The translations under genes were made by a program, and so were the position numbers. A DNA stretch of 61,352 nucleotides. It comes from a virus. Below, in pieces: positions 1-61,352 of this stretch. The notes under the pieces are model-generated. The model was not told the origin of the DNA and ran no database searches. It saw nothing but the letters and a program-made list of their open reading frames with translations. The stretch covers positions 1-61,352 of the IMG/VR virus record IMGVR_UViG_3300009370_000027; one strand, 5' to 3'. How positions within the stretch are numbered: position 1 is the stretch's first letter; the number at the start of each line of letters is the position of its first letter.

Positions 1-211
1 CGATTCCAGAACAGTACCTCTCGATCTCCCCGACCCACTGAAGAATAAAAGCGAACCTCTCCTTGTCTTGGAGGTTTGCCTTCACCATGAACTTCAAGTC
101 CTCGATCACATAGGGATCGGGGACAGGGCACGGGGGCGGCTTACCTGCCCATGTCGCGCAACCGATTGAGCAAAGCAAAGCCGCGAGCAATAGGACGGCT
201 TGTCGCTTCAT
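1..211 (-). CDS. Outer-membrane spanin-like lipoprotein (Rz1-like), partial at window edge
   Basis: The reading frame opens with ATG at 211 and runs off the left end, so only the first 70 residues are visible. It starts MKRQAVLLLAALLCSIGC: a basic N-terminus, a hydrophobic stretch and a Cys at residue 18 that fits a lipoprotein signal (the -3 position is Ser, so the lipobox is not ideal). A Pro/Cys-rich stretch (KPPPCPVPDP) follows, then a helix-like region. The start lies inside the preceding membrane-protein gene in another frame (71-base overlap), which is the classic Rz/Rz1 arrangement. In that family the outer-membrane lipoprotein pairs with the inner-membrane spanin to fuse the membranes in the last step of lysis. 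The position after holin-like and endolysin genes agrees. Confidence 0.72.
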   Translation of the reverse strand, partial: MKRQAVLLLAALLCSIGCATWAGKPPPCPVPDPYVIEDLKFMVKANLQDKERFAFILQWVGEIERYCSGI

Positions 212-356
212 CGAACTTCTCCCTCCGAGATTCCCCCTCCTTCAAGGTGTCTCTCTCAGCAATGGATTGTCCGCTGGATTTTGAAGTCCAAACGACAATA
301 CCGACCAGGGCACCGATGATCACAATGAATGCACCGACCATGTAAAGTGATGTCAT
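141..356 (-). CDS. Short inner-membrane spanin-like protein (Rz-like)
   Basis: This 71-residue protein has one N-terminal membrane segment (about residues 5-23, MVGAFIVIIGALVGIVVW) followed by a charged helical tail (AERDTLKEGESRREKFDEA) predicted to lie in the periplasm. This is the layout of an inner-membrane spanin, although 71 residues is much shorter than lambda Rz (about 150). The outer spanin gene starts inside it in another frame. A purine-rich AGGTAA precedes the ATG. It lies 45 bases after the holin-like gene, in a holin / spanin lysis order. A generic small membrane protein is the alternative; the embedded lipoprotein gene is the main support for the spanin call. Confidence 0.68.
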   Translation of the reverse strand: MTSLYMVGAFIVIIGALVGIVVWTSKSSGQSIAERDTLKEGESRREKFDEATSRPIARGFALLNRLRDMGR

Positions 357-401
357 TTACCTACACCTTAATTTAAAAAACCTTTTCAGTTAGTCCGGTC
401 A

Positions 402-590
402 TCATTCATCGTCCTTGTTCTTTGCCTTCAGGACATTCAGTCCCAAGAGGTTAATGAAACCTGCCGCCTTGGTCAGCAAGTCGTTGTCAAACTTCGACGG
501 AGTTACTGCCGCAATGGCAGCACATACCGCAATTACCTTTGCCAGAATATCTATAATGGCATCGCTGTTTAGCGTAATCCAATCAATCAT
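402..590 (-). CDS. Holin-like small membrane protein
   Basis: This 62-residue protein has one or two short hydrophobic stretches (about residues 10-30, IIDILAKVIAVCAAIAAV, and 42-54, AAGFINLLGLNVL) and a charged C-terminal tail ending KAKNKDDE. Size, charged tail and position between the endolysin and the spanin genes fit a small holin that would form the membrane lesion releasing endolysin. The gene begins one base after the endolysin stop codon, so translation is probably coupled. No holin family could be assigned by eye; the call rests on context and topology. Confidence 0.6.
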   Translation of the reverse strand: MIDWITLNSDAIIDILAKVIAVCAAIAAVTPSKFDNDLLTKAAGFINLLGLNVLKAKNKDDE

Positions 591-591
591 T

Positions 592-936
592 TTACCTTAC
601 CTTTCCATGCTGGATGGAGTAATGATTTCCATCTTTAAATCGTCCGCCCCATGCGAACACTATAGTCTTACCATCGTATTCTCCGGTTAGGGATTCCCAG
701 AATTCTCCCAAACGCAGATGGTCCGATGTCTTGCTGAGGTACCTGCCATCCTTGAAGAGATTCAGGTCTGCCGCAAGCTTTCTTGTGTGATTACTATTAG
801 GGAAGCCCTTGCGTGTTGCCTCTTGTTTAGATCTAAGAACTTCACCCATGCGTATTTCATACCCAATGAAATTCGCATACTGCATTAGAAGAGATAGTCC
901 TCTTGAAAAGATCTCTTGCTTTCTTCCTAGCGTCAT
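592..936 (-). CDS. Endolysin, M15 (VanY / L-Ala-D-Glu type) zinc peptidase
   Basis: With the ATG at 936 the product has 114 residues. It carries the M15 zinc-site pattern: His50 and Asp57 in SNHTRKLAADLN, and the third ligand His105 in WGGRFKDGNHYS. This is the small single-domain form typical of phage endolysins (T5-type and related), which cut peptidoglycan peptide cross-links. A longer frame reaches back to 1068, but that extension overlaps the upstream giant gene and is Ser/Arg-rich low-complexity sequence; AAAGGA sits about 6 bases before the ATG at 936, so I prefer the short start. The start lies 10 bases after the upstream gene ends, and the holin-like gene follows directly, giving a compact lysis cassette. 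Confidence 0.88.
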   Translation of the reverse strand: MTLGRKQEIFSRGLSLLMQYANFIGYEIRMGEVLRSKQEATRKGFPNSNHTRKLAADLNLFKDGRYLSKTSDHLRLGEFWESLTGEYDGKTIVFAWGGRFKDGNHYSIQHGKVR

Positions 937-946
937 TGATTTTCCT

Positions 947-3900
947 TTATCGTCTCTCAAGGATCGAGAGCGGGAAGGGGAGTTCGACGGGGAGGTCTGC
1001 TCTCTCACGGATTTCCGGGATACCCGCGAGGATTTTCGTTTCGATCTTTTTGATTTCATTGAGGGCACGTTGCTTTTCTGCTCCTGACATTGTGGGTGAA
1101 AAGAATATCTTATTTCTCTGACGCCTCAAGTTTGCAAGGGTATTGTCAAGACCCTGCCTTACCGACTGAGTGCGAATGATACCGAGGTTGTCCTTGGTAA
1201 GCTTGGTCGCTTCCTCATGTCTTCCCTTACCTCTCAGGTCGAGGATGTCATTCGTGATTCTCTCTGAGGCTTCCCGGAAGTCATAGTACTCAGCAAGCCT
1301 ACCCCCTCCGTCCTCACCCTGGAAGAATCTCCTGAACATGGGCCAGCGTTCTGGCTCTCCAAGCAAGCTTGGTGCTGCCTCGTAACCCAGCATAGGTCTC
1401 GCTGCAAGATCTGAAGCAAACAGGATGTATGAACCTACCGTCCCGGTATATCCCTTGAGGATATGATCCACCTTGAGTGGGGATATGTTAAAGAGAGCGC
1501 CCATCTCCTGCGCCAGCGCGCTGGTATTCATACCCGCTTGGAGTTGAGGGCTTAGTCCTGTCTGGAAATAGGGAACAATACTACGCCCGGTAAACCAGGA
1601 CTTGTTGTTGTATGCCTCAAACAATGGACGTACTGCCTGGGGAACGGGGTTGATACTCAAGGTCGTCTGCAATCCCCGAGTCATTCCCTGTACTGTCTGC
1701 CTCATATCCTGATTACCTGAGATTAGCTCTGCAAACATCTCAGGTATCGTCCAAGCAATGAGCCCAACTTCAAACGGCTTGGGAATCTTATTCGGGATCA
1801 CGGTACCAAGGAGCCCTCCAAAACCAGGGAGGATAATGTTGTCTTGCCTTACCTCTGGCCTTGCATTTCTGTACTCATCTTCATCATTCACGAACATCCA
1901 GTAGATCAAAGCAGTAGATGACAGGAACATCATCCGGCTAAAGAAGATCTTCATGGCTTCATTAGACAATGTATTCTCTGAGTACGCGCTGTACCTACCC
2001 GTACCTGCCCTATACAACACGTCTAAACCCTGGACTCTGGCGTTTAGAAACGGTACGGCTGCTGTCAAATAGCGAGCAAGAGTAGAGTTTCCACGGCGTG
2101 AGAAGTTGATGATCTCCTGCGCCTGATACTCAGCCTCTACCTCTGCAACCTCCGCTCCATACACCGGGGTCAATCTCTTCAGCACATCCTGGTACACCGC
2201 TTGGCGTGTAGCCATGTCCGACTTGGTTGTAACGTCGCCTGCCCAATCCCAGATATTCATTATTGTTTTCTGGATTGAGAAGCGGTCATCTTCGACGACC
2301 CCTTCCTTGCGGAACTGCTTCATTACTTCATCACGAGCAGACTTCATATCCCTTCCGAAGTCATAACCCATGTTCAAACCAGCACGACTCAAAGCCTCAT
2401 AGCTTGGAGTTTCTCTGGACTCAACCATGTTCTTCAACGTATCCGAGAACGGAGTGAACTCCGAACCTGACGTAGCCCATGCAGATACCGTATCCCGGAG
2501 AAGGTTGGCGACAATGAAATCTGGAGATCTCGTAATCATTTCCCGAAGGAAGGTAGAAGGTGCCGCAACCATTGAGAGGTACGGAAGCTTACCTTCGGTG
2601 AATCCTTCCAGGGAATTATGGAGGAGAGGATCCTTGACTAGATAGTCAACCTCTACCCCCTCCTCACGGATCGTATGAATGTAACCGGGGTCCACGCCCG
2701 CCTGATCGTAATCACCGACAACACCTAAACGCTCTGCCATACCCACGTACTGAGCATCTGCCATCACCTTACCGGCGGCTTCGTTCTTCAGACCGCTTGT
2801 AATTGCAGCGAGTGAGTTTTGCAGGATCGTAGTGATGGGATCAAGGACAGGCTTCTTCCCGCCCTTCGCCCTCTTGGGAAGCTTGATGCCAGTGAGGGAT
2901 CCAATCATCGTTCTGGGAACCTTAGGGTTCTGAACCCTAACCCTCTCCATCACTGTTTCGATCAGAGTACTCTGCTCTTCCGTCGCTTCCTCTTGCCACT
3001 GTCGGAAGAAGGGGATGTAGTCCGCAGTCTCCTTCCATGACTGACCCATCTCGGGGAGGAGAACTCCGGTGGAAACCATGTAGTCTACAAAGCCACCGTT
3101 CCACTTATCAAAGTTCTCATTCACCATCTGAATGATCTTCGCAGCTTGGTGATCCTTGTGGCCCTTATCTCCCAATGCTTCGTTGAAGTCATTGAGGAAC
3201 GCCCTGATCTCGACGGGATCCAGTTGAGTCTCTCTGTCTTCCGCAGCAAATCTATCCTCTCTTAGATTTACTCGATAGAAGCCCCAGAACTCAAGGAGGT
3301 TCTTATTGATGTGGTTCCTCAATAGGGGCTTGATGATCTGAGTGAACCCACCCTTGCCCTTGCCAATGGATCCGTTCGGATTCAGCACTGCAATTTCAAG
3401 ATCTTCTACTGTCGTCCGACCATTACGGAGAACAGGAATGCCTCGGTTCAGGGAAGCTTGAAGGACACCTGCCCCACGATCCGAGCGATACGCAGCAGCC
3501 GCTGCGCTCTGGTCCGCCATGATCCTGCGAATGATTTCCTTCTCTTCCTTGCCCTCATCCCTCATCTTCTCAATGACAAGCCGCTCTATCTCCGAAATCC
3601 TTGCGTACTTATCAACGAACTTCTGACGCATCAATGTCATTAGTCCAGCAAGTCCACCCCAGTCCTTAAACTCAAGGACATCCTGAACGAGTTCCCAGAA
3701 CGTGGTCTTCGTAGGTATCTTGATTACCTCCGAAGCACGCTGGGAATACTCTGGATTGAAGATGGATGCTTTGTTCGTGTCGAGGTAGAAGGGGATCCAA
3801 TCGTTAGGGGACATCTTCTCCCCTTCGATCTCACCCCGGGCAATCTGCTGTGCCCTATCACTAGCATTCACATTGATGCGAGGAACTGTACCAATCGTTG

Positions 3901-6900
3901 TGAACTTATTCTGCGGTACGAGTGCGTCTTCAAGGGCAGTTGGGATGCGAACCGAACCCTTTTCTGGGTAGTTAAATGTACTCCTCATGCCAGAGGGAAT
4001 AACGATCTTCGATTCCTTGGTTCCGAATAATCCGTACCCTTGATTCTCAATGGAATCAACCATCTTCTCTGGTATTTCCATGCTCCAGACTAGAGTATCA
4101 TTCTCCTCTACAAGGCCATCAATGTACTCTTGTATTCTGCTACTCGCCGAACCCGCCGCCTCTAAACCATTAACCCTAACTGGCTTTTCGTAGAGCGTCC
4201 TCTCCTCACCTCCAGACGTTACGTAACCCTGTACTTCATATACGTCAGCAGCCCTTACATCAATTTCCCCAAAGAGAGGAGTTTCTACGGTCGCGCCATA
4301 CGTGTTCTGAGTATCCGAAATATGTATTACATCAACATGACCTTCGGTAACGGTATATCTATTCCTTGCCTGTGGATCTACCACTCCTCTCTGTGGCATC
4401 ACACGCTTCTTTACCTTCGCCCCGAATCGTCCACCAAGTCTTTTTGCATACGCGACTAACTTATTGTCATAGAGTTCTTTGTAGAACTTCTCATATTTAT
4501 CGTTCCACCGAGCAACCTGAGACTCAGAGGTTGTCCAAGCTATATGCTTGAACCCACGGCTGGCAGCCTCCGCTACTAGCCTTTTGAACATGATCATATA
4601 GACAGCATCTTTAAAGGGAATATCCTCCGGCTTGTTGCTCAACACCCTCACGTAAGACACAACGCTATCTTCAAGCCTCTCAATTAATACCCGCTCTTTA
4701 TCGATGGAGTCCTTTCTAGATCTTACATTCACGAGATCGATATCTCTCAAAATCGATTCTCTGTAAAGTTCAATTTCGGACTCATCTAACACTAATGCGT
4801 CCGCAACCCTGGCAATGCTAGTATCCATCCTCTCAAGAATGGCAGCATCAGACAATTCTTCATTTGACAAAAACCCAACAGCCGGGAGGCCGCTCCGCCT
4901 ATCCGGAGATCTCATTGAGTCCGTCAATAACATTCTTATTTTAATGTGATCTGAAGTTTCTACCAGCCCGTCATCCCCTCTAGGTTCTATCGGGGAGTCA
5001 ATCTCGTTCAGATACTCAAGGGCCGGATTCTGCGATGATACGAATTCTTTATCGGAATATTCCTTCAGAAGGGACTCAAGGCGCTCTCGATCCTTAAAGG
5101 CTCGCAGCCTTTCTTTCGTCTCGCTGAAAAACATACGGGAATCGGACTTAGTTAACGGGTAATTTTCTTTCAGTCGCAGTAACCGTTGAGTGAAATCTCC
5201 AAGCGTTCCAAGCATTGGTCTGAGAAGCTCCAACGCCATCTCATCCTCTGGAGTTATGAGGCCCATTTCTGCCATAGCCTGTGAAACTCTTGACTCAATG
5301 TCAGACTGAATCTCTTCGATAAAGAAAACTCTACCGAGATTCCGATCCGCCATGCTGCGAGCAGTTCCACTGTTCACCAAGTCTATTAATTCATCAGGGC
5401 TTGTTATACCCCAAGAGCCTCGCTCGCCAGTGACACCACCAAGTACGAATGTGTACCCCATCTCTTTTAACTTAGAGACTGCCTCTTCATATGTCCTGAC
5501 AAAGGACGGTAGTTCAGTGTTGTCTAGACGCTTCTGTGTGTACCGACCCCACACAAGACCATCATCAATATCATGATCCTGTGCATAATGTCCGAGCATT
5601 TGAGGAATCGCTGGGCCTAGAGGTCGCCGGGAGCCATCAAAGCTACGAGGCAACCTAAGCAAAAGCTCTTCGTATGAATCTTCCCACTCCCCAGTCATCG
5701 TTGATGAGGCATTAACAGTCCCATCATACAAAGTAGCACCTTCGGTCCCGTACATATTGACCACATCATCATCATCTACGTAGTCCATATCGCTATCAAC
5801 GCGTTCCGAGATAGCATCCTGAGCTTCAGATTCAGAATCGTATGGACCCATCAATGCATCGCCTGCATCCTCTTCTGCATAAAAGCCAACAGTTCTACCA
5901 TGACGATCTTCTCCGTATTCATCTGAATCCTCATCTTGATTCACGTCCCCCTCTTCAACCTCTACAACGCCATACCTATCGTGTTCGTTCTCTATGTAAC
6001 GATCACGCATCAGAATCAAGTCATCATCGTCAACCTTTTGACCTGTAAAAAACTGCTCTTCAATCTGAACTGGATTCAACTCACTCCAAAGAAGGCTAAG
6101 GACTATCTTTCCCTTATGCTTACCACTGTTTACCATGAGCGTACCCGGAGGATCCTTCAGGTACTCTTCCAGCCCTGACCAAATGATCTCATCCTGGGTG
6201 ACGCCATTCTTACCGAGGTAATCAATGATCTTTGCCGGAGTCATCGGCGGGAGATTCTTTTCTTCCGCCTTATCCAGTGCATCCTTGAGTCGCGACCTGA
6301 ATATTCCAAGCTGACGATCCGCATGAATGCGCCGAGACTCTTTCTTGCCAAACAGGTTGAAGCCCTGCGCAAGAATGTTTCTCTTTAGTTCATCCGGTAT
6401 TGCAAATGAATGAAGGGACTGCCCGACCCTACCCAACTCAATGCTCTCAACTTCCGATCCGTACTTTCTGCCAATAGCATTAGCAACCTGAACAAGCTTC
6501 TTGTCATACAGGGTATTGAAGAACGGGGTTTCCTTAATCATTTCACTGCCCGGCATGGAGCCAGACTCTGGATTATCGGCAACCCTTTCTGTGGCAATGG
6601 GTCCAAAAACATCACGTAGATGCTCAAATTCGTTAGTAACCGGATGGGGATGAACCGACATTAGATCGTCCGATGTATTGTTCCTGCCATAGAAATCCAT
6701 GGAATACGATTCGCCGGACGGTGGAATAGCTGTAACAGATATGATTCCTTCTTTCGTACTCTCCCATTCAAGACGATCCACATTTTCTGCGATTAGTCCC
6801 TCTTGAAGTTCAATCTGCTGCTTCCCAGTAGTCCAAGCTATACGATCAATGCCCTTGGATGCAGCGATGGCAATCGCCCTTTTTAGACCAAGCGCATGCC

Positions 6901-9900
6901 ATGTGTTCTTGAATGGAGCATGAGGTACCTGAACGTTTCTTTCCTCCTCGTTAATTGCTAGGGCTTGATTCTTTGCGTAATCCATAGCCTCTTCATAGGA
7001 AGGGGCCTGGATAAATCCCGTTCCAAATATACTTGCTATAGGAATAGGCCTTCCGTCTGGATTTGTGGCGAACCAAAGCGCGCTACCACGCGCTTCCATG
7101 GCTTCGTAGGTTTCCGTTGCAGCAGACGCTCTTTCTTCCGTCCAGGGAAGGACCGACTCTTCCAGGATCCCTGCTTCAGGCGCGTTCAAGAAATCCTCCA
7201 TCCACATGGCTCGCCTTTCCAATTCTGTCATCGGCGCTACCCACTCGGATTTTTTCAACTGAATCGTTTCGGGGTCAACTTCCCTCTTGAGCGGATCCCC
7301 TCTATAACCTTCCGCTCTCCCCCTCTGATGCCAGTCGGATTGAATCTCCTGAATCAGTAGGATCCGATTCCCATCAGCATCCGTGTCTATCGTGTATCGA
7401 ATGTGAACAAGGACATCCTCTCCGAAGTGGGAAGTTCTAAATGTACGCCTGCGAGGAACGTCGCTCATTATGTCAGATATTTCTAGAACATCTCCAGTCT
7501 CTAGCCTGTAACGACGTATTGCTTCCCTTCTCTGTTCTTCGCTTAGGTTCTGCCAGATCAACTCGTCAGGCATAGATATGTTTTCTGCACCCGGAGTGTC
7601 GTCAAATTCAGTTACGCTGGCGTCGTACCACTGGCGAAAGCTGTCCATATCATGGGATTGGGGAAGAGTGATGACCAGTTCTGTATAGTCATCTCCCTGA
7701 AATCTAAGTACATCCTCGTACTTGGGTCTTGCGACCTTGTATTCATTAATTCCAAGTTCAAGAACGTTATTCTTAATGTCATTTACATGAATGGACTTCC
7801 TGTCTTCAGGAAGACTTTCCATGTAATCATCAAGACCAGACCACTGCATCTCTTCCAGGGTTACGCCAGTGTTCTGTAGATACTTTCTCCATTGCTCAAG
7901 GTTCTTTTTCTCCTGACCCTCGGGCACCTCTCGCAACGATGTACCCAGGGCGCTTCGGAAAGAACCACCAAGCTTCCTATACTGAGGATCAACGACCCTA
8001 GATTCCTTGGGTTTGTCTCCAGGCCCAATTACGTGATGAATCTTTGCCCATGCCTGCCCCTTCGGAGTAAGGACATCCTTGATCGTTCTTACCTCGCCCC
8101 TTGCCCTGCCTCCGATTCTTCCTGTGCGTATTTCCTCAAAGATATCTTCACTCGTCGTGAGATCGTTGGAGACAAGGAAGTTTCCAATCTTCTCAAGGAA
8201 GCTCATGATCCTTTCAAAGAGACTTCTTGGAGTTCCAACGACGCCCTTCGGATCCTTCACGTAGAATCTAAATGCTTGAGCAACAGCCTCTTCAAAGATG
8301 TCATCAATCCCCATCTCACCAGAAGCTAGGTCGTCGGCATAGGTATCCATTGCCACTTCGTAGTAGGTTCTGCCATTGGGATCACCTGGGTATGGCCTCG
8401 TCTCTACGTACTTACGAAGTACAACCCATTCCGAATTTGTAAAGAGATCCAAGGCACGCAGTGCATGGATGATCTCATGGTTCATGACATCAACCAACGC
8501 AGCAGCTTGCTGCTCTGGGGACATATCTGACGTAAGGTTATTTAACGCAAGGGTAATGATGCGCGCGGGCGCGTACTCGCCTTCGGTATTAGGCCGAAGG
8601 ATGGGCTTTGCCTCTCCGGTAACCTCATCGACCCCGCCTTCCCCACGGAAGACCTCGGTGAGTCGAAGTCGGATATCGTTAAGACCGAAGCCAGCCAAGG
8701 ATCTGGTGAGGGAACTAAGAAGAGCTTCCCTTCTGGCAATTTCTTCCTTGGAATATTCCTGGGTTCTCGTATCTATTCTCTGGGGAAGCCTTGCGTCTAC
8801 TTCTCCCTCTACGGTATCTGCAATCCTCTGCTCAACGGGGAACCCTCCAGCAAATTCGCCGGTAAGGGTACGCATTCTTTTCTTTGCTGTGTCCTCATCG
8901 CCAAGGAACTCCACTTCAAACGGAGCAGTGTGCCCGTATAGATCTGCCCTTCTTTCCCCAATCCTAAACCCAGGCTCAGCGGACTCTGATACGTAATAAG
9001 TGGGCCTCTCTGGCACGATATGCGCAACGTCTATTCCCTTCTTTCTAAGTCTCTGCCTTGCGGAATTAGCCGTTGCCTTTGGATCCTTTTTCTTCCCGTG
9101 CTTTTGCCTACTTGGCTTATATCCATCTTGGTTTCCTACGATCAAACCATCCTCTGCAACCAAGAAGTACCTAGTATCTCTTTCCTCTAGCCTCTTACGC
9201 TCTTCCCGGGCTGCACGTATATTCGTTCTCCCGCCCAGGATCTCACCACCTTCTTCAGGTGAAGTACGAATGAGGAATCCCTTATCTTCATCAAGGAAAA
9301 GATCCCTATTCCTAAGGACGGAGTTCATCGTAATGGGCACAGTCTGCGTGCTTACCCTGGCAGCATCCCCCCGATCAACCATATCCTTCTTCAATCCGTT
9401 GATTGCAATGAGGGACTTCCGATTGGTGACCTCTTCTACGATCTCGCGAGTAACCATTGGAGCAGGCTTGCCGGTCTTTGCGTCTACTCTTGAACGAGAC
9501 CTATTCAGAACCTCTCGGTACTCAGCCTCTGAGTACCAAGGCTTTTTGGATAGAACGATCTGCCCCTTCTTTTTCTTCGCTGCACCCCTGCGAATCGCCT
9601 CGTCCCTAATGTCTAGTGCAAGTTGAACATCTTCATCACTAAGGCTTAGGTTCAAGGCTTCTCTAATCGTAGATCCATCGTTATCAATCGCGATCTGACC
9701 CCGAGCGCGAACGGCAGGCTTCCCCTTCCTTGCCTTTCTTTTCTTCCTTGCTCTGTGGTAGTTGATCGCGGTCTGATATTCGGTCTCCGTCCACGTAGGC
9801 AGGCTTATGCCAGCAGTTCCTGGCTCAATGGGCTGCCTAGTAAAGCTGGTAACTGCATTATATAGAGCCCTTCTCTGATCATCGTCCATGTCATCGATCA

Positions 9901-11167
9901 TGGATACATCGGGCTCGCCTTCGGGACCGGAAGTTACCTTCTTGGAAAACGCAAGAAATCCAATGTCATCATCGTAAAGAATGTTCCTGCTACGGGCTGC
10001 GTTATGGATGTCCTCCGGAGTTACCGGGCGACCTATAAGCTCTGCAATGGTTTGCCGTTCAATTTGCGCGTTGACTGGATCGAGGGACTCAAGTCCGAGT
10101 TGCCGAGCCCGCACCAGATCCCCGCCACCAGCAATGATTGCTTCCTGCTCTTCTTGGACATTCTTCTCTATCGCTTCGTCTTGTTCTTTACGAAGAGCTT
10201 CCTCTTGCTCAAGCAACTTGCGCTGTCTGAGTACCCCAGGAATCTGAGTAGCGGTAGATACAGTTCCAAACCCAGCACCAGCAACACCACCCGCAAGGCC
10301 TGCGTAGAGAACTTCTTCTACTGCCTCTCGGTCGGTCGGAGATATCGATGCCCCCGCCTGCGCCCTCTCAAGGACGGTCTGTGCCATCTCTGTGGGAATT
10401 TCCGTGGAAGCCTCAAGCGCCTGCCTCTTGAGGAACTGGGAAATCGACAGCGCTGCCGCCTTCTGCGGAGCCCGCCCGATATTGCCCATCAAGGCAACGA
10501 AAATATATTCAAGAGCAGACTGCGCTGGCGCTGCTAGCGCAGCAAGCATGGGCTCTAGTTGGTCTTCAGTGATTGCGCCTTCCTCTACCTGCCGAGCAAG
10601 GTTGTCGGCATAGAAGGCAGGGATCATGGAGGTTGCACCAGCAGTATGTCCTGCCAATGTACTTGTGAGGTTCTGCCCAAGTCTCTTGGTAACCTGAGGC
10701 ATCGTCTGTGAAAGAGCCCTGGCCCCTGGGCCAGCGGCGAGCTTCCCTGCACCAAGCATGGGAACCATATACGGAAGACTTTGGCCCATGGTTTCCAGTG
10801 CCCATTGACCAGTTCTGCCCACCGCAGAACCCAAGCCTTCATCTTCATATGTCTTGGAGATTTCATCTAGGGTTACGGGGGCAGGAAGGGAACCAGCCGC
10901 CCATTCCTCTCCTCTTTCAAGACTTCGGATCCCCCTCTGGAATCTCTCCTCGTCATCAAGAATAGCGCCGAGGGTAAGATCACCGGCTGCATTGATGTTG
11001 GAGAGCAACCTCTTGCCAGAGGACATTCCCGCGTCCAGGAGTCCTCCTTGAGCATCAGGAAACAGACCCCGGTTCTCACTAACGAGAATCCTCTGAGCCT
11101 GCTTCTCGTCTACATCATCCGGGAATGTATATCTCTTCCCGTTAGAAAGTACGGCATCCCAGGGCAT
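947..11167 (-). CDS. Giant polyvalent ejection/internal virion protein with metallopeptidase motif and LPD38-like C-terminus
   Basis: This is a 3406-residue protein. The N-terminal 320 residues hold several amphipathic or hydrophobic stretches (about 120-320) that could enter membranes. A HEIIH zinc-protease motif lies at residues 897-901, with a downstream EEAVAQAF helix that may supply the third ligand. A module with IQEIQSDWHQ (about 1275) and GIDRIAWTTGKQQ (about 1440) recurs as EEIQSD (about 1948) and HIAWTT (about 2210), so part of the protein is duplicated. The C-terminal third (SPDFIVANLLRD about 2880; AVPFLNARVQGLDVLYR about 3036) matches my memory of the LPD38-type domain of phage 'polyvalent' proteins. 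Such proteins are thought to be packaged and injected with the DNA. The position between internal virion genes and lysis genes agrees. Exact domain limits and enzymatic roles are not established here. Confidence 0.78.
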   Translation of the reverse strand: MPWDAVLSNGKRYTFPDDVDEKQAQRILVSENRGLFPDAQGGLLDAGMSSGKRLLSNINAAGDLTLGAILDDEERFQRGIRSLERGEEWAAGSLPAPVTLDEISKTYEDEGLGSAVGRTGQWALETMGQSLPYMVPMLGAGKLAAGPGARALSQTMPQVTKRLGQNLTSTLAGHTAGATSMIPAFYADNLARQVEEGAITEDQLEPMLAALAAPAQSALEYIFVALMGNIGRAPQKAAALSISQFLKRQALEASTEIPTEMAQTVLERAQAGASISPTDREAVEEVLYAGLAGGVAGAGFGTVSTATQIPGVLRQRKLLEQEEALRKEQDEAIEKNVQEEQEAIIAGGGDLVRARQLGLESLDPVNAQIERQTIAELIGRPVTPEDIHNAARSRNILYDDDIGFLAFSKKVTSGPEGEPDVSMIDDMDDDQRRALYNAVTSFTRQPIEPGTAGISLPTWTETEYQTAINYHRARKKRKARKGKPAVRARGQIAIDNDGSTIREALNLSLSDEDVQLALDIRDEAIRRGAAKKKKGQIVLSKKPWYSEAEYREVLNRSRSRVDAKTGKPAPMVTREIVEEVTNRKSLIAINGLKKDMVDRGDAARVSTQTVPITMNSVLRNRDLFLDEDKGFLIRTSPEEGGEILGGRTNIRAAREERKRLEERDTRYFLVAEDGLIVGNQDGYKPSRQKHGKKKDPKATANSARQRLRKKGIDVAHIVPERPTYYVSESAEPGFRIGERRADLYGHTAPFEVEFLGDEDTAKKRMRTLTGEFAGGFPVEQRIADTVEGEVDARLPQRIDTRTQEYSKEEIARREALLSSLTRSLAGFGLNDIRLRLTEVFRGEGGVDEVTGEAKPILRPNTEGEYAPARIITLALNNLTSDMSPEQQAAALVDVMNHEIIHALRALDLFTNSEWVVLRKYVETRPYPGDPNGRTYYEVAMDTYADDLASGEMGIDDIFEEAVAQAFRFYVKDPKGVVGTPRSLFERIMSFLEKIGNFLVSNDLTTSEDIFEEIRTGRIGGRARGEVRTIKDVLTPKGQAWAKIHHVIGPGDKPKESRVVDPQYRKLGGSFRSALGTSLREVPEGQEKKNLEQWRKYLQNTGVTLEEMQWSGLDDYMESLPEDRKSIHVNDIKNNVLELGINEYKVARPKYEDVLRFQGDDYTELVITLPQSHDMDSFRQWYDASVTEFDDTPGAENISMPDELIWQNLSEEQRREAIRRYRLETGDVLEISDIMSDVPRRRTFRTSHFGEDVLVHIRYTIDTDADGNRILLIQEIQSDWHQRGRAEGYRGDPLKREVDPETIQLKKSEWVAPMTELERRAMWMEDFLNAPEAGILEESVLPWTEERASAATETYEAMEARGSALWFATNPDGRPIPIASIFGTGFIQAPSYEEAMDYAKNQALAINEEERNVQVPHAPFKNTWHALGLKRAIAIAASKGIDRIAWTTGKQQIELQEGLIAENVDRLEWESTKEGIISVTAIPPSGESYSMDFYGRNNTSDDLMSVHPHPVTNEFEHLRDVFGPIATERVADNPESGSMPGSEMIKETPFFNTLYDKKLVQVANAIGRKYGSEVESIELGRVGQSLHSFAIPDELKRNILAQGFNLFGKKESRRIHADRQLGIFRSRLKDALDKAEEKNLPPMTPAKIIDYLGKNGVTQDEIIWSGLEEYLKDPPGTLMVNSGKHKGKIVLSLLWSELNPVQIEEQFFTGQKVDDDDLILMRDRYIENEHDRYGVVEVEEGDVNQDEDSDEYGEDRHGRTVGFYAEEDAGDALMGPYDSESEAQDAISERVDSDMDYVDDDDVVNMYGTEGATLYDGTVNASSTMTGEWEDSYEELLLRLPRSFDGSRRPLGPAIPQMLGHYAQDHDIDDGLVWGRYTQKRLDNTELPSFVRTYEEAVSKLKEMGYTFVLGGVTGERGSWGITSPDELIDLVNSGTARSMADRNLGRVFFIEEIQSDIESRVSQAMAEMGLITPEDEMALELLRPMLGTLGDFTQRLLRLKENYPLTKSDSRMFFSETKERLRAFKDRERLESLLKEYSDKEFVSSQNPALEYLNEIDSPIEPRGDDGLVETSDHIKIRMLLTDSMRSPDRRSGLPAVGFLSNEELSDAAILERMDTSIARVADALVLDESEIELYRESILRDIDLVNVRSRKDSIDKERVLIERLEDSVVSYVRVLSNKPEDIPFKDAVYMIMFKRLVAEAASRGFKHIAWTTSESQVARWNDKYEKFYKELYDNKLVAYAKRLGGRFGAKVKKRVMPQRGVVDPQARNRYTVTEGHVDVIHISDTQNTYGATVETPLFGEIDVRAADVYEVQGYVTSGGEERTLYEKPVRVNGLEAAGSASSRIQEYIDGLVEENDTLVWSMEIPEKMVDSIENQGYGLFGTKESKIVIPSGMRSTFNYPEKGSVRIPTALEDALVPQNKFTTIGTVPRINVNASDRAQQIARGEIEGEKMSPNDWIPFYLDTNKASIFNPEYSQRASEVIKIPTKTTFWELVQDVLEFKDWGGLAGLMTLMRQKFVDKYARISEIERLVIEKMRDEGKEEKEIIRRIMADQSAAAAAYRSDRGAGVLQASLNRGIPVLRNGRTTVEDLEIAVLNPNGSIGKGKGGFTQIIKPLLRNHINKNLLEFWGFYRVNLREDRFAAEDRETQLDPVEIRAFLNDFNEALGDKGHKDHQAAKIIQMVNENFDKWNGGFVDYMVSTGVLLPEMGQSWKETADYIPFFRQWQEEATEEQSTLIETVMERVRVQNPKVPRTMIGSLTGIKLPKRAKGGKKPVLDPITTILQNSLAAITSGLKNEAAGKVMADAQYVGMAERLGVVGDYDQAGVDPGYIHTIREEGVEVDYLVKDPLLHNSLEGFTEGKLPYLSMVAAPSTFLREMITRSPDFIVANLLRDTVSAWATSGSEFTPFSDTLKNMVESRETPSYEALSRAGLNMGYDFGRDMKSARDEVMKQFRKEGVVEDDRFSIQKTIMNIWDWAGDVTTKSDMATRQAVYQDVLKRLTPVYGAEVAEVEAEYQAQEIINFSRRGNSTLARYLTAAVPFLNARVQGLDVLYRAGTGRYSAYSENTLSNEAMKIFFSRMMFLSSTALIYWMFVNDEDEYRNARPEVRQDNIILPGFGGLLGTVIPNKIPKPFEVGLIAWTIPEMFAELISGNQDMRQTVQGMTRGLQTTLSINPVPQAVRPLFEAYNNKSWFTGRSIVPYFQTGLSPQLQAGMNTSALAQEMGALFNISPLKVDHILKGYTGTVGSYILFASDLAARPMLGYEAAPSLLGEPERWPMFRRFFQGEDGGGRLAEYYDFREASERITNDILDLRGKGRHEEATKLTKDNLGIIRTQSVRQGLDNTLANLRRQRNKIFFSPTMSGAEKQRALNEIKKIETKILAGIPEIRERADLPVELPFPLSILERR

Positions 11168-11175
11168 ATCAGGGC

Positions 11176-12708
11176 TTACTCACTTCCATAGATTCTACGT
11201 TGAGAAGGCATACCAGATCCATCAACAAACGACGCAGGCCTTCCTGCAAGCCCACCGCCGCCCCCTGTTGCTCGGCTGTAAGAATCATAGTATTGGCTAA
11301 TGAGAAGTTCCTGCTGAGCAAGAGGCATACCGGTATATATCACGCCTGCTTTACTTAGTATGTGTAAGAGTTCCTCACGATCCAAAACTTTTCCGGTCGC
11401 CTTTGACTGGGCAACAAGTCGGGCCACTTCTGTATCTACATCAAGCTTTCGCATTGCGATGTCATATGCACCTTCTTCGCCAAGTGACCTCTGCCTCTGC
11501 TGTGCCATTTGCTCAGGAACGGCAAGAACATTCTGGAAACCCGCCGTAACCGCATCCACAGCATCTCCTGTACTTTGCCCAAGCCCGACGCCGAACTGAC
11601 CAATGGTCTGACCGATCTCCTGCAACACGCCAGGAGCCGTTGCCCGTATCCTGTCTTGGAAGCTACGAACACCTGATCCGGTTCCTTCTTCCCTTGATCC
11701 GCCTACGCCACCCTTCTTTGCCCCTCCGGGTCCAGTGGCAGTCGGATCGACAGTAGTTTCCGCAGGAGTCTCTTCCTCATCGAATCCAGGCATCAAGGCA
11801 GCGCCTGCCCCTGCCGCTCCCGCATACGCAGCGCCGCTTCCAACCTTACCTAACCACTTCCTTGCAGCACTAGGAGCAGCAGCAGCAGCAGCCCCTGTGG
11901 CACCAGAAGGCGTCGAGGGAATGGGCTTTCCTCTCGGAAAGCCAAAGGGAGAACTTGGAGTTACTGGGTAACCAGGAGATATCGGGTATCCAGTCTTTGG
12001 GTCAATCCCACTACCGGCAACACCACCAATACTTGACGCACCTCCGTAGCCTGCCTTTTCACCAACAGATTTAATGGTTTCAGTTGCTGCCTTTCCACCC
12101 TTCACCCCAAAAAGCTTTGCCATTTTAGGAGACAGCTTCGACAGAATTTGTGGCCCGTATCTTTTGGCAAGCCACATGGCCCCGGTGCCTAGCGCCATAC
12201 CAGCAGCAGAGCTAAGCAAAAACGCTTCAGGCAACCCAGTCTCAGGATTGACCGAAGTTCCCATTCGATTTACCTCGCGCGGGCCAACGTGCATGAGTTG
12301 GGTATCCCCTCCGCGACCCATCCTCGCGAGATTATTCCCCTTAACCGGACCACCACCCTGAAACTGCGCCACGGGAGGCTGTGGCATCTGGGGTGCCATG
12401 GCCTGCGCTTGGGGAGGAGGTGGCATGGGGGGAGGCATTTGCTGCTGCGCAGCAGGTGGACCCTGTGGAGGAGCAGGGGGAGCCGCTCCCATCCCTGAAG
12501 CCTTGGCAATGTACTCTTCCATGATATTGCGCGGGCCTGTCTCCTGCTCCGACTGCTCCGCAGCCGCAGCAGAATACATCTCCTCTCTTCGTTTAAGTTC
12601 ATCTCCGGCCATCCAAGATCTCGGATCGCCCTTCTGGGCGAGCTTTACGATCTGCTCCTGCGGGAGATTCCTTAGAAGCTCTTGATAATCAAGTAGTGTC
12701 ATTGCCAT
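11176..12708 (-). CDS. Gln/Pro/Ala-rich virion protein with GRGGD-LMHV-TGLPEA motif
   Basis: This 510-residue protein has a helical N-terminus, a Pro/Gln/Met-rich linker (about 75-115, repeated PPPQAQ-like stretches), then FQGGGPVKGN and the block LARMGRGGDTQLMHV...TSVNPETGLPEAF (about 125-165). A Gly/Ala hydrophobic part and a long Gly/Ser/Thr-rich region follow, with a helical C-terminal section (about 355-480). The GRGGD block is also found in the LysM protein at 22153-23673, so both belong to one set of virion proteins. Function is unknown; position before the giant ejection protein suggests an internal or ejected virion component. The start ATG at 12708 gives MAMTLLDYQ. Low-complexity composition makes homology hard to judge by eye. 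Confidence 0.65.
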   Translation of the reverse strand: MAMTLLDYQELLRNLPQEQIVKLAQKGDPRSWMAGDELKRREEMYSAAAAEQSEQETGPRNIMEEYIAKASGMGAAPPAPPQGPPAAQQQMPPPMPPPPQAQAMAPQMPQPPVAQFQGGGPVKGNNLARMGRGGDTQLMHVGPREVNRMGTSVNPETGLPEAFLLSSAAGMALGTGAMWLAKRYGPQILSKLSPKMAKLFGVKGGKAATETIKSVGEKAGYGGASSIGGVAGSGIDPKTGYPISPGYPVTPSSPFGFPRGKPIPSTPSGATGAAAAAAPSAARKWLGKVGSGAAYAGAAGAGAALMPGFDEEETPAETTVDPTATGPGGAKKGGVGGSREEGTGSGVRSFQDRIRATAPGVLQEIGQTIGQFGVGLGQSTGDAVDAVTAGFQNVLAVPEQMAQQRQRSLGEEGAYDIAMRKLDVDTEVARLVAQSKATGKVLDREELLHILSKAGVIYTGMPLAQQELLISQYYDSYSRATGGGGGLAGRPASFVDGSGMPSQRRIYGSE

Positions 12709-12720
12709 GATGTTTACCTA

Positions 12721-13641
12721 TTAAGGTTTGGTGAATTGGCCGCCAATGGACCCTGCTGCGCTAGCAAGAGAGCCAATGCCAGACAAGATGGCACCCGCCG
12801 TGCGGGCACCAGAGCTACCACGCGCCGGGGTTCCCACCGTAAGCTGATCTGCCGTAAGCGGCACGCCATGAAGGATCGCTCCGTACCAATTCAGCATCTT
12901 TCTTTCGTAGGCTTCCTGATCCAGGAAATCTGTGTATGCAAGATCCAAGGCTGCCTGCTCCATCTCGCGACGGCCAGCACCCATAGACTCCAATGCCTGC
13001 AATCTTTCAAAGGACTGCTGCTGTTGCGTCTGAGCCAAAGATTGAAGCTGTGACGCAATGTTCGCCTGCATTGCTGCGGCTGAAGACAACGCTTCTCTGT
13101 CCGCCTGAAATCCCGCACGCGCATCTTCCCAGGCACGCTGCCTTCCATATATTTCCGCATCAGCCAAAGCTTTTTGTTTATCTCTAGCTCCAGCAGCTAG
13201 CTGCAACGCTTGAGCAGACGAACCAAAAGCATTCATCGACGCTGAATCAAGACGTACATCTCGCAGTTGCTTATCCCAATCAGATGAGATCCGAGACTTT
13301 TCTACGTCAAGTACATTTTCAAAGAATGGAGAAGAATACTGCTGGTAGGCCCGATTTCCCCACATGGGTACATTGCCTGCATATTGACTCGCCAATCCAA
13401 GCTGTTGACTGGCTGCACCAAGCTCAGGTCTCTCACCACGGTTGTAAAGACTGCGAACGCCGCTCTGAAACTTCAACTCCGCAGGCGTATAACCTGCATG
13501 CCGATCCCCACCATACGGAGTAAACGGTCTCTTCGTCGCTCTCGATGCACGCCCTATTAACTCCTTGTAATAGGGACGTACCTCTTCGGGCAACCTTTGA
13601 GTTGTATCTGTTTTAGCCGGCGAACCACCACCACCACCCAT
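12721..13641 (-). CDS. Alanine/glutamine-rich internal virion protein
   Basis: I place the start at the ATG at 13641 (MGGGGGSPAKTD), which has AAGGAG 7 bases upstream and lies one base after the preceding stop codon; a longer frame to 13686 would overlap that gene. The product has 306 residues, mostly helix-forming and rich in Ala, Gln and Arg, with long heptad-like helices (about 125-250, including AMQANIASQLQSLAQTQQQQ). A short C-terminal Gly/Ala/Ser-rich tail follows (AILSGIGSLASAAGSIGG) that could be membrane-active. Size, composition and position between a gp13-like GNAT-fold gene and other large virion genes resemble ejected internal proteins of T7-like phages. No family was recognised with certainty. 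Confidence 0.62.
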   Translation of the reverse strand: MGGGGGSPAKTDTTQRLPEEVRPYYKELIGRASRATKRPFTPYGGDRHAGYTPAELKFQSGVRSLYNRGERPELGAASQQLGLASQYAGNVPMWGNRAYQQYSSPFFENVLDVEKSRISSDWDKQLRDVRLDSASMNAFGSSAQALQLAAGARDKQKALADAEIYGRQRAWEDARAGFQADREALSSAAAMQANIASQLQSLAQTQQQQSFERLQALESMGAGRREMEQAALDLAYTDFLDQEAYERKMLNWYGAILHGVPLTADQLTVGTPARGSSGARTAGAILSGIGSLASAAGSIGGQFTKP

Positions 13642-13642
13642 A

Positions 13643-14062
13643 TCAAATCTCCTTCTCAAGAAGAATCGCAGTTTGCTCAAATCCAATCTTGCTAAATGAC
13701 TTGAGCCAACCCTTTCTTCCTTCCATTCTTATGACATCGCAATAGTTCTCTAAAGCAAAGTCCTCTAACACTTTCATGCTTTGAAAAATGTACTCATCCA
13801 ATTCATTACTAGAGTCCCCACCGCAAGCCACTATTTCAGCGACCTTCTTTCGGGGATAATCCCACACTTGCGTAACTATGGAGCCTATAATTTTCTCGTC
13901 TTCGTTGAGAATTATCCACAACTGTTGCTCTCCGGAAAGAATCCTCTTCCCTATATCATCTACGGTACATCTTCCCCTTGCGCGCTTTTCAAACTTGCGA
14001 AGATGTTCCTTGGCATCATCCCAAACCAAGTGAAAATATTCTTTAGGTACAGGGGCTACCAT
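13643..14062 (-). CDS. GNAT-fold protein, T7 gp13-like virion/assembly protein
   Basis: This 139-residue protein has the GNAT acetyltransferase fold pattern: LWIILNEDEKIIGSIVTQVW (beta strands 2-4), EIVACGG (strand 4 and P-loop area), a long helix with FALENYCDVIRMEGRKGW, and a final GFEQTAILLEKEI. Many tailed phages encode a GNAT-like protein in the internal virion gene cluster (T7 gene 13 is the classic example), and there it usually serves assembly rather than acetyl transfer. The acetyl-CoA binding Q/RxxGxG/A motif is not clear here, which fits a non-enzymatic role. TAGGAG lies 6 bases before the ATG and contains the stop codon of the upstream gene, so expression is coupled. Confidence 0.68.
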   Translation of the reverse strand: MVAPVPKEYFHLVWDDAKEHLRKFEKRARGRCTVDDIGKRILSGEQQLWIILNEDEKIIGSIVTQVWDYPRKKVAEIVACGGDSSNELDEYIFQSMKVLEDFALENYCDVIRMEGRKGWLKSFSKIGFEQTAILLEKEI

Positions 14063-14070
14063 TTGTACTC

Positions 14071-17000
14071 CTATACCGGAAGAACCTCTTCTTCTACTAT
14101 TTCTCCCGGCTGCTCTCTGTTTCCAGTCTTGGTTTCCCTTACCCTGTCCATCATTCCGTAGAGTTTCTCTGCTCCGTTTTCATTGTTGCCGTCACCCAGA
14201 TGAGCGACTACATCAGCAGGGACAACAAATTCTCCATGAGAGATTGCAGCTTCCTCAGAACCTAGAGAAGGAAGGCCCTCCGGGCCTGTAAGCTTAACTC
14301 TTTTCGTATCAGCCATTCCAGGATCTGGACCCGGAATGTAAGAAGAACGTCTTCCAACATTCTGCTGAACCAACCTTGATAGAGCTTTAACTATGGCTTC
14401 TCCATATCTATCTACAGCAATCTTGATTAGCCTGTTCACTTCAGGGCTATCTTCCATCAATGCCCCCATCAATTCTTGCAGCAGTGGGTCCTGGGACACC
14501 AAATCCTCAAGCTCTTCCTGACTCGAAAGGGGAGAGATATCCTCGGAAATATCCTCAGAAATCTCCTCCTCTACCATTCCACCTTCCTGGTAGTTTATAT
14601 CAACGATTCCTCCAGAACTATGCCCAGGAATTACGGGACCAGATGATTGAGCAGTAGAGAATTGACCCAATGGAGTAGGTCCGTCCAACCTATCAGTCAT
14701 ATCTCCGTAGTAGAACATAGGTCTTGGAACGCCCTGACCCGCGATGAATTCATTTTCTTCTCCACCAGGTGCAGCCCACCTAAAACCGTCAAGAAACACG
14801 GTGTCATTGAAGTAATCAACGTTTGGCCGAACAATTCTGCCACCAGACCAATCTGGCATAAGACCTTCCAGATGTACGAAATCACCATACGATACCTTTG
14901 CGTTCTGTTGAAATGCCAGAGCAGCCGCCTCGCTACCTAGGATATCGGTCGGATCAAACTCCGGACGTTTTCCTGGGTCACCACTATTCATATACACTTC
15001 AAATGAAGGAGTATCCAGATCTCTCGACGCTATGTCATAGCTCTGGAGGTACCCCTCATAGTAAGGCATATAAGAACTAAGAATCGCCCACATACCCTGC
15101 TTACTAGATTGATCGTCATAGTACAGAGGTCTTCCCTGTGGCCTCAGTCCACCATCCGTTTGAAGGACTCTTCCGCTGTAATCCCAAACGCTTTCCGGCT
15201 GATCCCCATATTCACCTTCAAAGTCAATCATGTTAATCTCATTTGCCAGATACTCATTTGTCTCGGGATCTCTGGCAAATAGATGACTAAAGAATTCATC
15301 AAGATCAGCCTCAAAAAGCCCTTGATCACTCTTTCCTATGTCTCCGAAGTCATCGATAACTGAAACAGTTTCAAACTGCGGCTGAAACAACTCCACCCCT
15401 GGACGCAAGTTCAGTTTTCCCGGTATCGAAGGCGTCGATGACCGGCCGCTTGTGTGGCCCCTCCTTCCTTCAGTTTTAGTCAAGTGGTCTACATTCCTAT
15501 TTATACTGACACTCCTTGCATCACTCTCGCTAACGCCTACAGGCCAAGGTACCTTCCTTGAGTTTTCCTCCCCTACCCAAGAATCCCAGTGTTTCAAAAA
15601 GTAGTTGAGCATTGTTCTGGAAACCGCACCCGCAGCACCATACATATGAGTCCTCTCTTGGCCTGCCGGAATCTCGTAGTGAACCGTGTTGACGAATGGA
15701 CTATGCCATCCACCTTCCGGAAGTTTAGTTCTATCTATAACGGGCGAATGATCAAGCCCTCGCCCACCGACCCCCGTATACCAACTGTCTTCCCAGTTCT
15801 GGCCCAAAATTCTCCATCCCCAACCGCCAGTGGCAGTGATGTAGGGTCTCCTTGGATTTGTAGTAGGAATGAGTTGCTCTAATCCAAATACAGCACGGTC
15901 AGATGAAATCGTAAGGTGTGGATGGTCATCGCTAGATCCAATTCCTGGAGTTCCATTCACCCACGAAAGTGGATCGATACCACCCTCGTCAATCATCCAC
16001 TTAACAAAGTCCGTAAATCTTACGGGCTCTGCCTTTAACTCAGTGTTGATTTCCTTATCAAGCTCTTCCAATGTTTCCCATTCGGGAACAAGCTCGCCTG
16101 AAGACTTATTGAACTTCTTAACACTAGAAACGAAGGCAACATCCTTGCCATGTTTATCCCTGTCTACTTCCATCTTTCTGATAGCTACAAGCTTCGTAGA
16201 CTCCTTACCTGAATGATTAATCATTCTTTCTTGAAGCTCAGCCCTTCTCTCTGCCCCGATGGACTGCCACCATGAGTATGTAGGTACGTAGTCGATATAC
16301 TCTCCGAATACCTCTTCCTGCATTGAAGATCCGCCCTGGTCAATGCTGCTATACGCTAACTCTGCTGCCCAAGTGGGGAGGTAGAAGTTTGTGATTTCAT
16401 CCTCAACCCGATAAAGATCTCCATCTGCATTCCTGTAAACGTTTTCTTCTAGGGCTTCATTTGAATCCTTATATCCCATACCCCTATGGTCAGAAGCAAC
16501 CCAAGCCTTGATCTGATTCTTATCATCAGAACTTCTTCCTAGCCACCAAGACAACGGACTAACTGATCCGGTGCTGGCAGCCTGCGCATCCATGACAAAA
16601 TTGGGCACGTATATATCTGATGCAGAACTAATCCCCGGTCTTCCTCCGAACCCGGATGACTTCTTTGCCGAATCAAAGATTGAATCTGCCGCTTTTCTTC
16701 TTGATGTATTTGTACCGGCAAACTCACCCGGATCAGTAAACATGGTCGAATAACCAGTTGGAAGACCAGGATTGAAGTTTACAGCTTGATTTGCGTTATT
16801 GGTGGCAGCAGCAGAAGCCTCAACAGTTTCTTGAGTTGCATTCTCAGCAGCCGCCTGAGCGTCTACGTCTTCCGTGGCTTGCGTTGAACCAACTCCGACA
16901 GCACCTGTAGTCACAGCCGTAGAGTCTATGGACGCAGATCCTGCGGCAGTCCCTTGATTTACGGATACGTCGGAACCTATGCCTGACGTACCACCACCAC

Positions 17001-20000
17001 CAGTCGTTTGCCCTCCTGCTCCCACATCCGCAGGCGGTGCCAACCCTGACATACCTTGAGACGAGAGGAGTGCAATAACATCATTGAGGGCAATTGGCCC
17101 ACCATCCGGACCCGTTATCCCCTGCCTATTCAGGTAATCCGCAAAGACGGGAGCATATGGAAGTAGCTGCTGCGCAAGTTCATCCCCAAGCTTTTCCTGG
17201 TCCGGAGTTCCGTAGTACTGCATCGCAGCACGCTGTGCATCGGGGTAGTACCTGGGAGCAATGTCTTCCCAGATATTTCCATAGTACTGGTAGTTCCTCT
17301 CAAGCTCTGCAAGCTCTTCTTCTGTGATAGTAGGATCATCACTCAGCGCCTCGAAATACGTGTAGGCATCAAATGCCTCCCCTTCCTCCCATAGATTTCT
17401 CGATATCGCGTCTTCACGAAGATATGTAAAGTAGTCATCTGCCTTGGTGAAGAGAGCTATCTCCTCATCACTTATATCTTCAAGCTCACCGACTTGAGGA
17501 TCTGCGAGTGACCAAAGGGCTCCAAAGGGAGATTGGCTTTCGTAGACATCAGATCCAAACATCCTTCCGGGCGCATAAAGTCCGTGACCGGCCATGGCAA
17601 AGGGATCGTTTATGTCCCCAACGCCAGAGACTCCGCCATAAGCGGATTCCAAATATTTACTGTCCTCGGGAGGAGGATCTTCGTCCCATTCCCCTGGTGC
17701 GGTAGGTCTTCTATTCCCCAGATTCTCAGTGGCTCTTTCGATTTCCGCCCAGGCTTCATCTGTAAGGCTGTAAGTTCCAGTAGCCTCATCGTAATGCTGA
17801 CTGTAAATCCAATCGATATAATCCGGGCTGTCCTGGTAGTAATCAAAGTCAGCTATCCCTTGTGATTCCGCCCAAGCAACCGCTTTTTCTTCATCCGTTT
17901 CTTCGTCTTCTTCCTCTTCTTCTGAAATACCATGTCGTATTTCATCAAGTCTCTCCCTCGTTCCAAACTCATCTCCAACAAGAACGGGTCTTCCATCATG
18001 GTCAACCTGAACGTTGGCATTCATGAAGTCCATGAACACTTCATCATCTACTATGAGCCCAGAATCTGTCTCTCCAATCCGTGCGAGCAAGTCATCTGTA
18101 ATTTCATTTATGAAATCTGAATCCAAGCCAAGGAATCTCAGCTTCTGCCTGAACTCATTGATGTGCCTTTCATTCGCTACGAGATCCCTCATCTCTACGT
18201 TTACGCCTGCATTTGCAAGCATATCTTCCAAGAAGTCCAATCTGGCCCAGTCTTCATCCTCCGTCCCACGATCAGGAACATCATCAATGACCTTCTCTTC
18301 TTCTTTAACTTCCCATCCTGTTATCTCCGACTCTCCTGTACCAGGAATCTCCTCAATGACTGGATCTAATTCATACGAACGCTTCGGTCCAGAACTTACT
18401 AGGTCGTACAGTGCATCTTTTGCGCTTTGATTGTAATCACCCAACTCATTCCATGTCGGGAGGCTGTCTACATCTAGAGGCTGACCTTCATTTCTTGGCA
18501 TTGGAAGTATATTATTAATGATGTCCCAGAATCTTGGATCATTCTTGAACGCAGCACCGATGCTATCTCCAAACCCCATCTGCTCTATGACTGCATCAAA
18601 TAGAATATCTAGAGTTGAAAACTGATCAGTATCGTAGGCGCTATCACGGGTTAGATCTTCGTAAGCCTTCCAGTCGTCAGGCGTCCACCCTTGTGTACCT
18701 GCATCAATCCAGTCCGATATCTTCTGCTGATTGATAAACAGATAGGAAGCCAATACGGAAGGATCAGTTTCAAACCCCTCAGTCATCACCCCCTTAAACT
18801 GAAGACCCTCATCGGGATCAGTAAAGATATCTAGAACATCTTGATACGTTGCGTCGAACTCAAGTTCTACAATCTTTTGAAAAAGTTCTGCAAGATTTGG
18901 ATAGTTACCAAGTATATTAGTCCTTGTACCCGGATCGGTTATGTCCAGTCCATGATTGAACGCAAAGACTTCCAGGAAGTTCTCAAGTGTAAAGTCACTC
19001 AATGCAGACAGAGAATAAACGCCAGTCTCTTCGTCGTATACATCCCCTACATCAAGATTCTCGATAGCAAAAGATCCACCCAGCGTGTCTGGATCAGAGC
19101 TTTGAATCCAAACTAGATCCTCTTCGCCCTCAACCTCGACTGCATCTACGCGAGCCTCCTCGCCTGGATAGGCAAAGTCTCCGGTGGTTCCATAGTCTCC
19201 AGTATCCGCATAGATTAGAGGACTATCTTGACCAGCCTCCTGGTACATCCGATCTATGAGTTCTCCATCTGTGATGTCCTCAGGAATTGCCGATATAGAT
19301 CGAAGCTGTTGTAGAAAATCTGTCTTCGCCGCAGGTGAAGGCTGTTCCTCATACAAGCCAATCAGATCTACCGCATTCATGCGGTCTCCGCCTACTCCCA
19401 TGGCCGCCATGCTGACATGATCTGCAAGTGTTTGAAGTTGGGTCCAGCCTTCCGAAACGCTCTCAAACCATTCTTCGTCATTCATTTCTATCGGAAGAAT
19501 TCCGACACCCGGCGCACCTCTGTGGTCTAGGTCTTCAATGAAGTCCTCTGCGGATTCTACGATGAGAGCATCTCTCTCTTCTTGGGTCGATGGATCAAAG
19601 GGCGGACCAGTGGTTACGTCTTCCTCAGTTACATCCCCGCCGACAATGACTTCATCGCCAGTTACATCTCCACTAACAAGGTCTTCAACGCCAGTTACAT
19701 CTCCACTAACAAGGTCTTCAACGCCAGTTACGTCTCCACCAACAAGGTCTTCATCGTCAACGAGAGGATCTTCTTGGAATACGCCAGTGGTATCACCCAT
19801 CACCCCACCTGGTTCATCAAGCGAACTTATGCCTTCTCCAACCTGTCTGGCTCCAGCCTCTTCATAGATGAGATCTATCAGTTCATCACCTGTCATACCG
19901 GGAGGTAATACGCTGGAAAATTCAAGAAGAGTATTTTCAATGAACCCATCAGGATCTCCAGACTGTTGAAAGTCACGAAGCAGAGTATGGGGATCAATGC

Positions 20001-22143
20001 GAACGCCTTCGGCAACCGAGAAGTAATCTGCAAGAGTTTCAGGCTGGATTAGTCCAGACTCTATGTCCTCAAACCAAATTTCGTCAGCAGTCGGAGGCTC
20101 TTCACCAGCCTCCTGATACATGAGATTTACTATTTCTTCATCTGTCATGGCCCCGAGATTTTGCTGACTATGGGTATTTCTTGACGCATATTCCCTCAAT
20201 GAGCCAATGAAGAACAGCAATGCCTCTTCCCGATTGTCATAACCAAGACTTGCAGCACCTCCATCCATCCATTCATTGAACGAGTTAAGCAACCACTGAG
20301 AGTCGTAACGTGTGCCTTCGGAAATAGAAATAATGTCCGCAAGCGTTTCAGGAACAATAGAACCATCTGAAATGCCTTGGAACCAAATTTCGTCATCAGT
20401 CATACCGGGACCGGGAGAATCTGTGTCTGCGAACGGAGGTTGGTCAACTTCATCAACTTCATCAATGATGGGCTCATCAACTTCAGCCCCGATGGGTTCA
20501 TCAACTTCATCAATGATGGGCTCATCAACTTCATCAACTATGGGTTCATCGACTTCATCAACTATGGGTTCATCAACTTCATCAATGATGGGTTCATCAA
20601 CTTCACCACCGATTACTTCGTCAACTTCGTCAACTATTACTCCACCACCTTCATCAACTATGACTTCCTCACCTTCATCAATGATGGACTCATCACCTTC
20701 ATCAATGGGGTCTCCAGTCGGGAGATCGGGAGGCTCTTCACCAGACTCCTGATACATAAGATTTAGTATTTCTTCATCTGTCGTTCCTTCAGGAACGAAC
20801 GAACGAAGCATCTCATAGAAGAATCCTTGATCTTCAAGAGACAAGAAATGACTAAGCAATTCCGAGGACGTAGTGCGACCAGTACCACCAAATGCATTCC
20901 TCGCTGCTGAAACATGATCCGCAAGCGTTTCAGGGAGAATGGAACCATCTGAAATGCCTTGAACCCAAATCTCCTCGTCAGTAAGTTCATCCTGTGTATC
21001 AGGATCGGTTTGCACATCTTGGGTCTGATCTATGGCTTCATACGTAACAGGGTCAACGAGTTGACCCAACTCACCAGTTTCAGGATTCACTTCATAAGTT
21101 TGATCTTCCCCGTTCGGTCCAGAACCCGGGACAATCGTGTATGCATTAGGTTCTGTAGGCCCCTCGCCTAAAGCAGTCAATGGAGCCGTTACGCCTTCAT
21201 CAGCAATGACTCCCTCACCGTCACTATCATCCGTTGGCGAGTGTTCCTCGTAATCAGTTATAACTTCAGGATCGGTTTGTTCAGCCCAACCCTCGGGCCT
21301 CCCAAAAGAACCAATGCCCATTTCATTTACAGAAAATTCATACTCCTCAGGATCAACATTGAACATATTGGAAGGACTGTACGTAAAACGTTCCTTCGCT
21401 AATTCGACAGCTTGGTTGTATCTATCTAGATCCCAAGTGCCGTCTTGGAGATTCTCATTTGCCCGATACAATGCACTATGGTAATCGTCCCATTCTCCTA
21501 CGATGCCCTCCATCGCACCCGACTTTCCGGCCATTGGATTGTAAGACCAATAGTTATCTATGTAGTCGCTGACATCCCTTTCCGACCATCCAGTAAAATC
21601 CATCTGATCCGGAGCGATTAGAGCATAATCACGCTCTTCCGCTCTCTCCATCAAGACTCCATAACTAGAAGGTAAATTTACGTTATCACCCCAACCAGGG
21701 AAGTCGGGAAGACCTTCGATGTATTCTATATAATCGAGCGGTGCATTTCGGAGGTCCCACATTCCTTCCGGAGTCGTTGCAAACTGGAGATCGTAAAAGC
21801 TTTCGGGTCTATCTTCGGTAGGCAAATACTCATGTGTGGAAACCTCAAACCCCGCCCAAGGATCGCTGGTTATATCCCCACTAATACCCCCTCTAGATCC
21901 CCAGAACTCTGCCTCCGGCGCGTACCCGCGAGACCAACTTGGCCTTCGGCCACCCCATATTTCGGAATCCGCAGCTTCATCTCTGTAAAGATGTTCAACA
22001 GGACTAGCCCCCCACGCAACTTCTTCTTCGACATCCGGCACGCCCTCAACATCCTCAACCATCTCCTCCATCTGCGGCCAACCGTCCTCTTCCACTTCAA
22101 AGTCTTCATTCGGGTCTTGAATGTCTACGATTCCATTCGACAT
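14071..22143 (-). CDS. Very large acidic repeat virion protein (2690 residues)
   Basis: AGGAG lies 7 bases before the ATG. The protein is strongly acidic. Four related modules of about 75-100 residues begin near residues 388, 581, 684 and 885; each opens with a form of EIWFQGISDGSIVPETLAD and closes with a form of DEEIVNLMYQEAGEEPP. Between them lie a DEVDEPI-type repeat tract (about 480-575) and GDVTGVEDLVS repeats (about 790-845). The middle (1300-2400) is aromatic and Asp/Gly-rich. The last 150 residues contain YQEGGMV and the conserved phage block HGEFVVPADVVAHLGDGNNENGA (from about 2634) followed by KLYGMMDRVR. That C-terminal block is common in virion proteins of short-tailed phages. 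I infer an internal or tail-associated structural protein; the repeats may bind calcium or act as a flexible stalk, which is not shown. Confidence 0.72.
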   Translation of the reverse strand: MSNGIVDIQDPNEDFEVEEDGWPQMEEMVEDVEGVPDVEEEVAWGASPVEHLYRDEAADSEIWGGRRPSWSRGYAPEAEFWGSRGGISGDITSDPWAGFEVSTHEYLPTEDRPESFYDLQFATTPEGMWDLRNAPLDYIEYIEGLPDFPGWGDNVNLPSSYGVLMERAEERDYALIAPDQMDFTGWSERDVSDYIDNYWSYNPMAGKSGAMEGIVGEWDDYHSALYRANENLQDGTWDLDRYNQAVELAKERFTYSPSNMFNVDPEEYEFSVNEMGIGSFGRPEGWAEQTDPEVITDYEEHSPTDDSDGEGVIADEGVTAPLTALGEGPTEPNAYTIVPGSGPNGEDQTYEVNPETGELGQLVDPVTYEAIDQTQDVQTDPDTQDELTDEEIWVQGISDGSILPETLADHVSAARNAFGGTGRTTSSELLSHFLSLEDQGFFYEMLRSFVPEGTTDEEILNLMYQESGEEPPDLPTGDPIDEGDESIIDEGEEVIVDEGGGVIVDEVDEVIGGEVDEPIIDEVDEPIVDEVDEPIVDEVDEPIIDEVDEPIGAEVDEPIIDEVDEVDQPPFADTDSPGPGMTDDEIWFQGISDGSIVPETLADIISISEGTRYDSQWLLNSFNEWMDGGAASLGYDNREEALLFFIGSLREYASRNTHSQQNLGAMTDEEIVNLMYQEAGEEPPTADEIWFEDIESGLIQPETLADYFSVAEGVRIDPHTLLRDFQQSGDPDGFIENTLLEFSSVLPPGMTGDELIDLIYEEAGARQVGEGISSLDEPGGVMGDTTGVFQEDPLVDDEDLVGGDVTGVEDLVSGDVTGVEDLVSGDVTGDEVIVGGDVTEEDVTTGPPFDPSTQEERDALIVESAEDFIEDLDHRGAPGVGILPIEMNDEEWFESVSEGWTQLQTLADHVSMAAMGVGGDRMNAVDLIGLYEEQPSPAAKTDFLQQLRSISAIPEDITDGELIDRMYQEAGQDSPLIYADTGDYGTTGDFAYPGEEARVDAVEVEGEEDLVWIQSSDPDTLGGSFAIENLDVGDVYDEETGVYSLSALSDFTLENFLEVFAFNHGLDITDPGTRTNILGNYPNLAELFQKIVELEFDATYQDVLDIFTDPDEGLQFKGVMTEGFETDPSVLASYLFINQQKISDWIDAGTQGWTPDDWKAYEDLTRDSAYDTDQFSTLDILFDAVIEQMGFGDSIGAAFKNDPRFWDIINNILPMPRNEGQPLDVDSLPTWNELGDYNQSAKDALYDLVSSGPKRSYELDPVIEEIPGTGESEITGWEVKEEEKVIDDVPDRGTEDEDWARLDFLEDMLANAGVNVEMRDLVANERHINEFRQKLRFLGLDSDFINEITDDLLARIGETDSGLIVDDEVFMDFMNANVQVDHDGRPVLVGDEFGTRERLDEIRHGISEEEEEDEETDEEKAVAWAESQGIADFDYYQDSPDYIDWIYSQHYDEATGTYSLTDEAWAEIERATENLGNRRPTAPGEWDEDPPPEDSKYLESAYGGVSGVGDINDPFAMAGHGLYAPGRMFGSDVYESQSPFGALWSLADPQVGELEDISDEEIALFTKADDYFTYLREDAISRNLWEEGEAFDAYTYFEALSDDPTITEEELAELERNYQYYGNIWEDIAPRYYPDAQRAAMQYYGTPDQEKLGDELAQQLLPYAPVFADYLNRQGITGPDGGPIALNDVIALLSSQGMSGLAPPADVGAGGQTTGGGGTSGIGSDVSVNQGTAAGSASIDSTAVTTGAVGVGSTQATEDVDAQAAAENATQETVEASAAATNNANQAVNFNPGLPTGYSTMFTDPGEFAGTNTSRRKAADSIFDSAKKSSGFGGRPGISSASDIYVPNFVMDAQAASTGSVSPLSWWLGRSSDDKNQIKAWVASDHRGMGYKDSNEALEENVYRNADGDLYRVEDEITNFYLPTWAAELAYSSIDQGGSSMQEEVFGEYIDYVPTYSWWQSIGAERRAELQERMINHSGKESTKLVAIRKMEVDRDKHGKDVAFVSSVKKFNKSSGELVPEWETLEELDKEINTELKAEPVRFTDFVKWMIDEGGIDPLSWVNGTPGIGSSDDHPHLTISSDRAVFGLEQLIPTTNPRRPYITATGGWGWRILGQNWEDSWYTGVGGRGLDHSPVIDRTKLPEGGWHSPFVNTVHYEIPAGQERTHMYGAAGAVSRTMLNYFLKHWDSWVGEENSRKVPWPVGVSESDARSVSINRNVDHLTKTEGRRGHTSGRSSTPSIPGKLNLRPGVELFQPQFETVSVIDDFGDIGKSDQGLFEADLDEFFSHLFARDPETNEYLANEINMIDFEGEYGDQPESVWDYSGRVLQTDGGLRPQGRPLYYDDQSSKQGMWAILSSYMPYYEGYLQSYDIASRDLDTPSFEVYMNSGDPGKRPEFDPTDILGSEAAALAFQQNAKVSYGDFVHLEGLMPDWSGGRIVRPNVDYFNDTVFLDGFRWAAPGGEENEFIAGQGVPRPMFYYGDMTDRLDGPTPLGQFSTAQSSGPVIPGHSSGGIVDINYQEGGMVEEEISEDISEDISPLSSQEELEDLVSQDPLLQELMGALMEDSPEVNRLIKIAVDRYGEAIVKALSRLVQQNVGRRSSYIPGPDPGMADTKRVKLTGPEGLPSLGSEEAAISHGEFVVPADVVAHLGDGNNENGAEKLYGMMDRVRETKTGNREQPGEIVEEEVLPV
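19622..19760 (-). repeat. Tandem coding repeat (GDVTGVEDLVS units)
   Basis: Near-identical units of about 33 bases repeat inside the 2690-residue gene; on the plus strand they read as forms of CCAGTTACATCTCC followed by A(C)TAACAAGGTCTTC. They encode GDVTGVEDLVSGDVT-type peptide repeats, with at least three clear copies and degenerate flanking ones. DNA identity is higher than needed for protein identity, which suggests recent expansion by slippage or recombination. Confidence 0.85.
20430..20700 (-). repeat. Tandem coding repeat (DEVDEPI units)
   Basis: On the plus strand, units such as GGTTCATCAACTTCATCAA and their variants recur about every 24 bases. They encode at least six DEVDEPI(I/V) octapeptide repeats flanked by related DEGDE and DEGEEVI units. 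The tract forms a highly acidic linker between the first and second large modules of the 2690-residue virion protein. Copy number is likely to vary between related phages. Confidence 0.88.
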
Positions 22144-22152
22144 AAGTCGCTC

Positions 22153-23673
22153 CTAGTACCTTCGCCTAAAATTTGCGAGACCGCCTGAACGAAACGATAA
22201 GGCTTTTTGCTTTTTCTTCTTCTTACCACGAGACTCAGCATATGAAGGAAGTCCTGTCATTGATGGGACTGAAGCTATTCCAGTCAAGTCTGCCTCTGGT
22301 TCCTGAACTGTAAGGTCAGGCTGCGGCTGAACGGGAGGAGGACTCGTCTCTCCCGATGAAGGCATTGCAGTACGTCCTGGAACATCTCCCCCCGGAAGTC
22401 GTGGCGACTCATTCGGACGCGGGCCTTGAGCCCCCTCCTCTCTTCTCTTGTCAAGGGGATCAACTGCGGGAACTCTCGGAGCCTTCTGAGGAGGGGCATG
22501 AGGCTGAGCCATCTGGCCTCCCTCTCCTTTGCTCCCTCCACCAACGATGCCACCAACCGTACTAGCAACTGTTCCGACAACAGACATAATCGCAGGCAAT
22601 GCAGCAAGAAAAGCTATGGCTTCAGGCAAACCAGTCTTGGGGTTAATGCTCGTTGCCATCTGATTGACTTCATCCTTGTTGACGTGCATCAACATGGAGT
22701 CACCACCGCGCCCAAAGCTCGCAAGACCCTCCGCCTGACCATTGTGCGGACCAACGCCTAGCTCGCCTTGAGGATGAGGATTGATGGGAAGTAGAGATTG
22801 CTGCCGATCCCTAAACTGACCCAGCCCTTGCTCATCAGGTAAGCTGGAAGCAGGCTGATAATCGATAACATCGGGAGGGCCGACTCTTCCACCTTCCCTA
22901 AGTCCTACTCTAGGCTGAGGCGAATTAGGTGATGCACCCATATCAAACTTGGGTTGCTGTAACCCTCCGGAACCCGAAGCCCTCAGTCCTTGCGATTTAA
23001 TCTTTCCCATCGCTTGGTTGTAGAGGTTGGACGCAGAAGATCCCATGCCAGGAGCAGGCTTGCTTACATTCGGGGTAGCCTTCCTTACGGGACCACCTCC
23101 GAGAAACTGCCTCTTACTCAAAAATCCTTCCATCCACTGACTTCCGGGACCACCAACCGGAGGCTTCTGCCCAGGCTGCTGAGGACCCTTCATGCCGGGA
23201 GGGGCAGCTTGGGGTTTTACCATCCTTGCTGAACCCTTCCCCGCCCCAGGTCTTCCCATCATTCCAGGCCCAGTCGCTTTTCCAAAGTTCTTCCGGATAT
23301 TTCCAACTGATTTCTTCTGAGCCTGCGCACCACCGGGAGCCTGTGACATTTTCATTGGAGCCTTACTCTGTATCAGGTTCTTCCTCCTGATACCCGAGTC
23401 AGGCGTAGGACTGCCCATGATAGGTAGAGACTCTCCCTTTTGTCTGGGCTTAGGCGAAGGCCTTCTATCTGCATAGGGAGATTCGACTTCTCCGCCTTCT
23501 TGGTATCGATTCATAGGACTTCTCCGTTCCTCACCGGGTACTTCCAGAACATCTCCTGGACGTATCCCATCTACATCTTCCAGATAATTTATAGAGATAA
23601 CCTCTTCCGGATCGGCTCCAGTCTTTCGGGCTATATCTGAAATCGTTTCATTTCCCTTAACTACATATCTCAT
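22153..23673 (-). CDS. LysM-domain virion protein with GRGGD-LMHV-TGLPEA motif
   Basis: This protein has 506 residues. Residues 1-47 form a LysM domain (RYVVKGNETISDIARKTG, then SINYLEDVDGIRPGDVLEVPG), a small peptidoglycan- or chitin-binding fold. A long Pro/Gly/Gln/Lys-rich basic region contains YQEGGEV and FLGGGPV. The block SFGRGGDSMLMHV...SINPKTGLPEA (about 318-350) is shared with the 510-residue protein at 11176-12708, followed by a Gly/Val hydrophobic stretch (ALPAIMSVVGTVASTVGGIVGG) and a Pro-rich end. A cell-wall-binding domain at the extreme N-terminus of a virion protein suggests contact with host peptidoglycan during entry. There is no signal peptide, so action from outside or in the virion is more likely than secretion. 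Confidence 0.7.
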   Translation of the reverse strand: MRYVVKGNETISDIARKTGADPEEVISINYLEDVDGIRPGDVLEVPGEERRSPMNRYQEGGEVESPYADRRPSPKPRQKGESLPIMGSPTPDSGIRRKNLIQSKAPMKMSQAPGGAQAQKKSVGNIRKNFGKATGPGMMGRPGAGKGSARMVKPQAAPPGMKGPQQPGQKPPVGGPGSQWMEGFLSKRQFLGGGPVRKATPNVSKPAPGMGSSASNLYNQAMGKIKSQGLRASGSGGLQQPKFDMGASPNSPQPRVGLREGGRVGPPDVIDYQPASSLPDEQGLGQFRDRQQSLLPINPHPQGELGVGPHNGQAEGLASFGRGGDSMLMHVNKDEVNQMATSINPKTGLPEAIAFLAALPAIMSVVGTVASTVGGIVGGGSKGEGGQMAQPHAPPQKAPRVPAVDPLDKRREEGAQGPRPNESPRLPGGDVPGRTAMPSSGETSPPPVQPQPDLTVQEPEADLTGIASVPSMTGLPSYAESRGKKKKKQKALSFRSGGLANFRRRY

Positions 23674-23676
23674 TGT

Positions 23677-24084
23677 CTACATAATCTCTGATCCGAATAG
23701 AAACATATTCACCGTACCGCTAGCCGCCTTGGCTCTGACCCTATCCTCAGTCGAAATCATTATCCCCGGAGCAATGATCTTCGTATCATTCGCTGTAAGA
23801 GCCAACGTGTCGAATATCTCGTAGATATCCGCTGTCCCGTCAGCATTCCCGCCCTTCGGGACAACCTGAATACTTACCGTCGCTGTAGATGCAGCCGTTT
23901 CGCACAGGATTATCGACGTAATCGCTGCTTGAGGCATGACACCTGACGCACTATCCGGTCCCGCAGGGGAGGGGACCACATAGATGTCAGCGTAACTCCC
24001 TGTAAGTACGGCTCTCCCGAGTACCTTCAAATGCTCCACGTCAGTATCCCCAACCCTCTCCACCACCGTTGGTGGTGACCCCAA
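23677..24084 (-). CDS. Small beta-rich virion protein
   Basis: The product has up to 135 residues and is rich in beta-forming stretches (AVLTGSYADIYVVP, SIILCETAASTATVSIQVVP, VNMFLFGSEIM), like small decoration or tail-associated proteins. The ATG at 24084 would overlap the upstream gene by 44 bases; a GTG at 24039, right after the upstream stop codon, is an equally plausible start and would remove residues 1-15. The alternation of strands and turns with Gly/Thr/Ser is similar in style to the six small proteins at 31452-33610, but I see no shared motif. Function unknown; structural by context. Confidence 0.6.
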   Translation of the reverse strand: MGSPPTVVERVGDTDVEHLKVLGRAVLTGSYADIYVVPSPAGPDSASGVMPQAAITSIILCETAASTATVSIQVVPKGGNADGTADIYEIFDTLALTANDTKIIAPGIMISTEDRVRAKAASGTVNMFLFGSEIM

Positions 24085-24271
24085 TCGAGGGCGCAGAGAT
24101 ATTTCTTCTCAGGGTCATCCTCGCTAGCTCATCACTTCTTGCTTGCTGGGCTACATCTAGCCGCTGCTGCAACGCAATCAGGGCTCGATATACATCGGCC
24201 CTGAAATTGGATTCATTCGATTGATCGTACTCTGCCCTCGGTACGGACAGGGGCATCACCCTCTGAGGCAT
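24041..24271 (-). CDS. Small helical protein of unknown function in the tail cluster
   Basis: This 76-residue protein begins MPQRVMPLSVPRAEYDQ and contains one long predicted helix (about 22-55, FRADVYRALIALQQRLDVAQQA), ending in a Gly-rich tail (TTNGGGEGWGY). It starts 2 bases after the upstream gene and overlaps the next one in another frame, so the set is translationally packed. Short helical proteins of this kind may be tail chaperones or minor virion components. I do not recognise a family. Confidence 0.55.
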   Translation of the reverse strand: MPQRVMPLSVPRAEYDQSNESNFRADVYRALIALQQRLDVAQQARSDELARMTLRRNISAPSIGVTTNGGGEGWGY

Positions 24272-24273
24272 GA

Positions 24274-26868
24274 CTACCTCCTGCCGTCCGGTCGGATGTC
24301 AATCCGGGTATCTCCGAGCCTCCACTTCACTCCTGCTGCCGTAGACTCAAACCTCACCGCCGCCTGCCTGCCTCTTACGCGGACATCGTTCTGCTTGGTT
24401 GAGGAATCGATAGACGAAGTAGACGGAGAAGCCTCCTCATCATCATTGGGGAATTCCTTCTTCTTTATCTTGATATCCATTCCCGTCTCACCACCCGTTT
24501 CAAACTTAACGTCAGGTATGATTCGGTGAATGAAGGAAAAGTGATCCCCCTCGTCAATGTCGAAGTACGCCGATTCAACGAATGCAGTCATGGGGTCGTC
24601 CCCGTCGTTTTCTCCAACTTCCTGTTCGTATAGAACTGATGTATTCAGAGTGGCATTGCTTACGGATGCTGCGTGGGGACTCTGCCGCAACCCACAATCG
24701 CTCCACGAAGTACGCACCATGCTTCCTATAGTCCACAGGTTCTCTGCGTAGTTAAACGTTACATACCTATCGACTTCATCTGAATTCTCTGAGCAATAGA
24801 AGAACACAACCTCGTTGAATTCTGTATTGGGTGCCGCAAAGAAGAGTTCTTTCTGTAGGTAGTTCATATCCGAGTAGACGTAATTGAGAACCGAACACGG
24901 AAGAACCTCGATGCTTCCATTGTACCTGTAGAAATTTCTGTCCCCCATCCAGTAGATGGAATCCCCTGCTGTAGTTGCAGCCGTTCGGCTAACGATAGAA
25001 ATGTTTGTAGAGATCTCCGAGAACATAAAGTAAGGTATCTCGCTACCCATGTAATCCATTTTGTAAACCGCAGTGTCGGTCCAAAGTACGATCTCGCCTT
25101 TGGATTCCGCCGCTCCAATAATCTTCGATCCATTCCCAAGTTCTTGAAAATGAGTCTCCCCTGGGTTTGTTTTGTCTAGCGGATCCCAAGATCCCGGGTA
25201 ATGGATTGAAGACCAACGAACAAGCATGGGATCAAAGGACTGAAGACGATCTGAGCAACCAAACGCAATCAACATCCGTGCTGTAGGATAAACAATTACC
25301 TGCGTAACATTGTCTGGAGCATGGCTTTCCGGAAGAATCTCCGGACTAGCATCAGGCACTCGGGCCGAATACCCCCTGTCAATAATGGTCCCTATCGTTT
25401 TCAATGGAACTGCTTGCGACATCGGGACATTCGCATTTACATTGGCATCATCGCCGAGACCATCAGTATCTGTTGCTGGGTTTACGTAAGGAACTCCGTT
25501 AACAGCTTTCTCGGATACGTCCCAGTAATAGATCTGCTCCCTGCTGGGAGACAGGATTAGATCTTCACCAAAGTTATCTAACGACCAGATCCGAACTCCA
25601 ACTTCCGCTTCTTCAACATCGGAAGCGGAAGGGCCTTCGTCCCATTCCCCAGACGAGTAGAGTTCCCTACCCCAACCTGCGGAATAAACGTTGGTAGTAG
25701 TTCCTGCGTTGATGTCATGAAGCAGATAAGTGAGGGTTCCAAGCGATGAGATATTGTCTGGAAAATGAAATTCCACCTTGGAGACAGCCGCATCTTCCTC
25801 ATGGGTATCCGCAACGCTTCCAAGCTGACCTCTCTTTACGACCCCGAATTCATCTGCGCCGGGCACGGCGGCAATTTGAATGTACTCATCGTCAATCTTG
25901 ATGTAGTCGCCATTTGCAAATCCTGAGGTAGACGTGACGCTGATATCAGTCTCTGCCGAGTCGCCTCCGGTCAATGGCTCAGTTGTTACAGTTTCTACGG
26001 TGACAGTGGCAGCCTTGCCTATTTCTATTTCGTAATTATTTACATCGAGAACAGACGTGACCCTAAATCCAGTGGATACCAAGAGATCCGAATTTACAAG
26101 CCCACTTGAAGATATTGCCGCTCCCAACTTCAGGAATGTTACGTAATCCCCAACTAAGCACTTGTGATCTTCCTGCCTGATAAGAACTTTATTCGATGCA
26201 TTTGAAACACCAACGCATCCATTCGTTCCGCCTGACGCAGTTACCACACCAGTGGTCACTCTCGCAGGGGGGATGCGGGTAATCGTTGGTCCCTTGCTGG
26301 AGACGGAGTTGTAGCTGTGCGTCACAAGTGACGACTTAAAAAAGCCACGTATTACACTGAGTTCATCATAGTCGGAACCACCTGCTGCCCCGTCAGCATC
26401 AAGCTGAACGTACTCTCCAGGCCCTCCAGCATCCAAGGTTGCTCCAACGCCTGAAATTACATACGGAGATGAAATCCACGCAGCGTCTCCTTCTTTCCAT
26501 ACTGTTGGATCAGCAGACTTTGTAATTTGCACAGTCGTATCGCTGGTTGCATCGCCTATGCCTGTAGTCAATTCAGACGTTAGATAATCATACGAAGGCG
26601 TAATGTCGTAGTAGGTAGAGCCGTATTCAATGTATGCTTTTGACGTGGTTCCCAACGCTAGGTAATCGAACCGATCTAGCGTTGACCAGTTGTGCATTGA
26701 ACGGCACGCACCGTAGAATGTCGCCGTAGTCTTTAGACGCCATCCACCAATCTTCTCGGGCCTGCCCTTCCGGAATCGAACCTTGTCACAGTCGTACCAC
26801 CCGCCTTCGGCGGAGTAGTCCGTGCCCTCCCTGTTGATCCCCGGTTGAAACGCAAGCTTCCTAAGCAT
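24274..26868 (-). CDS. Large tail/neck structural protein, propeller-like
   Basis: I choose the ATG at 26868 (MLRKLAFQPGINREGTDY), which overlaps the preceding stop codon as TAATG; a longer frame to 26922 would run into the upstream gene. The product has 864 residues. The N-terminal block KLAFQPGINREGTDY...WYDCDKVRFRKGRPEKIGGW is a recurring feature of large tail or head-closure proteins of short-tailed phages. The remainder is beta-rich with repeated blade-like stretches (FDYLALGTTSKAYIEY, GEIVLWTDTAVYKMDY, SIYWMGDRNFYRYNG), which suggests a beta-propeller. Position between the fibre gene and small virion genes supports a tail hub or nozzle role. The fold is inferred from sequence style and is not proved. 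Confidence 0.68.
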   Translation of the reverse strand: MLRKLAFQPGINREGTDYSAEGGWYDCDKVRFRKGRPEKIGGWRLKTTATFYGACRSMHNWSTLDRFDYLALGTTSKAYIEYGSTYYDITPSYDYLTSELTTGIGDATSDTTVQITKSADPTVWKEGDAAWISSPYVISGVGATLDAGGPGEYVQLDADGAAGGSDYDELSVIRGFFKSSLVTHSYNSVSSKGPTITRIPPARVTTGVVTASGGTNGCVGVSNASNKVLIRQEDHKCLVGDYVTFLKLGAAISSSGLVNSDLLVSTGFRVTSVLDVNNYEIEIGKAATVTVETVTTEPLTGGDSAETDISVTSTSGFANGDYIKIDDEYIQIAAVPGADEFGVVKRGQLGSVADTHEEDAAVSKVEFHFPDNISSLGTLTYLLHDINAGTTTNVYSAGWGRELYSSGEWDEGPSASDVEEAEVGVRIWSLDNFGEDLILSPSREQIYYWDVSEKAVNGVPYVNPATDTDGLGDDANVNANVPMSQAVPLKTIGTIIDRGYSARVPDASPEILPESHAPDNVTQVIVYPTARMLIAFGCSDRLQSFDPMLVRWSSIHYPGSWDPLDKTNPGETHFQELGNGSKIIGAAESKGEIVLWTDTAVYKMDYMGSEIPYFMFSEISTNISIVSRTAATTAGDSIYWMGDRNFYRYNGSIEVLPCSVLNYVYSDMNYLQKELFFAAPNTEFNEVVFFYCSENSDEVDRYVTFNYAENLWTIGSMVRTSWSDCGLRQSPHAASVSNATLNTSVLYEQEVGENDGDDPMTAFVESAYFDIDEGDHFSFIHRIIPDVKFETGGETGMDIKIKKKEFPNDDEEASPSTSSIDSSTKQNDVRVRGRQAAVRFESTAAGVKWRLGDTRIDIRPDGRR

Positions 26869-28592
26869 TAACGCACCAACCACTCTTCGGTGACTGCGGA
26901 AACGTTCTTGATCTTCCTCCATGAAGGATGAGTCAACGCTCCCTTTCTGATATGAATTCTTCCGGTAAGCCCAATGACTGCCCAGTCCGGACGAGCCATT
27001 CGGGGGACATACTCTCGCCCTTCATCGTATTCTGGATTCAAGACCGGGGTGACGTTTTCATCGACTGAAGTTGTGACCGTTCTGCCAAAGTCATCCTTCA
27101 GGTATTTCTTGTCCCAACCCTTCCAAGCAGCATTTCCAATCACACAAGCCGTACCCGAGACAGTCCCGATCACATCATTTGGATCATCGCTGCTGGTAGC
27201 GGGCCTGACGCCGCCCTCTTCTGAGGTTTCATCAATGACTACGGTTAGGCCAATTCGATCTTCGCCTTCAGGGTTCCCATCGGACCACTCAAACATATCC
27301 GCGTAGTCCGCACCTCCAGGAGTAAAGGTTCCATCTGCCGAAACGTTTCCTTCTCCTGTAATCTGAAACTTCAGTTCCGCTGATGAGGCAGTATCCGAAT
27401 AACACTGAAGAAATTGAAATCCAGCAGACGCTGCATTGCTATTTTGTATCTTTACATGGGATCCAGAACCATTCTGTGAATTAAAATTCAACCTATTATT
27501 AGCAATGTCACCCCAAATGAACTGATAGGTCTGCTGGTCTGCGGTAGTTGCGTAAGCTTCGTTATCAATGACTAGAATGCTATCCGCACCCACATCATAG
27601 GATCCAGCAGAATCTCCCAAAAAGATGCATTTACTCCTATTGCTCGATTTTCCAGAACTATTCCCAATTCCTACATTTCTAATACCTGTCGTAACATCCT
27701 TGCCGGAGTGATATCCAATGTAAGTATTCAGGTTACCTGATGTAAGATTCGCGCCTGCTTGAACACCAAATCCAGAGTTGTAATTAGAATCAACGGTACC
27801 AGTTCCGATACCAGATATAGCATCAAGACCAACACCAACATTATAACTCCCGATTGATAGCTCTCCGGCTTGGTGTCCTAAGAATGTATTCCCACTCGTA
27901 GTCGATAATGTATTTCCACTTTGATACCCAACGCATACATTGCCGTCCCCAGTGGTAATGGCATAGCCAGACTTGTATCCATAAAGAACATTGTATGCCG
28001 CCCCACCTAACAGTGCATTTCCTGCAAGCTCTCCAATAACGCTATTGTTCGAACCCGTTGGATAAGCACCGTCAATTTTGATGGTGCCACCACCGGAAAC
28101 TTCCAGCTTTTCTCCAGAACCAATAGTTGCAGAACCTATTAGGTCCGCACTAACGATTGCCGTTGCAAATGAACTTAAAGCTAGGTAAACGCCGGTTCCA
28201 GTTCCGTAAATTACGGTCGAGTAGCCCGTACCCAGAGTTATCGAATCCCCACTTGAATAGGCAAACGTGAGATTTATCCCTGACGCATTTTCGACAAAGT
28301 AAATCTTAGACGCCCCGTCTGGACTGATAGTTACCGTCCCAGTTCCTGTCGGTGCGCTACCCGCTGCCTTGAATTTTATTAGGCAGTTCCATCCATCACC
28401 TGTATCGTCAGAAGGGATTGCGTCTGCTGTCGTATCCAAAACGTAATTAGGGCTTGCACCAGTAAGTTCTATTTCCTTATACCCAGAGACATAGGAATCA
28501 ATACGGTCCCAGTTTTTATTGGTCTGGGTTCCCCACGTACCTTCATGGGAGCCCGTATCCATTTTCAAAATATTCAGGTTGGTATAAGCCAT
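26868..28592 (-). CDS. Tail fibre with hexapeptide-like repeats and peptidase G2-type autoproteolytic C-terminus
   Basis: This 574-residue protein begins MAYTNLNILKMDTGSHEGTWG, a common phage fibre opening that attaches to the tail. Residues about 180-350 consist of repeats of the form N..iG..aG..lt.G (for example NVCVGYQSGNTLSTTSGNTFLG), typical of trimeric beta-helical fibres. The C-terminal 150 residues begin ADYADMFEWSDGNP (about 425) and contain WKGWDKKYL and WAVIGLTGRIHIRKG; this matches the intramolecular chaperone/peptidase G2 domain known from GA-1 and related appendages, which trimerises the fibre and then cuts itself off. The fibre probably recognises the host surface. Translation of the next gene is coupled by TAATG. 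Confidence 0.82.
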   Translation of the reverse strand: MAYTNLNILKMDTGSHEGTWGTQTNKNWDRIDSYVSGYKEIELTGASPNYVLDTTADAIPSDDTGDGWNCLIKFKAAGSAPTGTGTVTISPDGASKIYFVENASGINLTFAYSSGDSITLGTGYSTVIYGTGTGVYLALSSFATAIVSADLIGSATIGSGEKLEVSGGGTIKIDGAYPTGSNNSVIGELAGNALLGGAAYNVLYGYKSGYAITTGDGNVCVGYQSGNTLSTTSGNTFLGHQAGELSIGSYNVGVGLDAISGIGTGTVDSNYNSGFGVQAGANLTSGNLNTYIGYHSGKDVTTGIRNVGIGNSSGKSSNRSKCIFLGDSAGSYDVGADSILVIDNEAYATTADQQTYQFIWGDIANNRLNFNSQNGSGSHVKIQNSNAASAGFQFLQCYSDTASSAELKFQITGEGNVSADGTFTPGGADYADMFEWSDGNPEGEDRIGLTVVIDETSEEGGVRPATSSDDPNDVIGTVSGTACVIGNAAWKGWDKKYLKDDFGRTVTTSVDENVTPVLNPEYDEGREYVPRMARPDWAVIGLTGRIHIRKGALTHPSWRKIKNVSAVTEEWLVR

Positions 28593-28594
28593 TC

Positions 28595-29053
28595 CTATCG
28601 AATCCTTATGATCGCATCATCTGCGTCAGGGGTTGGAAACTTCACTGTGAATGTTCCTTCTGAAACCTGCCGAGCAAGTCCAAAATCTAAAACCGCTATC
28701 GACTTATCCGACTTAGCAACGTTATAGATAAGCGCACCACGAACCCGATTGTCAGTAGAACCGTCGTCAGTGAACGTAACGGGATTCCAATCGGTATTTG
28801 GAAAATCTATGTAGACAGTGGATCCACTCAAGACAATGCCTTGTGAAGCAATTACGTTTCCACCCTCAGTATAATTATCGCTCGTCACTTCACCCGTAGC
28901 CGTATATGCAGTAGTTGCCTGTGTAATGTCTGCGCTTGGTCTATACAAAGCAATCTTAATTGCATCTCCACCATCGGCGACAGTCTTTAGATTGTGAACC
29001 CCAGCGAGGATCTCCTGCTTAAAGGAATTGGTCATGCCTGCAATGACTGCCAC
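28595..29053 (-). CDS. Conserved small virion structural protein
   Basis: This 152-residue protein has beta-rich segments ordered KQEILAGVHNL, DAIKIALYRPSADITQATTAY, VYIDFPNTDWNPVTFTDDG, RGALIYNV and FTVKFPTPDADDAIIRIR. The pattern 'LaGvHnl...iALY...TtaYt.tGEv...GG' is one I associate with virion proteins next to adaptor genes in aquatic phages. It ends 2 bases before the fibre gene and its start overlaps the stop codon of the adaptor-like gene (1-base overlap). The role is probably tail or fibre attachment; this is inference. Confidence 0.65.
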   Translation of the reverse strand: MAVIAGMTNSFKQEILAGVHNLKTVADGGDAIKIALYRPSADITQATTAYTATGEVTSDNYTEGGNVIASQGIVLSGSTVYIDFPNTDWNPVTFTDDGSTDNRVRGALIYNVAKSDKSIAVLDFGLARQVSEGTFTVKFPTPDADDAIIRIR

Positions 29054-29946
29054 TAGGCTGCCCTCATTCCGCGATTGCGGTACGTAGTCCGGTAGTTCCC
29101 CTGCTCGACCATGACAAGGGTTTGCAGAGCTTCCTTGAACTTCGTGTCGTAGAGTTGCATGAGGTCTGCCTCGCCTTTCAGGAAGGTGTAAGCCTCCACT
29201 AGGCAGGCATAAAGAAGAACATTGCTGCCATGAGTGCTAAGCCAAGTCTCATTAGCAGGGTCCAACGCAGCTACTGTTACGAGAGATGCGGGCTCAAAGA
29301 AGTAAAGGATCTCATAGTCGAATGAACCACTAGAGAACGGGGCAAATGCAAAGGTTCCCCGATTGCTAGGAGTTGCGTCCTGCGCATCGTTGTAAAACGA
29401 ATAGTACTTGGGGGTTCCAGTAGATGTTTCAACAGGTGCGTACTCTGAAAGGAAGTTGTAGTCCTTCATCAAGAGGTAAGACCATGCTGTATCTGGCTGA
29501 CCGATAGTCAGTGCTGCCGATCCAACGTCAGCCGACGCGACTGGGGATATGGTAAAAGTACTTGAGCCCACAGTAGAAATAACCGTATCTGCGTCTATGC
29601 CCGATCCGCTTACCGTTGCACCAGCAATGATCCCAGTCATGCTTACTGGCGTTACAATGGGAGAACCCAATCCAATCTCAGCCATTACGGAAATCCTAGA
29701 TCTCACCTTGAAATAGATCGGGGCAAGCGGTGAGATTTCTCCATCTGTTACAAGAAATACAGATGGATCATTTTCAGTCAAAAGTCCAGACGTTGACCTC
29801 GTATTGTAGTTCGCGATCTGTACCGCATAGTTGATACGCTCTTCAGCTTGCTTGATGATGGCATCGATCTGAGTGGTGCTTCCCCAATTTGTATTCTGGG
29901 TGTACTCGTCAATCGCAGTCTTGAGCGTTGCTAGCGTGAATGACAT
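29053..29946 (-). CDS. Head-tail adaptor / tail tubular A-like protein with an inserted beta domain
   Basis: This 297-residue protein opens with helices (LKTAIDEYTQNT...IDAIIKQAEERINYAVQI) and ends with WLSTHGSNVLLYACLVEAYTFLKGEADLMQLYDTKFKEALQTL, the pattern of SU10/T7 gp11-type adaptor proteins that join portal and tail. Between residues about 90 and 150 there is an insertion (VTPVSMTGIIAGATVSGSG, then TFTISPVASADVGSAALTIG) that looks like a small beta-sandwich repeat found in fibres and other virion proteins; after it the usual YLLMKDYNFL resumes. The inserted domain may face outwards on the neck. The gene is coupled to the next by a 1-base overlap. Confidence 0.72.
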   Translation of the reverse strand: MSFTLATLKTAIDEYTQNTNWGSTTQIDAIIKQAEERINYAVQIANYNTRSTSGLLTENDPSVFLVTDGEISPLAPIYFKVRSRISVMAEIGLGSPIVTPVSMTGIIAGATVSGSGIDADTVISTVGSSTFTISPVASADVGSAALTIGQPDTAWSYLLMKDYNFLSEYAPVETSTGTPKYYSFYNDAQDATPSNRGTFAFAPFSSGSFDYEILYFFEPASLVTVAALDPANETWLSTHGSNVLLYACLVEAYTFLKGEADLMQLYDTKFKEALQTLVMVEQGNYRTTYRNRGMRAA

Positions 29947-29948
29947 TC

Positions 29949-30152
29949 TTATCCACCAATGGTGACGCGAAACTTCTGGGGTCGGGCTGCGCCGCTACCG
30001 CGAGCGGTAATGGTCTTGTCTTCAGGCTTCTTCTTGGAAACCTTCCCGCCCTTCTTGTATTCAACCTTATCTCCGGACTTCTCAGCCGCTGCCTTCGCGT
30101 CGGCCTTCCCCTTTTCCGTATAAGCGAAATGCTTATTTCCTACCTTAGGCAT
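29949..30152 (-). CDS. Small basic KGGKV protein
   Basis: This is a 67-residue, strongly basic protein: MPKVGNKHFAYTEKGKADA, then EYKKGGKVSKKK and RGSGAARPQKFRVTIGG. Small basic proteins of this kind are common in phage late regions and often carry the same [FY]xxGGxV element seen in five other proteins here. It lies 2 bases upstream of the adaptor-like gene start, in the same operon. DNA or capsid association is possible, but no function is known to me. Confidence 0.6.
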   Translation of the reverse strand: MPKVGNKHFAYTEKGKADAKAAAEKSGDKVEYKKGGKVSKKKPEDKTITARGSGAARPQKFRVTIGG

Positions 30153-30161
30153 ATCTTTCTC

Positions 30162-30473
30162 CTAGCTCACGCTTCCGTGAGCGATTCCTATTGATCCTCT
30201 GAGTTCCATTCCCCTAACGGGGTCAAACGCAGAAAGGCTACGGCTTTCTGCTGCACCCTGGTCAGGACGAGGATCTCTGACAGCCTGAGCATCTGTGATG
30301 GGAAATTTCCCAACAAGGTACTGAGGCTGATCGGGATCCCAGCAGACTGGGCATACTTTGATATTCGTTTGAAACTGATTGGTTGTCTCTTTTCTCAGTT
30401 CATGCAACGGGTACTGGAACCCGCAGCGGTCACAGTCTCCGATTGCCTTTTTTCCAACTGCATAAGGACTCAT
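30162..30473 (-). CDS. Zinc-ribbon protein of the neck gene cluster
   Basis: This 103-residue protein has a zinc ribbon near its N-terminus: Cys14 and Cys17 in CDRCGFQYPLHELRKE and a second pair in VCPVCWDPDQPQ about 25 residues later. A polar tail follows (DAQAVRDPRPDQGAAESRS) and then a short Gly-rich end. The 'CDRCGFqY.lheLRkE...VCp.CwD..hPQ' pattern recurs in many tailed phages beside adaptor genes. The start overlaps the preceding gene's stop by 4 bases. A structural or assembly role is likely; the protein is otherwise uncharacterised. Confidence 0.7.
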   Translation of the reverse strand: MSPYAVGKKAIGDCDRCGFQYPLHELRKETTNQFQTNIKVCPVCWDPDQPQYLVGKFPITDAQAVRDPRPDQGAAESRSLSAFDPVRGMELRGSIGIAHGSVS

Positions 30474-31168
30474 GTAAACGAGTACCCGCCCGGGTAGAAG
30501 CGGATCGGAGCCTTCTCTCGATCCTCGTCTGCCGCAAAGGCAAACTGCTCTTCGTAGGCTTGCTTCAGCAGTTGAATTCGGTCAGCAGCCTGAGGCCGCT
30601 TCAATGCAATGTTGTAGGCAAGTCCAGCAGTCAAGGCGGGCCAGAAGCGATCCGGCACATCAGCATCGTAAGTGCCGCCCGGTCCCGTGTCGTACATCCT
30701 GCGCATTCGGTAGTAGACAAGCTTGTACTTGCCGGATGCGTCGGGGACAGGCCAGAGAGTTGCCTTAACGTCTCCCTGGTTCCTTTCAATGTAGACCTGA
30801 ACAGGCTTCGCCTGCGTCAACTTATTGGGAACCCCACCGTAGGTGTCTCGCGATACGCGAGACAACTCGTAATCCATCTGGGTTGCTTCAACCCCTTCGT
30901 TCTCGCGGAGCAGCACCTCCATCACTGCAATCGTATTGGATGCAAGTGTGTAGGTGGCTGTACCTTCAGTGAGAAATCCGTAGTTCTGAAGATCTACTGT
31001 CCAGAGGTTGATCCCCCGGTTCTGCCACTCCAGCATCATAAGATCTAGAGATCGCCGTGCGGTACGGAGGTCGTATCCCGCCTCCATCTCTAATCCGGCT
31101 CGCTCAAAAGCTTCTTCTACGATCTCGCCAATATCAGGCAGGAAGTTATTAGTTGTGTTAACTGCCAT
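30470..31168 (-). CDS. Conserved neck/adaptor-type structural protein
   Basis: This 232-residue protein contains LDLMMLEWQNRGINLWTVDLQNY, TATYTLASNTIAVMEVLLREN, a WPVPDASGKYKLVYYRMRR strand pair, DVPDRFWPALTAGLAYNIALKRP and EEQFAFAADEDREKAPIRFYP. The order (helix with LEWqnrGiNLWt, a beta core, then helices with DvPdRf.pALtaGLAyniA) fits the conserved head-tail connector or tail tubular protein found next to the zinc-ribbon gene in aquatic phages. It overlaps both neighbours by 1 to 4 bases. I place it in the neck by context. Confidence 0.65.
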   Translation of the reverse strand: MAVNTTNNFLPDIGEIVEEAFERAGLEMEAGYDLRTARRSLDLMMLEWQNRGINLWTVDLQNYGFLTEGTATYTLASNTIAVMEVLLRENEGVEATQMDYELSRVSRDTYGGVPNKLTQAKPVQVYIERNQGDVKATLWPVPDASGKYKLVYYRMRRMYDTGPGGTYDADVPDRFWPALTAGLAYNIALKRPQAADRIQLLKQAYEEQFAFAADEDREKAPIRFYPGGYSFT

Positions 31169-31455
31169 TACCTGCTCTCCCTGATAGCCCTAAGAATCGT
31201 TTCGGTCGAAGCTTTCTGCTCAATCTGCAACTCCTTGATGTCTTCCTTTACCTCACCCAGAATATTCTTATTGTTCTCTACATCATTGGCAATGATTCCG
31301 TTGCTTATCCTAAGTATCGCAACATCATCTTCATGCGCTGACTTTGGGTGGGTAGGTTCACCCGCATGGGCGTAAAGCAAAAAAAACAGAGAGCCGATTG
31401 CGGTCGCCGCCATAGATATTACAGCCCAAAATGTCATCGTATTATTTCCATTCAT
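31168..31455 (-). CDS. Small membrane protein with coiled-coil tail
   Basis: This 95-residue protein has an N-terminal membrane segment (about 8-30, FWAVISMAATAIGSLFFLLY), a short linker, and a charged helix with heptads at the C-terminus (ILGEVKEDIKELQIEQKASTETIL). The start overlaps the previous stop as ATGA; the downstream ATG at 31437 (MTFWAVIS) is an alternative with GGAAAT before it. It is a mirror-image layout of the small coiled-coil/membrane protein at 43471-43695. Possibilities are a holin-associated protein (XhlA-like) or a tail-tip membrane protein. No firm assignment. Confidence 0.55.
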   Translation of the reverse strand: MNGNNTMTFWAVISMAATAIGSLFFLLYAHAGEPTHPKSAHEDDVAILRISNGIIANDVENNKNILGEVKEDIKELQIEQKASTETILRAIRESR

Positions 31456-31823
31456 GCGTAAAATAAATTCACAAAGTCAGCACAGCTTGGTGCAGTAGAA
31501 GGATGTGGCACCAATGTTGAGTAAATTCCATCTTTGAATAAGATTCCATTCTCGCCTAAGTCGATAACCGTATTCAACTGAATATTCAACGCAGAAGATG
31601 TAGCCGGTACAGTAATCTGGTAGGTAACCGTCCATCCAGTTGCAGCAACTCTTGGTTCATCCAAGAGGTAAACCGGGCTTGTAGCGTTTTCGGCACCAGA
31701 AGAAATGGCATTTGCTCTTGCCACTATCTTCAGTAATCGGACTCTTCCCGGCACAACTGCGTCGTAAGAAGTCACGGAAGTCGCATTGTAAAGCGTGGAT
31801 TTTACGTCAACTAGATTAATCAT
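31452..31823 (-). CDS. Tandem small virion protein, copy 6 of a related set
   Basis: This 123-residue beta-rich protein has a core RVRLLKIVARANA, a central DEPRVAATGWTVTYQITVP and a C-terminal LGENGILFKDGIYSTLV...FVNLFYA. The element 'G.GI.F.dGI......v.lfY' also ends its five upstream neighbours, which marks them as diverged duplicates. It overlaps the upstream gene by 4 bases (ATGA). These are probably decoration, fibre-base or receptor-contacting virion proteins; function not known. Confidence 0.62.
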   Translation of the reverse strand: MINLVDVKSTLYNATSVTSYDAVVPGRVRLLKIVARANAISSGAENATSPVYLLDEPRVAATGWTVTYQITVPATSSALNIQLNTVIDLGENGILFKDGIYSTLVPHPSTAPSCADFVNLFYA

Positions 31824-32230
31824 GTGTAAACAATCGTTAACGTATATCCCGGGATCTGCTGGTCGCGACCTCCGGATTCATCGGATGTCGTCCATAAATG
31901 AATCCCTGACGGGAAAACTATTCCCTTCCCAGGCATCTCCACTGAGTCAACGACGAGACCCTCCCCTGTTCCAAATAGATGCTCCAGCCTGGGAGCTTGA
32001 TGCTCAAAGAGAATCTCTCCGGCGGGAGTGGATGTAGCAAAATTCCCTTCTTCAGTTCTAAGCTGGAACGTTGGATTATTCCAAGCACCTACTTTCGTGC
32101 AGACCATAGTGAATGAACGCAATCTCCTTCTGCCGCCATCAACCAAAGTCTTTCTGGAATTCGCCTGAGTATCAGGATATCCAGCAGTAAACTGTGTGTA
32201 TGTAGAACTTGCCGGTACGAACTGCTTCAT
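31820..32230 (-). CDS. Tandem small virion protein, copy 5
   Basis: This protein has 136 residues: a polar N-terminus with NSRKTLVDGGRRRLRSFTMVCTKV, a middle WNNPTFQLRTEEGNFATS, then VDSVEMPGKGIVFPSGIHLWTTS and a final GYTLTIVYT. The C-terminal 'mPGkGIvFpsGIhl...ltIvYt' places it in the same family as its neighbours. The start codon overlaps the preceding stop as TAATG, so the series is translated as a coupled chain. Confidence 0.64.
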   Translation of the reverse strand: MKQFVPASSTYTQFTAGYPDTQANSRKTLVDGGRRRLRSFTMVCTKVGAWNNPTFQLRTEEGNFATSTPAGEILFEHQAPRLEHLFGTGEGLVVDSVEMPGKGIVFPSGIHLWTTSDESGGRDQQIPGYTLTIVYT

Positions 32231-32574
32231 TATGAAATAAACACTGTAATCATTGTCTCACGAATGAATTGCTGAAGATCTGAAGATATTTCAATCCCAT
32301 TTGGAGCATCGATATAACATTCTTCTCCAAGTAAATTAAAGTTGCATGGTCGCCATGCCCCAACACCAAAGGTAATCAGTGTATCCCCGCTTGGTCCGTC
32401 ATGAAAATGAAACAGCTTCTCGGTATTGGGGTAGACAAACGCAGTGGTTGAGATATGCGCACCCCTAAACCAACAAGGCCCAGTCCCCCCTGAAACAATC
32501 GGGTATCGAACGTCAGCAGACCTAGTGTTGTCTGGGCCGAAATACAACGCCCTTACGTCAGATGTAATACTCAT
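32230..32574 (-). CDS. Tandem small virion protein, copy 4 (most diverged)
   Basis: The ATG at 32574 (MSITSDVRALYFGPDNT) gives 114 residues, matching the size of the sister genes; a longer frame to 32670 would overlap the upstream gene by 79 bases. The core shows RSADVRYPIVSGG, HFHDGPSGDTLITFGVGAW and a final APNGIEISSDLQQF...TMITVFIS, a weak version of the family's C-terminal element. The Shine-Dalgarno is poor, and it starts 17 bases after the upstream stop, so re-initiation is likely. Confidence 0.56.
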   Translation of the reverse strand: MSITSDVRALYFGPDNTRSADVRYPIVSGGTGPCWFRGAHISTTAFVYPNTEKLFHFHDGPSGDTLITFGVGAWRPCNFNLLGEECYIDAPNGIEISSDLQQFIRETMITVFIS

Positions 32575-32591
32575 ATCGTCGCCAGTCACAC

Positions 32592-32963
32592 CTACTGATA
32601 GGTGATCGAAACTCCCTGTATTCCATCCGGGGGTAGGGTTGGGTTCGTATATGCATCGAACTTGACGCAAATTCCATTTGTGAAAACGATTCCATTACCT
32701 GGGACAGAAATTACAGTCGAACTTGTAGCGGAGAAATTATTTATAATTACGGTTAAAAGTAGTTCATCTGAATCGCTGTCTCCGTTAACAAACTTTGCCC
32801 TGGTAGACGTTAACGTGCTCATGGTAGTCGTTCTGTCTTGAAGAAACGTTGCACTGAAAAGCCTTGCCCTTTTACCGACAGGAACAAGCTGAACGGGGTC
32901 CATTGAGTCGGTCCCCGGAAATGCTCTTGCGCACACAACACCTGTGGGCTTCATCATTTCCAC
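32592..32963 (-). CDS. Tandem small virion protein, copy 3
   Basis: This is a protein of about 123 residues. The frame opens at a GTG (32963), with an ATG two codons later (32957); either may be used. Core: VPVGKRARLFSATFLQDRT, then ELLLTVIINNFSATSSTVISVPGNGIVFTNGICVKFDAY and GIQGVSITYQ. The C-terminal 'vPGNGIvFtnGI.V......gvsItYq' is the clearest example of the family element. It lies 3 bases after the upstream gene. Confidence 0.64.
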   Translation of the reverse strand: MEMMKPTGVVCARAFPGTDSMDPVQLVPVGKRARLFSATFLQDRTTTMSTLTSTRAKFVNGDSDSDELLLTVIINNFSATSSTVISVPGNGIVFTNGICVKFDAYTNPTLPPDGIQGVSITYQ

Positions 32964-32966
32964 TAC

Positions 32967-33305
32967 CTACCCTCTCTGTATAAAGAGAGTTGCACCAGTC
33001 AAAGAATCAGACCCGGTTGAATAATCATTTGGATATTCAACCCTAAGACCTACGTCGAATTTAATTCCGTTACCCGGAATCCTTATCATCGGTGGCGAAA
33101 AGTAATGACTCGTAAAAGCCTGTAATCCGGCCTCAAACTTGAGCGGATCACTACTGCTCGTCCCATCATGCAACGCTATACCGCCAAACACATTATATGC
33201 TGGGTATAGAATTATCGCCTTCAAGCGGAAGGGATACGTTGTTTCCGTTACCCCACTTGCGTTGTAAGCACTGAAAATGCTTACTACGTCAGTTGCATAG
33301 ATCAC
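32967..33305 (-). CDS. Tandem small virion protein, copy 2
   Basis: This 112-residue protein has TTYPFRLKAIILYPAYNVFGGIALHDGTSSSDPLKFEAG followed by PPMIRIPGNGIKFDVGLRVEYPN and a final LTGATLFIQRG. The pattern of a positively charged strand, an 'iaLhDGtSssDplkf' turn, and 'IPGNGIkFdvGlrVey' matches copies 1 and 3 most closely. It lies 5 bases after copy 1. Confidence 0.64.
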   Translation of the reverse strand: MIYATDVVSIFSAYNASGVTETTYPFRLKAIILYPAYNVFGGIALHDGTSSSDPLKFEAGLQAFTSHYFSPPMIRIPGNGIKFDVGLRVEYPNDYSTGSDSLTGATLFIQRG

Positions 33306-33310
33306 GGTGT

Positions 33311-33610
33311 CTACGTTTGGTAGAGAATGGTGAGACCAACGATGTCATCTCCGGTGGCCGTAACGTGCATTCCGTCTTCGCAAAGAATGTAGTCGCCGGA
33401 GGGAAGAACCATTAGATCGCTATGGCCCGCATGGTCTCCCGCAAGTTTGAATAAAATTGCAGAAGAACCACTGGTTCCATTTCTGATCTCTACAAAGTTA
33501 AACCCGGTATTACTATCCCTCGCCATGTTCACCCCAAGGAACTTAGTCCTTGTGGTGGTGACCTGAGAGGTACCTGCGTCACCCATAAATGCAGACTTTA
33601 TCTCGCCCAT
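33311..33610 (-). CDS. Tandem small virion protein, copy 1
   Basis: This 99-residue protein begins at the ATG at 33610 with GAGG 7 bases upstream. It contains TTRTKFLGVNMARDSNTGFNFVEIRNGTSGSSAILFKLAG and ends LPSGDYILCEDGMHVTA...VGLTILYQT. This is the first gene after the intrinsic terminator at about 33650, so the run of six related genes may begin a new transcription unit or depend on read-through from the capsid genes. Confidence 0.64.
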   Translation of the reverse strand: MGEIKSAFMGDAGTSQVTTTRTKFLGVNMARDSNTGFNFVEIRNGTSGSSAILFKLAGDHAGHSDLMVLPSGDYILCEDGMHVTATGDDIVGLTILYQT

Positions 33611-33634
33611 AATCTACCTCGCTTAATAAGCGAT

Positions 33635-33665
33635 AAAAACAAAGGGGGCACCCGAAGGTGCCCCC
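33635..33665 (-). terminator. Intrinsic terminator after the head-protein gene
   Basis: On the minus strand a GC-rich stem of 9 base pairs (33644-33652 with 33657-33665, arms GGGGGCACC and GGTGCCCCC, 4-base loop) is followed by TTTGTTTTT. It lies 6 bases beyond the stop codon of the gene ending at 33672. This is a textbook Rho-independent terminator. Confidence 0.9.
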
Positions 33666-33671
33666 AGTGGA

Positions 33672-34211
33672 TTACGCCGTTGCGAACGGAGTTGCCACCG
33701 ACCCGGAGGCAAGAACAGTTCCGCTAACCAGCCACACGGCAGAAGCTACAGCCTCGATCTCTACATAAGATCCGACTCTTCCACCCTTGGTTGTCCCATC
33801 AAAATCTACGGAAGCGAAGTTGTCTGCGGCCTCGGCAGCATAGGCAGCAATAGCATCCGGTCCTGTATCTGTATCAATCTGATAAAGAACACCAACGAAC
33901 TCGTCGCTTCCAGAAAGGTTGATCGAAAACCCCGTGGAAGCAGTTGCAATAAAGAACCGAAATTTGAGTCCAAGATTGCAAGTCTGATCCGGAGATTCCG
34001 CCGTACTCGGAAGGCTAGGCTCGGTTGCTACGATTTCCGGAACAGTAAAGATTCCCGTCGCATCGTTAACCGTAAGAATACGGCCACCATGAGCCGCAGA
34101 TGTCAAAGCCGTTGTGACTCCAGAGCCTGAAAAATCTACAACGTTGTTGTAGCCAACGGGGTTAAACCCCGCGAGAGATCGAACCGGACCACTGAATGTA
34201 GTCTGACCCAT
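33672..34211 (-). CDS. Head-associated beta-rich protein (decoration candidate)
   Basis: This 179-residue protein begins MGQTTFSGPVRSLAGF and is rich in Ala, Gly, Ser and Thr with beta strands (GRILTVNDATGIFTVPEI, LKFRFFIATASTGFSINLSGSDEFVGVLY, GGRVGSYVEIEAVASAVWLVSGTVL). It sits alone between two intrinsic terminators directly downstream of the major capsid gene, which suggests that its level is set separately. The 'FSGPvrSlaGF' start and a core of this sort are typical of small head or decoration proteins next to capsid genes in aquatic phages. Function is inferred. Confidence 0.66.
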   Translation of the reverse strand: MGQTTFSGPVRSLAGFNPVGYNNVVDFSGSGVTTALTSAAHGGRILTVNDATGIFTVPEIVATEPSLPSTAESPDQTCNLGLKFRFFIATASTGFSINLSGSDEFVGVLYQIDTDTGPDAIAAYAAEAADNFASVDFDGTTKGGRVGSYVEIEAVASAVWLVSGTVLASGSVATPFATA

Positions 34212-34283
34212 TGTGTATACCTCGTTGCACGCAACTAACCCTGACAGTCCGCGTGCTGTCTTGTTAAGTCTGTCAGGTTTGGT

Positions 34284-34318
34284 GAAAAGAAAAGGACCGG
34301 CCCCCCCGGGCCGGTCCT
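34284..34318 (-). terminator. Intrinsic terminator after the major capsid gene
   Basis: On the minus strand an 11-base-pair stem (34293-34303 with 34308-34318, arms AGGACCGGCCC and GGGCCGGTCCT, 4-base loop) is followed by TTTTCTTTT. It lies 16 bases past the capsid stop codon. Partial read-through would lower expression of downstream genes relative to the capsid protein. Confidence 0.9.
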
Positions 34319-34334
34319 AAGTGGAACCACGAAC

Positions 34335-35249
34335 TTACGCGGCTCCGCTACTCCCGTAGATACCGAGAGGATCGCTAGCGCCGAAGCTGTAGCGTTCCCG
34401 GGCCTTGTACCGAACATTGCCGGTATCGAAGTCCCCGTCCATCGAAGTGGTCAGTGCAGCACGAGTAAAGTGCTTCATGCCATTCGGGACATCGGTAAGC
34501 AGGAACCAATCGTCCGTGCTGGTGATGAAGTGATTAACACGCCATCCATCAGGAATCGAACCATTGGTCCGCAGGGCATTGATGTCGTTGTCCGCAGTAC
34601 CGGCTCGGAGTTCCGAGTCGAGTACTCGCGTAGCAACAAACATATTGTCAGGCGCGATGATCAGCTTACGCGGACGTGCTGCAATGAGCAGACCACGCTG
34701 ATCACGGAACGCTGCAATGTCAATAACAGCCTGCTCAAGAGAGGTCTCATTGAGATCGCTCTGTGTCGCAGGCGTATTGGCATTGTCCCCACCATCAACG
34801 CGGGGATGGTTTCGGTCAAAAAGATTTTCACCATCTCCAGTTGTGAACGCACCGCCTTGAAACCCGTTATTCAACGGATAGGCACCTTTTACGTTCTTGG
34901 TGTACGCCATCCCTCTTGCGAGGGCCTTGGTGTAACGAGCCGACAGCGAATCATAGAGGTTGTCCTCAATGGCTTCTTCGGTAACCGCGAAGCCCATCGC
35001 AATCGTCTCATGGTTGTAACGAGAGGTGTATGCCTCTTGGGCGGTATCGTAATTGATAGCCGATCCCTCAGACTTCACCGGAGCCTGTCCGAAGCCAGCA
35101 AGCTGAACTTCTTCCTCAAAGGCCCGCTCGGAAGATTCAGTTTCGTAAACCTCCCCAGTCTCGTCTTCGTATTGCTTGTACTCCAACCCAAACAGGGCAT
35201 TCAGCCCGGGAAGGAGTTCCTTCATCATTTGTGCGCGTGAAATCGCCAT
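34335..35249 (-). CDS. Major capsid protein (HK97 fold)
   Basis: This 304-residue protein begins MAISRAQMMKELLPGLNALFG and contains RAFEEEVQLAGFGQAPVKSEG, HETIAMGFAVTEEAIEDNLYDS, a long spine-like helix region, RPRKLIIAPDN and a C-terminal RYKARERYSFGASDPLGIYG. This is a well-known lineage of HK97-fold capsid proteins in tailed phages of aquatic bacteria (Mu-like prohead type). Its length is short for HK97 proteins with a delta domain, which fits the separate scaffold gene at 36434-37414. Flanking genes are capsid-associated proteins and two strong terminators, as expected for a highly expressed unit. Confidence 0.92.
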   Translation of the reverse strand: MAISRAQMMKELLPGLNALFGLEYKQYEDETGEVYETESSERAFEEEVQLAGFGQAPVKSEGSAINYDTAQEAYTSRYNHETIAMGFAVTEEAIEDNLYDSLSARYTKALARGMAYTKNVKGAYPLNNGFQGGAFTTGDGENLFDRNHPRVDGGDNANTPATQSDLNETSLEQAVIDIAAFRDQRGLLIAARPRKLIIAPDNMFVATRVLDSELRAGTADNDINALRTNGSIPDGWRVNHFITSTDDWFLLTDVPNGMKHFTRAALTTSMDGDFDTGNVRYKARERYSFGASDPLGIYGSSGAA

Positions 35250-35266
35250 GATTAATTACCCCTTTC

Positions 35267-35878
35267 CTAGGCTACTGCGGTCTGATATCCGCTCAGGAGA
35301 CAAGTCGGACTTGACCACTGAACAAGGAGATCACACTCCGCCGATGCTGACGTGATATCGGAACCATCCCGAACCACTCCAATGATACGTAGTGCAGCGT
35401 TTGCTACTTGGTCGTTACTCGTAACTGAAATCGCGGAGTTACCACTTGCTGCGGTAGACGCCGTATTCGTCGGGTTTACGAGGTTTCCCAAATCCGCTTC
35501 CGCCCATTCGTCAGTAGAACGAATCTTGAAAACGGCATTGGGATCAGTGACAACAAATGCAAAAGCATCAGAAGTGGATCCAGATCCTGGAAAGAACTGA
35601 GCCCAAGTCGGCGTGCTGTTTGCATCCGTGTACCGGCATCCTACGAAAATACCGGCGACCTGATTCGTCGGGAGGGTAGAGGCTACTGCCTCTGCCGCCG
35701 AAATAATCAGAGGAGTCGGAACGCCCGCAGAACGAACGATTCCATAGTCATCCGTCAACGTGACCATATCACCATTACTAATGCGGTCAGTCTCATCCGG
35801 ATCAATGGGAATCTCCTGAAACCCAGCCGTCTGATAGTTATAAGACCCGTTAGTAACGGGCCTGAATCCATAAGCCAT
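35267..35878 (-). CDS. Capsid-associated protein preceding the major capsid gene
   Basis: This 203-residue protein starts MAYGFRPVTNGSYNYQT and contains ISNGDMVTLTDDYGIVR, VAGIFVGCRYTDANSTPTWAQFFPGSG, AFAFVVTDPNAVFKI and DLLVQWSS. The 'MAyGfRPV...GD.V.l...G...G.f.Gc.Y.d' pattern is found directly upstream of capsid genes in many aquatic phages and is generally taken as a head decoration or stabilisation protein. A hairpin with arms ATTCAGG and CCTGAAT (35896-35915) and a GGAG lie just upstream of the start on the minus strand. Confidence 0.72.
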   Translation of the reverse strand: MAYGFRPVTNGSYNYQTAGFQEIPIDPDETDRISNGDMVTLTDDYGIVRSAGVPTPLIISAAEAVASTLPTNQVAGIFVGCRYTDANSTPTWAQFFPGSGSTSDAFAFVVTDPNAVFKIRSTDEWAEADLGNLVNPTNTASTAASGNSAISVTSNDQVANAALRIIGVVRDGSDITSASAECDLLVQWSSPTCLLSGYQTAVA

Positions 35879-35928
35879 GCTTATTTCTCCGTATTATTCA
35901 GGCGACAACCTGAATAGGAGACCTTCCC

Positions 35929-36441
35929 CTAAGAGCCGTCGCCAAATGTGACGCGAGTGCTTCGCTCCGGACGGAGCAGCGGCATCCTCGAATCGTTCTC
36001 ACGCATATAACTTCCATCCACGGCATCCATTTGATTTTCGGCTTGTTCCATATGGTATGCGCGCTTGGCATCCATACTTTCCTTAGAGTTCTTGCAAAGC
36101 ATCAAACCACCCACAACGATGTTCCCCTCAAATCGATTATCGATATCGGGAAGCACCTGTAGTTCCGGGTAGTCTTCAAGCTTGCAAGGAACCCAGCCTT
36201 CTCTCATCTTCTTCGAGACGTTGCGGTTATCCGAATCGCCTCGCATTGCTACTCGTACCCACCGAAACACGAAACCCGGTTCGGGGTTCGGGCTCGGAAG
36301 GAGAGGAGCGGGAGTCCATGGTTCGTTACGTGTTGAGGTTTCTCGACTTTCGAGATCCCTCGGCTTGCGCGAGTCCTCTTCCTCGATTGCTTCGACTTCT
36401 TCGATGTCCTCGATATCTTCGATGTCTTCGATGTCAGCCAT
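35929..36441 (-). CDS. Conserved capsid-region protein with acidic N-terminal repeat
   Basis: This 170-residue protein begins with a run of DIE/DIEE repeats, then PWTPAPLLPSPNPEPGFVFRWVRVAMRGDSD (split here for length: PWTPAPLLPSP, then FVFRWVRVAMRG) and a core KMREGWVPCKLEDYPELQVLP, GNIVVGGLMLCKNSKESMDAKR, ending RSTRVTFGDGS. This layout, with a Trp-rich 'RWVRv' and 'reGWv.c...dyPel' core, recurs next to scaffold and capsid genes in many tailed phages. It overlaps the scaffold gene by 8 bases. A head assembly role is likely. Confidence 0.66.
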   Translation of the reverse strand: MADIEDIEDIEDIEEVEAIEEEDSRKPRDLESRETSTRNEPWTPAPLLPSPNPEPGFVFRWVRVAMRGDSDNRNVSKKMREGWVPCKLEDYPELQVLPDIDNRFEGNIVVGGLMLCKNSKESMDAKRAYHMEQAENQMDAVDGSYMRENDSRMPLLRPERSTRVTFGDGS

Positions 36442-37414
36442 TGGCTTTCTCCAGTTCTAGGACTTGCTGAGCGTACTGCTCAGGGGAAACTCCAAGCCGT
36501 TTCGCGAGGCGTACTTGGGTGGCCGTCAGTTGGACTTTGCGGGGGGCTGCACCGTTATTACGGGTAGCGGGTGCAACCACAGCCGGGGGTCTTCGGGGGG
36601 ATCCCTTGGGACGACTATCGCCTTGCGAAACTCTCGCTGCGACTCTCCCTCCGAATTTTTCAGGAAATCTTTCCTTCATCTTCTGATCTATGCGACGATA
36701 ATAAGCGTCGGATTTAGGATCGAGTCCTTCTTGACCTACTAGGGTGTCATGGACACCGTATGCAAACGAAGTCATCTCTCGATCCTTATTGAACCAAGGA
36801 TTACTTCTCGCCCACCTTACCGCCTTTGGATCTCCTTGCGCCTTCGCAGCGGGCGCTGACGAAGGCGGGCGGATGGCACTTTCAGGAGCCGTTACCGGAG
36901 CATACTCTTCCGCTTTCTTTGCATCATAGGAAGCCATATTCATGGCTTCCTGTGCTTGCACGATAGCTTCAGAGTCTCCCTCCTCTAGTGCCCTCTTGTA
37001 AAAGTTTTTTGCAGACTCTACGTCTGATGTGGCTCGGGCCTTTACCTCGCTAATGAGAAGCTCTTCGCCATGATTCAGAAGCTGTCTGAGTTGTTCGTTT
37101 TCATTCTTAACGTTCTTGGCGTAGGTCACGGCTTCGTTTTGAAGCCTCTCGCCTTGTTGCCGCTTTCGACGTTCTTCGTGAAATTCGTATCTCAGTTTGT
37201 TAATGCGTTTCTGAACCGACTTACTAACGTTCTCTAGTTCTTTGTCATGACCTCCAGACACTAGATTGCGAGGGGGAACTCTGTCCTCCTCGGGGCGATC
37301 ATCAACGACTTGCACTTCCAAGTTAGGAGTTTCTTCCTTGATCTCAAAAGCTTTTGCGGAGGGTTCTTCCTCCGATCCTAGCGGGTTTGATACGAGTTCT
37401 TGTTGTTCACTCAT
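36434..37414 (-). CDS. Scaffolding-like protein
   Basis: This 326-residue protein is acidic at the start and then strongly helical: a long coiled coil (about 60-120, VQKRINKLRYEFHEERRKRQQ and NEQLRQLLNHGEELL), a Pro/Ala linker, a conserved block NPWFNKDREMTSFAYGVHDTL...DAYYRRIDQKMKERFPEKF (about 205-255) and a basic, Pro-rich C-terminus ending TQVRLAKRLGVSPEQYAQ. Helical, charged proteins of this size directly upstream of capsid genes are typically internal scaffolds; the basic C-terminal helices would bind the capsid inner surface. It overlaps the GroES-like gene by 4 bases. Confidence 0.75.
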   Translation of the reverse strand: MSEQQELVSNPLGSEEEPSAKAFEIKEETPNLEVQVVDDRPEEDRVPPRNLVSGGHDKELENVSKSVQKRINKLRYEFHEERRKRQQGERLQNEAVTYAKNVKNENEQLRQLLNHGEELLISEVKARATSDVESAKNFYKRALEEGDSEAIVQAQEAMNMASYDAKKAEEYAPVTAPESAIRPPSSAPAAKAQGDPKAVRWARSNPWFNKDREMTSFAYGVHDTLVGQEGLDPKSDAYYRRIDQKMKERFPEKFGGRVAARVSQGDSRPKGSPRRPPAVVAPATRNNGAAPRKVQLTATQVRLAKRLGVSPEQYAQQVLELEKANG

Positions 37415-37806
37415 ACGACTTTAACCACACCTCTGGGGTCAGACACAACGGCTTCCACCGTGTCATCATTGATCAATCGGAACTCCTGTCCCTTGATACT
37501 GATTCGGGTTCCAGAGTACGAACGCATCAGAATGTAATCACCAGCGTTACACCAACGACCAGTCGGAAACTTCTTCCGGTCCCTATATGCAAGATCTCCT
37601 AGCTTTAGAACTAGACCAATGATACTTCCAACGGTTTCGTACTGAAGAACCTCTTCGGGCTTAAAAATTCCTCCTTCCGTCTTCGTCTCCACACCTGGGA
37701 GAGCGATAAGAATCTTCCAGCCCTGTGGGTCGGGAAGCTTATCTCCGATGGATTTTAGAATTGCCCTGTAATCCTCCTGATCTTCTGAGACTGCGGCGAG
37801 TGCCAT
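37411..37806 (-). CDS. GroES-like co-chaperonin
   Basis: This 131-residue protein has the Cpn10 fold pattern: DPQGWKILIALPGVETKTEGGIFKPEEV (beta barrel and EKTxGGI-like motif), an ETVGSIIGLVLKLGD strand, then CNAGDYILMRSYSGTRISIKGQEFRLINDDTVEAVV. GroES-like proteins in phages (T4 gp31 is the classic) help GroEL fold the capsid protein, in keeping with its place in the capsid cluster. It has AAAGGA shortly before the ATG, and a small hairpin lies after the upstream gene's stop. Length (about 100 for GroES) is somewhat extended at the N-terminus. Confidence 0.82.
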   Translation of the reverse strand: MALAAVSEDQEDYRAILKSIGDKLPDPQGWKILIALPGVETKTEGGIFKPEEVLQYETVGSIIGLVLKLGDLAYRDRKKFPTGRWCNAGDYILMRSYSGTRISIKGQEFRLINDDTVEAVVSDPRGVVKVV

Positions 37807-37873
37807 GTCTTTCCTTTTGCATTGCAGTGACTTTGAGGGGCCACAGTTCCCTTGCGCTCACAATGAGCGAAAA

Positions 37874-38266
37874 TTAAACGAAGCGTCCTCGCGTCTTGCC
37901 ACGGATGGCTAGACCATCACGCGACTTTACGGAGCCGCCCTTCTTGAATCCTCTTCCACCACGACCAGCAAGCTTCCTCTGTAGGCGCTCCCGCATCTCG
38001 GGATCTACATGGGCAAGGCCGCCCTTTCCTACAGGGGCTCCAGGCTGAACCATCTGGCCTTTACCAGACATTCCGCCAATAGCTCCGGCAGCCCCCTTGA
38101 GACCTTCCGCAAGTGCCTTGCCGCTTTTCTTTAACTTGCTTTCTTTTTCATACGGCTTGCCGGTCTCAGGATCAATTTCTGAGGGTAGAAAAGGCTTGCC
38201 GGTTATCGGATTGATAGGTAACGGCTTAGGCTTAGGCTTCGGCTCTTCGGGTATAATTCCTGCCAT
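37874..38266 (-). CDS. Small Pro/Gly/Lys-rich basic protein
   Basis: This 130-residue protein opens with Pro/Lys repeats (EEPKPKPKPLPINPITGKPF), contains a Gly/Ala/Lys middle (ALAEGLKGAAGAIGGMSGKG), and ends FKKGGSVKSRDGLAIRGKTRGRFV (from about residue 107). The C-terminal 'GG.v.srDGlAiRGkTrGr' is a very common ending of small basic phage late proteins. It contains one copy of the [FY]xxGGxV element. I do not know its role; it may contact packaged DNA or the capsid interior. Confidence 0.6.
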   Translation of the reverse strand: MAGIIPEEPKPKPKPLPINPITGKPFLPSEIDPETGKPYEKESKLKKSGKALAEGLKGAAGAIGGMSGKGQMVQPGAPVGKGGLAHVDPEMRERLQRKLAGRGGRGFKKGGSVKSRDGLAIRGKTRGRFV

Positions 38267-38274
38267 GAGATCTC

Positions 38275-39162
38275 CTATACGGTCTTACCGCGACCGAAGC
38301 CACGCTTTGCTGCGCCAACGCCACGAACCTTGCCGCCAGAGGCGTACATTTTTGCCCCTCGGGCCTGCTTGCCCTTTGCACCAGGGTTTCTCTTCTTTTT
38401 CGGCTCTTCCTTAACGGGCGCTCTCTTGAGCCTGCCTCTGTCATCAGGAGCAAGGGGGAGTTTCTTCATTCCTGTAACCTTACCCTTGTTTCCCGATTTA
38501 CTATCTAGGGCTGCCTGCTTCGGAGCAGCTTTCGCCGCAGCCTTGGCATCCACATCTTTAGTAGCTGCCGCCTTCTTCGGCGTGGCCTTCTTCGGCGTGG
38601 CCTTTGAGGCACGCAACTCACTCTTCATCTTTGATCTCTGGCGCGCACCACGTTTGCGTCCTACAGAACCAGCGGGACCAGGGGCAGAACTCTGGTACTT
38701 GCGGGCGGTCTTCTTTGTAGCCTCAGGAGTCGGTGCCCCAATATCCTTTACTGCATCCTTGAGGGCAGCGCCTACTGCCGCAAGACCATTGCCCTTTTTG
38801 GGCTTGTCATTCGTAGGCTTGTCGTCTGCACGCCTAGTGTGGAACGAATCAGTCTTGCCGGTTTTCGGATCCTCCCAGTCAAACTTTCCACCGGGGCCTT
38901 GCGCAGCACGCTCGCGAGCAAATGCCTTTCCGAAAGACTCGCCGCCCTTACCGTTGGGCTTTCCGGTGGGAGAAGACTTTTTCGCGGGCGCACTAGCAGC
39001 ATTGTCAGTGGATTTGCTGGACTTTGGCTTATTTGCAGCAGCATGCATTTTTGCCCCTAGGGCCTGCTTGCCCTTGTGCGGACTCACGGGCGGTCCCTTC
39101 GGAGGCTCCGGAGTCTTCCTGCGCCTCTTTTCTCTATCTCCCTTCGGATCTCTACTACCCAT
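38275..39162 (-). CDS. Histone-H1-like Lys/Ala/Pro-rich basic protein
   Basis: I use the ATG at 39162 (MGSRDPKGDREKRRRK), which overlaps the upstream stop codon. The product has 295 residues and is extremely rich in Lys, Ala, Pro and Ser with repeats such as KATPKKATPKKAA, so it resembles the tail of histone H1. The motif KGKQALGAKMHA near the N-terminus recurs as KGKQARGAKMYA near the C-terminus; at DNA level this is a 30-base near-identical repeat (about 38346-38377 and 39049-39080). It ends with MYASGGKVRG and GFGRGKTV. It may bind packaged DNA, by composition only. Confidence 0.6.
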   Translation of the reverse strand: MGSRDPKGDREKRRRKTPEPPKGPPVSPHKGKQALGAKMHAAANKPKSSKSTDNAASAPAKKSSPTGKPNGKGGESFGKAFARERAAQGPGGKFDWEDPKTGKTDSFHTRRADDKPTNDKPKKGNGLAAVGAALKDAVKDIGAPTPEATKKTARKYQSSAPGPAGSVGRKRGARQRSKMKSELRASKATPKKATPKKAAATKDVDAKAAAKAAPKQAALDSKSGNKGKVTGMKKLPLAPDDRGRLKRAPVKEEPKKKRNPGAKGKQARGAKMYASGGKVRGVGAAKRGFGRGKTV

Positions 39163-39352
39163 CTTCTGCCCTTTCGATTCTTTCAATGATGTCGAGGAAC
39201 TCTCTCTCAGCTAAGGCCAGTCCCTCGATAACACCGACCCGATACTTATAATCTGAAAAATCTTGTGCGGAACCCGTAGCAATGTCATCCGCCTTGTCAT
39301 TCATTACCGACCGAAGTGTTTCCTTGTAGGCTTCACTCCAACTCTTTGCCAC
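39155..39352 (-). CDS. Small conserved helical late protein
   Basis: This 65-residue protein, MAKSWSEAYKETLRSVMNDK then DFSDYKYRVGVIEGLALAEREFL, is predicted helical with one 'YRVGviEGLAlAEREFLDI' segment that recurs in small proteins near portal genes. It starts 3 bases after the portal gene ends and overlaps the next gene. It may be an assembly factor; no assignment. Confidence 0.6.
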   Translation of the reverse strand: MAKSWSEAYKETLRSVMNDKADDIATGSAQDFSDYKYRVGVIEGLALAEREFLDIIERIERAEDG

Positions 39353-39355
39353 GGG

Positions 39356-41869
39356 CTACTCCTTATTTTTTCCATTAGAAAGCTTTGTCGCCGCCTCAAC
39401 GATCTTCACCGCTGTGCGTGCGCCTTCGGCGGCGTCACGGGCTGCGTTTTCCTTTTCCTTGGCTGAGAGCTTCTTGTTCTCAAGCTCTTCCTTCATAACT
39501 TCCTTGGAAAGATCGATGGTCGCCTGGAGCTTGCTCGTCTGCCTCTGGACTTCGATCCTCTCCCGTTCAACGGCATCTCTCATCTTTGACTTTTCGATGT
39601 CGGCTGCGATGCGAGCAGCATCCGTCTTCGACTTCTCTTCAATCTGAGCCTGCTTGAGTTCAAGCTCTCGCTCCTGCTGTTGGATGACCGGATCCTTCAT
39701 CTTTTCAATCTGCTCCTCAAGCTCTGCTTCCTGAACATCTCTGCCAAGAAGACGGGCACCGGCTTCCGCCATCATTGTGGACAACCGAACTTCGATATCC
39801 TTAGGAAGCGGTTCGTCCGGAGGCGGAAGAGGTGCGCCAAGTTCTTGCTGGATCTTGTACCGATACAGGAATCCAAGGTGATCCATAACGTGTGCGGACA
39901 ATGCCGCTTCGATAGCCTTGGCCTTCGGGGACTTCTCCAACATCGCGAGTATCTTGGGATCTTCCGCAGAAGACATATGAACCTGGATATGTGCCTCGTG
40001 ATCCTGCCAAATGTAAGCCTTGACAGGATCCTCATTCATGATGTTCATGTTTTCAGAAACGGGATCCAGGGCATCAATATCATCCTCTGTCGGAACGATC
40101 TCATCTGCATCCGGAATTCCCAACACGTCAAGCATCTGTCGGTGAAGTAGCGAGAGGTCGTATAGTTGAGGCGCTGTACTCGCCAACTGCAACGCAGCCT
40201 GATACTGCATAATCCGTTGCGCCATCGTAGATGAGTTCGGATCGTTTACGGGGATTACGTCGATGCGATCATCGAAGTCATCAGCCTTCGTTATTTCTGA
40301 ACCGTCTACTTCCCATTCATAATCTTCGGGGAGATATTCCCGAATGATTTTCGACAGGATTTTGAACTCCTTCTTCATCCCGTAATGAATGCGTGCTTGA
40401 ATCGCGTTCATCACCTTCATTGAACGCTCGATAATCGCCAGTGTCGTGCCAACAGGAGCGTTCTGATTCATGTCCGACACCTTCATGTCGGTGATCGACG
40501 CGAATCTCCTGCCTTCCTCTACGATGTTCTGCAACAACTGGTACAGAACGTTGGACGGTTCCTTGTACGGTAGGAATGTGATGTTGTCCCTGATCGCTCC
40601 GCCGGGAACATCGACATCGCGAAATTCTCCGGGCATGATCGGGGAGTCGTCTCCCTTAATCCTCAAGCCCCGGGCTTTCAATCCGCCCGGGAGATTTGAG
40701 AGAGTTCCCGCATCGACAAGCTGTCTTAGTAGTGACGTTGCTGATTTTGCAATTCCTCCGATGAGGTGGATCAGGCCAAAGCCATAGAAGCCCATGCCCG
40801 GAAGGTATTCGTAGTGAACAAAATGTTGTCTCTTGAGCTTTAATTCATCGTCTTCGTCCCAGTTCCTTCGGATCGAAAGAACCTTCCCCGATCCCTTGTC
40901 AATCGTGATGACATAGGGAAGAGCAATGCCAGTGGGCTCACCATCCCGTATGTCTTCAAATCCTGTTAGATCCCAGTCCGCGTGCATTTCAAGAAGGAAG
41001 TACCTGTCATCATCTGAATAAGACGGAGAGTCTCCGGTCAGATCATCATACTTCTCTTGGATGTCACCGTAGGACGGGTATGACTCCTGAAGATCCTCGT
41101 CCAAATAAAAATCGGATACCTGCAACTTTCGGATTTCATTCTTGGTCTTTCGCATTACATGAGTAACGCGATCTGCCATAGCGAGGGAAGGCGCACCGTA
41201 GGAAACAATTAGATCCTCGGCAGGGACGAACATCGAACAGGGTCGCCCCATATTTGGATCCCAATAAACCTTTCGGAATGCACTACCCGCAAGCGGTAGG
41301 TTGAAGAGCATCTTCTCCGTTTCCATTCGATACTCATCCATGTCCTCCGTAAGCAAGTAGTTCATATACTCACGAACGCGGATCGCCTGCTTTTCCTTCT
41401 CCTCTGTAATCCTTCCGATGATCTTTGTTTTGACAGGGCCACCATTGGGAAAGATCTCGCTAATCGTTTGCGATTGAAATCGAACTACCGCTTCAGTCAA
41501 TACCGGATGAACAACGCCACACGCCCCAGGCCACGGGGTCGTTCGGTCTTCGATCTTGAGTCCGAGTTGATCGAGACCCTTGATGTAGGTTTGCTCCCAG
41601 TCCTCACGAGAGTTCTTGTCGGCATTATAATATCCGAGCAACTCATTGGACATATGCATCAAGCATTTATCATCACAGTACTTAGCTAGATTTGCATCGA
41701 AAGGAATATCTCCAGTGAGATCTTCCTTTCCGTCGAAATCAATGATCATCCCGCCGTCTTCCGTTCCAATGTGAATGGATTCAGGTTCAGCGATACTGAT
41801 CTCGATTTCTTCTTCTGCATCTCCCAGCATCGATTGTGCGATGGGGCTCATGGGTTGTTCGATTGCCAT
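39356..41869 (-). CDS. Portal protein (P22-like), extended coiled-coil C-terminus
   Basis: The ATG at 41869 (MAIEQPMSPIAQSML) has AGGAG 5 bases upstream; a longer frame to 41920 overlaps the terminase gene. The product has 837 residues. It contains SREDWEQTYIKGLDQLGLK, TPWPGACGVVHPVLTEAVVRFQSQ, LAGSAFRKVYWDPNMGRP and HYEYLPGMGFYGFGLIHLIGG, which match portal proteins of P22-like and aquatic phages. Such proteins form the dodecameric DNA entry ring at one capsid vertex. The last 140 residues (from about 700) form a long charged coiled coil (QQQERELELKQAQIEEKSK and EKSKMRDAVERERIEVQRQT), longer than in most relatives, and may make the internal barrel. Position directly after TerL is standard. 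Confidence 0.88.
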   Translation of the reverse strand: MAIEQPMSPIAQSMLGDAEEEIEISIAEPESIHIGTEDGGMIIDFDGKEDLTGDIPFDANLAKYCDDKCLMHMSNELLGYYNADKNSREDWEQTYIKGLDQLGLKIEDRTTPWPGACGVVHPVLTEAVVRFQSQTISEIFPNGGPVKTKIIGRITEEKEKQAIRVREYMNYLLTEDMDEYRMETEKMLFNLPLAGSAFRKVYWDPNMGRPCSMFVPAEDLIVSYGAPSLAMADRVTHVMRKTKNEIRKLQVSDFYLDEDLQESYPSYGDIQEKYDDLTGDSPSYSDDDRYFLLEMHADWDLTGFEDIRDGEPTGIALPYVITIDKGSGKVLSIRRNWDEDDELKLKRQHFVHYEYLPGMGFYGFGLIHLIGGIAKSATSLLRQLVDAGTLSNLPGGLKARGLRIKGDDSPIMPGEFRDVDVPGGAIRDNITFLPYKEPSNVLYQLLQNIVEEGRRFASITDMKVSDMNQNAPVGTTLAIIERSMKVMNAIQARIHYGMKKEFKILSKIIREYLPEDYEWEVDGSEITKADDFDDRIDVIPVNDPNSSTMAQRIMQYQAALQLASTAPQLYDLSLLHRQMLDVLGIPDADEIVPTEDDIDALDPVSENMNIMNEDPVKAYIWQDHEAHIQVHMSSAEDPKILAMLEKSPKAKAIEAALSAHVMDHLGFLYRYKIQQELGAPLPPPDEPLPKDIEVRLSTMMAEAGARLLGRDVQEAELEEQIEKMKDPVIQQQERELELKQAQIEEKSKTDAARIAADIEKSKMRDAVERERIEVQRQTSKLQATIDLSKEVMKEELENKKLSAKEKENAARDAAEGARTAVKIVEAATKLSNGKNKE

Positions 41870-41876
41870 TCGGCTC

Positions 41877-43385
41877 CTAGTAGTATGAAACCGCTTGTCG
41901 CGGCTCAAAGTCATCATCATCGTCCGACTTCAACGGAAGGAATCCACCTTGCCTGAATCGGATCAATGCCTGTGTTGACGAGTCCACCAAGTCATCATGC
42001 GCCGCAGCCCCTGGGAAACCAGCGAACTGCTCAATTACTTCTTCTGCGAAACGCCTTCGTGGAGCCCAGACGATTCCAGAGGAGAACAAGTCTGCGACAG
42101 CATTGACTCTCGCCACCTTGTCGTTCCCCCGAGATGGAGTGTATTCCGAAACCGGAATCCCCATAGCTCGTAACTCGAAAATCAAAGGACTCCCCGCTGC
42201 CTTCGCTTCCACGATAAACGCATCCGGCTGCCACTCGTGATACTCCTCGTAGGCTCGCTTCTTCAGTTCCGGAAATTCCATGCGCCTCTGAAATGCATTC
42301 AAGAGGATGATGTTCGTCTGCGTCTCACCGGCTGCGCCGCTCTCGTTATTAAAGACACCCCATGTAGTGCAGGCAGAGTAATCTGCTCTTTGCGTTTTCA
42401 GGAACGCAGTGTCCCAGGACTGGATGATAAATTCACAGGGCGGGGGATCTACCTGCTCCCACGTTCTCCACCAGCTTCGCTTGATGATCGCTGCTTCGTC
42501 TGCCGTAGGATCTTGTTGATACTGGGCAGACCATTTCGCAGACGGAATCGCGGCTCTGATTTTTTCCAGTTCCTCAAGGGACCAGAACTCAGGCCACAGC
42601 GAATGGCCGGTATCCGGCAGGATGGCCGGGAACTCGATGACTTCCCATTCATCACTACCAGTCCGTTCGGCCATCGCCTGGATTAACTGCCCGGTCAGGT
42701 CGCGCATAGACCAACGGGTCATTACCAAGCAGATGGCTCCTCCGGGTTGGAGACGTTGCCGGGGGCCAGAGGTGTACCACTCGTAAACACGGTCGAAGAC
42801 AGAGGCATCACCCAACTGTGCTTCTTGTTCCGAGTGGGGATCGTCAATGATAAACAGATCCGCACCTTTGCCCGTTACGGCACCGCCCACACCAATGGCG
42901 AAGTATTCTCCGCCATGGTTGGTATTCCACCGGCCTGCGGCCTTGGAGTCGGAGCGAAGGGAAACTCCGGGGAATACCTTTTGGAACTCATCGGAACCGA
43001 CAAGGTTCCGAACCTTTCTCCCGAAGCCCACAGACAGTTCTGCCGTGTGAGCGGTTTGAATAACCTTCTTGTCTGGATACTTGCCAAGGAACCATGCGGG
43101 CAAGATGTAAGAAGCGAACTCAGACTTTGTATGCCGAGGTGGCATATTGATGATCAGCCGCTTCAAGTCACCTTTGACGATTCGCTCAAAGGCTTCTGCC
43201 ATGATCTTGTGATGGCTACCCTGAATGAATGCAGGCCATACCAGCTTCACGAAATCAAGATAATCGTCTCTGGACTTCTTTCTCGACCGAAGATCATCGA
43301 GTCGATCCAGGATATCCAGAACATCCCGTAATTCATCCGGAGGCATCTGGTTCAGTTTCGGGATCATTTGTCCGATACTGGACAC
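41877..43385 (-). CDS. Terminase large subunit
   Basis: I place the start at a GTG (43385) with a perfect AGGAGG 6 bases upstream; the next ATG is at 43367. The product has 502 residues. The ATPase part shows a Walker A-like PPRHTKS (82-88), a Walker B FIIDDPH (Asp181, Asp182) and a downstream motif ICLVMTRWSMRDL. The nuclease part shows QSWDTAF (Asp325), IVEAKAAG (Glu393) and AHDDLVDS (Asp464, Asp465), the acidic triad that binds metal in RNase-H-like terminase nucleases. It drives DNA packaging into the prohead with the portal, whose gene follows at 41869. Confidence 0.94.
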   Translation of the reverse strand: MSSIGQMIPKLNQMPPDELRDVLDILDRLDDLRSRKKSRDDYLDFVKLVWPAFIQGSHHKIMAEAFERIVKGDLKRLIINMPPRHTKSEFASYILPAWFLGKYPDKKVIQTAHTAELSVGFGRKVRNLVGSDEFQKVFPGVSLRSDSKAAGRWNTNHGGEYFAIGVGGAVTGKGADLFIIDDPHSEQEAQLGDASVFDRVYEWYTSGPRQRLQPGGAICLVMTRWSMRDLTGQLIQAMAERTGSDEWEVIEFPAILPDTGHSLWPEFWSLEELEKIRAAIPSAKWSAQYQQDPTADEAAIIKRSWWRTWEQVDPPPCEFIIQSWDTAFLKTQRADYSACTTWGVFNNESGAAGETQTNIILLNAFQRRMEFPELKKRAYEEYHEWQPDAFIVEAKAAGSPLIFELRAMGIPVSEYTPSRGNDKVARVNAVADLFSSGIVWAPRRRFAEEVIEQFAGFPGAAAHDDLVDSSTQALIRFRQGGFLPLKSDDDDDFEPRQAVSYY

Positions 43386-43470
43386 CGATATCCTCCTGAA
43401 TAGAAAAGCGGCATAACCCCCTTCGGCCACACCGCTGCAAGCGTATTGATACACCCACTTGACAAATCCG

Positions 43471-43695
43471 TCAATTCGGCCTCACGAACATTTCCAAGGC
43501 CCAGCCCAGTACTCCCGATACCACGACCACAGCAGCTACTGATGTCGCTATCCGGGTTCTCATCTTCTGGAAGTCGCCCTTTAGCTCGCCGAGATCCTCG
43601 ACCAGGGAATCGATAACCATACGACTATTCCTTAGGTCGTGACGTATCTCCTGCACTTCTCGGGTCAATGTGCCCCATTCTCGTTCCGTAGGCAT
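43471..43695 (-). CDS. Small coiled-coil membrane protein between terminase genes
   Basis: With the ATG at 43695 (MPTEREWGTLTREVQEI; AGGAAA about 7 bases upstream) the product has 74 residues: a charged coiled coil (about 6-45) and then a C-terminal membrane segment (ATSVAAVVVVSGVLGWALEMF). This resembles XhlA-like haemolysin or holin-associated proteins and the regulatory tail of some lysis modules, although lysis genes lie at the other end of the late block. The reverse topology appears at 31168-31455. Unassigned. Confidence 0.55.
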   Translation of the reverse strand: MPTEREWGTLTREVQEIRHDLRNSRMVIDSLVEDLGELKGDFQKMRTRIATSVAAVVVVSGVLGWALEMFVRPN

Positions 43696-44102
43696 ATCGT
43701 TTCCTATACAATGCATTAATGCATTAATGCATATGTACGTTAAACGCACTAATGAAGTTAAACGTATTAATAAGTTAAACGTTTAACTTAAACGTTATGA
43801 ATAATAACATTACCCCGTAGGGGTAATGTTAATGCATTATAAATGTTACGTATTAAATAACCCCCTCCCCCCTGCGGGGGGACCCATTTGTGAAAATATG
43901 CTCATCGGGTGTGCAGAACGCAGCTAGAAGGAAGACAGACCCGCGCCTGTCGTGAAAGGGGGGCCGGGGGTCTCGACGGTGGCGGCCCATTCTCTTGAAG
44001 ACGCCGTACCCGGCTCCCTGGCGACACTTTCGCACGTAGGCATACACGGGATCGCGTAGGCAGCAGTTCGTCCGTCACAGCGCAGTGTAGGGCTACACAC
44101 AG
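43696..44102. promoter_or_regulatory. Gene-free terminase interval with GTTAAACG repeats and hairpins
   Basis: Between TerS and the next gene lie about 400 bases without a supported gene. The part 43711-43800 is AT-rich and holds three copies of GTTAAACG (43739-43746, 43757-43764, 43774-43781) and a related CTTAAACG (43787-43794), plus ATGCATTA repeats at 43711-43730. A perfect hairpin with arms AACATTACCCC and GGGGTAATGTT is centred at about 43817. A second, CCCCCC-TGC-GGGGGG, lies at 43867-43881. The same GTTAAACG and AATGCATTA elements stand upstream of the primase-helicase gene at 56349-56376, also reading leftward. A promoter, operator or packaging site could be here. The frame at 43853-44047 shows no gene-like features. 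Confidence 0.5.
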
Positions 44103-44615
44103 CTACGTATCGTCTACGCTGCCCGGTGTATCTACGCCTTCCGGTGTCACGTCCAGGGGTTCGTCAACGTATGGTGACAATCGAGTGTGTAGCTCTGCGA
44201 TTAGGTCCGACTCGGTTGCTCCCGTTCGCTTTGCCTCACGTTCCTTCGCATCGTCCAACGCACCCGACGCTTTAGCGAGTAGGGCCAACGCACTGATGCG
44301 TTCCGATGCGCGGGAGTCGGGGTTGTCTGCCTCTTCCCTTAACCGCTGTAGGACGTAGTTCCTTCTTCCCGCTAGGGAAGCCGCTGCATGGGCTGTATAT
44401 GCCGCCTTTCGCTCTTCTATGATAGGTGCGACGTGGGGCTTCTTTGCAAGCCGTGACGCATTAGTGCGTAAGGTCGATCCTTTGCCGTTCACTTGGTAAC
44501 CCGCTTCTGTGTATGCGCTCGTTAGTGTAGGCGCACTACCTGAGGCCACAGCCTCAACGAACTTTTCCTGCTTCGGTGTTAGCCGTCTACGTTTCTTTGT
44601 GTACCCATCACTCAT
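44103..44615 (-). CDS. Terminase small subunit
   Basis: This 170-residue protein opens LTPKQEKFVEAVASGSAPTL...AYTEAGYQVNGKGSTLRTNASRL...KPHVAPIIEERKAA, the standard helix-turn-helix start of TerS proteins (DNA recognition for packaging). The following helix (NYVLQRLREEADNP, ERISALALLAKASGA) would form the oligomerisation core, and the tail is acidic (DEPLDVTPEGVDTPGS). It is separated from TerL by about 700 bases and a small membrane-protein gene. It is the first gene of the leftward late block. Confidence 0.82.
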   Translation of the reverse strand: MSDGYTKKRRRLTPKQEKFVEAVASGSAPTLTSAYTEAGYQVNGKGSTLRTNASRLAKKPHVAPIIEERKAAYTAHAAASLAGRRNYVLQRLREEADNPDSRASERISALALLAKASGALDDAKEREAKRTGATESDLIAELHTRLSPYVDEPLDVTPEGVDTPGSVDDT

Positions 44616-45579
44616 AACGGTGTAACCCTACCGCTCCGCGGTTCAGTGCGCCTCGTTTTTCTAGTGACGTATCTATGTGTCAACGCTGTGACGTGTATGC
44701 CTAACCATGGCAACGCAATGTTAGGTAGGGGTGACACATCTCTGCCTACACACCTAAGCGTATGGGTTTCCTACACAATACTGTGATCTGCCTCTAGCTG
44801 GCCTGTACTGAATAGGAGGCTTCAGGCAGCCCTAAGTGCCTGTTTTTAAAGGGGAAATGGCATAGAGTGGCTATAAGTGGCTATAAGAGTATGGGAGCCC
44901 TAGAATCCCTGTGTTCGCGGCCCGCCAAATAGGCGGGCACCAGCCCTCCCGGAACCAGGGTTGAACGTGTAGTGGACCGCAGACCCAGAACTACACCAGT
45001 CCCCGGGAACGACTCTTCAAAGTGTCGGGGGACGAAGGCGCAGTCGAAGAAAGGGGCGGCGTCTACCGTTGCGCGCAAGTGTGTCGCCCGCGTGAACGTC
45101 CAACGGTTATGAGCACACGCGCCGCAATGCGGCGCACGTGAAGCGGGGACGCGCCCCGCCTTTCCAGCAACAGTCATCTACGTAGCGGCCACTGCCAACG
45201 CACGGCTAACCGCTTACGACCACGCACCACGCTAGACGCATACCCAACACGCGGCCCTAACCGCTTGACGTGTTGGTAGTAGCTCTACCGTGTTCCGGTG
45301 ACCGCTGGTTTAGAAGACAACGACACAGCGAAGGGACGGCGACGGTGTGAACGTCAAGCAAGCCCGCGACCCACTGCTGTGTCGGATGCATGAATCAAAC
45401 AACTGGCAAGAGAACAGCTACGACCACACACACGTCACGGGATAGGTGACAACGTAGTGTGGCGTTGTCTGCTTGCGCAGTTTGTTTGATGCATGAAATG
45501 GATACGCAGTAAGTCCTAGCCTTATGCGCAGACGGTCCACGTATCTGTTTCATGCATCGGATAGACTGATGCGTCACAG
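44616..45579. promoter_or_regulatory. Hairpin-rich divergent non-coding region (about 1 kb)
   Basis: No convincing gene is seen between TerS and the first early gene. The stretch holds a nested inverted repeat at 44675-44739 (outer arms ATGTGTCA and TGACACAT, inner CCTAAC and GTTAGG), a GGCTATAA repeat near 44874, hairpins at 44920-44938 (GCCCGCC/GGCGGGC), 45119-45135 (GCGCCGC/GCGGCGC) and 45143-45159 (GCGGGG/CCCCGC), and the direct repeat CTAACCGCTT at about 45208 and 45263. It separates the leftward late block from the rightward early block, so both promoters and possibly the origin or packaging site should be here. TTGACA near 44681 on the minus strand lacks a good -10. Confidence 0.5.
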
Positions 45580-45609
45580 CACGCAAAGACGTGCAATGAA
45601 AGGTTAGAC
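45387..45609 (+). promoter_or_regulatory. Structured leader, composite stem element copy 1, with hairpin D1
   Basis: Upstream of the 45610 gene lie overlapping stems: arms ATCAAACAA (45394-45402) with TTGTTTGAT (45482-45490); then GATGCATGAAA...ATACG (45488-45506) with CGTAT...TTTCATGCATC (45541-45559), which shares the bases GAT with the first stem; then GCATCGG with CTGATGC (45555-45573, G-U tolerated), which shares GCATC with the second. Hairpin D1 (GCACG/CGTGC, 45580-45595) follows, then a purine-rich AATGAAAGG and ATG at 45610. The first two stems cannot form fully at the same time. Related chains occur at 45994-46094 and 47223-47321. Confidence 0.72.
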
Positions 45610-45987
45610 ATGACACGCAATGACATCCCGACGAGTTACGAAGAGGCAATGAAGTTCCTGGGCGACAAGGACTCCCGCACGGTGTGCAATAACACCACGG
45701 TCGAACGGTGCGAGGCAAGTACACGCCCGCAGCATTACAAGCGGGAGTTCCCGTTTGTGGTGACAATCCGTTTGCATGGATTCCCGGTAGTGGAGTTCTT
45801 TGAAGACGGCACGATCCGACTGCAAGCTGGCAAGTGGAAGACCGTGACAACGAAGGACCGAATGAATCGGTGCCTTGGTAGTCGCGGTCGCGTGTACCAG
45901 TACAACCGTGAATGGTTCTATTCGGATGGGATCGCGGACCAAAACGTGAACACCGACATTCCGTTCCATGACGGCATGACCGTTTAG
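45610..45987 (+). CDS. Early-region conserved phage protein
   Basis: This 125-residue protein, MTRNDIPTSYEEAMKFLGDK, has core segments FVVTIRLHGFPVVEFFEDGTIRLQAG, KTVTTKDRMNRCLG and VYQYNREWFYSDG. The pattern (LHG.pVV.ff.DGti.L..G...TvTTkdRmN) resembles small proteins found in many phages of unknown role. It is the first gene after the hairpin-rich divergent region and begins 14 bases after hairpin D1, with a purine-rich spacer. A stem-loop (45994-46019) follows its stop codon. Confidence 0.68.
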   Translation: MTRNDIPTSYEEAMKFLGDKDSRTVCNNTTVERCEASTRPQHYKREFPFVVTIRLHGFPVVEFFEDGTIRLQAGKWKTVTTKDRMNRCLGSRGRVYQYNREWFYSDGIADQNVNTDIPFHDGMTV

Positions 45988-45993
45988 TTCCAC

Positions 45994-46094
45994 GCATCAA
46001 ACGTTCCAACGTTTGATGCAATGAATACGTAACAACGTGTTGCGTATTCATTGCATCGGATGATCGGTGCAATGCAACGCACGCAACGACGTGC
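45994..46094 (+). promoter_or_regulatory. Composite stem element copy 2 with hairpin D2
   Basis: Six bases after the preceding stop lies stem A: GCATCAAACGTT (45994-46005) with AACGTTTGATGC (46008-46019), 12 pairs and a 2-base loop. Stem B pairs GATGCAATGAATACG (46015-46029) with CGTATTCATTGCATC (46043-46057), 15 pairs; it reuses GATGC of stem A, so A and B compete. Stem C (46053-46070, GCATCG with CGGTGC) reuses GCATC of B. Hairpin D2 (46079-46094, GCACG/CGTGC) then precedes the purine-rich spacer and the ATG at 46109. Confidence 0.75.
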
Positions 46095-46108
46095 AAAGGA
46101 TGAAAGCA

Positions 46109-46381
46109 ATGGCATACGAACTTGAACTAACAGAAGACAACGTGAAAACGATTGCATTCGTTGGGCATCGATACGGGTGGAGCGATGCACTCAAAAGCTT
46201 TGCCGAAGGAACGAACGAACTTGCAGAACATGAAGCGTGGGAAGTTCGCGAAGCAATCGAGTCCGACACCGAAGGTGGTCACAGTCTCTTTCCGATGCTT
46301 GGGCACACGTGCGGGAGCAATGGACAGATCGAAGGGTGCCTGCGGTGCAAACTGTTGGACTTCATTGACGGGATCATTTAA
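46109..46381 (+). CDS. Small early protein of unknown function
   Basis: The ATG at 46109 (MAYELELTEDNVKTIAFVGHRYG) has AAAGGA 8 bases upstream; a closer ATG at 46100 would add three residues. The product has 90 residues: helical N-terminus, SDALKSFAEGTNELAEHEAWEVREAIES and a C-terminal His/Cys-rich HSLFPMLGHTCGSNGQIEGCLRCKLLDF, where HTC...CLRC could form a small metal site. It belongs to a string of small early genes that share the same leader hairpin. No family recognised. Confidence 0.6.
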   Translation: MAYELELTEDNVKTIAFVGHRYGWSDALKSFAEGTNELAEHEAWEVREAIESDTEGGHSLFPMLGHTCGSNGQIEGCLRCKLLDFIDGII

Positions 46382-46388
46382 CAGCAAC

Positions 46389-46404
46389 GCACGCAAAGAC
46401 GTGC
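46389..46404 (+). promoter_or_regulatory. Leader hairpin D3
   Basis: This is a single copy of GCACG-CAAAGA-CGTGC, located 16 bases before the ATG at 46421, with AAAGGA directly after the stem. It stands alone here: stems A to C are not present in front of it, and only 8 bases separate it from the preceding stop codon. Confidence 0.75.
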
Positions 46405-46420
46405 AAAGGAAACGAAGACA

Positions 46421-46561
46421 ATGCATTCATGCTCATACTGCGAAAGCAATCGCGTAACACTGCGCGACCACGGGGAACACTTCACGGTGAAGTGTCACGA
46501 CTGCAAAAAGGTAGGCGAGAAGTTCTCTGCCCCGCTTGCCGTGCAAAGGGGAATCAAATAG
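46421..46561 (+). CDS. Small zinc-ribbon protein
   Basis: This 46-residue protein has two CxxC pairs: CSYC at residues 4-7 (MHSCSYCESNRV) and CHDC at 25-28 (VKCHDCKKVGEKF). This is a minimal zinc ribbon. It starts 16 bases after hairpin D3 with AAAGGA as Shine-Dalgarno, and its stop codon overlaps a following small frame as TAGATG. Small zinc-ribbon proteins in phage early regions often act in DNA or RNA binding; the partner here is unknown. Confidence 0.65.
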   Translation: MHSCSYCESNRVTLRDHGEHFTVKCHDCKKVGEKFSAPLAVQRGIK

Positions 46562-46744
46562 ATGCAAGCAATACTCACCGTGACAAAAACGTTTTGTCCA
46601 TTGTCTCGATGCTGGGGGTACTCAGTTCGACATTCTGCAACGAACGATTCTTGCTGGGGGTACTCACGCAATGAAACAATCCGCACTCTCATGGCTCGCC
46701 TCATTCCTAAAGGATACGAGCTGCGGGCAATCATTTCACACTAG
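46562..46744 (+). CDS. Possible small protein with CWGYS repeat
   Basis: This 60-residue frame starts one base after the zinc-ribbon stop (TAGATG, AAAGGGG about 10 bases upstream). It contains LSRCWGYSVRHS and again DSCWGYSRNE, coded by two near-identical copies of GCTGGGGGTACTCA (about 46610 and 46655), with a basic C-terminus. The frame fills the gap before hairpin D4. The repeat and poor similarity to anything known leave it doubtful; the repeat may matter as DNA or RNA rather than as protein. Confidence 0.35.
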   Translation: MQAILTVTKTFCPLSRCWGYSVRHSATNDSCWGYSRNETIRTLMARLIPKGYELRAIISH

Positions 46745-46755
46745 ACGAACGAACC

Positions 46756-46771
46756 GCACGCAATGACGTGC
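46756..46771 (+). promoter_or_regulatory. Leader hairpin D4
   Basis: This is a single copy of GCACG-CAATGA-CGTGC, 15 bases before the ATG at 46787. The purine-rich spacer contains TGAGGATG. As at D3, the longer chain of stems is absent. Confidence 0.75.
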
Positions 46772-46786
46772 AATGAGGATGAGTAG

Positions 46787-46984
46787 ATGGCAACGGTAGA
46801 TTTAGAAAAGGACTTCGCCCATTGGGGTGAGACAAAGGCAAGCATGAGACTGAAGGCGCTCGATATGTTCGCGCGGCTGCTGAAAGAGATGAGGGAAAGT
46901 CAGAGTTTTCCTCAAGATGGATCGAAAGGTCAGGCAGAGGCATACCACCTAACCCTAATCGCATCGTTGAAGGAGGACGAGTGA
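46787..46984 (+). CDS. Small helical early protein
   Basis: This 65-residue protein, MATVDLEKDFAHWGETKASM followed by LKALDMFARLLKEMRESQSF, is predicted helical and mildly charged. It begins 15 bases after hairpin D4, and its stop codon overlaps the next gene's start (TGATG). No family recognised; the position in a chain of small early genes suggests a host-takeover or regulatory role, by context only. Confidence 0.58.
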   Translation: MATVDLEKDFAHWGETKASMRLKALDMFARLLKEMRESQSFPQDGSKGQAEAYHLTLIASLKEDE

Positions 46985-47217
46985 TGATTAAAAATATTCT
47001 TTACCTGCTTCGCATTGCTCCCGGTTGGAATGTGGAAAGCATGGATGGAAAGAAGGGGAAGGACTTTGGCCCGAATTGGATTCGTGGCCTTCTCTTCTAC
47101 CTCTACCGTCTGAAGTGGTGCCGCGATGAGTATGTGCGTGTTGAATACTTCTTTGAGTACGTCCACTACGCCGAGGTGGATGATGAGATAAAAATGGAAT
47201 TGCTGGTGGACGAGTGA
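46984..47217 (+). CDS. Small aromatic-rich early protein
   Basis: The ATG at 46984 overlaps the previous stop (TGATG), with AAGGAGG about 7 bases upstream; an in-frame GTG sits one codon earlier. The product has about 77 residues, basic and aromatic (ILYLLRIAPGWNVESMDGKK, WIRGLLFYLYRLKWCRDEYVRVEYFFEYVHYA) and ends acidic (DEIKMELLVDE). No membrane segment is convincing and no family is recognised. A composite stem element (47223-47321) begins 5 bases after its stop codon. Confidence 0.6.
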   Translation: MIKNILYLLRIAPGWNVESMDGKKGKDFGPNWIRGLLFYLYRLKWCRDEYVRVEYFFEYVHYAEVDDEIKMELLVDE

Positions 47218-47222
47218 CCGAC

Positions 47223-47321
47223 GCATCGAACGCATAAGCGTTCGATGCAATGAATGCATTGCATTGCAGTGCATTCATTGCATCGGATGTTCCGATGTAA
47301 ACAACGCACGCAAAGACGTGC
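47223..47321 (+). promoter_or_regulatory. Composite stem element copy 3 with hairpin D5
   Basis: Stem A: GCATCGAACGC (47223-47233) with GCGTTCGATGC (47238-47248), 11 pairs. Stem B: GATGCAATGAATGCA (47244-47258) with TGCATTCATTGCATC (47270-47284), 15 perfect pairs, reusing GATGC of stem A. Stem C: CATCGGA (47281-47287) with TCCGATG (47291-47297), reusing CATC of B. Hairpin D5 (47306-47321) follows. Compared with copy 2, several positions differ but both arms change together (AAACGTT/AACGTTT versus GAACGC/GCGTTC; TACG/CGTA versus TGCA/TGCA), which supports selection on pairing. Confidence 0.78.
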
Positions 47322-47336
47322 AATGAAAGAAACAAA

Positions 47337-47666
47337 ATGAAAACTTACGAAATACATTACGAAATTACGTTCTCTGAGTCGTCTGAAGTTGAAGCCAACT
47401 CACTGAAAGAAGCAATCGAAAGCTTCGACATGGATGAAGCAATGTGCGAAGCGGAACTAGACCCCACGTCTGGCGACATGAAGGTGGTAACGGAAGAATG
47501 CAAAGAAGTTCTTCCCTACTGCTCTCTTTGCTTCAGTGATTTCACCGGACACGGGAACGACTCCCGCCCGCTATCGGGTGGAAGGTGCTGCGATAACTGC
47601 AACGCAACGCTCGTCATACCGGCGCGGATAAAGCTTCTCGCTGAACCGAACCAAGATATCTTCTAG
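47337..47666 (+). CDS. Zinc-ribbon early protein (CSLC-CCDNC)
   Basis: This 109-residue protein has a beta-alpha N-terminus (MKTYEIHYEITFSESSEVEA, then an acidic helix) and a C-terminal zinc ribbon: CSLC in PYCSLCFSDFTGHGNDSRP and CCDNC in GGRCCDNCNATLVIPARI. The pattern 'C.lC...ftG.GNd..Pl..GrCCd.CN..vi..Ri' recurs as a small phage protein of unknown role. It starts 15 bases after hairpin D5, and a perfect 12-pair stem-loop (47672-47700) follows its stop. Confidence 0.68.
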   Translation: MKTYEIHYEITFSESSEVEANSLKEAIESFDMDEAMCEAELDPTSGDMKVVTEECKEVLPYCSLCFSDFTGHGNDSRPLSGGRCCDNCNATLVIPARIKLLAEPNQDIF

Positions 47667-47671
47667 TAGAC

Positions 47672-47735
47672 GCAATGGAATGCGCAGTGCATTCCATTGC
47701 AGTGAATGAATGAACGAACGCACGCAAAGTCGTGC
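47672..47735 (+). promoter_or_regulatory. Stem-loop plus leader hairpin D6
   Basis: Five bases after the stop codon at 47666 lies a perfect stem: GCAATGGAATGC (47672-47683) with GCATTCCATTGC (47689-47700). A short AATGAATGAACGAAC linker then leads to hairpin D6, GCACG-CAAAGT-CGTGC (47720-47735), 17 bases before the ATG at 47753. Stems B and C of the longer element are missing or replaced here. Confidence 0.72.
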
Positions 47736-47752
47736 AAAGGAAAGAAAAGAAA

Positions 47753-48823
47753 ATGCCTGAAAGCATTATCAAGAACACTCAGACAGATGTGATTGAACGC
47801 ACCGCAACGTGGGTAGGTGAGCAGAACAAATCTGTTCTTATCACCGGACCTTCGGGTGGTGGCAAGTCGCACATGGTTTCTCACGCCATCGCTCAGCTTC
47901 TTGCTGAGCGCTACCACCCCGAACTTGAAAAGGTGAACGTCGCTATCGACTGTCGCCTCTCGTATCGGGATTCGGTTGACCTTCGTGGCATTCCCTGTGC
48001 GGACATGGAAACGGGAACCACTCGATGGCTTACGCCTGACGAGTTCCCGCGCGGCAATGAGCCCAAGATCTTTTTCATTGACGAGATCGGGCAAGGGCTT
48101 CCCCCTGCACAGAACGCTGCAATGCAGTTGGTTCTTGACCGGAGGCTTGGCGAGTACGTTGTTCCACCGAACACGTACATCATTGCCGCATCCAATCGCG
48201 AGTGCGATGGATCGTTCATTCGCAAGATGAGTTCCGCGTTGCGTCAACGCTTTGCGTTGATCGAACTGTCCCCGTCCGCAAAGGACTGGCGGGCATGGGC
48301 GATTGCCAATGGCATTGATCGTCGCCTTGTTCTCGCAACGGGACTCTTCCCTGACCTCATTGAGAAGTGGGATGGGAATCTCCCTGGTCAGCAGTCCAAT
48401 TCGCGGGAGTTGACTTCACTGCATGGGATTATCAATTCCAAATACGTGAAGACTGATGCCGCAACGATGCTTGCGTATGCAAGCGACGTGATTGGCGAGG
48501 ACGCAGCGATCAAGGTTGCTCCGTTCATTGCTGACTACGATGGACAGGTGAAGCCGAGCGATGTCTTCAAGGACCCCAGTGGGTGTGACCTCCCGAGGTC
48601 GGATCGTTTTGACAATACGATTTCACTCACCATTCAACTGTGTCGCAAGGCAACGATGAAGAACACCGATGCGGTTCTCACTTACGTGGATCGTTTGAAC
48701 AGTGAGTACCGTGCGATTGTCGCATCGGGGTTCATGTCTTTGAACAAAGAAGCAAAGGGTGACGGTTACCTCTCCAAGGCGTGGGGTAAGTGGATCTCCG
48801 ACAACCAAGACCTCGTAAGTTAA
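47753..48823 (+). CDS. AAA ATPase of MoxR type, first gene of MoxR/helical/VWA trio
   Basis: The ATG at 47753 (MPESIIKNTQ) follows hairpin D6; an upstream GTG at 47732 lies inside that hairpin and is less likely. The product has 356 residues: Walker A GPSGGGKS (32-39), Walker B IFFIDEI (Asp110, Glu111), sensor 1 Asn148 (AASN), and Arg164/Arg166 of ALRQRF as probable arginine finger. This is the MoxR/AAA_5 family, which forms hexameric rings that remodel partner proteins. The partner is probably the metallopeptidase-VWA protein encoded two genes later, as in MoxR-VWA modules of bacteria. A stem-loop with arms AATGAACGG and CCGTTCATT follows its stop. Confidence 0.82.
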   Translation: MPESIIKNTQTDVIERTATWVGEQNKSVLITGPSGGGKSHMVSHAIAQLLAERYHPELEKVNVAIDCRLSYRDSVDLRGIPCADMETGTTRWLTPDEFPRGNEPKIFFIDEIGQGLPPAQNAAMQLVLDRRLGEYVVPPNTYIIAASNRECDGSFIRKMSSALRQRFALIELSPSAKDWRAWAIANGIDRRLVLATGLFPDLIEKWDGNLPGQQSNSRELTSLHGIINSKYVKTDAATMLAYASDVIGEDAAIKVAPFIADYDGQVKPSDVFKDPSGCDLPRSDRFDNTISLTIQLCRKATMKNTDAVLTYVDRLNSEYRAIVASGFMSLNKEAKGDGYLSKAWGKWISDNQDLVS

Positions 48824-48846
48824 TGAACGGCAAGTGCCCGTTCATT
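48822..48846 (+). promoter_or_regulatory. Intercistronic stem-loop after the AAA ATPase gene
   Basis: Arms AATGAACGG (48822-48830) and CCGTTCATT (48838-48846) form a 9-pair stem with a 7-base loop that begins inside the stop codon of the ATPase gene. There is no U-run, so it is not an intrinsic terminator. It is of the same kind as the stems that follow other early stop codons here. Confidence 0.62.
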
Positions 48847-48880
48847 CATGCAACGTACTTTCCAAAAAGGAAACAAAGAG

Positions 48881-49804
48881 ATGCCTAGTAAGAAGAAGGA
48901 AAAGGGATTCAAGATCAGCGCAAGCAATGCGATCAAGGTTGGAGTGGAGCAGGGCACGCCCCGGCAATTCATTCCACACTACGCAGCAACCGAAACCGTT
49001 CATGCAAAGTATGAATCCGATGACGATGCGGGAACGTATCGGGCGAGGCTCTACGGAAAGGAAGACATCCTTCCCATCACTCGCCATTACAATACGTTCT
49101 ACCATCAGGTTCATCGCGTGCTGACGGTTCCCTTTGAGCATGGCTACGGAGTACTGAAGAGGACCGGGCTTGAGAAGTACACCGAGCGGTATCGCGAACA
49201 CAAAGTGCGGTACTACGATGCGGTCGAAGAGGCGAAGCTTGACTTCCCCAACATCCTTGACCGTGCGCAGAGTCGGCTGAAGAAGCTTGGTGATGAAGTG
49301 AACTGGCCGAGCGCAGACGAGTGGGCAAGTCAATTCTATTTCAAGATCGATGTTCGCGAGATAGATGGCACCACTGATCTGCGCACCGCACTCACGAAGG
49401 AGGAGGTGGAGGCAATCGAGAAGGACATTCGCGGGCAACTGCGTGATGGCAATCTCGAAGTCTACCGGCGCATCCTCACCGCACTTCGCAAGAGTGCGGC
49501 GGCGCAAGCGCAGTACAAGAAGAAGAAGAACAGCAAGCTGTATGAATCCACTGCGCGCGAGAAGATTCAGGATCTTCTCGATGCATTCGATTGCCTGAAC
49601 GTGAACGGTGTCGATGGCGGAACGGACAAGGAACTGGAAGCCATCGGCAAAGACATTGCTGGCATGATCGGCAAGTCAACGTTTGAAGAGATCAAAGAAG
49701 ACGAGAACGTTCGCAACCAATCGGTAACGGACACGTCTCGCATTGCGGAGAAGGTTGAGAAACGAATCCGCGATATCGAAGACGAGATCGAAGACCTCGT
49801 TTAA
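48881..49804 (+). CDS. Helical partner protein of the MoxR/VWA module
   Basis: The ATG at 48881 (MPSKKKEKGFKISASN) gives 307 residues; it has AAAGGAAACAAAGAG upstream. The protein is largely helical and charged (RYREHKVRYYDAVEEAKLDF, LTKEEVEAIEKDIRGQLRDG, YRRILTALRKSAAAQAQY), with a C-terminal coiled-coil (IAEKVEKRIRDIEDEIEDL). Similar helical proteins often lie between MoxR ATPase and metallopeptidase-VWA genes in phages; it recalls the DUF3150 type, but I cannot confirm this. It may link the ATPase to the VWA protein or to a target. Confidence 0.65.
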   Translation: MPSKKKEKGFKISASNAIKVGVEQGTPRQFIPHYAATETVHAKYESDDDAGTYRARLYGKEDILPITRHYNTFYHQVHRVLTVPFEHGYGVLKRTGLEKYTERYREHKVRYYDAVEEAKLDFPNILDRAQSRLKKLGDEVNWPSADEWASQFYFKIDVREIDGTTDLRTALTKEEVEAIEKDIRGQLRDGNLEVYRRILTALRKSAAAQAQYKKKKNSKLYESTAREKIQDLLDAFDCLNVNGVDGGTDKELEAIGKDIAGMIGKSTFEEIKEDENVRNQSVTDTSRIAEKVEKRIRDIEDEIEDLV

Positions 49805-49817
49805 TGGGTAGGGAACG

Positions 49818-49842
49818 GGGGGCGCGCACGGTGTGCGCCCCC
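49818..49842 (+). promoter_or_regulatory. GC-rich intercistronic hairpin before the VWA gene
   Basis: Left arm GGGGGCGCGCA (49818-49828) pairs with TGTGCGCCCCC (49832-49842), 11 pairs with one G-U, about 14 bases after the stop at 49804. The following TCCCCTTCC has no clear U-run, so this is probably a processing or pausing hairpin, although weak termination is possible. Confidence 0.6.
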
Positions 49843-49877
49843 TCCCCTTCCACTCTTTCAAAATGAAAGCAAAGAAA

Positions 49878-51380
49878 ATGTCTATTGAAAACGAACTAGC
49901 CAAAGTGGCTAAGAAAATCGAAGACGTGCAGGCATGGCTTGCAGATCCGAAGAACTTGGATGAACAGATGGATAGACTGCATGATGTACGTCGTCACGTC
50001 GTCATGGATCACCCCTTCCTTGGAAGCAAGGCAATGCAAGCGGACTTTGAGTTCTCTACCGAGATCCCTACCGCTGCAACGGATGGGCGCAAGCTTCTGT
50101 TCAATCCAATGTTCGTTGCGCTGTTGAAATTCTCGTTCGTTCTGTTCACGGTCGTTCATGAGTACCTCCATGTAGTGCTGGGCCATCACGTCAGACGTGG
50201 TAATCGCAATGCCAAGCTGTGGAACATCGCTTGCGATCATGTCGTGAACAGAATCATTAAGCAGTTCATGCGAATTCCGGATGACGTTTATTGCGATGAA
50301 CGTTTCGATGACTTCAGCGAAGAGCAGATCTATTCGATCCTCGCTGAAGAATCCAAGCAAGAACCCGAGGACGATGGCCGCATCGTTGAGCATTGGCCCA
50401 CTGGCGAATCAGGTAAGGAAGAAGACGAAGGCGAGGGTGGAAGCGGTGAAGGTGACGAAGCTGATGACGAAGCTGATGACGAAGCTGATGACGAAGCTGG
50501 TGATGAAGGTGCGGGTGATGATGAAGGTGATGATGAAGGTGCGGGTGGTTGCAAGGCAGACGATGAAGGTGGCGACGAAGCTGCCGATGGCGAAGGCGAT
50601 GATGACAATGGAGGTGGAGGAACCTACGAACTGCCCGACGCAAAAGACTGGGGCGAAGTGGAGGACATGAAGAACGAAGACGGTTCCGACATGAGTGACA
50701 AAGAAAAGTCAGATGAACGTGTGAAACAGGTGATCGAAAGCGAGAACGCACGACGCATCGGCGACAAGATGGGGCGTGGATCCGGGGGTTCCGGGTTCGC
50801 TGACAAGGTTGGACGTGCAGTGAAGAAGTCAACGTACTCATGGATCGATGAGATCCGCGAGTTCATAAGCGACTCGTTCCAAGGCGACCCGACTTCAACG
50901 TGGGATCGTGGACACCGAAGCCATCTTGCCAACGGGATTTACCTCCCTGGCTACAAGATGGAGGGTGTTCGTGATGCACTCGTTGTTGCGGATTGTTCCG
51001 GATCGATGTGGCATGGACTGTTCACTCACGCACTGGAAGAAACTGCGAAGGTAATCACTGATGCAAACGCATTGTCGGTAGACTTTCTGCAATTCGATGA
51101 CGTTGTTTACGAGCCGATCCGTACCTTTGAGTACGGTGCAGAGTTCGACGTTGAAACCCGAGAGGGTGCAGGCGGCACCGTCTTCCAGCCTGTGCTGGAT
51201 TGGATTGATAAGTCTGAAAAGGAATACGACTTCATCATTGCGATCACTGACATGGGAATCTGTGACTTCCACACAATCAAAGCTCCCGATGCTCCCATCA
51301 TTTGGTGCGACGTATTCGGAGGCACCTACCAGAAGGCACCGTTTGGAAAGACGGTGGTTGTTACGCGAGGCAACGAATGA
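49878..51380 (+). CDS. Metallopeptidase-VWA protein (DUF2201-like), MoxR partner
   Basis: The start is uncertain: ATG 49878 (MSIENELAKV, 500 residues) or ATG 49863 five codons earlier. Residues about 60-160 carry HEYLHVVLGHH (94-104), a HExxH zinc-protease motif with a downstream His. A long acidic, repetitive linker follows (about 165-290: EADDEADDEAD and GDDEGAGG). The C-terminal part is a VWA domain with a MIDAS: DCSGS (Asp372, Ser374, Ser376), a GGTVFQPVLDW Thr loop and IAITDMGI. This matches the DUF2201-type proteins that pair with MoxR ATPases. The 3' end overlaps the ribbon-helix-helix gene (ATGA). Confidence 0.8.
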   Translation: MSIENELAKVAKKIEDVQAWLADPKNLDEQMDRLHDVRRHVVMDHPFLGSKAMQADFEFSTEIPTAATDGRKLLFNPMFVALLKFSFVLFTVVHEYLHVVLGHHVRRGNRNAKLWNIACDHVVNRIIKQFMRIPDDVYCDERFDDFSEEQIYSILAEESKQEPEDDGRIVEHWPTGESGKEEDEGEGGSGEGDEADDEADDEADDEAGDEGAGDDEGDDEGAGGCKADDEGGDEAADGEGDDDNGGGGTYELPDAKDWGEVEDMKNEDGSDMSDKEKSDERVKQVIESENARRIGDKMGRGSGGSGFADKVGRAVKKSTYSWIDEIREFISDSFQGDPTSTWDRGHRSHLANGIYLPGYKMEGVRDALVVADCSGSMWHGLFTHALEETAKVITDANALSVDFLQFDDVVYEPIRTFEYGAEFDVETREGAGGTVFQPVLDWIDKSEKEYDFIIAITDMGICDFHTIKAPDAPIIWCDVFGGTYQKAPFGKTVVVTRGNE

Positions 51381-51571
51381 AACTGCGAACACGAATGTTC
51401 CGAACGAACTTGAAGTTCCATGATGAAGAGTGGAGGTCACTCGTTTCAATCGCGGAATCAAACAGGCGTAGCATCACAAACCAGATCGAAGTCTGGATCC
51501 ATGATGCATTGAAAGGAAAACGCAATGCTGAAGAAGAAGACGAAGAAGTCATGGGCTCGCAGGGATCTTGA
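51377..51571 (+). CDS. Ribbon-helix-helix-like protein
   Basis: The ATG at 51377 overlaps the VWA stop codon (ATGA), so it is translated with that module. The product has 64 residues: a basic strand MKLRTRMFRTNLKFHDEEW, then two helices EWRSLVSIAESNRRSI and TNQIEVWIHDALKGK, and an acidic tail (AEEEDEEVMG). This is the layout of small Arc/MetJ-type DNA-binding proteins that act as dimers. It may control the early genes or the operator-like sites at 57281-57545, as a guess. The next gene starts inside its 3' end in another frame. Confidence 0.66.
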   Translation: MKLRTRMFRTNLKFHDEEWRSLVSIAESNRRSITNQIEVWIHDALKGKRNAEEEDEEVMGSQGS

Positions 51572-51848
51572 CCGCAGGCTTGAACCTACTGAGGTGAAGG
51601 CAGTGAGGCACCTTGTGCTTGCTCGCTACCACCTAGCTCAAGCGGGCAAGTTCATTCACGCCGAAGAGAGTACGTGCGACAAGTGCGGACTGAACAAGCA
51701 GGAGCCTCAAGCTCATTGGGTTGCGGAGACAAGTCGGAAGTCTGCTCTCACCCGTGTGCTTAGGGCGATTGACCAGTTTGGTGCAGGATGGGTAGGTGAA
51801 TGGGATTTCCCGGAGATCCCGGTCAAGCCAGAGAAAACGGCTTCGTAG
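51525..51848 (+). CDS. Small early protein of unknown function
   Basis: This 107-residue protein starts inside the preceding gene (47-base overlap, different frame) with AAAGGA about 8 bases before the ATG. It has a basic N-terminus (MLKKKTKKSWARRDLDRR), helix VKAVRHLVLARYHLAQAGKF, one CxxC (CDKCGLNKQE), and helix SALTRVLRAIDQFGAGW, ending WDFPEIPVKPEK. One CxxC is not enough for a zinc site alone; His39 or a partner may complete it. No family recognised. Confidence 0.6.
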   Translation: MLKKKTKKSWARRDLDRRLEPTEVKAVRHLVLARYHLAQAGKFIHAEESTCDKCGLNKQEPQAHWVAETSRKSALTRVLRAIDQFGAGWVGEWDFPEIPVKPEKTAS

Positions 51849-51914
51849 AATGCGCTGTGTTGAACGTTCTCATGTCAACGTGACCTGTAGCACCCCCCAA
51901 AACGGAGGTGAAAG

Positions 51915-52067
51915 ATGATCGAAGTGATCGGTGAACTTCTACTCTTGGTTCTGTTCTTTGGCCTTGGCCACGAGTTCGCAATGATTACCGGACGAAAGCG
52001 CGGGAGGTCTGCGCTTTCAAACGATGCAGAAACAATCGCAAGAGCGAGAAAGGAAAGGAAAGAATGA
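51915..52067 (+). CDS. Small membrane protein
   Basis: This 50-residue protein has a strong Shine-Dalgarno (GGAGGTG, 4 bases before the ATG). One membrane segment (about 5-18, IGELLLLVLFFGLG) is followed by a basic tail (TGRKRGRSALSND, then ARARKERKE). Its stop codon overlaps the next start (ATGA), which links it to the secreted Cys-rich protein. The basic tail would stay in the cytoplasm (positive-inside rule). Function unknown. Confidence 0.6.
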   Translation: MIEVIGELLLLVLFFGLGHEFAMITGRKRGRSALSNDAETIARARKERKE

Positions 52068-52285
52068 CGCGGATACAACATAAATGGATTGTCATCACAG
52101 CAATCGCTGTCGTGGTGGCAGCAATCTTCGTCGCAAGCAGTGAAGCGGAGTGTTCACTATGCCCGCCGACTCGTTGCTTCGACTCAAGTGTGTGTGCCCC
52201 TGGGTGTGCGTGCTTGACACCGAGCGATGAAAGCCTGGGCGTGTGTATCAGTCTTTCTAATAAATATAATGCAGGAACAAATTAA
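52064..52285 (+). CDS. Secreted Cys-rich miniprotein with cystine-knot-like spacing
   Basis: This 73-residue protein has AAGGAAAGGA upstream and overlaps the previous gene by 4 bases. Residues 1-28 form a signal peptide or membrane anchor (HKWIVITAIAVVVAAIFVA) with a probable signal peptidase I site after SEA (29). The mature part has seven Cys: 30, 33, 38, 44, 48, 50 and 61. From Cys33 the spacing is 4-5-3-1-10; the inner 5-3-1 spacing equals that of squash-type trypsin inhibitor knottins (6-5-3-1-5). A short polar tail follows (SLSNKYNAGTN). A periplasmic protease inhibitor or envelope peptide is possible. Disulfide pattern and function are unproved. Confidence 0.6.
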   Translation: MTRIQHKWIVITAIAVVVAAIFVASSEAECSLCPPTRCFDSSVCAPGCACLTPSDESLGVCISLSNKYNAGTN

Positions 52286-52287
52286 GT

Positions 52288-52423
52288 AGGGCGACCGGGC
52301 AACCTCCATGAAGTGAGCGCCCCGGCGTGCCGGCAAACTTCAAGTTCGATCCGGTGCTTGAAGTTCATAGGGGTCCAACCCTACGGACGGGCGGGTGAAA
52401 GGCCCGCACCTTTTTTATCAACC
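52288..52423 (+). ncRNA. Structured untranslated region with terminal hairpin and U-run
   Basis: The stretch after the Cys-rich gene holds several consecutive stems: GGGCG with CGCCC (52289-52322 region), CCGGC with GCCGG (52323-52334), AACTTCAAG with CTTGAAGTT (52337-52366, 9 pairs), TAGGG with CCCTA (52369-52384), and GCGGG with CCCGC (52391-52407) followed by ACC and TTTTTT (52411-52416). I see no gene. This may be an independent small RNA, a riboswitch-like leader of the 52454 gene, or a termination region. It matched no RNA family that I know. Confidence 0.5.
52389..52416 (+). terminator. Probable intrinsic terminator
   Basis: GCGGG (52391-52395) and CCCGC (52403-52407) form a short GC stem with a 7-base loop, then ACC and six T's (52411-52416). 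The stem is short and 3 bases from the U-run, so efficiency may be moderate. Confidence 0.65.
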
Positions 52424-52439
52424 GCACGCAACGTCGTGC
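52424..52439 (+). promoter_or_regulatory. Leader hairpin D7
   Basis: GCACG-CAACGT-CGTGC, directly after the U-run of the probable terminator and 14 bases before the ATG at 52454, with GAAGGG in the spacer. This is the only copy outside the 45580-47735 cluster, which places the same signal in front of a gene 5 kb away. Confidence 0.75.
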
Positions 52440-52453
52440 AACGAAGGGAAATA

Positions 52454-53791
52454 ATGATGGTCTCTAATAAGGGTAAAACCAAACACCAAGAAGATCGATA
52501 CACCGTTCCGGACAACACACCGAGAGAATTGAGAGACTCACGGAAAAGGCCGAAGGGGGAAACGTTGTCTCCCGGAAGTCAACGACTTGGATTGACAACG
52601 AATGAAGGGGTAGAGATAACCCTTGCCCCGCTGCTTAGGCTAAAGGAGTCTCTCCTTTTCAAGACACGCTTTAGTTTCACATCCGAAGAAGGTGAGCTTG
52701 AGTCCTGCCCCGATGATCGCAATAGAGTGTGGAAACTATGGTCAAGAATCATCGATGGACTTCATGGCAGTGGGAACGAGGAGTTTCAGTTGCTACTGGA
52801 TGCAGTGGCAAAAGCCTTCCGGGAAGCAAGACACTTCGTGCTTCCACGAAAAGCAGATACGTGGAGCATGGAGTCATTCAATGATTCGGTGAGGCAGAGC
52901 AAAGGGAAAGTAGCCAGTCAAACAGAATGGATGGACATGATCCGCTCGATGTTCGATACATTCATTCTTCCGTTCCCGGTTTGTGCAGTTCACATTCCCG
53001 GGGAAGCCATCGTGATAATGAAAAAGCTTTCGGTTGCTCCGAACGAATGGTCTGTCGGTGGCTCCAAACTCGTTGAACAAAAGCAAGTCGGAGCATCCGG
53101 TTCGTGGGCGGTGTACGTGCTGCATCCAAACCGGGAGAGGAATCATAAGGCAGAGTCTTGGGTGGATGAAGATGCCAGCACACTACATGAGGTTCTAAGT
53201 TCACATTCATCTCTTTGCTCTGGCATCGTTGAGGTTCCAGAAATGGACGATGCATTTGAAGGAGAAGAACCCATACCGTTTCAAGTTGGTGCGCTTGGTC
53301 GATGGGATCTCATGGACAAGGGACACGTAATCGAATGCTGGAGCCACACCAATGAAAACAACCCCGAAGAAACGGATCCCACGAACGTGATCGGTGAGTC
53401 CGCTCAGCTTGCGTTCGATCTGCTCTACAAAATACAATCTCACAAGAGGTTCATCGTGGAGGTTTCGCCGGTCGCACAAAAGAAGAAGGCGAAGGCTAAG
53501 CAGAAGTCTTCGATCCTTCCCATCTCGCAGCGACCCGTGTACCTTTCGCTTGAGCCGCAGGAGATTCGTGAGCAGTTCAACATCGCAACGCCTGAAGTTC
53601 CTGGGAAGATGCGCGCTCCGCATGAGCGGCGCGCTCACCTCCGGGAGCTTCGATCTGCTCGCTTCACTTGGAAGCAGGGTCAGGTGATCCCTGTGAAAGC
53701 AAGCTGGGTTGGCACAACGTCCGGGCCTGCAAGTGAAGGCAGGCAATACAGAGTGCTGGTTGAGAACGCATCGCCTCACGTATCCGGGTGA
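52454..53791 (+). CDS. Uncharacterised 445-residue early protein with conserved C-terminal RRAHLR motif
   Basis: The ATG at 52454 (MMVSNKGKTKHQ) has AAGGG 6 bases upstream and follows hairpin D7. The product has 445 residues with a mixed alpha/beta N-terminal part (LWSRIIDGLHGSGNEEFQLL, FILPFPVCAVHIPGEAIVIMK, GSWAVYVLHPNRERN). The C-terminal part (about 390-445) reads MRAPHERRAHLRELRSARFTW then VIPVKASWVG; this 'H.RRaHlR..R...W.....v..sWVG' ending recurs in uncharacterised phage proteins. No catalytic motif recognised. Early position and size suggest a host-interaction or replication role, as inference. Confidence 0.6.
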   Translation: MMVSNKGKTKHQEDRYTVPDNTPRELRDSRKRPKGETLSPGSQRLGLTTNEGVEITLAPLLRLKESLLFKTRFSFTSEEGELESCPDDRNRVWKLWSRIIDGLHGSGNEEFQLLLDAVAKAFREARHFVLPRKADTWSMESFNDSVRQSKGKVASQTEWMDMIRSMFDTFILPFPVCAVHIPGEAIVIMKKLSVAPNEWSVGGSKLVEQKQVGASGSWAVYVLHPNRERNHKAESWVDEDASTLHEVLSSHSSLCSGIVEVPEMDDAFEGEEPIPFQVGALGRWDLMDKGHVIECWSHTNENNPEETDPTNVIGESAQLAFDLLYKIQSHKRFIVEVSPVAQKKKAKAKQKSSILPISQRPVYLSLEPQEIREQFNIATPEVPGKMRAPHERRAHLRELRSARFTWKQGQVIPVKASWVGTTSGPASEGRQYRVLVENASPHVSG

Positions 53792-53811
53792 CACTGTGAT
53801 ATGTTGGGGTG

Positions 53812-54033
53812 ATGACCGACAAGCATTACAATGCCAAGGTGTCCTCGTTCGTTAGGGCGTCGGGTGACGAACTAGCGGGGGGTACGAGGGCACAGAAAAA
53901 GGCGGCGGGGTTTTCCCCGTCGCCTTTTTTTTATGCCTGCTGTCCGAACTGCGACACGCAGATGGAGGACATTCATTGCAAGAGAAAATGCCCCCGCTGT
54001 TTTTATTTTGAAGACTGTTCCAATCTCATTTGA
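53812..54033 (+). CDS. Zinc-ribbon protein with a terminator inside its frame
   Basis: The ATG at 53812 (MTDKHYNAKVSSFVRASGDE) has GGGGTG just upstream; a GTG sits one codon earlier. The C-terminal half is a zinc ribbon: CCPNC in FYACCPNCDTQMEDIHC and CPRC in KRKCPRCFYFEDC, with an extra Cys pair. The middle (TRAQKKAAGFSPSPFFYA) is coded by a perfect terminator hairpin and T-run (53901-53932). Without the hairpin the zinc ribbon would have no good start codon in that frame, so translation through the hairpin is needed. The stop overlaps the convergent gene at 54026-54529 by 8 bases. Confidence 0.5.
   Translation: MTDKHYNAKVSSFVRASGDELAGGTRAQKKAAGFSPSPFFYACCPNCDTQMEDIHCKRKCPRCFYFEDCSNLI
53896..53932. 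terminator. Strong bidirectional intrinsic terminator
   Basis: GGCGGCGGGG (53901-53910) and CCCCGTCGCC (53915-53924) form a 10-pair stem with a 4-base loop; eight T's follow (53925-53932) and five A's precede it. It can terminate rightward transcription after 53791 and leftward read-through. It lies inside the 53812-54033 reading frame. Confidence 0.88.
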
Positions 54034-54529
54034 AACTTCGCGGATCGCGGATCCCCGCCGTCCCAAAATATCCTACCAATGCATTTAAACCACGACGAAT
54101 TAGTGACAAAGATTTGACGCTAGGTCTTACGTTCCTGGTGACCACAATGATTGTCGCATCCTGTACGTCCTTGGGTTCCCGAGCCAGAATCCGATACGCG
54201 CCCGATGCCACCATGATCCTTGAAGAGAGTGACCGCTCCGCATCACGCAGCGTGCCGAACGAGACTGCGCTTGGATCGCATGATCTCGGTGCGCCACCCG
54301 AACGCACAAGCACATCGAGAAAGCACTCTCCTGCGGAATGCTGCGGAGCCGTGACCTTTCTTTCTAGAAACAGAATGTCAAGAGAAGTCTGGTCAAGCAC
54401 CCTCGCACGTTGCATGAGCCCACGATAATCCAAGGCTTCAGAAACAACGGAGTGCTTGTCCCGTAGCTCGTCCGTTCCCTTCTCCATGTTGGGAGAGAAG
54501 TGATCAGAACGGGATGTCGTCATCGTCAT
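54026..54529 (-). CDS. Helical protein of unknown function, convergent with the zinc-ribbon gene
   Basis: This 167-residue protein; start at ATG 54529 (MTMTTSRSDHFSP) with GAAGGTAG just upstream, overlapping the primase-helicase end by 26 bases. The segment YRGLMQRARVLDQTSLDILFLERK...QHSAGECFLDVLVRSGG recalls DUF6456-type regulatory proteins of phages ('AGe.f...'), but the match is weak. A helical C-terminus follows (VKSLSLIRRGLNALVGYFG). A role in replication control is possible; unassigned. Confidence 0.58.
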   Translation of the reverse strand: MTMTTSRSDHFSPNMEKGTDELRDKHSVVSEALDYRGLMQRARVLDQTSLDILFLERKVTAPQHSAGECFLDVLVRSGGAPRSCDPSAVSFGTLRDAERSLSSRIMVASGAYRILAREPKDVQDATIIVVTRNVRPSVKSLSLIRRGLNALVGYFGTAGIRDPRSFK

Positions 54530-56336
54530 CTACCTTCGGATCCAACTCCATCTCTTGCTGCGCCTCTTCAGGTTCCGGGTAGTCCCGCTCCTCTTGGCGC
54601 TCCCATTCCTCATCTCCCGCAGACCCTCCCTCTTCTACCTTCTGCCAGTCGATGTCATCGAGAATCGAAGTGTCACCCATGCGAGAGGTGAAACGGCCAG
54701 ACGCAAGGTTCCAATGCAATGCTGCGATACCCGGCTTGCCGTACCAAGAGAACCGGACTTTGTGGACGTGTACGTCTGTTTCAAATTCATCGCCACGTTC
54801 CAATGCAATCAAGTAGGTTGCCCTATTGAACCAGTGCGCTGACCCACTAACTGAGTACGGACCAATCGCACCTTCCATGCCCGACGCCTTCGTCGGATGA
54901 GCCACGACAATGCAGAGTGAATCGTTCTCCAATGCCCACACCTGAAGCTGTGCGAGCAATGTGTTCACACGATTCGTTTCTTCTGCGGCTCCACCGTTCT
55001 GTGAAACGTAATTCCATGGATCAATGATAAGACCGAAGCAACCCCTGGGCTTGAGCCTTGCGAGGCAAGCATCTGCACGATCCAGTATCGAACCGATGCT
55101 TGTGCCTGCTTCCGCCGGGAGGAACAAAAAGTTTTCATCCACCCATTCACGGGCATCACGATACTCGTCTTCGTCCGCAAGCACTTCGTCACCAATGATT
55201 GCGGCGCGTGCGCGCTTGGCTGCGAGCTTTGAAACGTGTAGTTCCCCGTTGTTCTCAGGACTGAACACTCCCCATTTCCAACCTGCATTTTCAGAAAGCG
55301 AAACCATGATCTGGTCAACGAGTTCCGACTTACCTGAACCCGGCACGCCAGTCACTACTGCCAACCCCGGATGCCATGTAATCAGCTTGTCCAATGCATC
55401 GATGCCGACGCTGGCACCTTGGCTGAACCCATCCTTGCGTAGCGTGTCAATGACAGGGAAGAATTCCCGTGCCCGAGTGATGCCAGACATGGAGGGGTGC
55501 GTGTTCGTCAGCACACTTCGCAAAGCATCGGGACCAAAGCGAACCAAGATGTCATTGATGTCCTTGCAACCCGCCGGATACTTGACGGTGTGCGCACGCT
55601 TGCGTCCAACCAAATCAACGAGGGCTTCAGTTGCAGCCTCTCCCTTTTCGTCTGCGTCCATGCCAATGACAATGCGAGAGAAACAATTCAACTTTGCGTT
55701 GATCGCCTTCAATGCCTTCTTTGCCTGCGCACCAGTCGGTGCGCCATTGGGTACTGACACTGCATTGAACCCAAGATGCCTTGCGGATTCACAGTCAATC
55801 TCACCTTCGCAAATCACAAGACACTCGTCTGCGTAGTCCACCAACTCCATGCGGTACAGACCTGCGCCTCCACCCTTCACCTCCCATTGAACGAACTTCT
55901 CCCCGTCCTTGCGGTCACGTCCGATCCACTTGATGTTCTCATCTAGGCGGTACGGAAACCCAATAGCAGGGAGACGATCCCCTTCGTTGAAGTAACGGAC
56001 ACTCGACAGAAGATCGATGGATGCTGCGTCAATCCCTCGTTCCTTCAGGTAGTCCATGTCTTCCGAGCCGAGCGTTCCATACGAATCCCATTTGACCTTG
56101 CGTTCTGCCTCCGGCAGAACCTTACGTGCAACGTCACGCCAGACGTGACCCGATACGCCACAGTGATTGCAATAATAGACAGCTTGGTCACCGTCATACG
56201 CCACAGCAAGAACTTCCTTCTTGCGTTTTGGTGCAGTGCTTCGATCTTCCGAACACCCAGGACAGGTTAAATAGACACGTCCGCTAACGATTGCCTTTGG
56301 TGAAGTATAAATGTGTTCTTGAAATTCGCTTTCCAT
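54504..56336 (-). CDS. Primase-helicase (T7 gp4-like) with SSB-like acidic tail
   Basis: This 610-residue protein. N-terminal zinc-binding: Cys25/Cys28 (CPGC) and Cys56/Cys59 (CNHCG). Toprim: CEGEID (Glu177, Asp181) and MDAD (Asp227, Asp229). A RecA-like helicase follows: Walker A GVPGSGKS (330-337), Walker B GLIIDPWN (Asp439), and VVAHPTK. The protein thus primes and unwinds DNA at the fork, as T7 gp4 does. It ends with DDDDDIPF, the same type of tail as single-stranded DNA-binding proteins. A GAGGGAAGAC lies before the ATG. Upstream (56349-56376) stand the AATGCATTA and GTTAAACG elements. It lies in a leftward island among rightward early genes. Confidence 0.9.
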   Translation of the reverse strand: MESEFQEHIYTSPKAIVSGRVYLTCPGCSEDRSTAPKRKKEVLAVAYDGDQAVYYCNHCGVSGHVWRDVARKVLPEAERKVKWDSYGTLGSEDMDYLKERGIDAASIDLLSSVRYFNEGDRLPAIGFPYRLDENIKWIGRDRKDGEKFVQWEVKGGGAGLYRMELVDYADECLVICEGEIDCESARHLGFNAVSVPNGAPTGAQAKKALKAINAKLNCFSRIVIGMDADEKGEAATEALVDLVGRKRAHTVKYPAGCKDINDILVRFGPDALRSVLTNTHPSMSGITRAREFFPVIDTLRKDGFSQGASVGIDALDKLITWHPGLAVVTGVPGSGKSELVDQIMVSLSENAGWKWGVFSPENNGELHVSKLAAKRARAAIIGDEVLADEDEYRDAREWVDENFLFLPAEAGTSIGSILDRADACLARLKPRGCFGLIIDPWNYVSQNGGAAEETNRVNTLLAQLQVWALENDSLCIVVAHPTKASGMEGAIGPYSVSGSAHWFNRATYLIALERGDEFETDVHVHKVRFSWYGKPGIAALHWNLASGRFTSRMGDTSILDDIDWQKVEEGGSAGDEEWERQEERDYPEPEEAQQEMELDPKVDDDDDIPF

Positions 56337-56569
56337 GTCTTCCCTCTAATGCATTACTTTTAAAGTAAGTTAAACGTTAATGTACTTATGTCTTATATAG
56401 GGACGCGACTTCATCGAAGCCGCAAGCAAGCCTAACCTGTGACGTATCTGTCTCTAGACGCAGGTGTAGCCTGGGGGGGCTAGCTTGACACGGGGCTGTG
56501 TTGGGGTACGGTTTTGTCGAGCTTGCCATTGCTCATGGGTAGCACCCTCCAGCCCCGGTGGTCAACAGA
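56337..56569 (-). promoter_or_regulatory. Leader region of the primase-helicase gene
   Basis: The stretch between the primase-helicase start and the next gene holds a TATATA/TATAAG-like box on the minus strand (about 56393-56400), a GTTAAACG (56369-56376) and an AATGCATTA (56348-56356) element shared with 43711-43794. A possible 18-codon frame (MSNGKLDKTVPQHSPVSS; 56480-56536) has GGAGGG 8 bases upstream, but is too short to judge. A hairpin with arms AGCCCCGGTG and CACCGGGGCT (56551-56580) overlaps the end of the 56570 gene; its T-run lies on the plus strand. Confidence 0.5.
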
Positions 56570-56878
56570 TCACCGGGGCTTATCTTTTGCGGAGCCTCCC
56601 AACGTTGCGGTCACAGTCTCACGCATGAGTTGTGAGCGCATGGGAAAGTCGTAACGCGCAAGGCTCTTGAACGTGTCCATCGCACGGTCTTCGTCTACGC
56701 CGCAAGCGGAACAAGTCGAAGAGAACGAGGGCGTACCAAGCCAGAGGTATACCTTCGCAGCGTCCCCCTCAGACGCACAGAAATCGCGGTAGGCCTGCAC
56801 TAAGACGGCTCGCCATAGTCTGCGGGCAGCTTCAGGATCCTCACCCTCGCCCTCGGATTCTCTCGGTCGAGATGCCAC
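56570..56878 (-). CDS. Small conserved protein overlapping the resolvase gene
   Basis: A GTG at 56878 (about 10 bases after AAGGCGAAG) gives 102 residues. It overlaps the resolvase gene by 79 bases in another frame. Core: PEAARRLWRAVLVQAYRDFC...YLWLGTPSFSSTCSACGVDEDRAMDTF, a helical pattern ('aarLW.aVL.qA..Df....WlGt..F...C.laGvd.dr') known to me from small phage proteins next to recombination genes. A longer frame reaches 57232 but is Gly/Arg-rich shadow sequence of the resolvase. Function unknown; a partner role for the resolvase is possible. Confidence 0.6.
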   Translation of the reverse strand: MASRPRESEGEGEDPEAARRLWRAVLVQAYRDFCASEGDAAKVYLWLGTPSFSSTCSACGVDEDRAMDTFKSLARYDFPMRSQLMRETVTATLGGSAKDKPR

Positions 56879-57186
56879 CGGACTATCTTCGCCTTCACGC
56901 TTCGGTCGTTCGTGTAAATGTAATCTTGGAGTAGATCGAGAATCAAGCTCTCGTCTAGGTCGGGCCTCCTTGTCTTGTACCAGATGTCCATGTCCACCAA
57001 GAGGCGTGAGCCATCCGAGTCCAGCAAGGTCGGCAGTACCTGACTCTGCAAGGCGAAGGATTTCGCATAAGCGAGGGCCTTCTTGCTCCGTATCAGACGG
57101 GACACCCCCTTGATCCTCACTACCCTTCGGCTGTTCGCCTTCGACGCTGGTTCCCCTAGAAATATCCCCTCGTAATCCCACTTCAT
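56800..57186 (-). CDS. RusA-like Holliday junction resolvase
   Basis: This 128-residue protein: GEPASKANSRRVVRI near the N-terminus, AYAKSFALQSQ helix, then LVDMDIWYKTRRPDLDESLILDLLQDYIYTNDR (shown in parts: VDMDIWYKTRRPDLDES, then LILDLLQDYIYTNDR) and VRWHLDRENPRARVRI. The RPDLDE...LLQD acids match the catalytic acids of RusA nucleases, which cut four-way DNA junctions during recombination and packaging. The start at 57186 lies next to the operator-rich region 57187-57613, so it is the first gene of the leftward unit. Confidence 0.82.
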   Translation of the reverse strand: MKWDYEGIFLGEPASKANSRRVVRIKGVSRLIRSKKALAYAKSFALQSQVLPTLLDSDGSRLLVDMDIWYKTRRPDLDESLILDLLQDYIYTNDRSVKAKIVRWHLDRENPRARVRILKLPADYGEPS

Positions 57187-57613
57187 TTCTCCCCCCTTGC
57201 TTGATGAATACCTTTTCAGTTTTGAATCGCAAACTTAGGCGGTGGCGATTGCACGATTGCAGCGAATTCCGAGGGGGGGGGTCACATAATGATTGTGAAT
57301 TTCAGATCCTCCAGGATCTGACTCTGGGAATCCCGGGAATCTTTAAAGTCTTCGTCACTTGCGTCACTTGCGTCACTTGCGTCACCGCCTGATCGTCACA
57401 ATGAATTGTGACGTTTTTAGGTCTTACATCGCAGAGCCCTGGGTTTCTCTTCGTCACAATTCATTGTCTCTTCGAGGAGCGTGTCGGATGTGTCGGATGT
57501 GTGGCGATTGACACGAGCCGGTGTACGTCACATAATGATTGTGACATTGAAATCTCTATATAATTTTCATGATCCGTTTCGTATCGTGACGTTTTCAGGT
57601 ATTATAATTCTTG
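57187..57613. promoter_or_regulatory. Divergent control region with four palindromic operator-like sites and tandem repeats
   Basis: No gene is seen. Sites: GTCACATAATGATTGTGA (57281-57298), GTCACAATGAATTGTGAC (57395-57412, 8+8 arms), a degenerate GTCACAATTCATTGTCTC (57453-57470) and GTCACATAATGATTGTGAC (57527-57545). The common form is GTCACA-N(6-7)-TGTGAC. There is also a palindrome with arms CAGATCCT/AGGATCTG (57303-57320), about four tandem copies of TTGCGTCAC (about 57350-57385) and two copies of GTGTCGGAT (about 57481-57499). This divides the leftward RusA unit from the rightward nuclease unit. It looks like a repressor-controlled divergent promoter region. Confidence 0.72.
57508..57536 (+). 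promoter_or_regulatory. Sigma-70-type promoter overlapped by an operator-like site
   Basis: TTGACA (57508-57513), a spacer of exactly 17 bases, and CATAAT (57531-57536) fit the sigma-70 consensus well. The palindrome GTCACATAATGATTGTGAC (57527-57545) covers the -10 box, so a bound protein would block RNA polymerase. Transcription would start near 57543, about 70 bases before the nuclease gene. Confidence 0.75.
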
Positions 57614-58504
57614 ATGGCAAGAGTCGTGAACAAGCATGGTGCGCCCGATTCTCTGGTCGCCTTTGCGAAGCAACCCCACTACGACAGTGAGGGATCCGAC
57701 TTCACCGTTACGCAGTTGATCGACTCTCCCCGGGTCCGCATCCTGCGAGCGAAGCACGCCGATCAGATTGAAGATGATGTCTACGAAAATATCTTCAGGC
57801 TAGTAGGCACTGCTGTGCATCACATCGCAGAGCAGAACCCCGGCGGCGCTGTTGTTGAACAGAGAGTCCATGTTCAAGTGGATGGGTATGACGTGAGCGG
57901 TGCGATGGATGTCCTCTACCAAAACGAGGACGGAAGATTCACCATTGGTGATTACAAGTTCACCTCGTACCACAGCCTTCGCTTCCCACTGAAGTGGGAA
58001 CAACAACTCAACCTGCTGGCATGGCTCATGGAGCAGTCGGACCCCGACCATGCAGTAGTTGGAAGGCTTGAGGTCTACGCAGTACTGCGTGACTGGTCTT
58101 TCCGAAACGCTGGGCGTGATGCTAGATACCCGAAGACACCGGGCGTCACTGTTGAAGTGGAGTTGTGGTCTAACGAACAGCAAGAGGATTACTTCAGGGA
58201 CAGACTGACGAAGCACGTTGCCGCAGACGTTTGCACTGAAACGTTTGGCGCTCCTCCTTCATGCACGAAGGAAGAGATGTGGGAAAAGGATTCCACGTAT
58301 GCCGTGAAGAAGAAGGGCAGGGAGCGGGCTGTTCGTGTCCTTGATTCAATGGAGGAGGCAACCCAATATATCGATGACAAGCAGGGTCCGTTCAACGACG
58401 AACTCTTCATTGAAACACGCAAGGGAGAACGAACCCGGTGTGAACATTTTTGTGAAGTGTCACAATTCTGTGACCAATGGAAGGAACATAATGGCAATGT
58501 CTAA
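57614..58504 (+). CDS. PD-(D/E)XK nuclease, Cas4/RecB-like with C-terminal cysteine cluster
   Basis: This 296-residue protein (MARVVNKHGAPDSL) has the PD-(D/E)XK core: GTAVHHIAE (His69/His70), VSGAMDVLY (Asp99) and IGDYKFTS (Asp113, Lys115), then a QLNLLAWLM helix. Near the C-terminus RCEHFCEVSQFC gives three Cys (positions about 277-288) that, with one further Cys, could bind an iron-sulphur cluster as in Cas4 and AddB. It is the first gene of the rightward recombination operon, beside an annealing protein, so end-processing for recombination is the likely role. No strong Shine-Dalgarno is seen. It overlaps the next gene by 14 bases. Confidence 0.8.
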   Translation: MARVVNKHGAPDSLVAFAKQPHYDSEGSDFTVTQLIDSPRVRILRAKHADQIEDDVYENIFRLVGTAVHHIAEQNPGGAVVEQRVHVQVDGYDVSGAMDVLYQNEDGRFTIGDYKFTSYHSLRFPLKWEQQLNLLAWLMEQSDPDHAVVGRLEVYAVLRDWSFRNAGRDARYPKTPGVTVEVELWSNEQQEDYFRDRLTKHVAADVCTETFGAPPSCTKEEMWEKDSTYAVKKKGRERAVRVLDSMEEATQYIDDKQGPFNDELFIETRKGERTRCEHFCEVSQFCDQWKEHNGNV

Positions 58505-59003
58505 CATTAGCGGCGTGATGTTTGGATACCCGACATCTTCGTCACCCGGAAACAGTGAAGAGCATCTCACAGGACAGAAGGTACGGGACGTGCTTGGATT
58601 GATATCCGTGCAGCCAGAAGGGCAGGGAAATCACCCTGCCGTGGCAATCGCTCGGGGGTCTTTCAATCTTGAGCAATTCAAGGAGGGGATTCTCTTTACG
58701 TTGCAGCGATTGATCGATCAAACCAAAACTATCAATGAGTGCATCAAGTTGCTCGATGACTCCGAAGATTCCGACCCCCTCTTCGCAAGCAGGCGGGAAG
58801 CGGTTCGCGCAATGGAAGAGCAGATGGATGCAAAATGGAAGCTCTTCAATGAATCAGTCGAGCAACTATTTGAGCTAGTGGATCGACAGGCGAGGGACTT
58901 CGCCGAGATCATCCCGGAAACAGCGGACAGGAAGCGGAAGGAAATACAAAACGAAATTGCAACACGACTCCACGAAGGAGTCATTGAGAAAGAGAGCATT
59001 TAA
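58491..59003 (+). CDS. Coiled-coil protein in the recombination operon
   Basis: The ATG at 58491 (MAMSNISGVMFGYPTSS) has AAGGAA 6 bases upstream; the frame extends further back, but that part overlaps the nuclease gene. The product has 170 residues: a mixed N-terminus (VRDVLGLISVQPEGQGNHPAVAIARGSF), then a helix FKEGILFTLQRLIDQTKTIN and a long charged coiled coil (AVRAMEEQMDAKWKLFNESV, EQLFELVDRQARDFAEI). It is stop-start coupled (TAATG) to the DUF1071 gene. It may be a partner or accessory subunit of the annealing protein; unassigned. Confidence 0.6.
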   Translation: MAMSNISGVMFGYPTSSSPGNSEEHLTGQKVRDVLGLISVQPEGQGNHPAVAIARGSFNLEQFKEGILFTLQRLIDQTKTINECIKLLDDSEDSDPLFASRREAVRAMEEQMDAKWKLFNESVEQLFELVDRQARDFAEIIPETADRKRKEIQNEIATRLHEGVIEKESI

Positions 59004-59707
59004 TGGCAAACGAAAAGAACGTGTATAAGGAGGTGTGGGATACGCTGTCCAAGGTGGACGTGTCGGAACACATCGAAACCAAGATGGGTCTTTCATACCT
59101 GTCCTGGGCCTGGGCCTGGGGCACGCTTATGAAATACTACCCCGAGGCGCAGTACGTCTTCTGCGATGAGAAGTTTTACCCGGACGGATCATGCGCTGTG
59201 GAATCCATCGTGGATATCCAGGGATGCGACAGGAAGATGTGGCTGCCGGTGATGGACAACCGCAACAATGCGATCACCAATCCGAATGCCCGTCAAATTT
59301 CGGACTCCAGAATGAGATGTCTCGTAAAAAATATCAGTATGTTTGGGCTTGGTCACTACATCTACGCCGGGGAGGATCTCCCCGAGGATGTACCCGCGAA
59401 GAAGGAAGAGGCCAAAGCCCCGAAGGCTCCCAAGGCTCCCAAGGCTCCCAAGACTCCGAAGGCAAAGGCAACTCCTCCCGAAGAGAACAAGGCAGTACAG
59501 GTGGCAATGGAAGCTCTCGATGCCGTAGTGATTCCCGACCTTGGGTTCATCAAGGAAGTGAATGACATTGAAACCTTGAGGGGAATCTTCACGCAGAACA
59601 AGGCAGACTACGAGGCGATGGGCGACGAAGTTTTCAAGAAGATCCGCAACGACTTCAACAAACGACGAGCAGAGATCAAGAAAGGATCCACTAATGGCGC
59701 AGCCTAA
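59003..59707 (+). CDS. Single-strand annealing protein, DUF1071 type
   Basis: This 234-residue protein starts MANEKNVYKEVWDTL and contains GLSYLSWAWAWGTLMKYYPEA, FYPDGSCAVESIVDI, MWLPVMDNRNNAITNPNARQISDSRMRC and GLGHYIYAGEDLPED: the conserved core of DUF1071 recombinases, which anneal complementary strands and serve phage recombination and replication. A Pro/Ala/Lys repeat linker (APKAPKAPKAPKTPKAKA, about 140-158) precedes an extra C-terminal helical domain (about 170-225, FIKEVNDIETLRGIFTQN). The linker and extra domain look like additions to the core family. Confidence 0.86.
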   Translation: MANEKNVYKEVWDTLSKVDVSEHIETKMGLSYLSWAWAWGTLMKYYPEAQYVFCDEKFYPDGSCAVESIVDIQGCDRKMWLPVMDNRNNAITNPNARQISDSRMRCLVKNISMFGLGHYIYAGEDLPEDVPAKKEEAKAPKAPKAPKAPKTPKAKATPPEENKAVQVAMEALDAVVIPDLGFIKEVNDIETLRGIFTQNKADYEAMGDEVFKKIRNDFNKRRAEIKKGSTNGAA

Positions 59708-59981
59708 GAAACCCAACCAGGGGTATCTCAATTCAAACAAGAAGGGGAATGAGAAGCACCCCGATTTCAGGGCAGAGATTCCGATTGACGCAAAGTTCAT
59801 CAAGGGACTCGCCGATGCAGCGGCAGACGGAGGCGCTGCTATCTACATGGCAGGGTGGAAGGGGGTGAGCCAGAAGACGGGCGAACCCTACGTGTTCCTG
59901 CGGCTGGACTCCGAGAAGTACCAGAAGCCCGCACCCTCGCAGGCGGCGAGCAGTAACCCTGCTTGGGAAGAAGAGTTTTAG
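59694..59981 (+). CDS. Candidate single-stranded DNA-binding protein with acidic tail
   Basis: This 95-residue protein starts 14 bases before the annealing gene ends, with AAAGGA upstream of the ATG. The pattern NQGYLNSNKKGNEKHPDFRAEIPI, then AIYMAGWKGVSQKTGEPYVFLRL is a small beta barrel-like core I associate with phage proteins proposed to bind single-stranded DNA (DUF736-like in style). The tail NPAWEEEF ends in acidic residues and Phe, as in SSB tails. With the DUF1071 protein next to it, a role in protecting ssDNA during recombination is likely. This rests on pattern and context. Confidence 0.55.
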   Translation: MAQPKKPNQGYLNSNKKGNEKHPDFRAEIPIDAKFIKGLADAAADGGAAIYMAGWKGVSQKTGEPYVFLRLDSEKYQKPAPSQAASSNPAWEEEF

Positions 59982-59985
59982 AGGG

Positions 59986-60267
59986 GTGAGGAACAGGGCG
60001 TACCTGAAGTTCGTGCGGGATAACCCGTGCCTGCTTTGCAAACGCCCAGCGGACGACGCGCATCATTTGCGTCACGCAGAGGCGGGGCCATCCGGCTGGT
60101 CGATGAAAGTATCGGACAGTTGGACGGTCCCGCTTTGTCGTTTCTGCCACATGGAATGTCACGAAACGGGAGACGAAGAACTCTTTTGGATAAAGAAAAG
60201 AATTGACCCGATTGAATGGGCGAAAGTGAACAATGAATTATGGAAAACTCAGAAGATTACACCCTGA
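59986..60267 (+). CDS. HNH-like / DUF968-type zinc protein
   Basis: This 93-residue protein starts at GTG 59986 (AGAGGG just upstream). It has NPCLLCKRPADDAHHLRHAEAG (first Cys pair, then HH), DSWTVPLCRFCHMECHETGDE (second Cys pair plus His), and FWIKKRIDPIEWAK. This is the layout of phage HNH/DUF968 proteins of recombination regions (Nin-like), which bind zinc and may be nucleases that cut DNA. It overlaps the next gene by 28 bases. Confidence 0.72.
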   Translation: MRNRAYLKFVRDNPCLLCKRPADDAHHLRHAEAGPSGWSMKVSDSWTVPLCRFCHMECHETGDEELFWIKKRIDPIEWAKVNNELWKTQKITP

Positions 60268-60707
60268 ACTTTGAAGCTGTGAAGACAAGCTTCAGGCAAA
60301 CGAAAGATGGTTACCACCTTACGTTGGTGATACATCCTAACGATGCCCAAAGCCTGCCAGACCTTATCTCTTCATGGGTTGGCACCCGTTACCAATGCTG
60401 CCTCGTTCAGATCAACGATGAAAACATTGCAGTGCCAAAGAAGAAATCAGTCGAGGCCAACGCCTCCGTGCAGCAAGCTGCAATGCTGTGCAAGTCAAGC
60501 CGTTTCCAGGCGTGGCTGCACAAGACTATGAACTACAACCCAGAGGAACGAGACGTAAGAGGAGAGAGCGAGGAGGAACATACCGCGAGGCTGCTACGCA
60601 AAGCTCTGTGTGTTGAGTCTAGGTCTGAACTCAAGTACAACGAGGAAGCTCAGGATCAGCTAAAGAGAATTTACGAATCGTTTATGAAAGAGGTGGAAGG
60701 TGGGTAA
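60240..60707 (+). CDS. Conserved small protein of the replication region
   Basis: This 155-residue protein (MENSEDYTLNFEAVK) contains FRQTKDGYHLTLVIHPND, DLISSWVGTRYQCCLVQINDEN, then helices QQAAMLCKSSRFQAWLH and ARLLRKALCVESRSEL. The 'Fr.tkdG.hltLvIhPnd....L...vGtRYq..lv' segment resembles a family often found in phage replication regions, of unknown function. It overlaps both neighbours. Confidence 0.6.
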   Translation: MENSEDYTLNFEAVKTSFRQTKDGYHLTLVIHPNDAQSLPDLISSWVGTRYQCCLVQINDENIAVPKKKSVEANASVQQAAMLCKSSRFQAWLHKTMNYNPEERDVRGESEEEHTARLLRKALCVESRSELKYNEEAQDQLKRIYESFMKEVEGG

Positions 60708-61029
60708 GCAAACAGACGAAGAGAGGAAGGAAGAGTTGTCCTCGTACATGACTGAGCAACTGCTCAAGGAGGCAACCAATACCATCACCCGCAGGAAGGG
60801 GAAGTACGGCAGGCCATACAAGAATCACAAACGCATTGCTGATTTATGGAATTCATACCTGAAGGGAATCGGTAGGCCCGTTGAACCAACGGATGTTGTT
60901 GTGATGATGGTGCTAGTCAAGATATCTCGGTTGCAGGAATCGAACAGGCATTATGATTCCTGGGTAGACATAGCTGGTTACGCTGCTGTCGCAGCATCAA
61001 TCATCGGAGAGGAGAACTATGATGAGTAG
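60700..61029 (+). CDS. DUF6378-like phage protein
   Basis: This 109-residue protein, probable start GTG at 60700, contains ATNTITRRKGKYGRPYKNHKRIADLWNSYL (in parts: ITRRKGKYGRPYKNHKRIA, then DLWNSYLKGIG) and VEPTDVVVMMVLVKISRLQE, YDSWVDIAGYAAVA. This matches the DUF6378 pattern (a helix with R.g.YG....n...iAdlW..Yl, then Dvv.mM.lvKisR and DiaGYA), common in phages next to recombination genes. Function unknown. Confidence 0.7.
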   Translation: MGKQTDEERKEELSSYMTEQLLKEATNTITRRKGKYGRPYKNHKRIADLWNSYLKGIGRPVEPTDVVVMMVLVKISRLQESNRHYDSWVDIAGYAAVAASIIGEENYDE

Positions 61030-61258
61030 ACCTTACGAGAAGCTGAGTCAGGAGGGAACCTACTGGAACATAAGAGTCCCGGTTAGGTTTAAAGAGAAGG
61101 CGAAAGAGTTCGGGAGAATCCTTGGGGTTAGCCCGTCAAAGATTGCAAGAGATGGAATCGAAAGCGAACTCAAACGATTGAACGGAGGAAAGGATATATA
61201 TGAACAGGAAAATGTGGGTGAGGGGGGGACTGGCGAGAGCGATGGGACATCATTTTGA
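61022..61258 (+). CDS. Ribbon-helix-helix-like protein
   Basis: The ATG at 61022 (an ATG at 61019 gives one more residue) overlaps the preceding stop codon, with GGAGAGGAGAAC upstream. The product has 78 residues: strand YWNIRVPVRFKEKAKEF, helix GRILGVSPSKIARDGIESELKRL and an acidic Gly-rich tail (QENVGEGGTGESDG). The strand-helix-helix order with a basic strand suggests a ribbon-helix-helix DNA-binding protein. It could act on the GTCACA palindromes at 57281-57545 as repressor, a guess. Confidence 0.6.
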   Translation: MSRPYEKLSQEGTYWNIRVPVRFKEKAKEFGRILGVSPSKIARDGIESELKRLNGGKDIYEQENVGEGGTGESDGTSF

Positions 61259-61352
61259 GGACAACCTTGAGTGTAAGTACTGCCATGTCCATTGGCTTTC
61301 GCAGAGAGCAACTCCATCAAAATGTATTCACAGCAGACCTGCCACAGTGAAG
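61200..61352 (+). CDS. Partial small zinc-binding protein at window edge
   Basis: The frame opens at ATG 61200 (MNRKMWVRGGLARAMGHHF, GGAGGAAAGGA upstream) and runs off the right end. It overlaps the ribbon-helix-helix gene in another frame. HHFEDNLECKYCHVHWLSQ and KCIHSR show a His/Cys arrangement (CKYC plus a further Cys) that fits a small zinc site. Only 51 residues are visible, so the function cannot be judged. Confidence 0.5.
   Translation, partial: MNRKMWVRGGLARAMGHHFEDNLECKYCHVHWLSQRATPSKCIHSRPATVK

Follow-up and report, generated by a model that had tools for sequence, protein, structure and literature searches.

Repeated hairpin leaders resembling an interchangeable RNA tag at translation starts in an uncultured phage

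Introduction

Why should seven unrelated genes of one phage be preceded by the same small hairpin, at nearly the same distance from the start codon? The question is raised by the 61,352 bp virus record IMGVR_UViG_3300009370_000027, which comes from an uncultured phage and is analysed here at its full length as "the window." No annotated phage was found to match this virus closely, and its terminase shares no more than 57% identity with those known from cultured phages; the closest terminases are those of Pelagibacter phage HTVC027P, phage 023Pt_psg01, phage DSL-LC04, and Pelagibacter phage HTVC023P. The minus strand carries the structural genes, and the hairpins lie in a rightward-running block made up largely of small genes; an AAA ATPase gene comes next, and after it a gene with metallopeptidase and VWA-like domains. 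We term the genes of this block "early" by their likeness to those of other phages. Judged from sequence, the hairpin leaders resemble an interchangeable RNA tag placed at the start of translation, of a kind that is known from a few other phages and has never been explained.

In mycobacteriophages, start-associated elements have been on record since 2011, and no function has been assigned to them. The element described here has a clear hairpin and a defined loop code, together with signs of exchange between genes, and lends itself directly to arm-swap, loop, and reporter tests. Should the leader prove to be a shared post-transcriptional handle, this would account for newly acquired small genes coming under one control from the moment of their arrival.

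Leader copies and their position before genes

An exact search for GCACG-N6-CGTGC returned seven matches in the window, all on the plus strand, whereas 100 dinucleotide-preserving shuffles of the window gave 0.05 on average and never more than 1. The original prediction, which had listed seven copies and proposed a count in shuffled sequence as a check, thus holds in number, with the first copy starting at 45579 and not at 45580. A plus-strand scan for perfect 5-6-5 inverted repeats of any sequence gave 119, among which the GCACG arm is the only one to occur in more than two copies. The copies, each followed by the start codon of the gene that it precedes, are as follows.

Leader 1: 45579..45594, plus strand, GCACG-CAAAGA-CGTGC, gap of 15 nt to the ATG at 45610
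Leader 2: 46079..46094, plus strand, loop CAACGA, gap of 14 nt to the ATG at 46109
Leader 3: 46389..46404, plus strand, loop CAAAGA, gap of 16 nt to the ATG at 46421, 7 nt past the preceding gene's stop codon
Leader 4: 46756..46771, plus strand, loop CAATGA, gap of 15 nt to the ATG at 46787, 11 nt past the preceding gene's stop codon
Leader 5: 47306..47321, plus strand, loop CAAAGA, gap of 15 nt to the ATG at 47337
Leader 6: 47720..47735, plus strand, loop CAAAGT, gap of 17 nt to the ATG at 47753 (AAA ATPase gene)
Leader 7: 52424..52439, plus strand, loop CAACGT, gap of 14 nt to the ATG at 52454

The loop CAAAGA, first reported as present in most copies, is a plurality (3/7); CAACGA, CAATGA, CAAAGT, and CAACGT occur once each, giving the consensus CAANGW. 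In RNA folding, the 5-bp stem is formed in all seven copies, at about -7 kcal/mol where the hairpin folds alone, and most copies fold no better than shuffled sequence. Outside the hairpin, the copies have in common about three bases upstream of the stem and, downstream, the Shine-Dalgarno only, which makes the hairpin with its Shine-Dalgarno the conserved unit.

As predicted, every stem ends 14-17 bases before the ATG, and a purine-rich, Shine-Dalgarno-like stretch was found in each of the seven gaps; the same Shine-Dalgarno type also precedes other genes of this virus. The genes behind the leaders had been described as unrelated, which agrees with the lack of significant similarity among them. 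According to a gene list made by hand from the open reading frames between 45.6 and 53.8 kb, the leader is present on 7 of the 11 plus-strand genes with at least 20 nt before them and on none of the three that overlap or abut their predecessor. A conserved upstream mini-ORF was considered and rejected, given that an ATG follows the stem in some copies and is not conserved.

Within the end of gene 46421, ahead of an ATG at 46562, the sequence CGTGCAAAGG at 46540-46550 corresponds to the 3' half of the leader with its Shine-Dalgarno, without the 5' arm. This site could be a decayed eighth copy or a chance occurrence.

Distribution outside the window

Among 2.9 million viral contigs, a 20-nt leader motif returned a single locus, a contig that we call L005. 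The shorter 16-nt motif was present in 87 viral contigs, which is about the number estimated for chance, and L005 alone held two copies; a widespread viral element was rejected on these grounds. In bacterial and archaeal genomes totalling 257 Gb, the 20-nt motif gave nine single matches, again about the estimated chance level; a host-derived signal was rejected on this basis, and a virus-specific element is suggested.

Copies in more distant relatives were sought with a covariance model in 784 kb of loci, where the four strong matches were all in L005 and the next had an E-value of 0.03. Protein searches with the early genes returned only L005, a 99.9% identical fragment of the window virus, and weak or partial matches. 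In a 9-mer search before starts, a hairpin family was seen in the window only. In an unrelated viral contig (L191), the 9-mer AAAGGTCGG occurs at 9939, 15019, and 15284, in each case 25-30 nt before a possible start and followed by an A/T-rich stretch, and is possibly another start-associated or promoter element.

Variant copies in the relative L005

L005, a 10-kb IMG/VR contig with about 75% identity to the window over the longest aligned stretch, is the sole close relative found and contributes four more leader copies (l1 to l4). Two of the four have the same arms as the window copies. One copy reads GCACG-CAATGA-CGTGT, with a closing G-U pair, and another reads TCACA-CAAAG-TGTGC, in which the fifth pair has changed from G-C to A-U, the outermost pair and the sixth loop base are lost, and C-AAA-G is retained. 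When the 11 copies are aligned, 98.5% of the cells pair, compared with at most 37% in slid registers. Column shuffles attain the observed covariation in 42-47 of 500 trials, and the single compensatory change is accordingly suggestive of RNA pairing, not proof of it.

Loop positions C1, A2, A3, and G5 are fixed, and positions 4 and 6 vary, the latter being absent once. This pattern of conservation fits the expectation for a pseudotriloop with a putative cross-loop pair between C1 and G5; since both bases are invariant in all 11 copies, covariation cannot show their pairing.

These variants bear on whether the element acts as RNA or as DNA. Because the arms form a perfect DNA palindrome of fixed sequence, they could serve as the operator of a regulator, as the original prediction also considered, or as a promoter-like palindrome with the transcription start just downstream. 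However, the L005 variant turns GCACG-6-CGTGC into CACAC-3-GTGTG, so that half-site sequence and spacing are altered together, a change that sits poorly with a dimeric DNA operator. The centre of the element is also asymmetric and points in the same direction in all copies, and no shared promoter boxes were found upstream of the leaders. We consider a DNA element improbable. An RNA element is favoured by the single orientation, the fixed distance to the start, the compensatory change, and the G-U pair; together with the lost loop base, these features lend weight to the other possibility raised at the outset, a phage-specific signal in translation or RNA processing.

Upstream hairpins and re-dealt cassettes

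Several leaders form the 3' end of a longer structured stretch, and a terminator-like site precedes leader 7.

45478..45568, plus strand: long inverted repeat with 29-nt arms, 79% complementary, upstream of leader 1; cassette in common with L005 l1
45994..46071, plus strand: three tandem hairpins preceding leader 2, with stems of about 11, 14, and 7 bp
47223..47299, plus strand: three tandem hairpins preceding leader 5, with stems of about 11, 13, and 9 bp; 90% identity with the L005 cassette of an unrelated gene
47669..47701, plus strand: hairpin upstream of leader 6; cassette in common with L005 l4
52391..52417, plus strand: stem and T run resembling an intrinsic terminator, 6 nt from the start of leader 7

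In an alignment of three tandem-hairpin cassettes (two from the window and l2 from L005), pairing is kept as the sequence drifts, and both sides of six pairs have changed in one or more of the sequences. Leaders 3 and 4 have no upstream hairpin.

Comparison of the 110 nt upstream of each leader between the window and L005 reveals that similar cassettes stand before different genes. The cassette of leader 5, before gene 47337, is identical at 85 of 94 positions to that of l2, which precedes an unrelated gene, and the cassette of leader 6, before the ATPase gene, is identical at 41 of 47 positions to that of l4, which precedes the 47337 orthologue. The leader 1 cassette matches l1, and the genes behind the two are unrelated. 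The leader 3 cassette matches l3 (446-461 in L005), which lies behind the 46109 orthologue, is followed by no recognisable gene, and no longer has its last G-C pair. All four L005 cassettes therefore precede something other than their best window match does, and none of three genes shared by the two viruses keeps its cassette; these mismatches indicate that cassettes and genes have reassorted. To judge from this one relative, the reassortment of leader cassettes among genes appears to be new here. The original prediction named as one refuting outcome relatives that keep the genes and lose both arm sequences and positions, and this is partly the case: the L005 orthologues of genes 46109 and 46421 carry no leader, and leaders persist elsewhere in the region.

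Reassortment also invites an explanation in which the leader is a recombination seam, that is, a short repeated homology for gene exchange that is kept alike by the exchange itself and has little regulatory role. A Sak-type annealing protein and an exonuclease are among the products of this virus and could reassort cassettes via short homologies, and l3 persists with no recognisable gene behind it. However, a seam needs neither a hairpin nor a compensatory change, fixed loop positions, or a constant distance to the ATG, and we regard it as a quite improbable account of the leader.

A further explanation is that the leader is a structural stabiliser of mRNA or a product of its processing, whereby upstream hairpins are cut, for example by RNase III, and a small protective 5' hairpin is left before the Shine-Dalgarno, with no dedicated binding protein. 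Strong tandem hairpins with conserved pairing before leaders 2 and 5 and before l2, as well as the single or longer repeats before leaders 1 and 6, agree with this explanation. A scan limited to sigma-70-like promoters found none on the plus strand between 43.4 and 54.6 kb, and 2 in this region against 7.3 in shuffles; such a shortage is expected if one long transcript is cut, although the host may use another promoter type. Against a stabiliser, stop codons lie 7 and 11 nt ahead of leaders 3 and 4, which lack an upstream hairpin, and near-invariant arms and fixed loop bases are needless for a purely structural role, which leaves this explanation unlikely.

Leader 7 is a separate case. Its position directly after a terminator-like site implies that gene 52454 may need its own promoter, a point in favour of a DNA element, and a start 6 nt after such a site is awkward if the leader is transcribed by read-through only. 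Between gene 52064 and leader 7, the window also contains a structured stretch of 130 nt (52286-52417) with a terminator-like end, for which no Rfam family matched above chance.

Comparison with known systems

In layout, the closest known kind is the start-associated sequences of cluster K mycobacteriophages, of which the leader is not a strict member. These sequences are short repeats that include the Shine-Dalgarno and occur in one orientation at the starts of unrelated non-structural genes; about half have inverted repeats further upstream, and their function is unknown (PMC3203893, PMC11373665). The cluster K repeat, GGGATAGGAGCCC, has 13 bp and is unrelated in sequence to the leader; it is placed 3-7 bp from the start and has been called non-palindromic, with sigma-A-like promoters in its extended part and arms that do not covary (PMC3203893, PMC11373665). 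The leaders likewise have one orientation and stand at the starts of unrelated genes, but the hairpin ends further from the ATG than the cluster K repeat does (14-17 nt against 3-7 bp), and a search of the window for GGGATAGGAGCCC with up to two mismatches gave no match.

In behaviour, the closest known kind, again without strict membership, is the PeSL cassettes of T4-type phages, described as repeated intergenic elements with stem-loops in early regions, in which an early promoter is combined with a terminator stem-loop, and associated with gene shuffling between related phages (PMC4503421, PMC3950731). Leader cassettes are similarly exchanged between the genes of related phages, as seen with one relative. 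Unlike the PeSL composite, the leaders have no promoter detectable in the sigma-70-like scan, and a terminator-like site is found beside leader 7 only, not in each cassette.

In shape, the leader resembles iron-responsive elements and other pseudotriloop hairpins, which have a 5-bp upper stem, a six-base loop with a C1-G5 cross-loop pair, and a variable sixth base (PMC8466369). The leader shares the 5-bp stem, the six-base loop, the variable sixth base, and a putative 5' UTR location, and its invariant C1 and G5 could form the cross-loop pair. It differs in presenting A-A-N where the iron-responsive element presents A-G-U (PMC8466369), and no lower stem is common to its copies. No Rfam family, including those of iron-responsive elements, reached its gathering score anywhere in the window.

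Two other hairpin types were rejected. The promoters of the N4 virion RNA polymerase have a 3-nt loop whose central base is a purine on the template strand, and their base conservation extends as far as the start site (PMC4496689, PMC3715699). They were considered because the window encodes proteins of 3406 and 2690 aa, and N4 likewise has small conserved hairpins before early genes alongside a very large protein. The leader loop has six bases and, if closed to three, would place a T at the template centre. Searches of the giant proteins for a polymerase gave no Pfam, PHROG, or Protein Data Bank match and no T7/N4-type motif by pattern, a procedure that a highly diverged polymerase might escape; both results also count against a DNA element. 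The hexaloop target of ANTAR proteins requires A1 and G4 and usually two hairpins (PMC8934654), whereas the leader has C1 and G5 in its loop and one hairpin per gene.

The giant proteins are encoded on the minus strand at 947-11167 (3406 aa, with an LPD38 domain near the C-terminus) and 14071-22143 (2690 aa, without a recognised family), and neither matched an entry in the Protein Data Bank.

Proposed mechanism

Our preferred reading, to which we assign a probability of about one half, is that the leader belongs to a mobile 5'-UTR cassette whose hairpin is read by a sequence-specific factor acting on the translation or processing of early mRNAs. Once transcribed, the element would fold into an RNA hairpin in the 5' untranslated region, fused to the Shine-Dalgarno, with the 5-bp stem GCACG/CGUGC and the six-base loop C-A-A-N-G-W. 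This loop would close as a pseudotriloop through the C1-G5 pair, presenting A-A-N and flipping out the sixth base. One factor, encoded by the phage or the host, may recognise the hairpin and act on ribosome entry or mRNA processing across the whole early set. The leader would be the 3' end of the cassette, often with tandem hairpins upstream, and recombination would re-deal the cassettes among early genes. This interpretation draws on sequence comparison with one informative relative.

A single sequence-specific factor is suggested by the near-invariant stem and by the fixed A-A beside the free N and W positions. The constancy of the leader arms, while adjacent stems drift, likewise suggests sequence-specific reading; their near-identity could alternatively come from homogenisation by recombination between copies. 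A narrower form of the preferred reading, which we hold as doubtful, is that a phage-encoded protein binds the pseudotriloop, shaped like an iron-responsive element, controls the early set post-transcriptionally, and spreads its control by leader shuffling as a mobile cassette. No RNA-binding regulator was recognised among the proteins scanned. For the remaining explanations, the order of decreasing likelihood is the structural stabiliser, the DNA element, and the recombination seam.

Conserved stretch upstream of leader 1

Just upstream of leader 1, an intergenic stretch of about 500 nt (44885-45390 in the window; 2193-2710 on the minus strand of L005) is conserved at about 70% identity at the DNA level, includes long blocks without any change, and matched neither a phage nor any Rfam family up to an E-value of 1. 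The two-sequence consensus fold contains 104 pairs, of which none is broken and 12 are changed on both sides, against an average of 8.6 such double changes in column shuffles. It is more stable than those shuffles (z -4.6), and the opposite strand folds more stably still. The stretch is possibly a large structured RNA, on either strand. Further upstream, the window contains an A/T-rich run of short palindromic words at 43700-43870, for example TGCATTAATGCATTAATGCAT, and a comparable stretch is present in L005 at about 4100-4250.

What the first reader, a model, noticed from the sequence alone, without database searches (positions are those of the whole stretch)
52064..52285. Phage-encoded secreted miniprotein with knottin-like Cys spacing
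After a signal peptide, seven Cys occur with spacing 4-5-3-1-10 from Cys33. The 5-3-1 core equals that of squash trypsin-inhibitor knottins. Small disulfide-rich secreted proteins are rare in phages. It is translationally coupled to a small membrane protein (51915-52067) and may inhibit a periplasmic protease or guard the envelope during infection.
Basis: partly seen in the sequence, partly recalled or inferred. Interest (0 to 1): 0.72.

Follow-up and report, generated by a model that had tools for sequence, protein, structure and literature searches.

The report
Phage-encoded secreted knottin-like miniprotein family
This phage gene makes a tiny exported protein whose seven cysteines are spaced as in the disulfide-knotted "knottin" peptides of plants and ticks; unrelated phages and some bacteria carry relatives, which suggests an unrecognised family of bacterial and phage knottins whose target is unknown.

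Summary
Window 52064-52285 encodes 73 aa: a signal peptide, then Cys at 30, 33, 38, 44, 48, 50 and 61. It has an RBS and an ATGA overlap with an upstream 50-aa membrane protein.

By sequence it looked like an orphan: no hit in Pfam, PHROGs, PDB or annotated phages. Motif and profile scans then found nine relatives: three unrelated IMG/VR phages and six bacterial genomes. All keep the seven Cys. A tenth, acidobacterial, relative keeps the six-Cys core and lacks only the first Cys. Similarity outside the Cys is far above shuffles.

The core spacing is 4-5-3-1-10, identical to the solved cystine-knot peptide MCoCC-1. Profile search and fold search of AlphaFold models of two members both point to knottins (EETI-II, MCoCC-1, evasin-3), but every score is weak and the disulfide pairing is untested.

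The squash trypsin-inhibitor reading is not supported: loop 1 has four residues, not six, with no conserved P1, and the Pfam Squash model does not match P0001.

Most likely the gene is a moron making a Sec-exported cystine-knot binder that acts outside the cytoplasm; its target is unknown. I judge it a new variant of a known kind.

The parts
52064..52285 (+). Gene of the 73-aa secreted seven-Cys miniprotein (P0001)
   Evidence: RBS and start/stop geometry; relatives
52064..52147 (+). Predicted Sec signal peptide, residues 1-28 (MTRIQHKWIVITAIAVVVAAIFVASSEA), cleavage before E29-C30
   Evidence: Hydropathy and charge; Ala two residues before the first Cys in most members; no lipobox
52148..52282 (+). 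Predicted mature miniprotein, 45 aa
   Evidence: AlphaFold model (mean pLDDT 72.6; 84 and 81 in residues 11-30)
52151..52153 (+). Codon of the extra, first Cys (C30), outside the knottin core
   Evidence: Kept in all seven-Cys members, absent from the acidobacterial relative L455
52160..52246 (+). Six-Cys core C33-x4-C38-x5-C44-x3-C48-x-C50-x10-C61
   Evidence: same spacing as MCoCC-1 (2knp) in the alignment
52048..52063 (+). Purine-rich ribosome-binding region GAAAGGAAAGGAAAGA
51915..52067 (+). Upstream 50-aa small membrane protein, ATGA overlap with the miniprotein gene
   Evidence: a 25-aa membrane ORF sits in the same coupled place in relative L167 and shares ELLxxVLFFG (shuffle p about 0.01)
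52391..52417 (+). Intrinsic-terminator-like hairpin with T run after the gene
   Evidence: 3 sites found against 1.2 expected in shuffles
49833..51380 (+). Context: DUF2201 metallopeptidase/VWA-like protein of the early operon
   Evidence: Pfam; PHROG
47732..48823 (+). Context: AAA ATPase
54504..56336 (-). Context: primase/helicase

Best explanation
The gene is a phage 'moron' that makes a cystine-knot (knottin-type) miniprotein. Ribosomes reach it by coupled translation from a small membrane-protein gene (inferred from the ATGA overlap). A Sec signal peptide exports it; cleavage leaves about 45 residues with Cys at mature position 2 (inferred). In the oxidising periplasm six Cys form the knot 33-48, 38-50, 44-61 (inferred from spacing and models), and the extra first Cys is free to make a dimer or to bind a partner (inference). 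The rigid core displays variable loops that bind and block an extracytoplasmic host or competitor protein; the target is unknown. Shown: gene, Cys frame, relatives, invariant Cys, sporadic spread over unrelated phages. Inferred: knot, secretion, binding role.
For: Spacing 4-5-3-1-10 equals MCoCC-1. Profile search of the PDB puts evasin-3, MCoCC-1 and MCh-1 among seven hits (E 0.36-3.1). Foldseek on two members' models returns many knottins (evasin-3 prob 0.72, TMq 0.61 for the L318 model), and VIA-align gives EETI-II Z 2.6-3.0 over 30 residues at 1.6-1.9 A. The seven Cys and one Gly are invariant in eight members at 20-36% identity to P0001. Non-Cys residues align far above shuffles (z 18). 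The phages that carry it share almost no other genes with the window, and 50 records related to the window by TerL or by the VWA protein lack it (by profile on a subset). In L156/G045 the gene lies on the strand opposite its flanking genes, between TerL and a putative small terminase gene, a typical moron position.
Against: All database and fold scores are individually weak (no Foldseek E <= 0.001, no Z >= 5). AlphaFold confidence is moderate (pLDDT 73 and 79, pTM 0.47-0.48) on four-sequence alignments. Disulfide pairing cannot be read from the tools. The seven Cys are odd in number. Host, expression and target are unknown. No strong promoter was found.
Confidence: 0.66

Rival explanations
1. 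It is a canonical serine-protease inhibitor of the squash type that blocks a periplasmic or secreted protease.
For: Same fold class; core spacing 5-3-1 as in squash inhibitors; EETI-II and other squash inhibitors among fold hits. One acidobacterial relative matches Pfam Squash weakly (E 0.025, below cut-off) and one phage relative matches TIL weakly (E 0.0029).
Against: Loop 1, the reactive loop of squash inhibitors (my knowledge), has four residues instead of six in every member, and its residues vary: PPTR, GNAY, PTFR, PSFT, RGNS, PSHP, GNLG, PAKP, HRGT, EGLR. No match of P0001 to Squash or TIL.
Confidence: 0.1
2. It is a secreted antimicrobial or competition peptide, bacteriocin-like, acquired from bacteria.
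For: Relatives are encoded in bacterial genomes. The acidobacterial locus holds two knottin-like genes, a redoxin and a large permease side by side.
Against: Mature net charge runs from -4 to +5 with no cationic trend. No immunity gene recognised. The membrane partner is not present in all loci.
Confidence: 0.22
3. The signal peptide is not cleaved, and the knottin is a periplasmic head tethered to the inner membrane with its small membrane partner, for superinfection exclusion or envelope protection.
For: ATGA coupling to a membrane ORF in the window and a similar arrangement in L167. Long hydrophobic segment. The acidobacterial relative has a longer linker after its hydrophobic segment.
Against: Small cleavable-looking c-regions ending in Ala two residues before the first Cys in most members. 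The membrane partner is seen in only two of the six loci checked.
Confidence: 0.17
4. The seven Cys form a metal site or redox centre rather than a knot.
For: Odd Cys count; the CxC and CxxC motifs could bind metal.
Against: Apparent export signal in all members with a resolved start; conserved spacing equal to a solved knottin; no zinc-binding or redox family match.
Confidence: 0.08
5. The ORF is not a gene and the Cys frame is chance.
For: Small ORF with no close homologue.
Against: RBS, operon geometry, chance about 5e-4 to 1e-3 in the window, and relatives with the same seven Cys plus signal peptide.
Confidence: 0.02

Closest known systems
MCoCC-1, inhibitor cystine knot from Momordica cochinchinensis (PDB 2knp)
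   Same: Identical Cys spacing 4-5-3-1-10; CGGGC identical in members L318 and L441; hit by profile and by fold
   Different: Plant seed peptide with six Cys; the phage family has an extra Cys three residues upstream, and homology is not established (E 0.47)
Squash trypsin inhibitors (Pfam PF00299; EETI-II, CPTI-II)
   Same: 5-3-1 core; fold models superpose at about 1.6-1.9 A over 30 residues
   Different: Loop 1 four residues instead of six, last loop about ten instead of five, no conserved P1
Class B tick evasins (Evasin-3, PDB 6i31/6qjb)
   Same: 3-1-10 C-terminal half in the aligned segment; top profile hit and top Foldseek hit for the L318 model (prob 0.72)
   Different: Six residues instead of five before the 3-1-10 part; chemokine binders of animals
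Myxococcota-type multi-Cys proteins with C-x4-C-x5-C-x3-C-x-C repeats (L252, L253, L254, L260)
   Same: Same local spacing, partly selected by the motif used
   Different: Long multi-repeat proteins of 330-410 residues open frame, last gap about six

Membership tests
Inhibitor cystine knot (knottin) | Six Cys in order with a short C4-x-C5 and loop sizes within the known range | tested here: met
   4-5-3-1-10, equal to MCoCC-1
Inhibitor cystine knot (knottin) | Disulfide pairing 1-4, 2-5, 3-6 forming the knot | not testable with these tools
   No coordinates or chemistry available; models give only secondary structure and matches
Inhibitor cystine knot (knottin) | Small antiparallel beta sheet of the knottin fold | tested here: inconclusive
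   Strands 9-10, 20-23, 31-35 predicted (similar); knottins prominent among fold hits, but E > 1 and Z < 4
Inhibitor cystine knot (knottin) | Secreted, about 30-50 residues mature | tested here: met
   Signal-peptide features and 45-residue mature part, by sequence only
Squash serine protease inhibitor (PF00299) | Match to the Pfam model above its cut-off | tested here: not met
   No match of P0001; best relative E 0.025, below cut-off
Squash serine protease inhibitor (PF00299) | Six-residue reactive loop 1 with P1 residue | tested here: not met
   Loop 1 is four residues and variable in all members
TIL trypsin-inhibitor-like domain (PF01826) | Ten-Cys domain, model match above cut-off | tested here: not met
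   Seven Cys; one relative at E 0.0029, below cut-off, none for P0001
Bacterial lipoprotein | Lipobox with G/A/S just before the Cys | tested here: not met
   Residue before the first Cys is E, Q, K, D, P, N or R in the seven-Cys members; A only in the six-Cys relative L455, where no lipobox is apparent
Any PHROG, NCBIfam or Pfam family | Significant model match | tested here: not met
   None passing a cut-off

The most novel reading that the evidence does not exclude
A native prokaryotic family of cystine-knot miniproteins exists, carried by scattered Myxococcota-type and Acidobacteriota-type genomes and moved as morons by unrelated tailed phages, with an extra conserved Cys that couples two copies or a partner; phages use it as an exported inhibitor or toxin in the host envelope.
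Probability: 0.5. Interest if true: 0.85.

Novelty: new variant of a known kind. Interest (0 to 1): 0.68.

Why it matters
Knottins are best known from plants, arthropods, molluscs, sponges and some eukaryotic viruses, as inhibitors, toxins and drug scaffolds (my knowledge). My literature searches of open papers found no knottin described from a phage or bacterium. A family in phages and bacteria would show the fold in a new realm. It would also give small, expressible knottins from a bacterial export system and a new kind of phage effector that acts outside the cytoplasm. The invariant seventh Cys poses a direct, testable question about covalent pairing.

Tried and rejected
Single-sequence searches with P0001 (own record, viral contigs, phages, plasmids, PDB, Pfam, PHROGs) gave no relative; the cyanophage hits are antisense to head genes and are chance. 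Fifty records related by TerL or by the VWA protein do not contain it, nor does G010, which shares the AAA-VWA-primase order. Most motif hits, nearly all and the 120 stretches are low-complexity Cys runs, wrong-frame matches or long repeat proteins; L171 was rejected as an alternative frame. Weak profile hits L440, L452, L453, L454 and L464 were rejected on inspection. L444 and L445 first looked false because the wrong strand was read; the other strand shows true members. Pseudomonadota-type draws (398 genomes with A2, 269 with A5) and a Desulfobacterota-type draw (297 with A2) gave no convincing member, but only part of the first-look candidates were scored, so absence is not shown. Lipoprotein and squash-inhibitor readings were rejected as listed.

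Full report
WHAT IS THERE. Window 52064-52285 (+) encodes MTRIQHKWIVITAIAVVVAAIFVASSEAECSLCPPTRCFDSSVCAPGCACLTPSDESLGVCISLSNKYNAGTN. The gene sits at the end of a co-directional run: AAA ATPase (47732), unknown (48848), DUF2201/VWA (49833), a small ORF with a weak Arc-like hit when read from 51302 (51377), unknown (51525), small membrane protein (51915), then the miniprotein. A purine-rich RBS precedes it, it overlaps the membrane ORF by ATGA, and a terminator-like hairpin follows at 52391. The window is a 61-kb linear virus record. Its terminase is about 53-57% identical to those of Pelagibacter phages HTVC027P and HTVC023P and phage DSL-LC04. Its DUF2201/VWA protein resembles that of N4-like phages.

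IS IT MORE THAN CHANCE. Cys gaps are 2-4-5-3-1-10. The six-Cys frame with some slack in the last gap is expected at 4.5e-9 per residue from the window's own Cys frequency; in 3.35 million six-frame residues of other, mostly related phage loci it occurred once, in a Cys-rich frame. Together with the signal peptide, RBS and coupling, the ORF is convincingly a gene.

RELATIVES. Whole-sequence searches failed, so I scanned viral contigs for the Cys core. The first scan required C-x4-C-x-D-x3-C-x2-G-C-x-C only. Two of its 35 stretches were short ORFs with a signal peptide, the unrequired first Cys and the unrequired last Cys: L156 and L167. An alignment-based scan recovered the same two. A second scan gave L318. 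These three records carry phage genes by PHROG: a weak portal match in L156/G045, terminase in L167/G046, portal, exonuclease VIII, RecT and amidase in L318/G047. They share almost no proteins with the window or with each other, and their G+C runs from 0.46 to 0.65. Profile searches of whole genomes, not based on the pattern, then found L441 and L442, L444 and L445, and L450 and L451, all in genomes drawn around a MAG titled Myxococcales. They also found a six-Cys relative, L455, in a genome drawn around an Acidobacteria MAG. The tool does not name these genomes. At least two bacterial copies lie among ordinary chromosomal-looking genes.

FAMILY ANATOMY. In eight aligned members the seven Cys and one Gly (G-x-C at the end) are the only invariant columns. 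Gaps are 2 to 4 (first), 4, 5, 2 to 4, 1, and 9 to 14. After fixing the Cys, the remaining residues align far better than in shuffles: z 18 for ten members, z 10 for the four phage members, and P0001 against L167, L450 and L455 each below 1 in 5000. Part of the D and G agreement in the three phage members was imposed by the scan pattern; L450 and L455 were not selected that way. The residue before the first Cys is polar or Pro in the seven-Cys members, so they are not lipoproteins by the usual rule; the six-Cys relative has Ala there but no apparent lipobox. The first Cys is the dispensable one, because L455 keeps 4-5-3-1-10 without it.

FOLD. A profile of the eight members finds seven PDB sequences at E <= 10. 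Most of them are knottins: evasin-3 (E 0.36 and 0.62), MCoCC-1 (0.47) and the MCh-1/MCo-52-2 peptides (3.1-3.6). MCoCC-1, CEGKQCGLFRSCGGGCRCWPTVTPGVGICSS in the printed alignment, has loops 4-5-3-1-10, identical to P0001. AlphaFold models from the four phage sequences reach pLDDT 72.6 (P0001) and 79.0 (L318), with strands where knottins have them. Foldseek hits for the L318 model are mostly knottins, led by evasin-3 (prob 0.72) and EETI-II; for P0001 they include squash inhibitors, spider toxins, MCoCC-1 and evasin-3 among unrelated rows. VIA-align gives Z 2-4, which by its own note proves little. Sequence spacing, profile and model therefore agree, but each is weak; the pairing of the disulfides is not shown.

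HOW IT MAY WORK. The frame is constant and the loops vary, which is how knottin inhibitors and toxins diversify around one scaffold (general knowledge). The gene occurs singly in unrelated phages and is absent from the 50 records checked that are related to the window by TerL or the VWA protein. In G045 it stands on the strand opposite its flanking genes, between TerL and a putative small terminase gene. That pattern fits a moron. I therefore favour an exported binder that blocks an extracytoplasmic protein of the host or of a competitor. A squash-type protease inhibitor is unlikely, because loop 1 is too short and carries no conserved P1. A bacteriocin-like role is the main rival, since bacteria carry the gene too, and one acidobacterial locus holds two knottin-like genes, a redoxin and a large permease. 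The small membrane ORF upstream may be a partner: in L167 a 25-aa membrane ORF overlaps the miniprotein start in the same way and shares ELLxxVLFFG with the window's ORF. The match has a shuffle probability near 0.01 and was seen in only two of six loci, so it is a lead only.

NOVELTY. No Pfam, PHROG or NCBIfam model matches above its cut-off or at a convincing E-value. Searches of open papers for knottins in phages or bacteria returned nothing on the subject; subscription papers and preprints were not searchable. I call it a new variant of a known kind: knottin architecture, new biological setting, extra conserved Cys. The 'knottin' label stays provisional until the disulfides are mapped.

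Noticed in passing
L456:8971-12976 (minus strand; also L455): Acidobacteria-type locus with two knottin-like genes (spacings 4-5-3-1-6 and 4-5-3-1-10), a redoxin between them and an 813-aa permease-like protein downstream; looks like a secreted-peptide cluster.
   Followed up: partly
L252, L253, L254, L260; L147, L151: Long Cys-repeat proteins from Myxococcota-titled MAGs and from viral contigs contain units with local spacing 4-5-3-1-4 to 4-5-3-1-6; they could be multi-domain relatives or the source of the single-domain family.
   Followed up: no
L167:7838-8087 (minus strand): A 25-aa membrane ORF overlaps the miniprotein start by ATGA, as in the window, with ELLxxVLFFG shared between the two membrane ORFs.
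   Followed up: partly
window 947-11167 and 14071-22143 (-): Two giant ORFs (3406 and 2690 aa) without any Cys in the late region; closest relatives only 28-39% identical over parts.
   Followed up: no
window 53809-54033 (+): 74-aa ORF with seven Cys in CC..C / C...C..C arrangement, more like a cytosolic zinc ribbon than a secreted protein.
   Followed up: no
window 45395-46096 (-): 233-aa ORF with 21 Cys and no relative in the loci searched; may be a spurious frame.
   Followed up: no
window 41877-43454 (-): The terminase has hundreds of relatives in IMG/VR (the best 80 at about 70-77% identity), so this HTVC023P/DSL-LC04-like group is large, but the miniprotein gene is not shared.
   Followed up: partly
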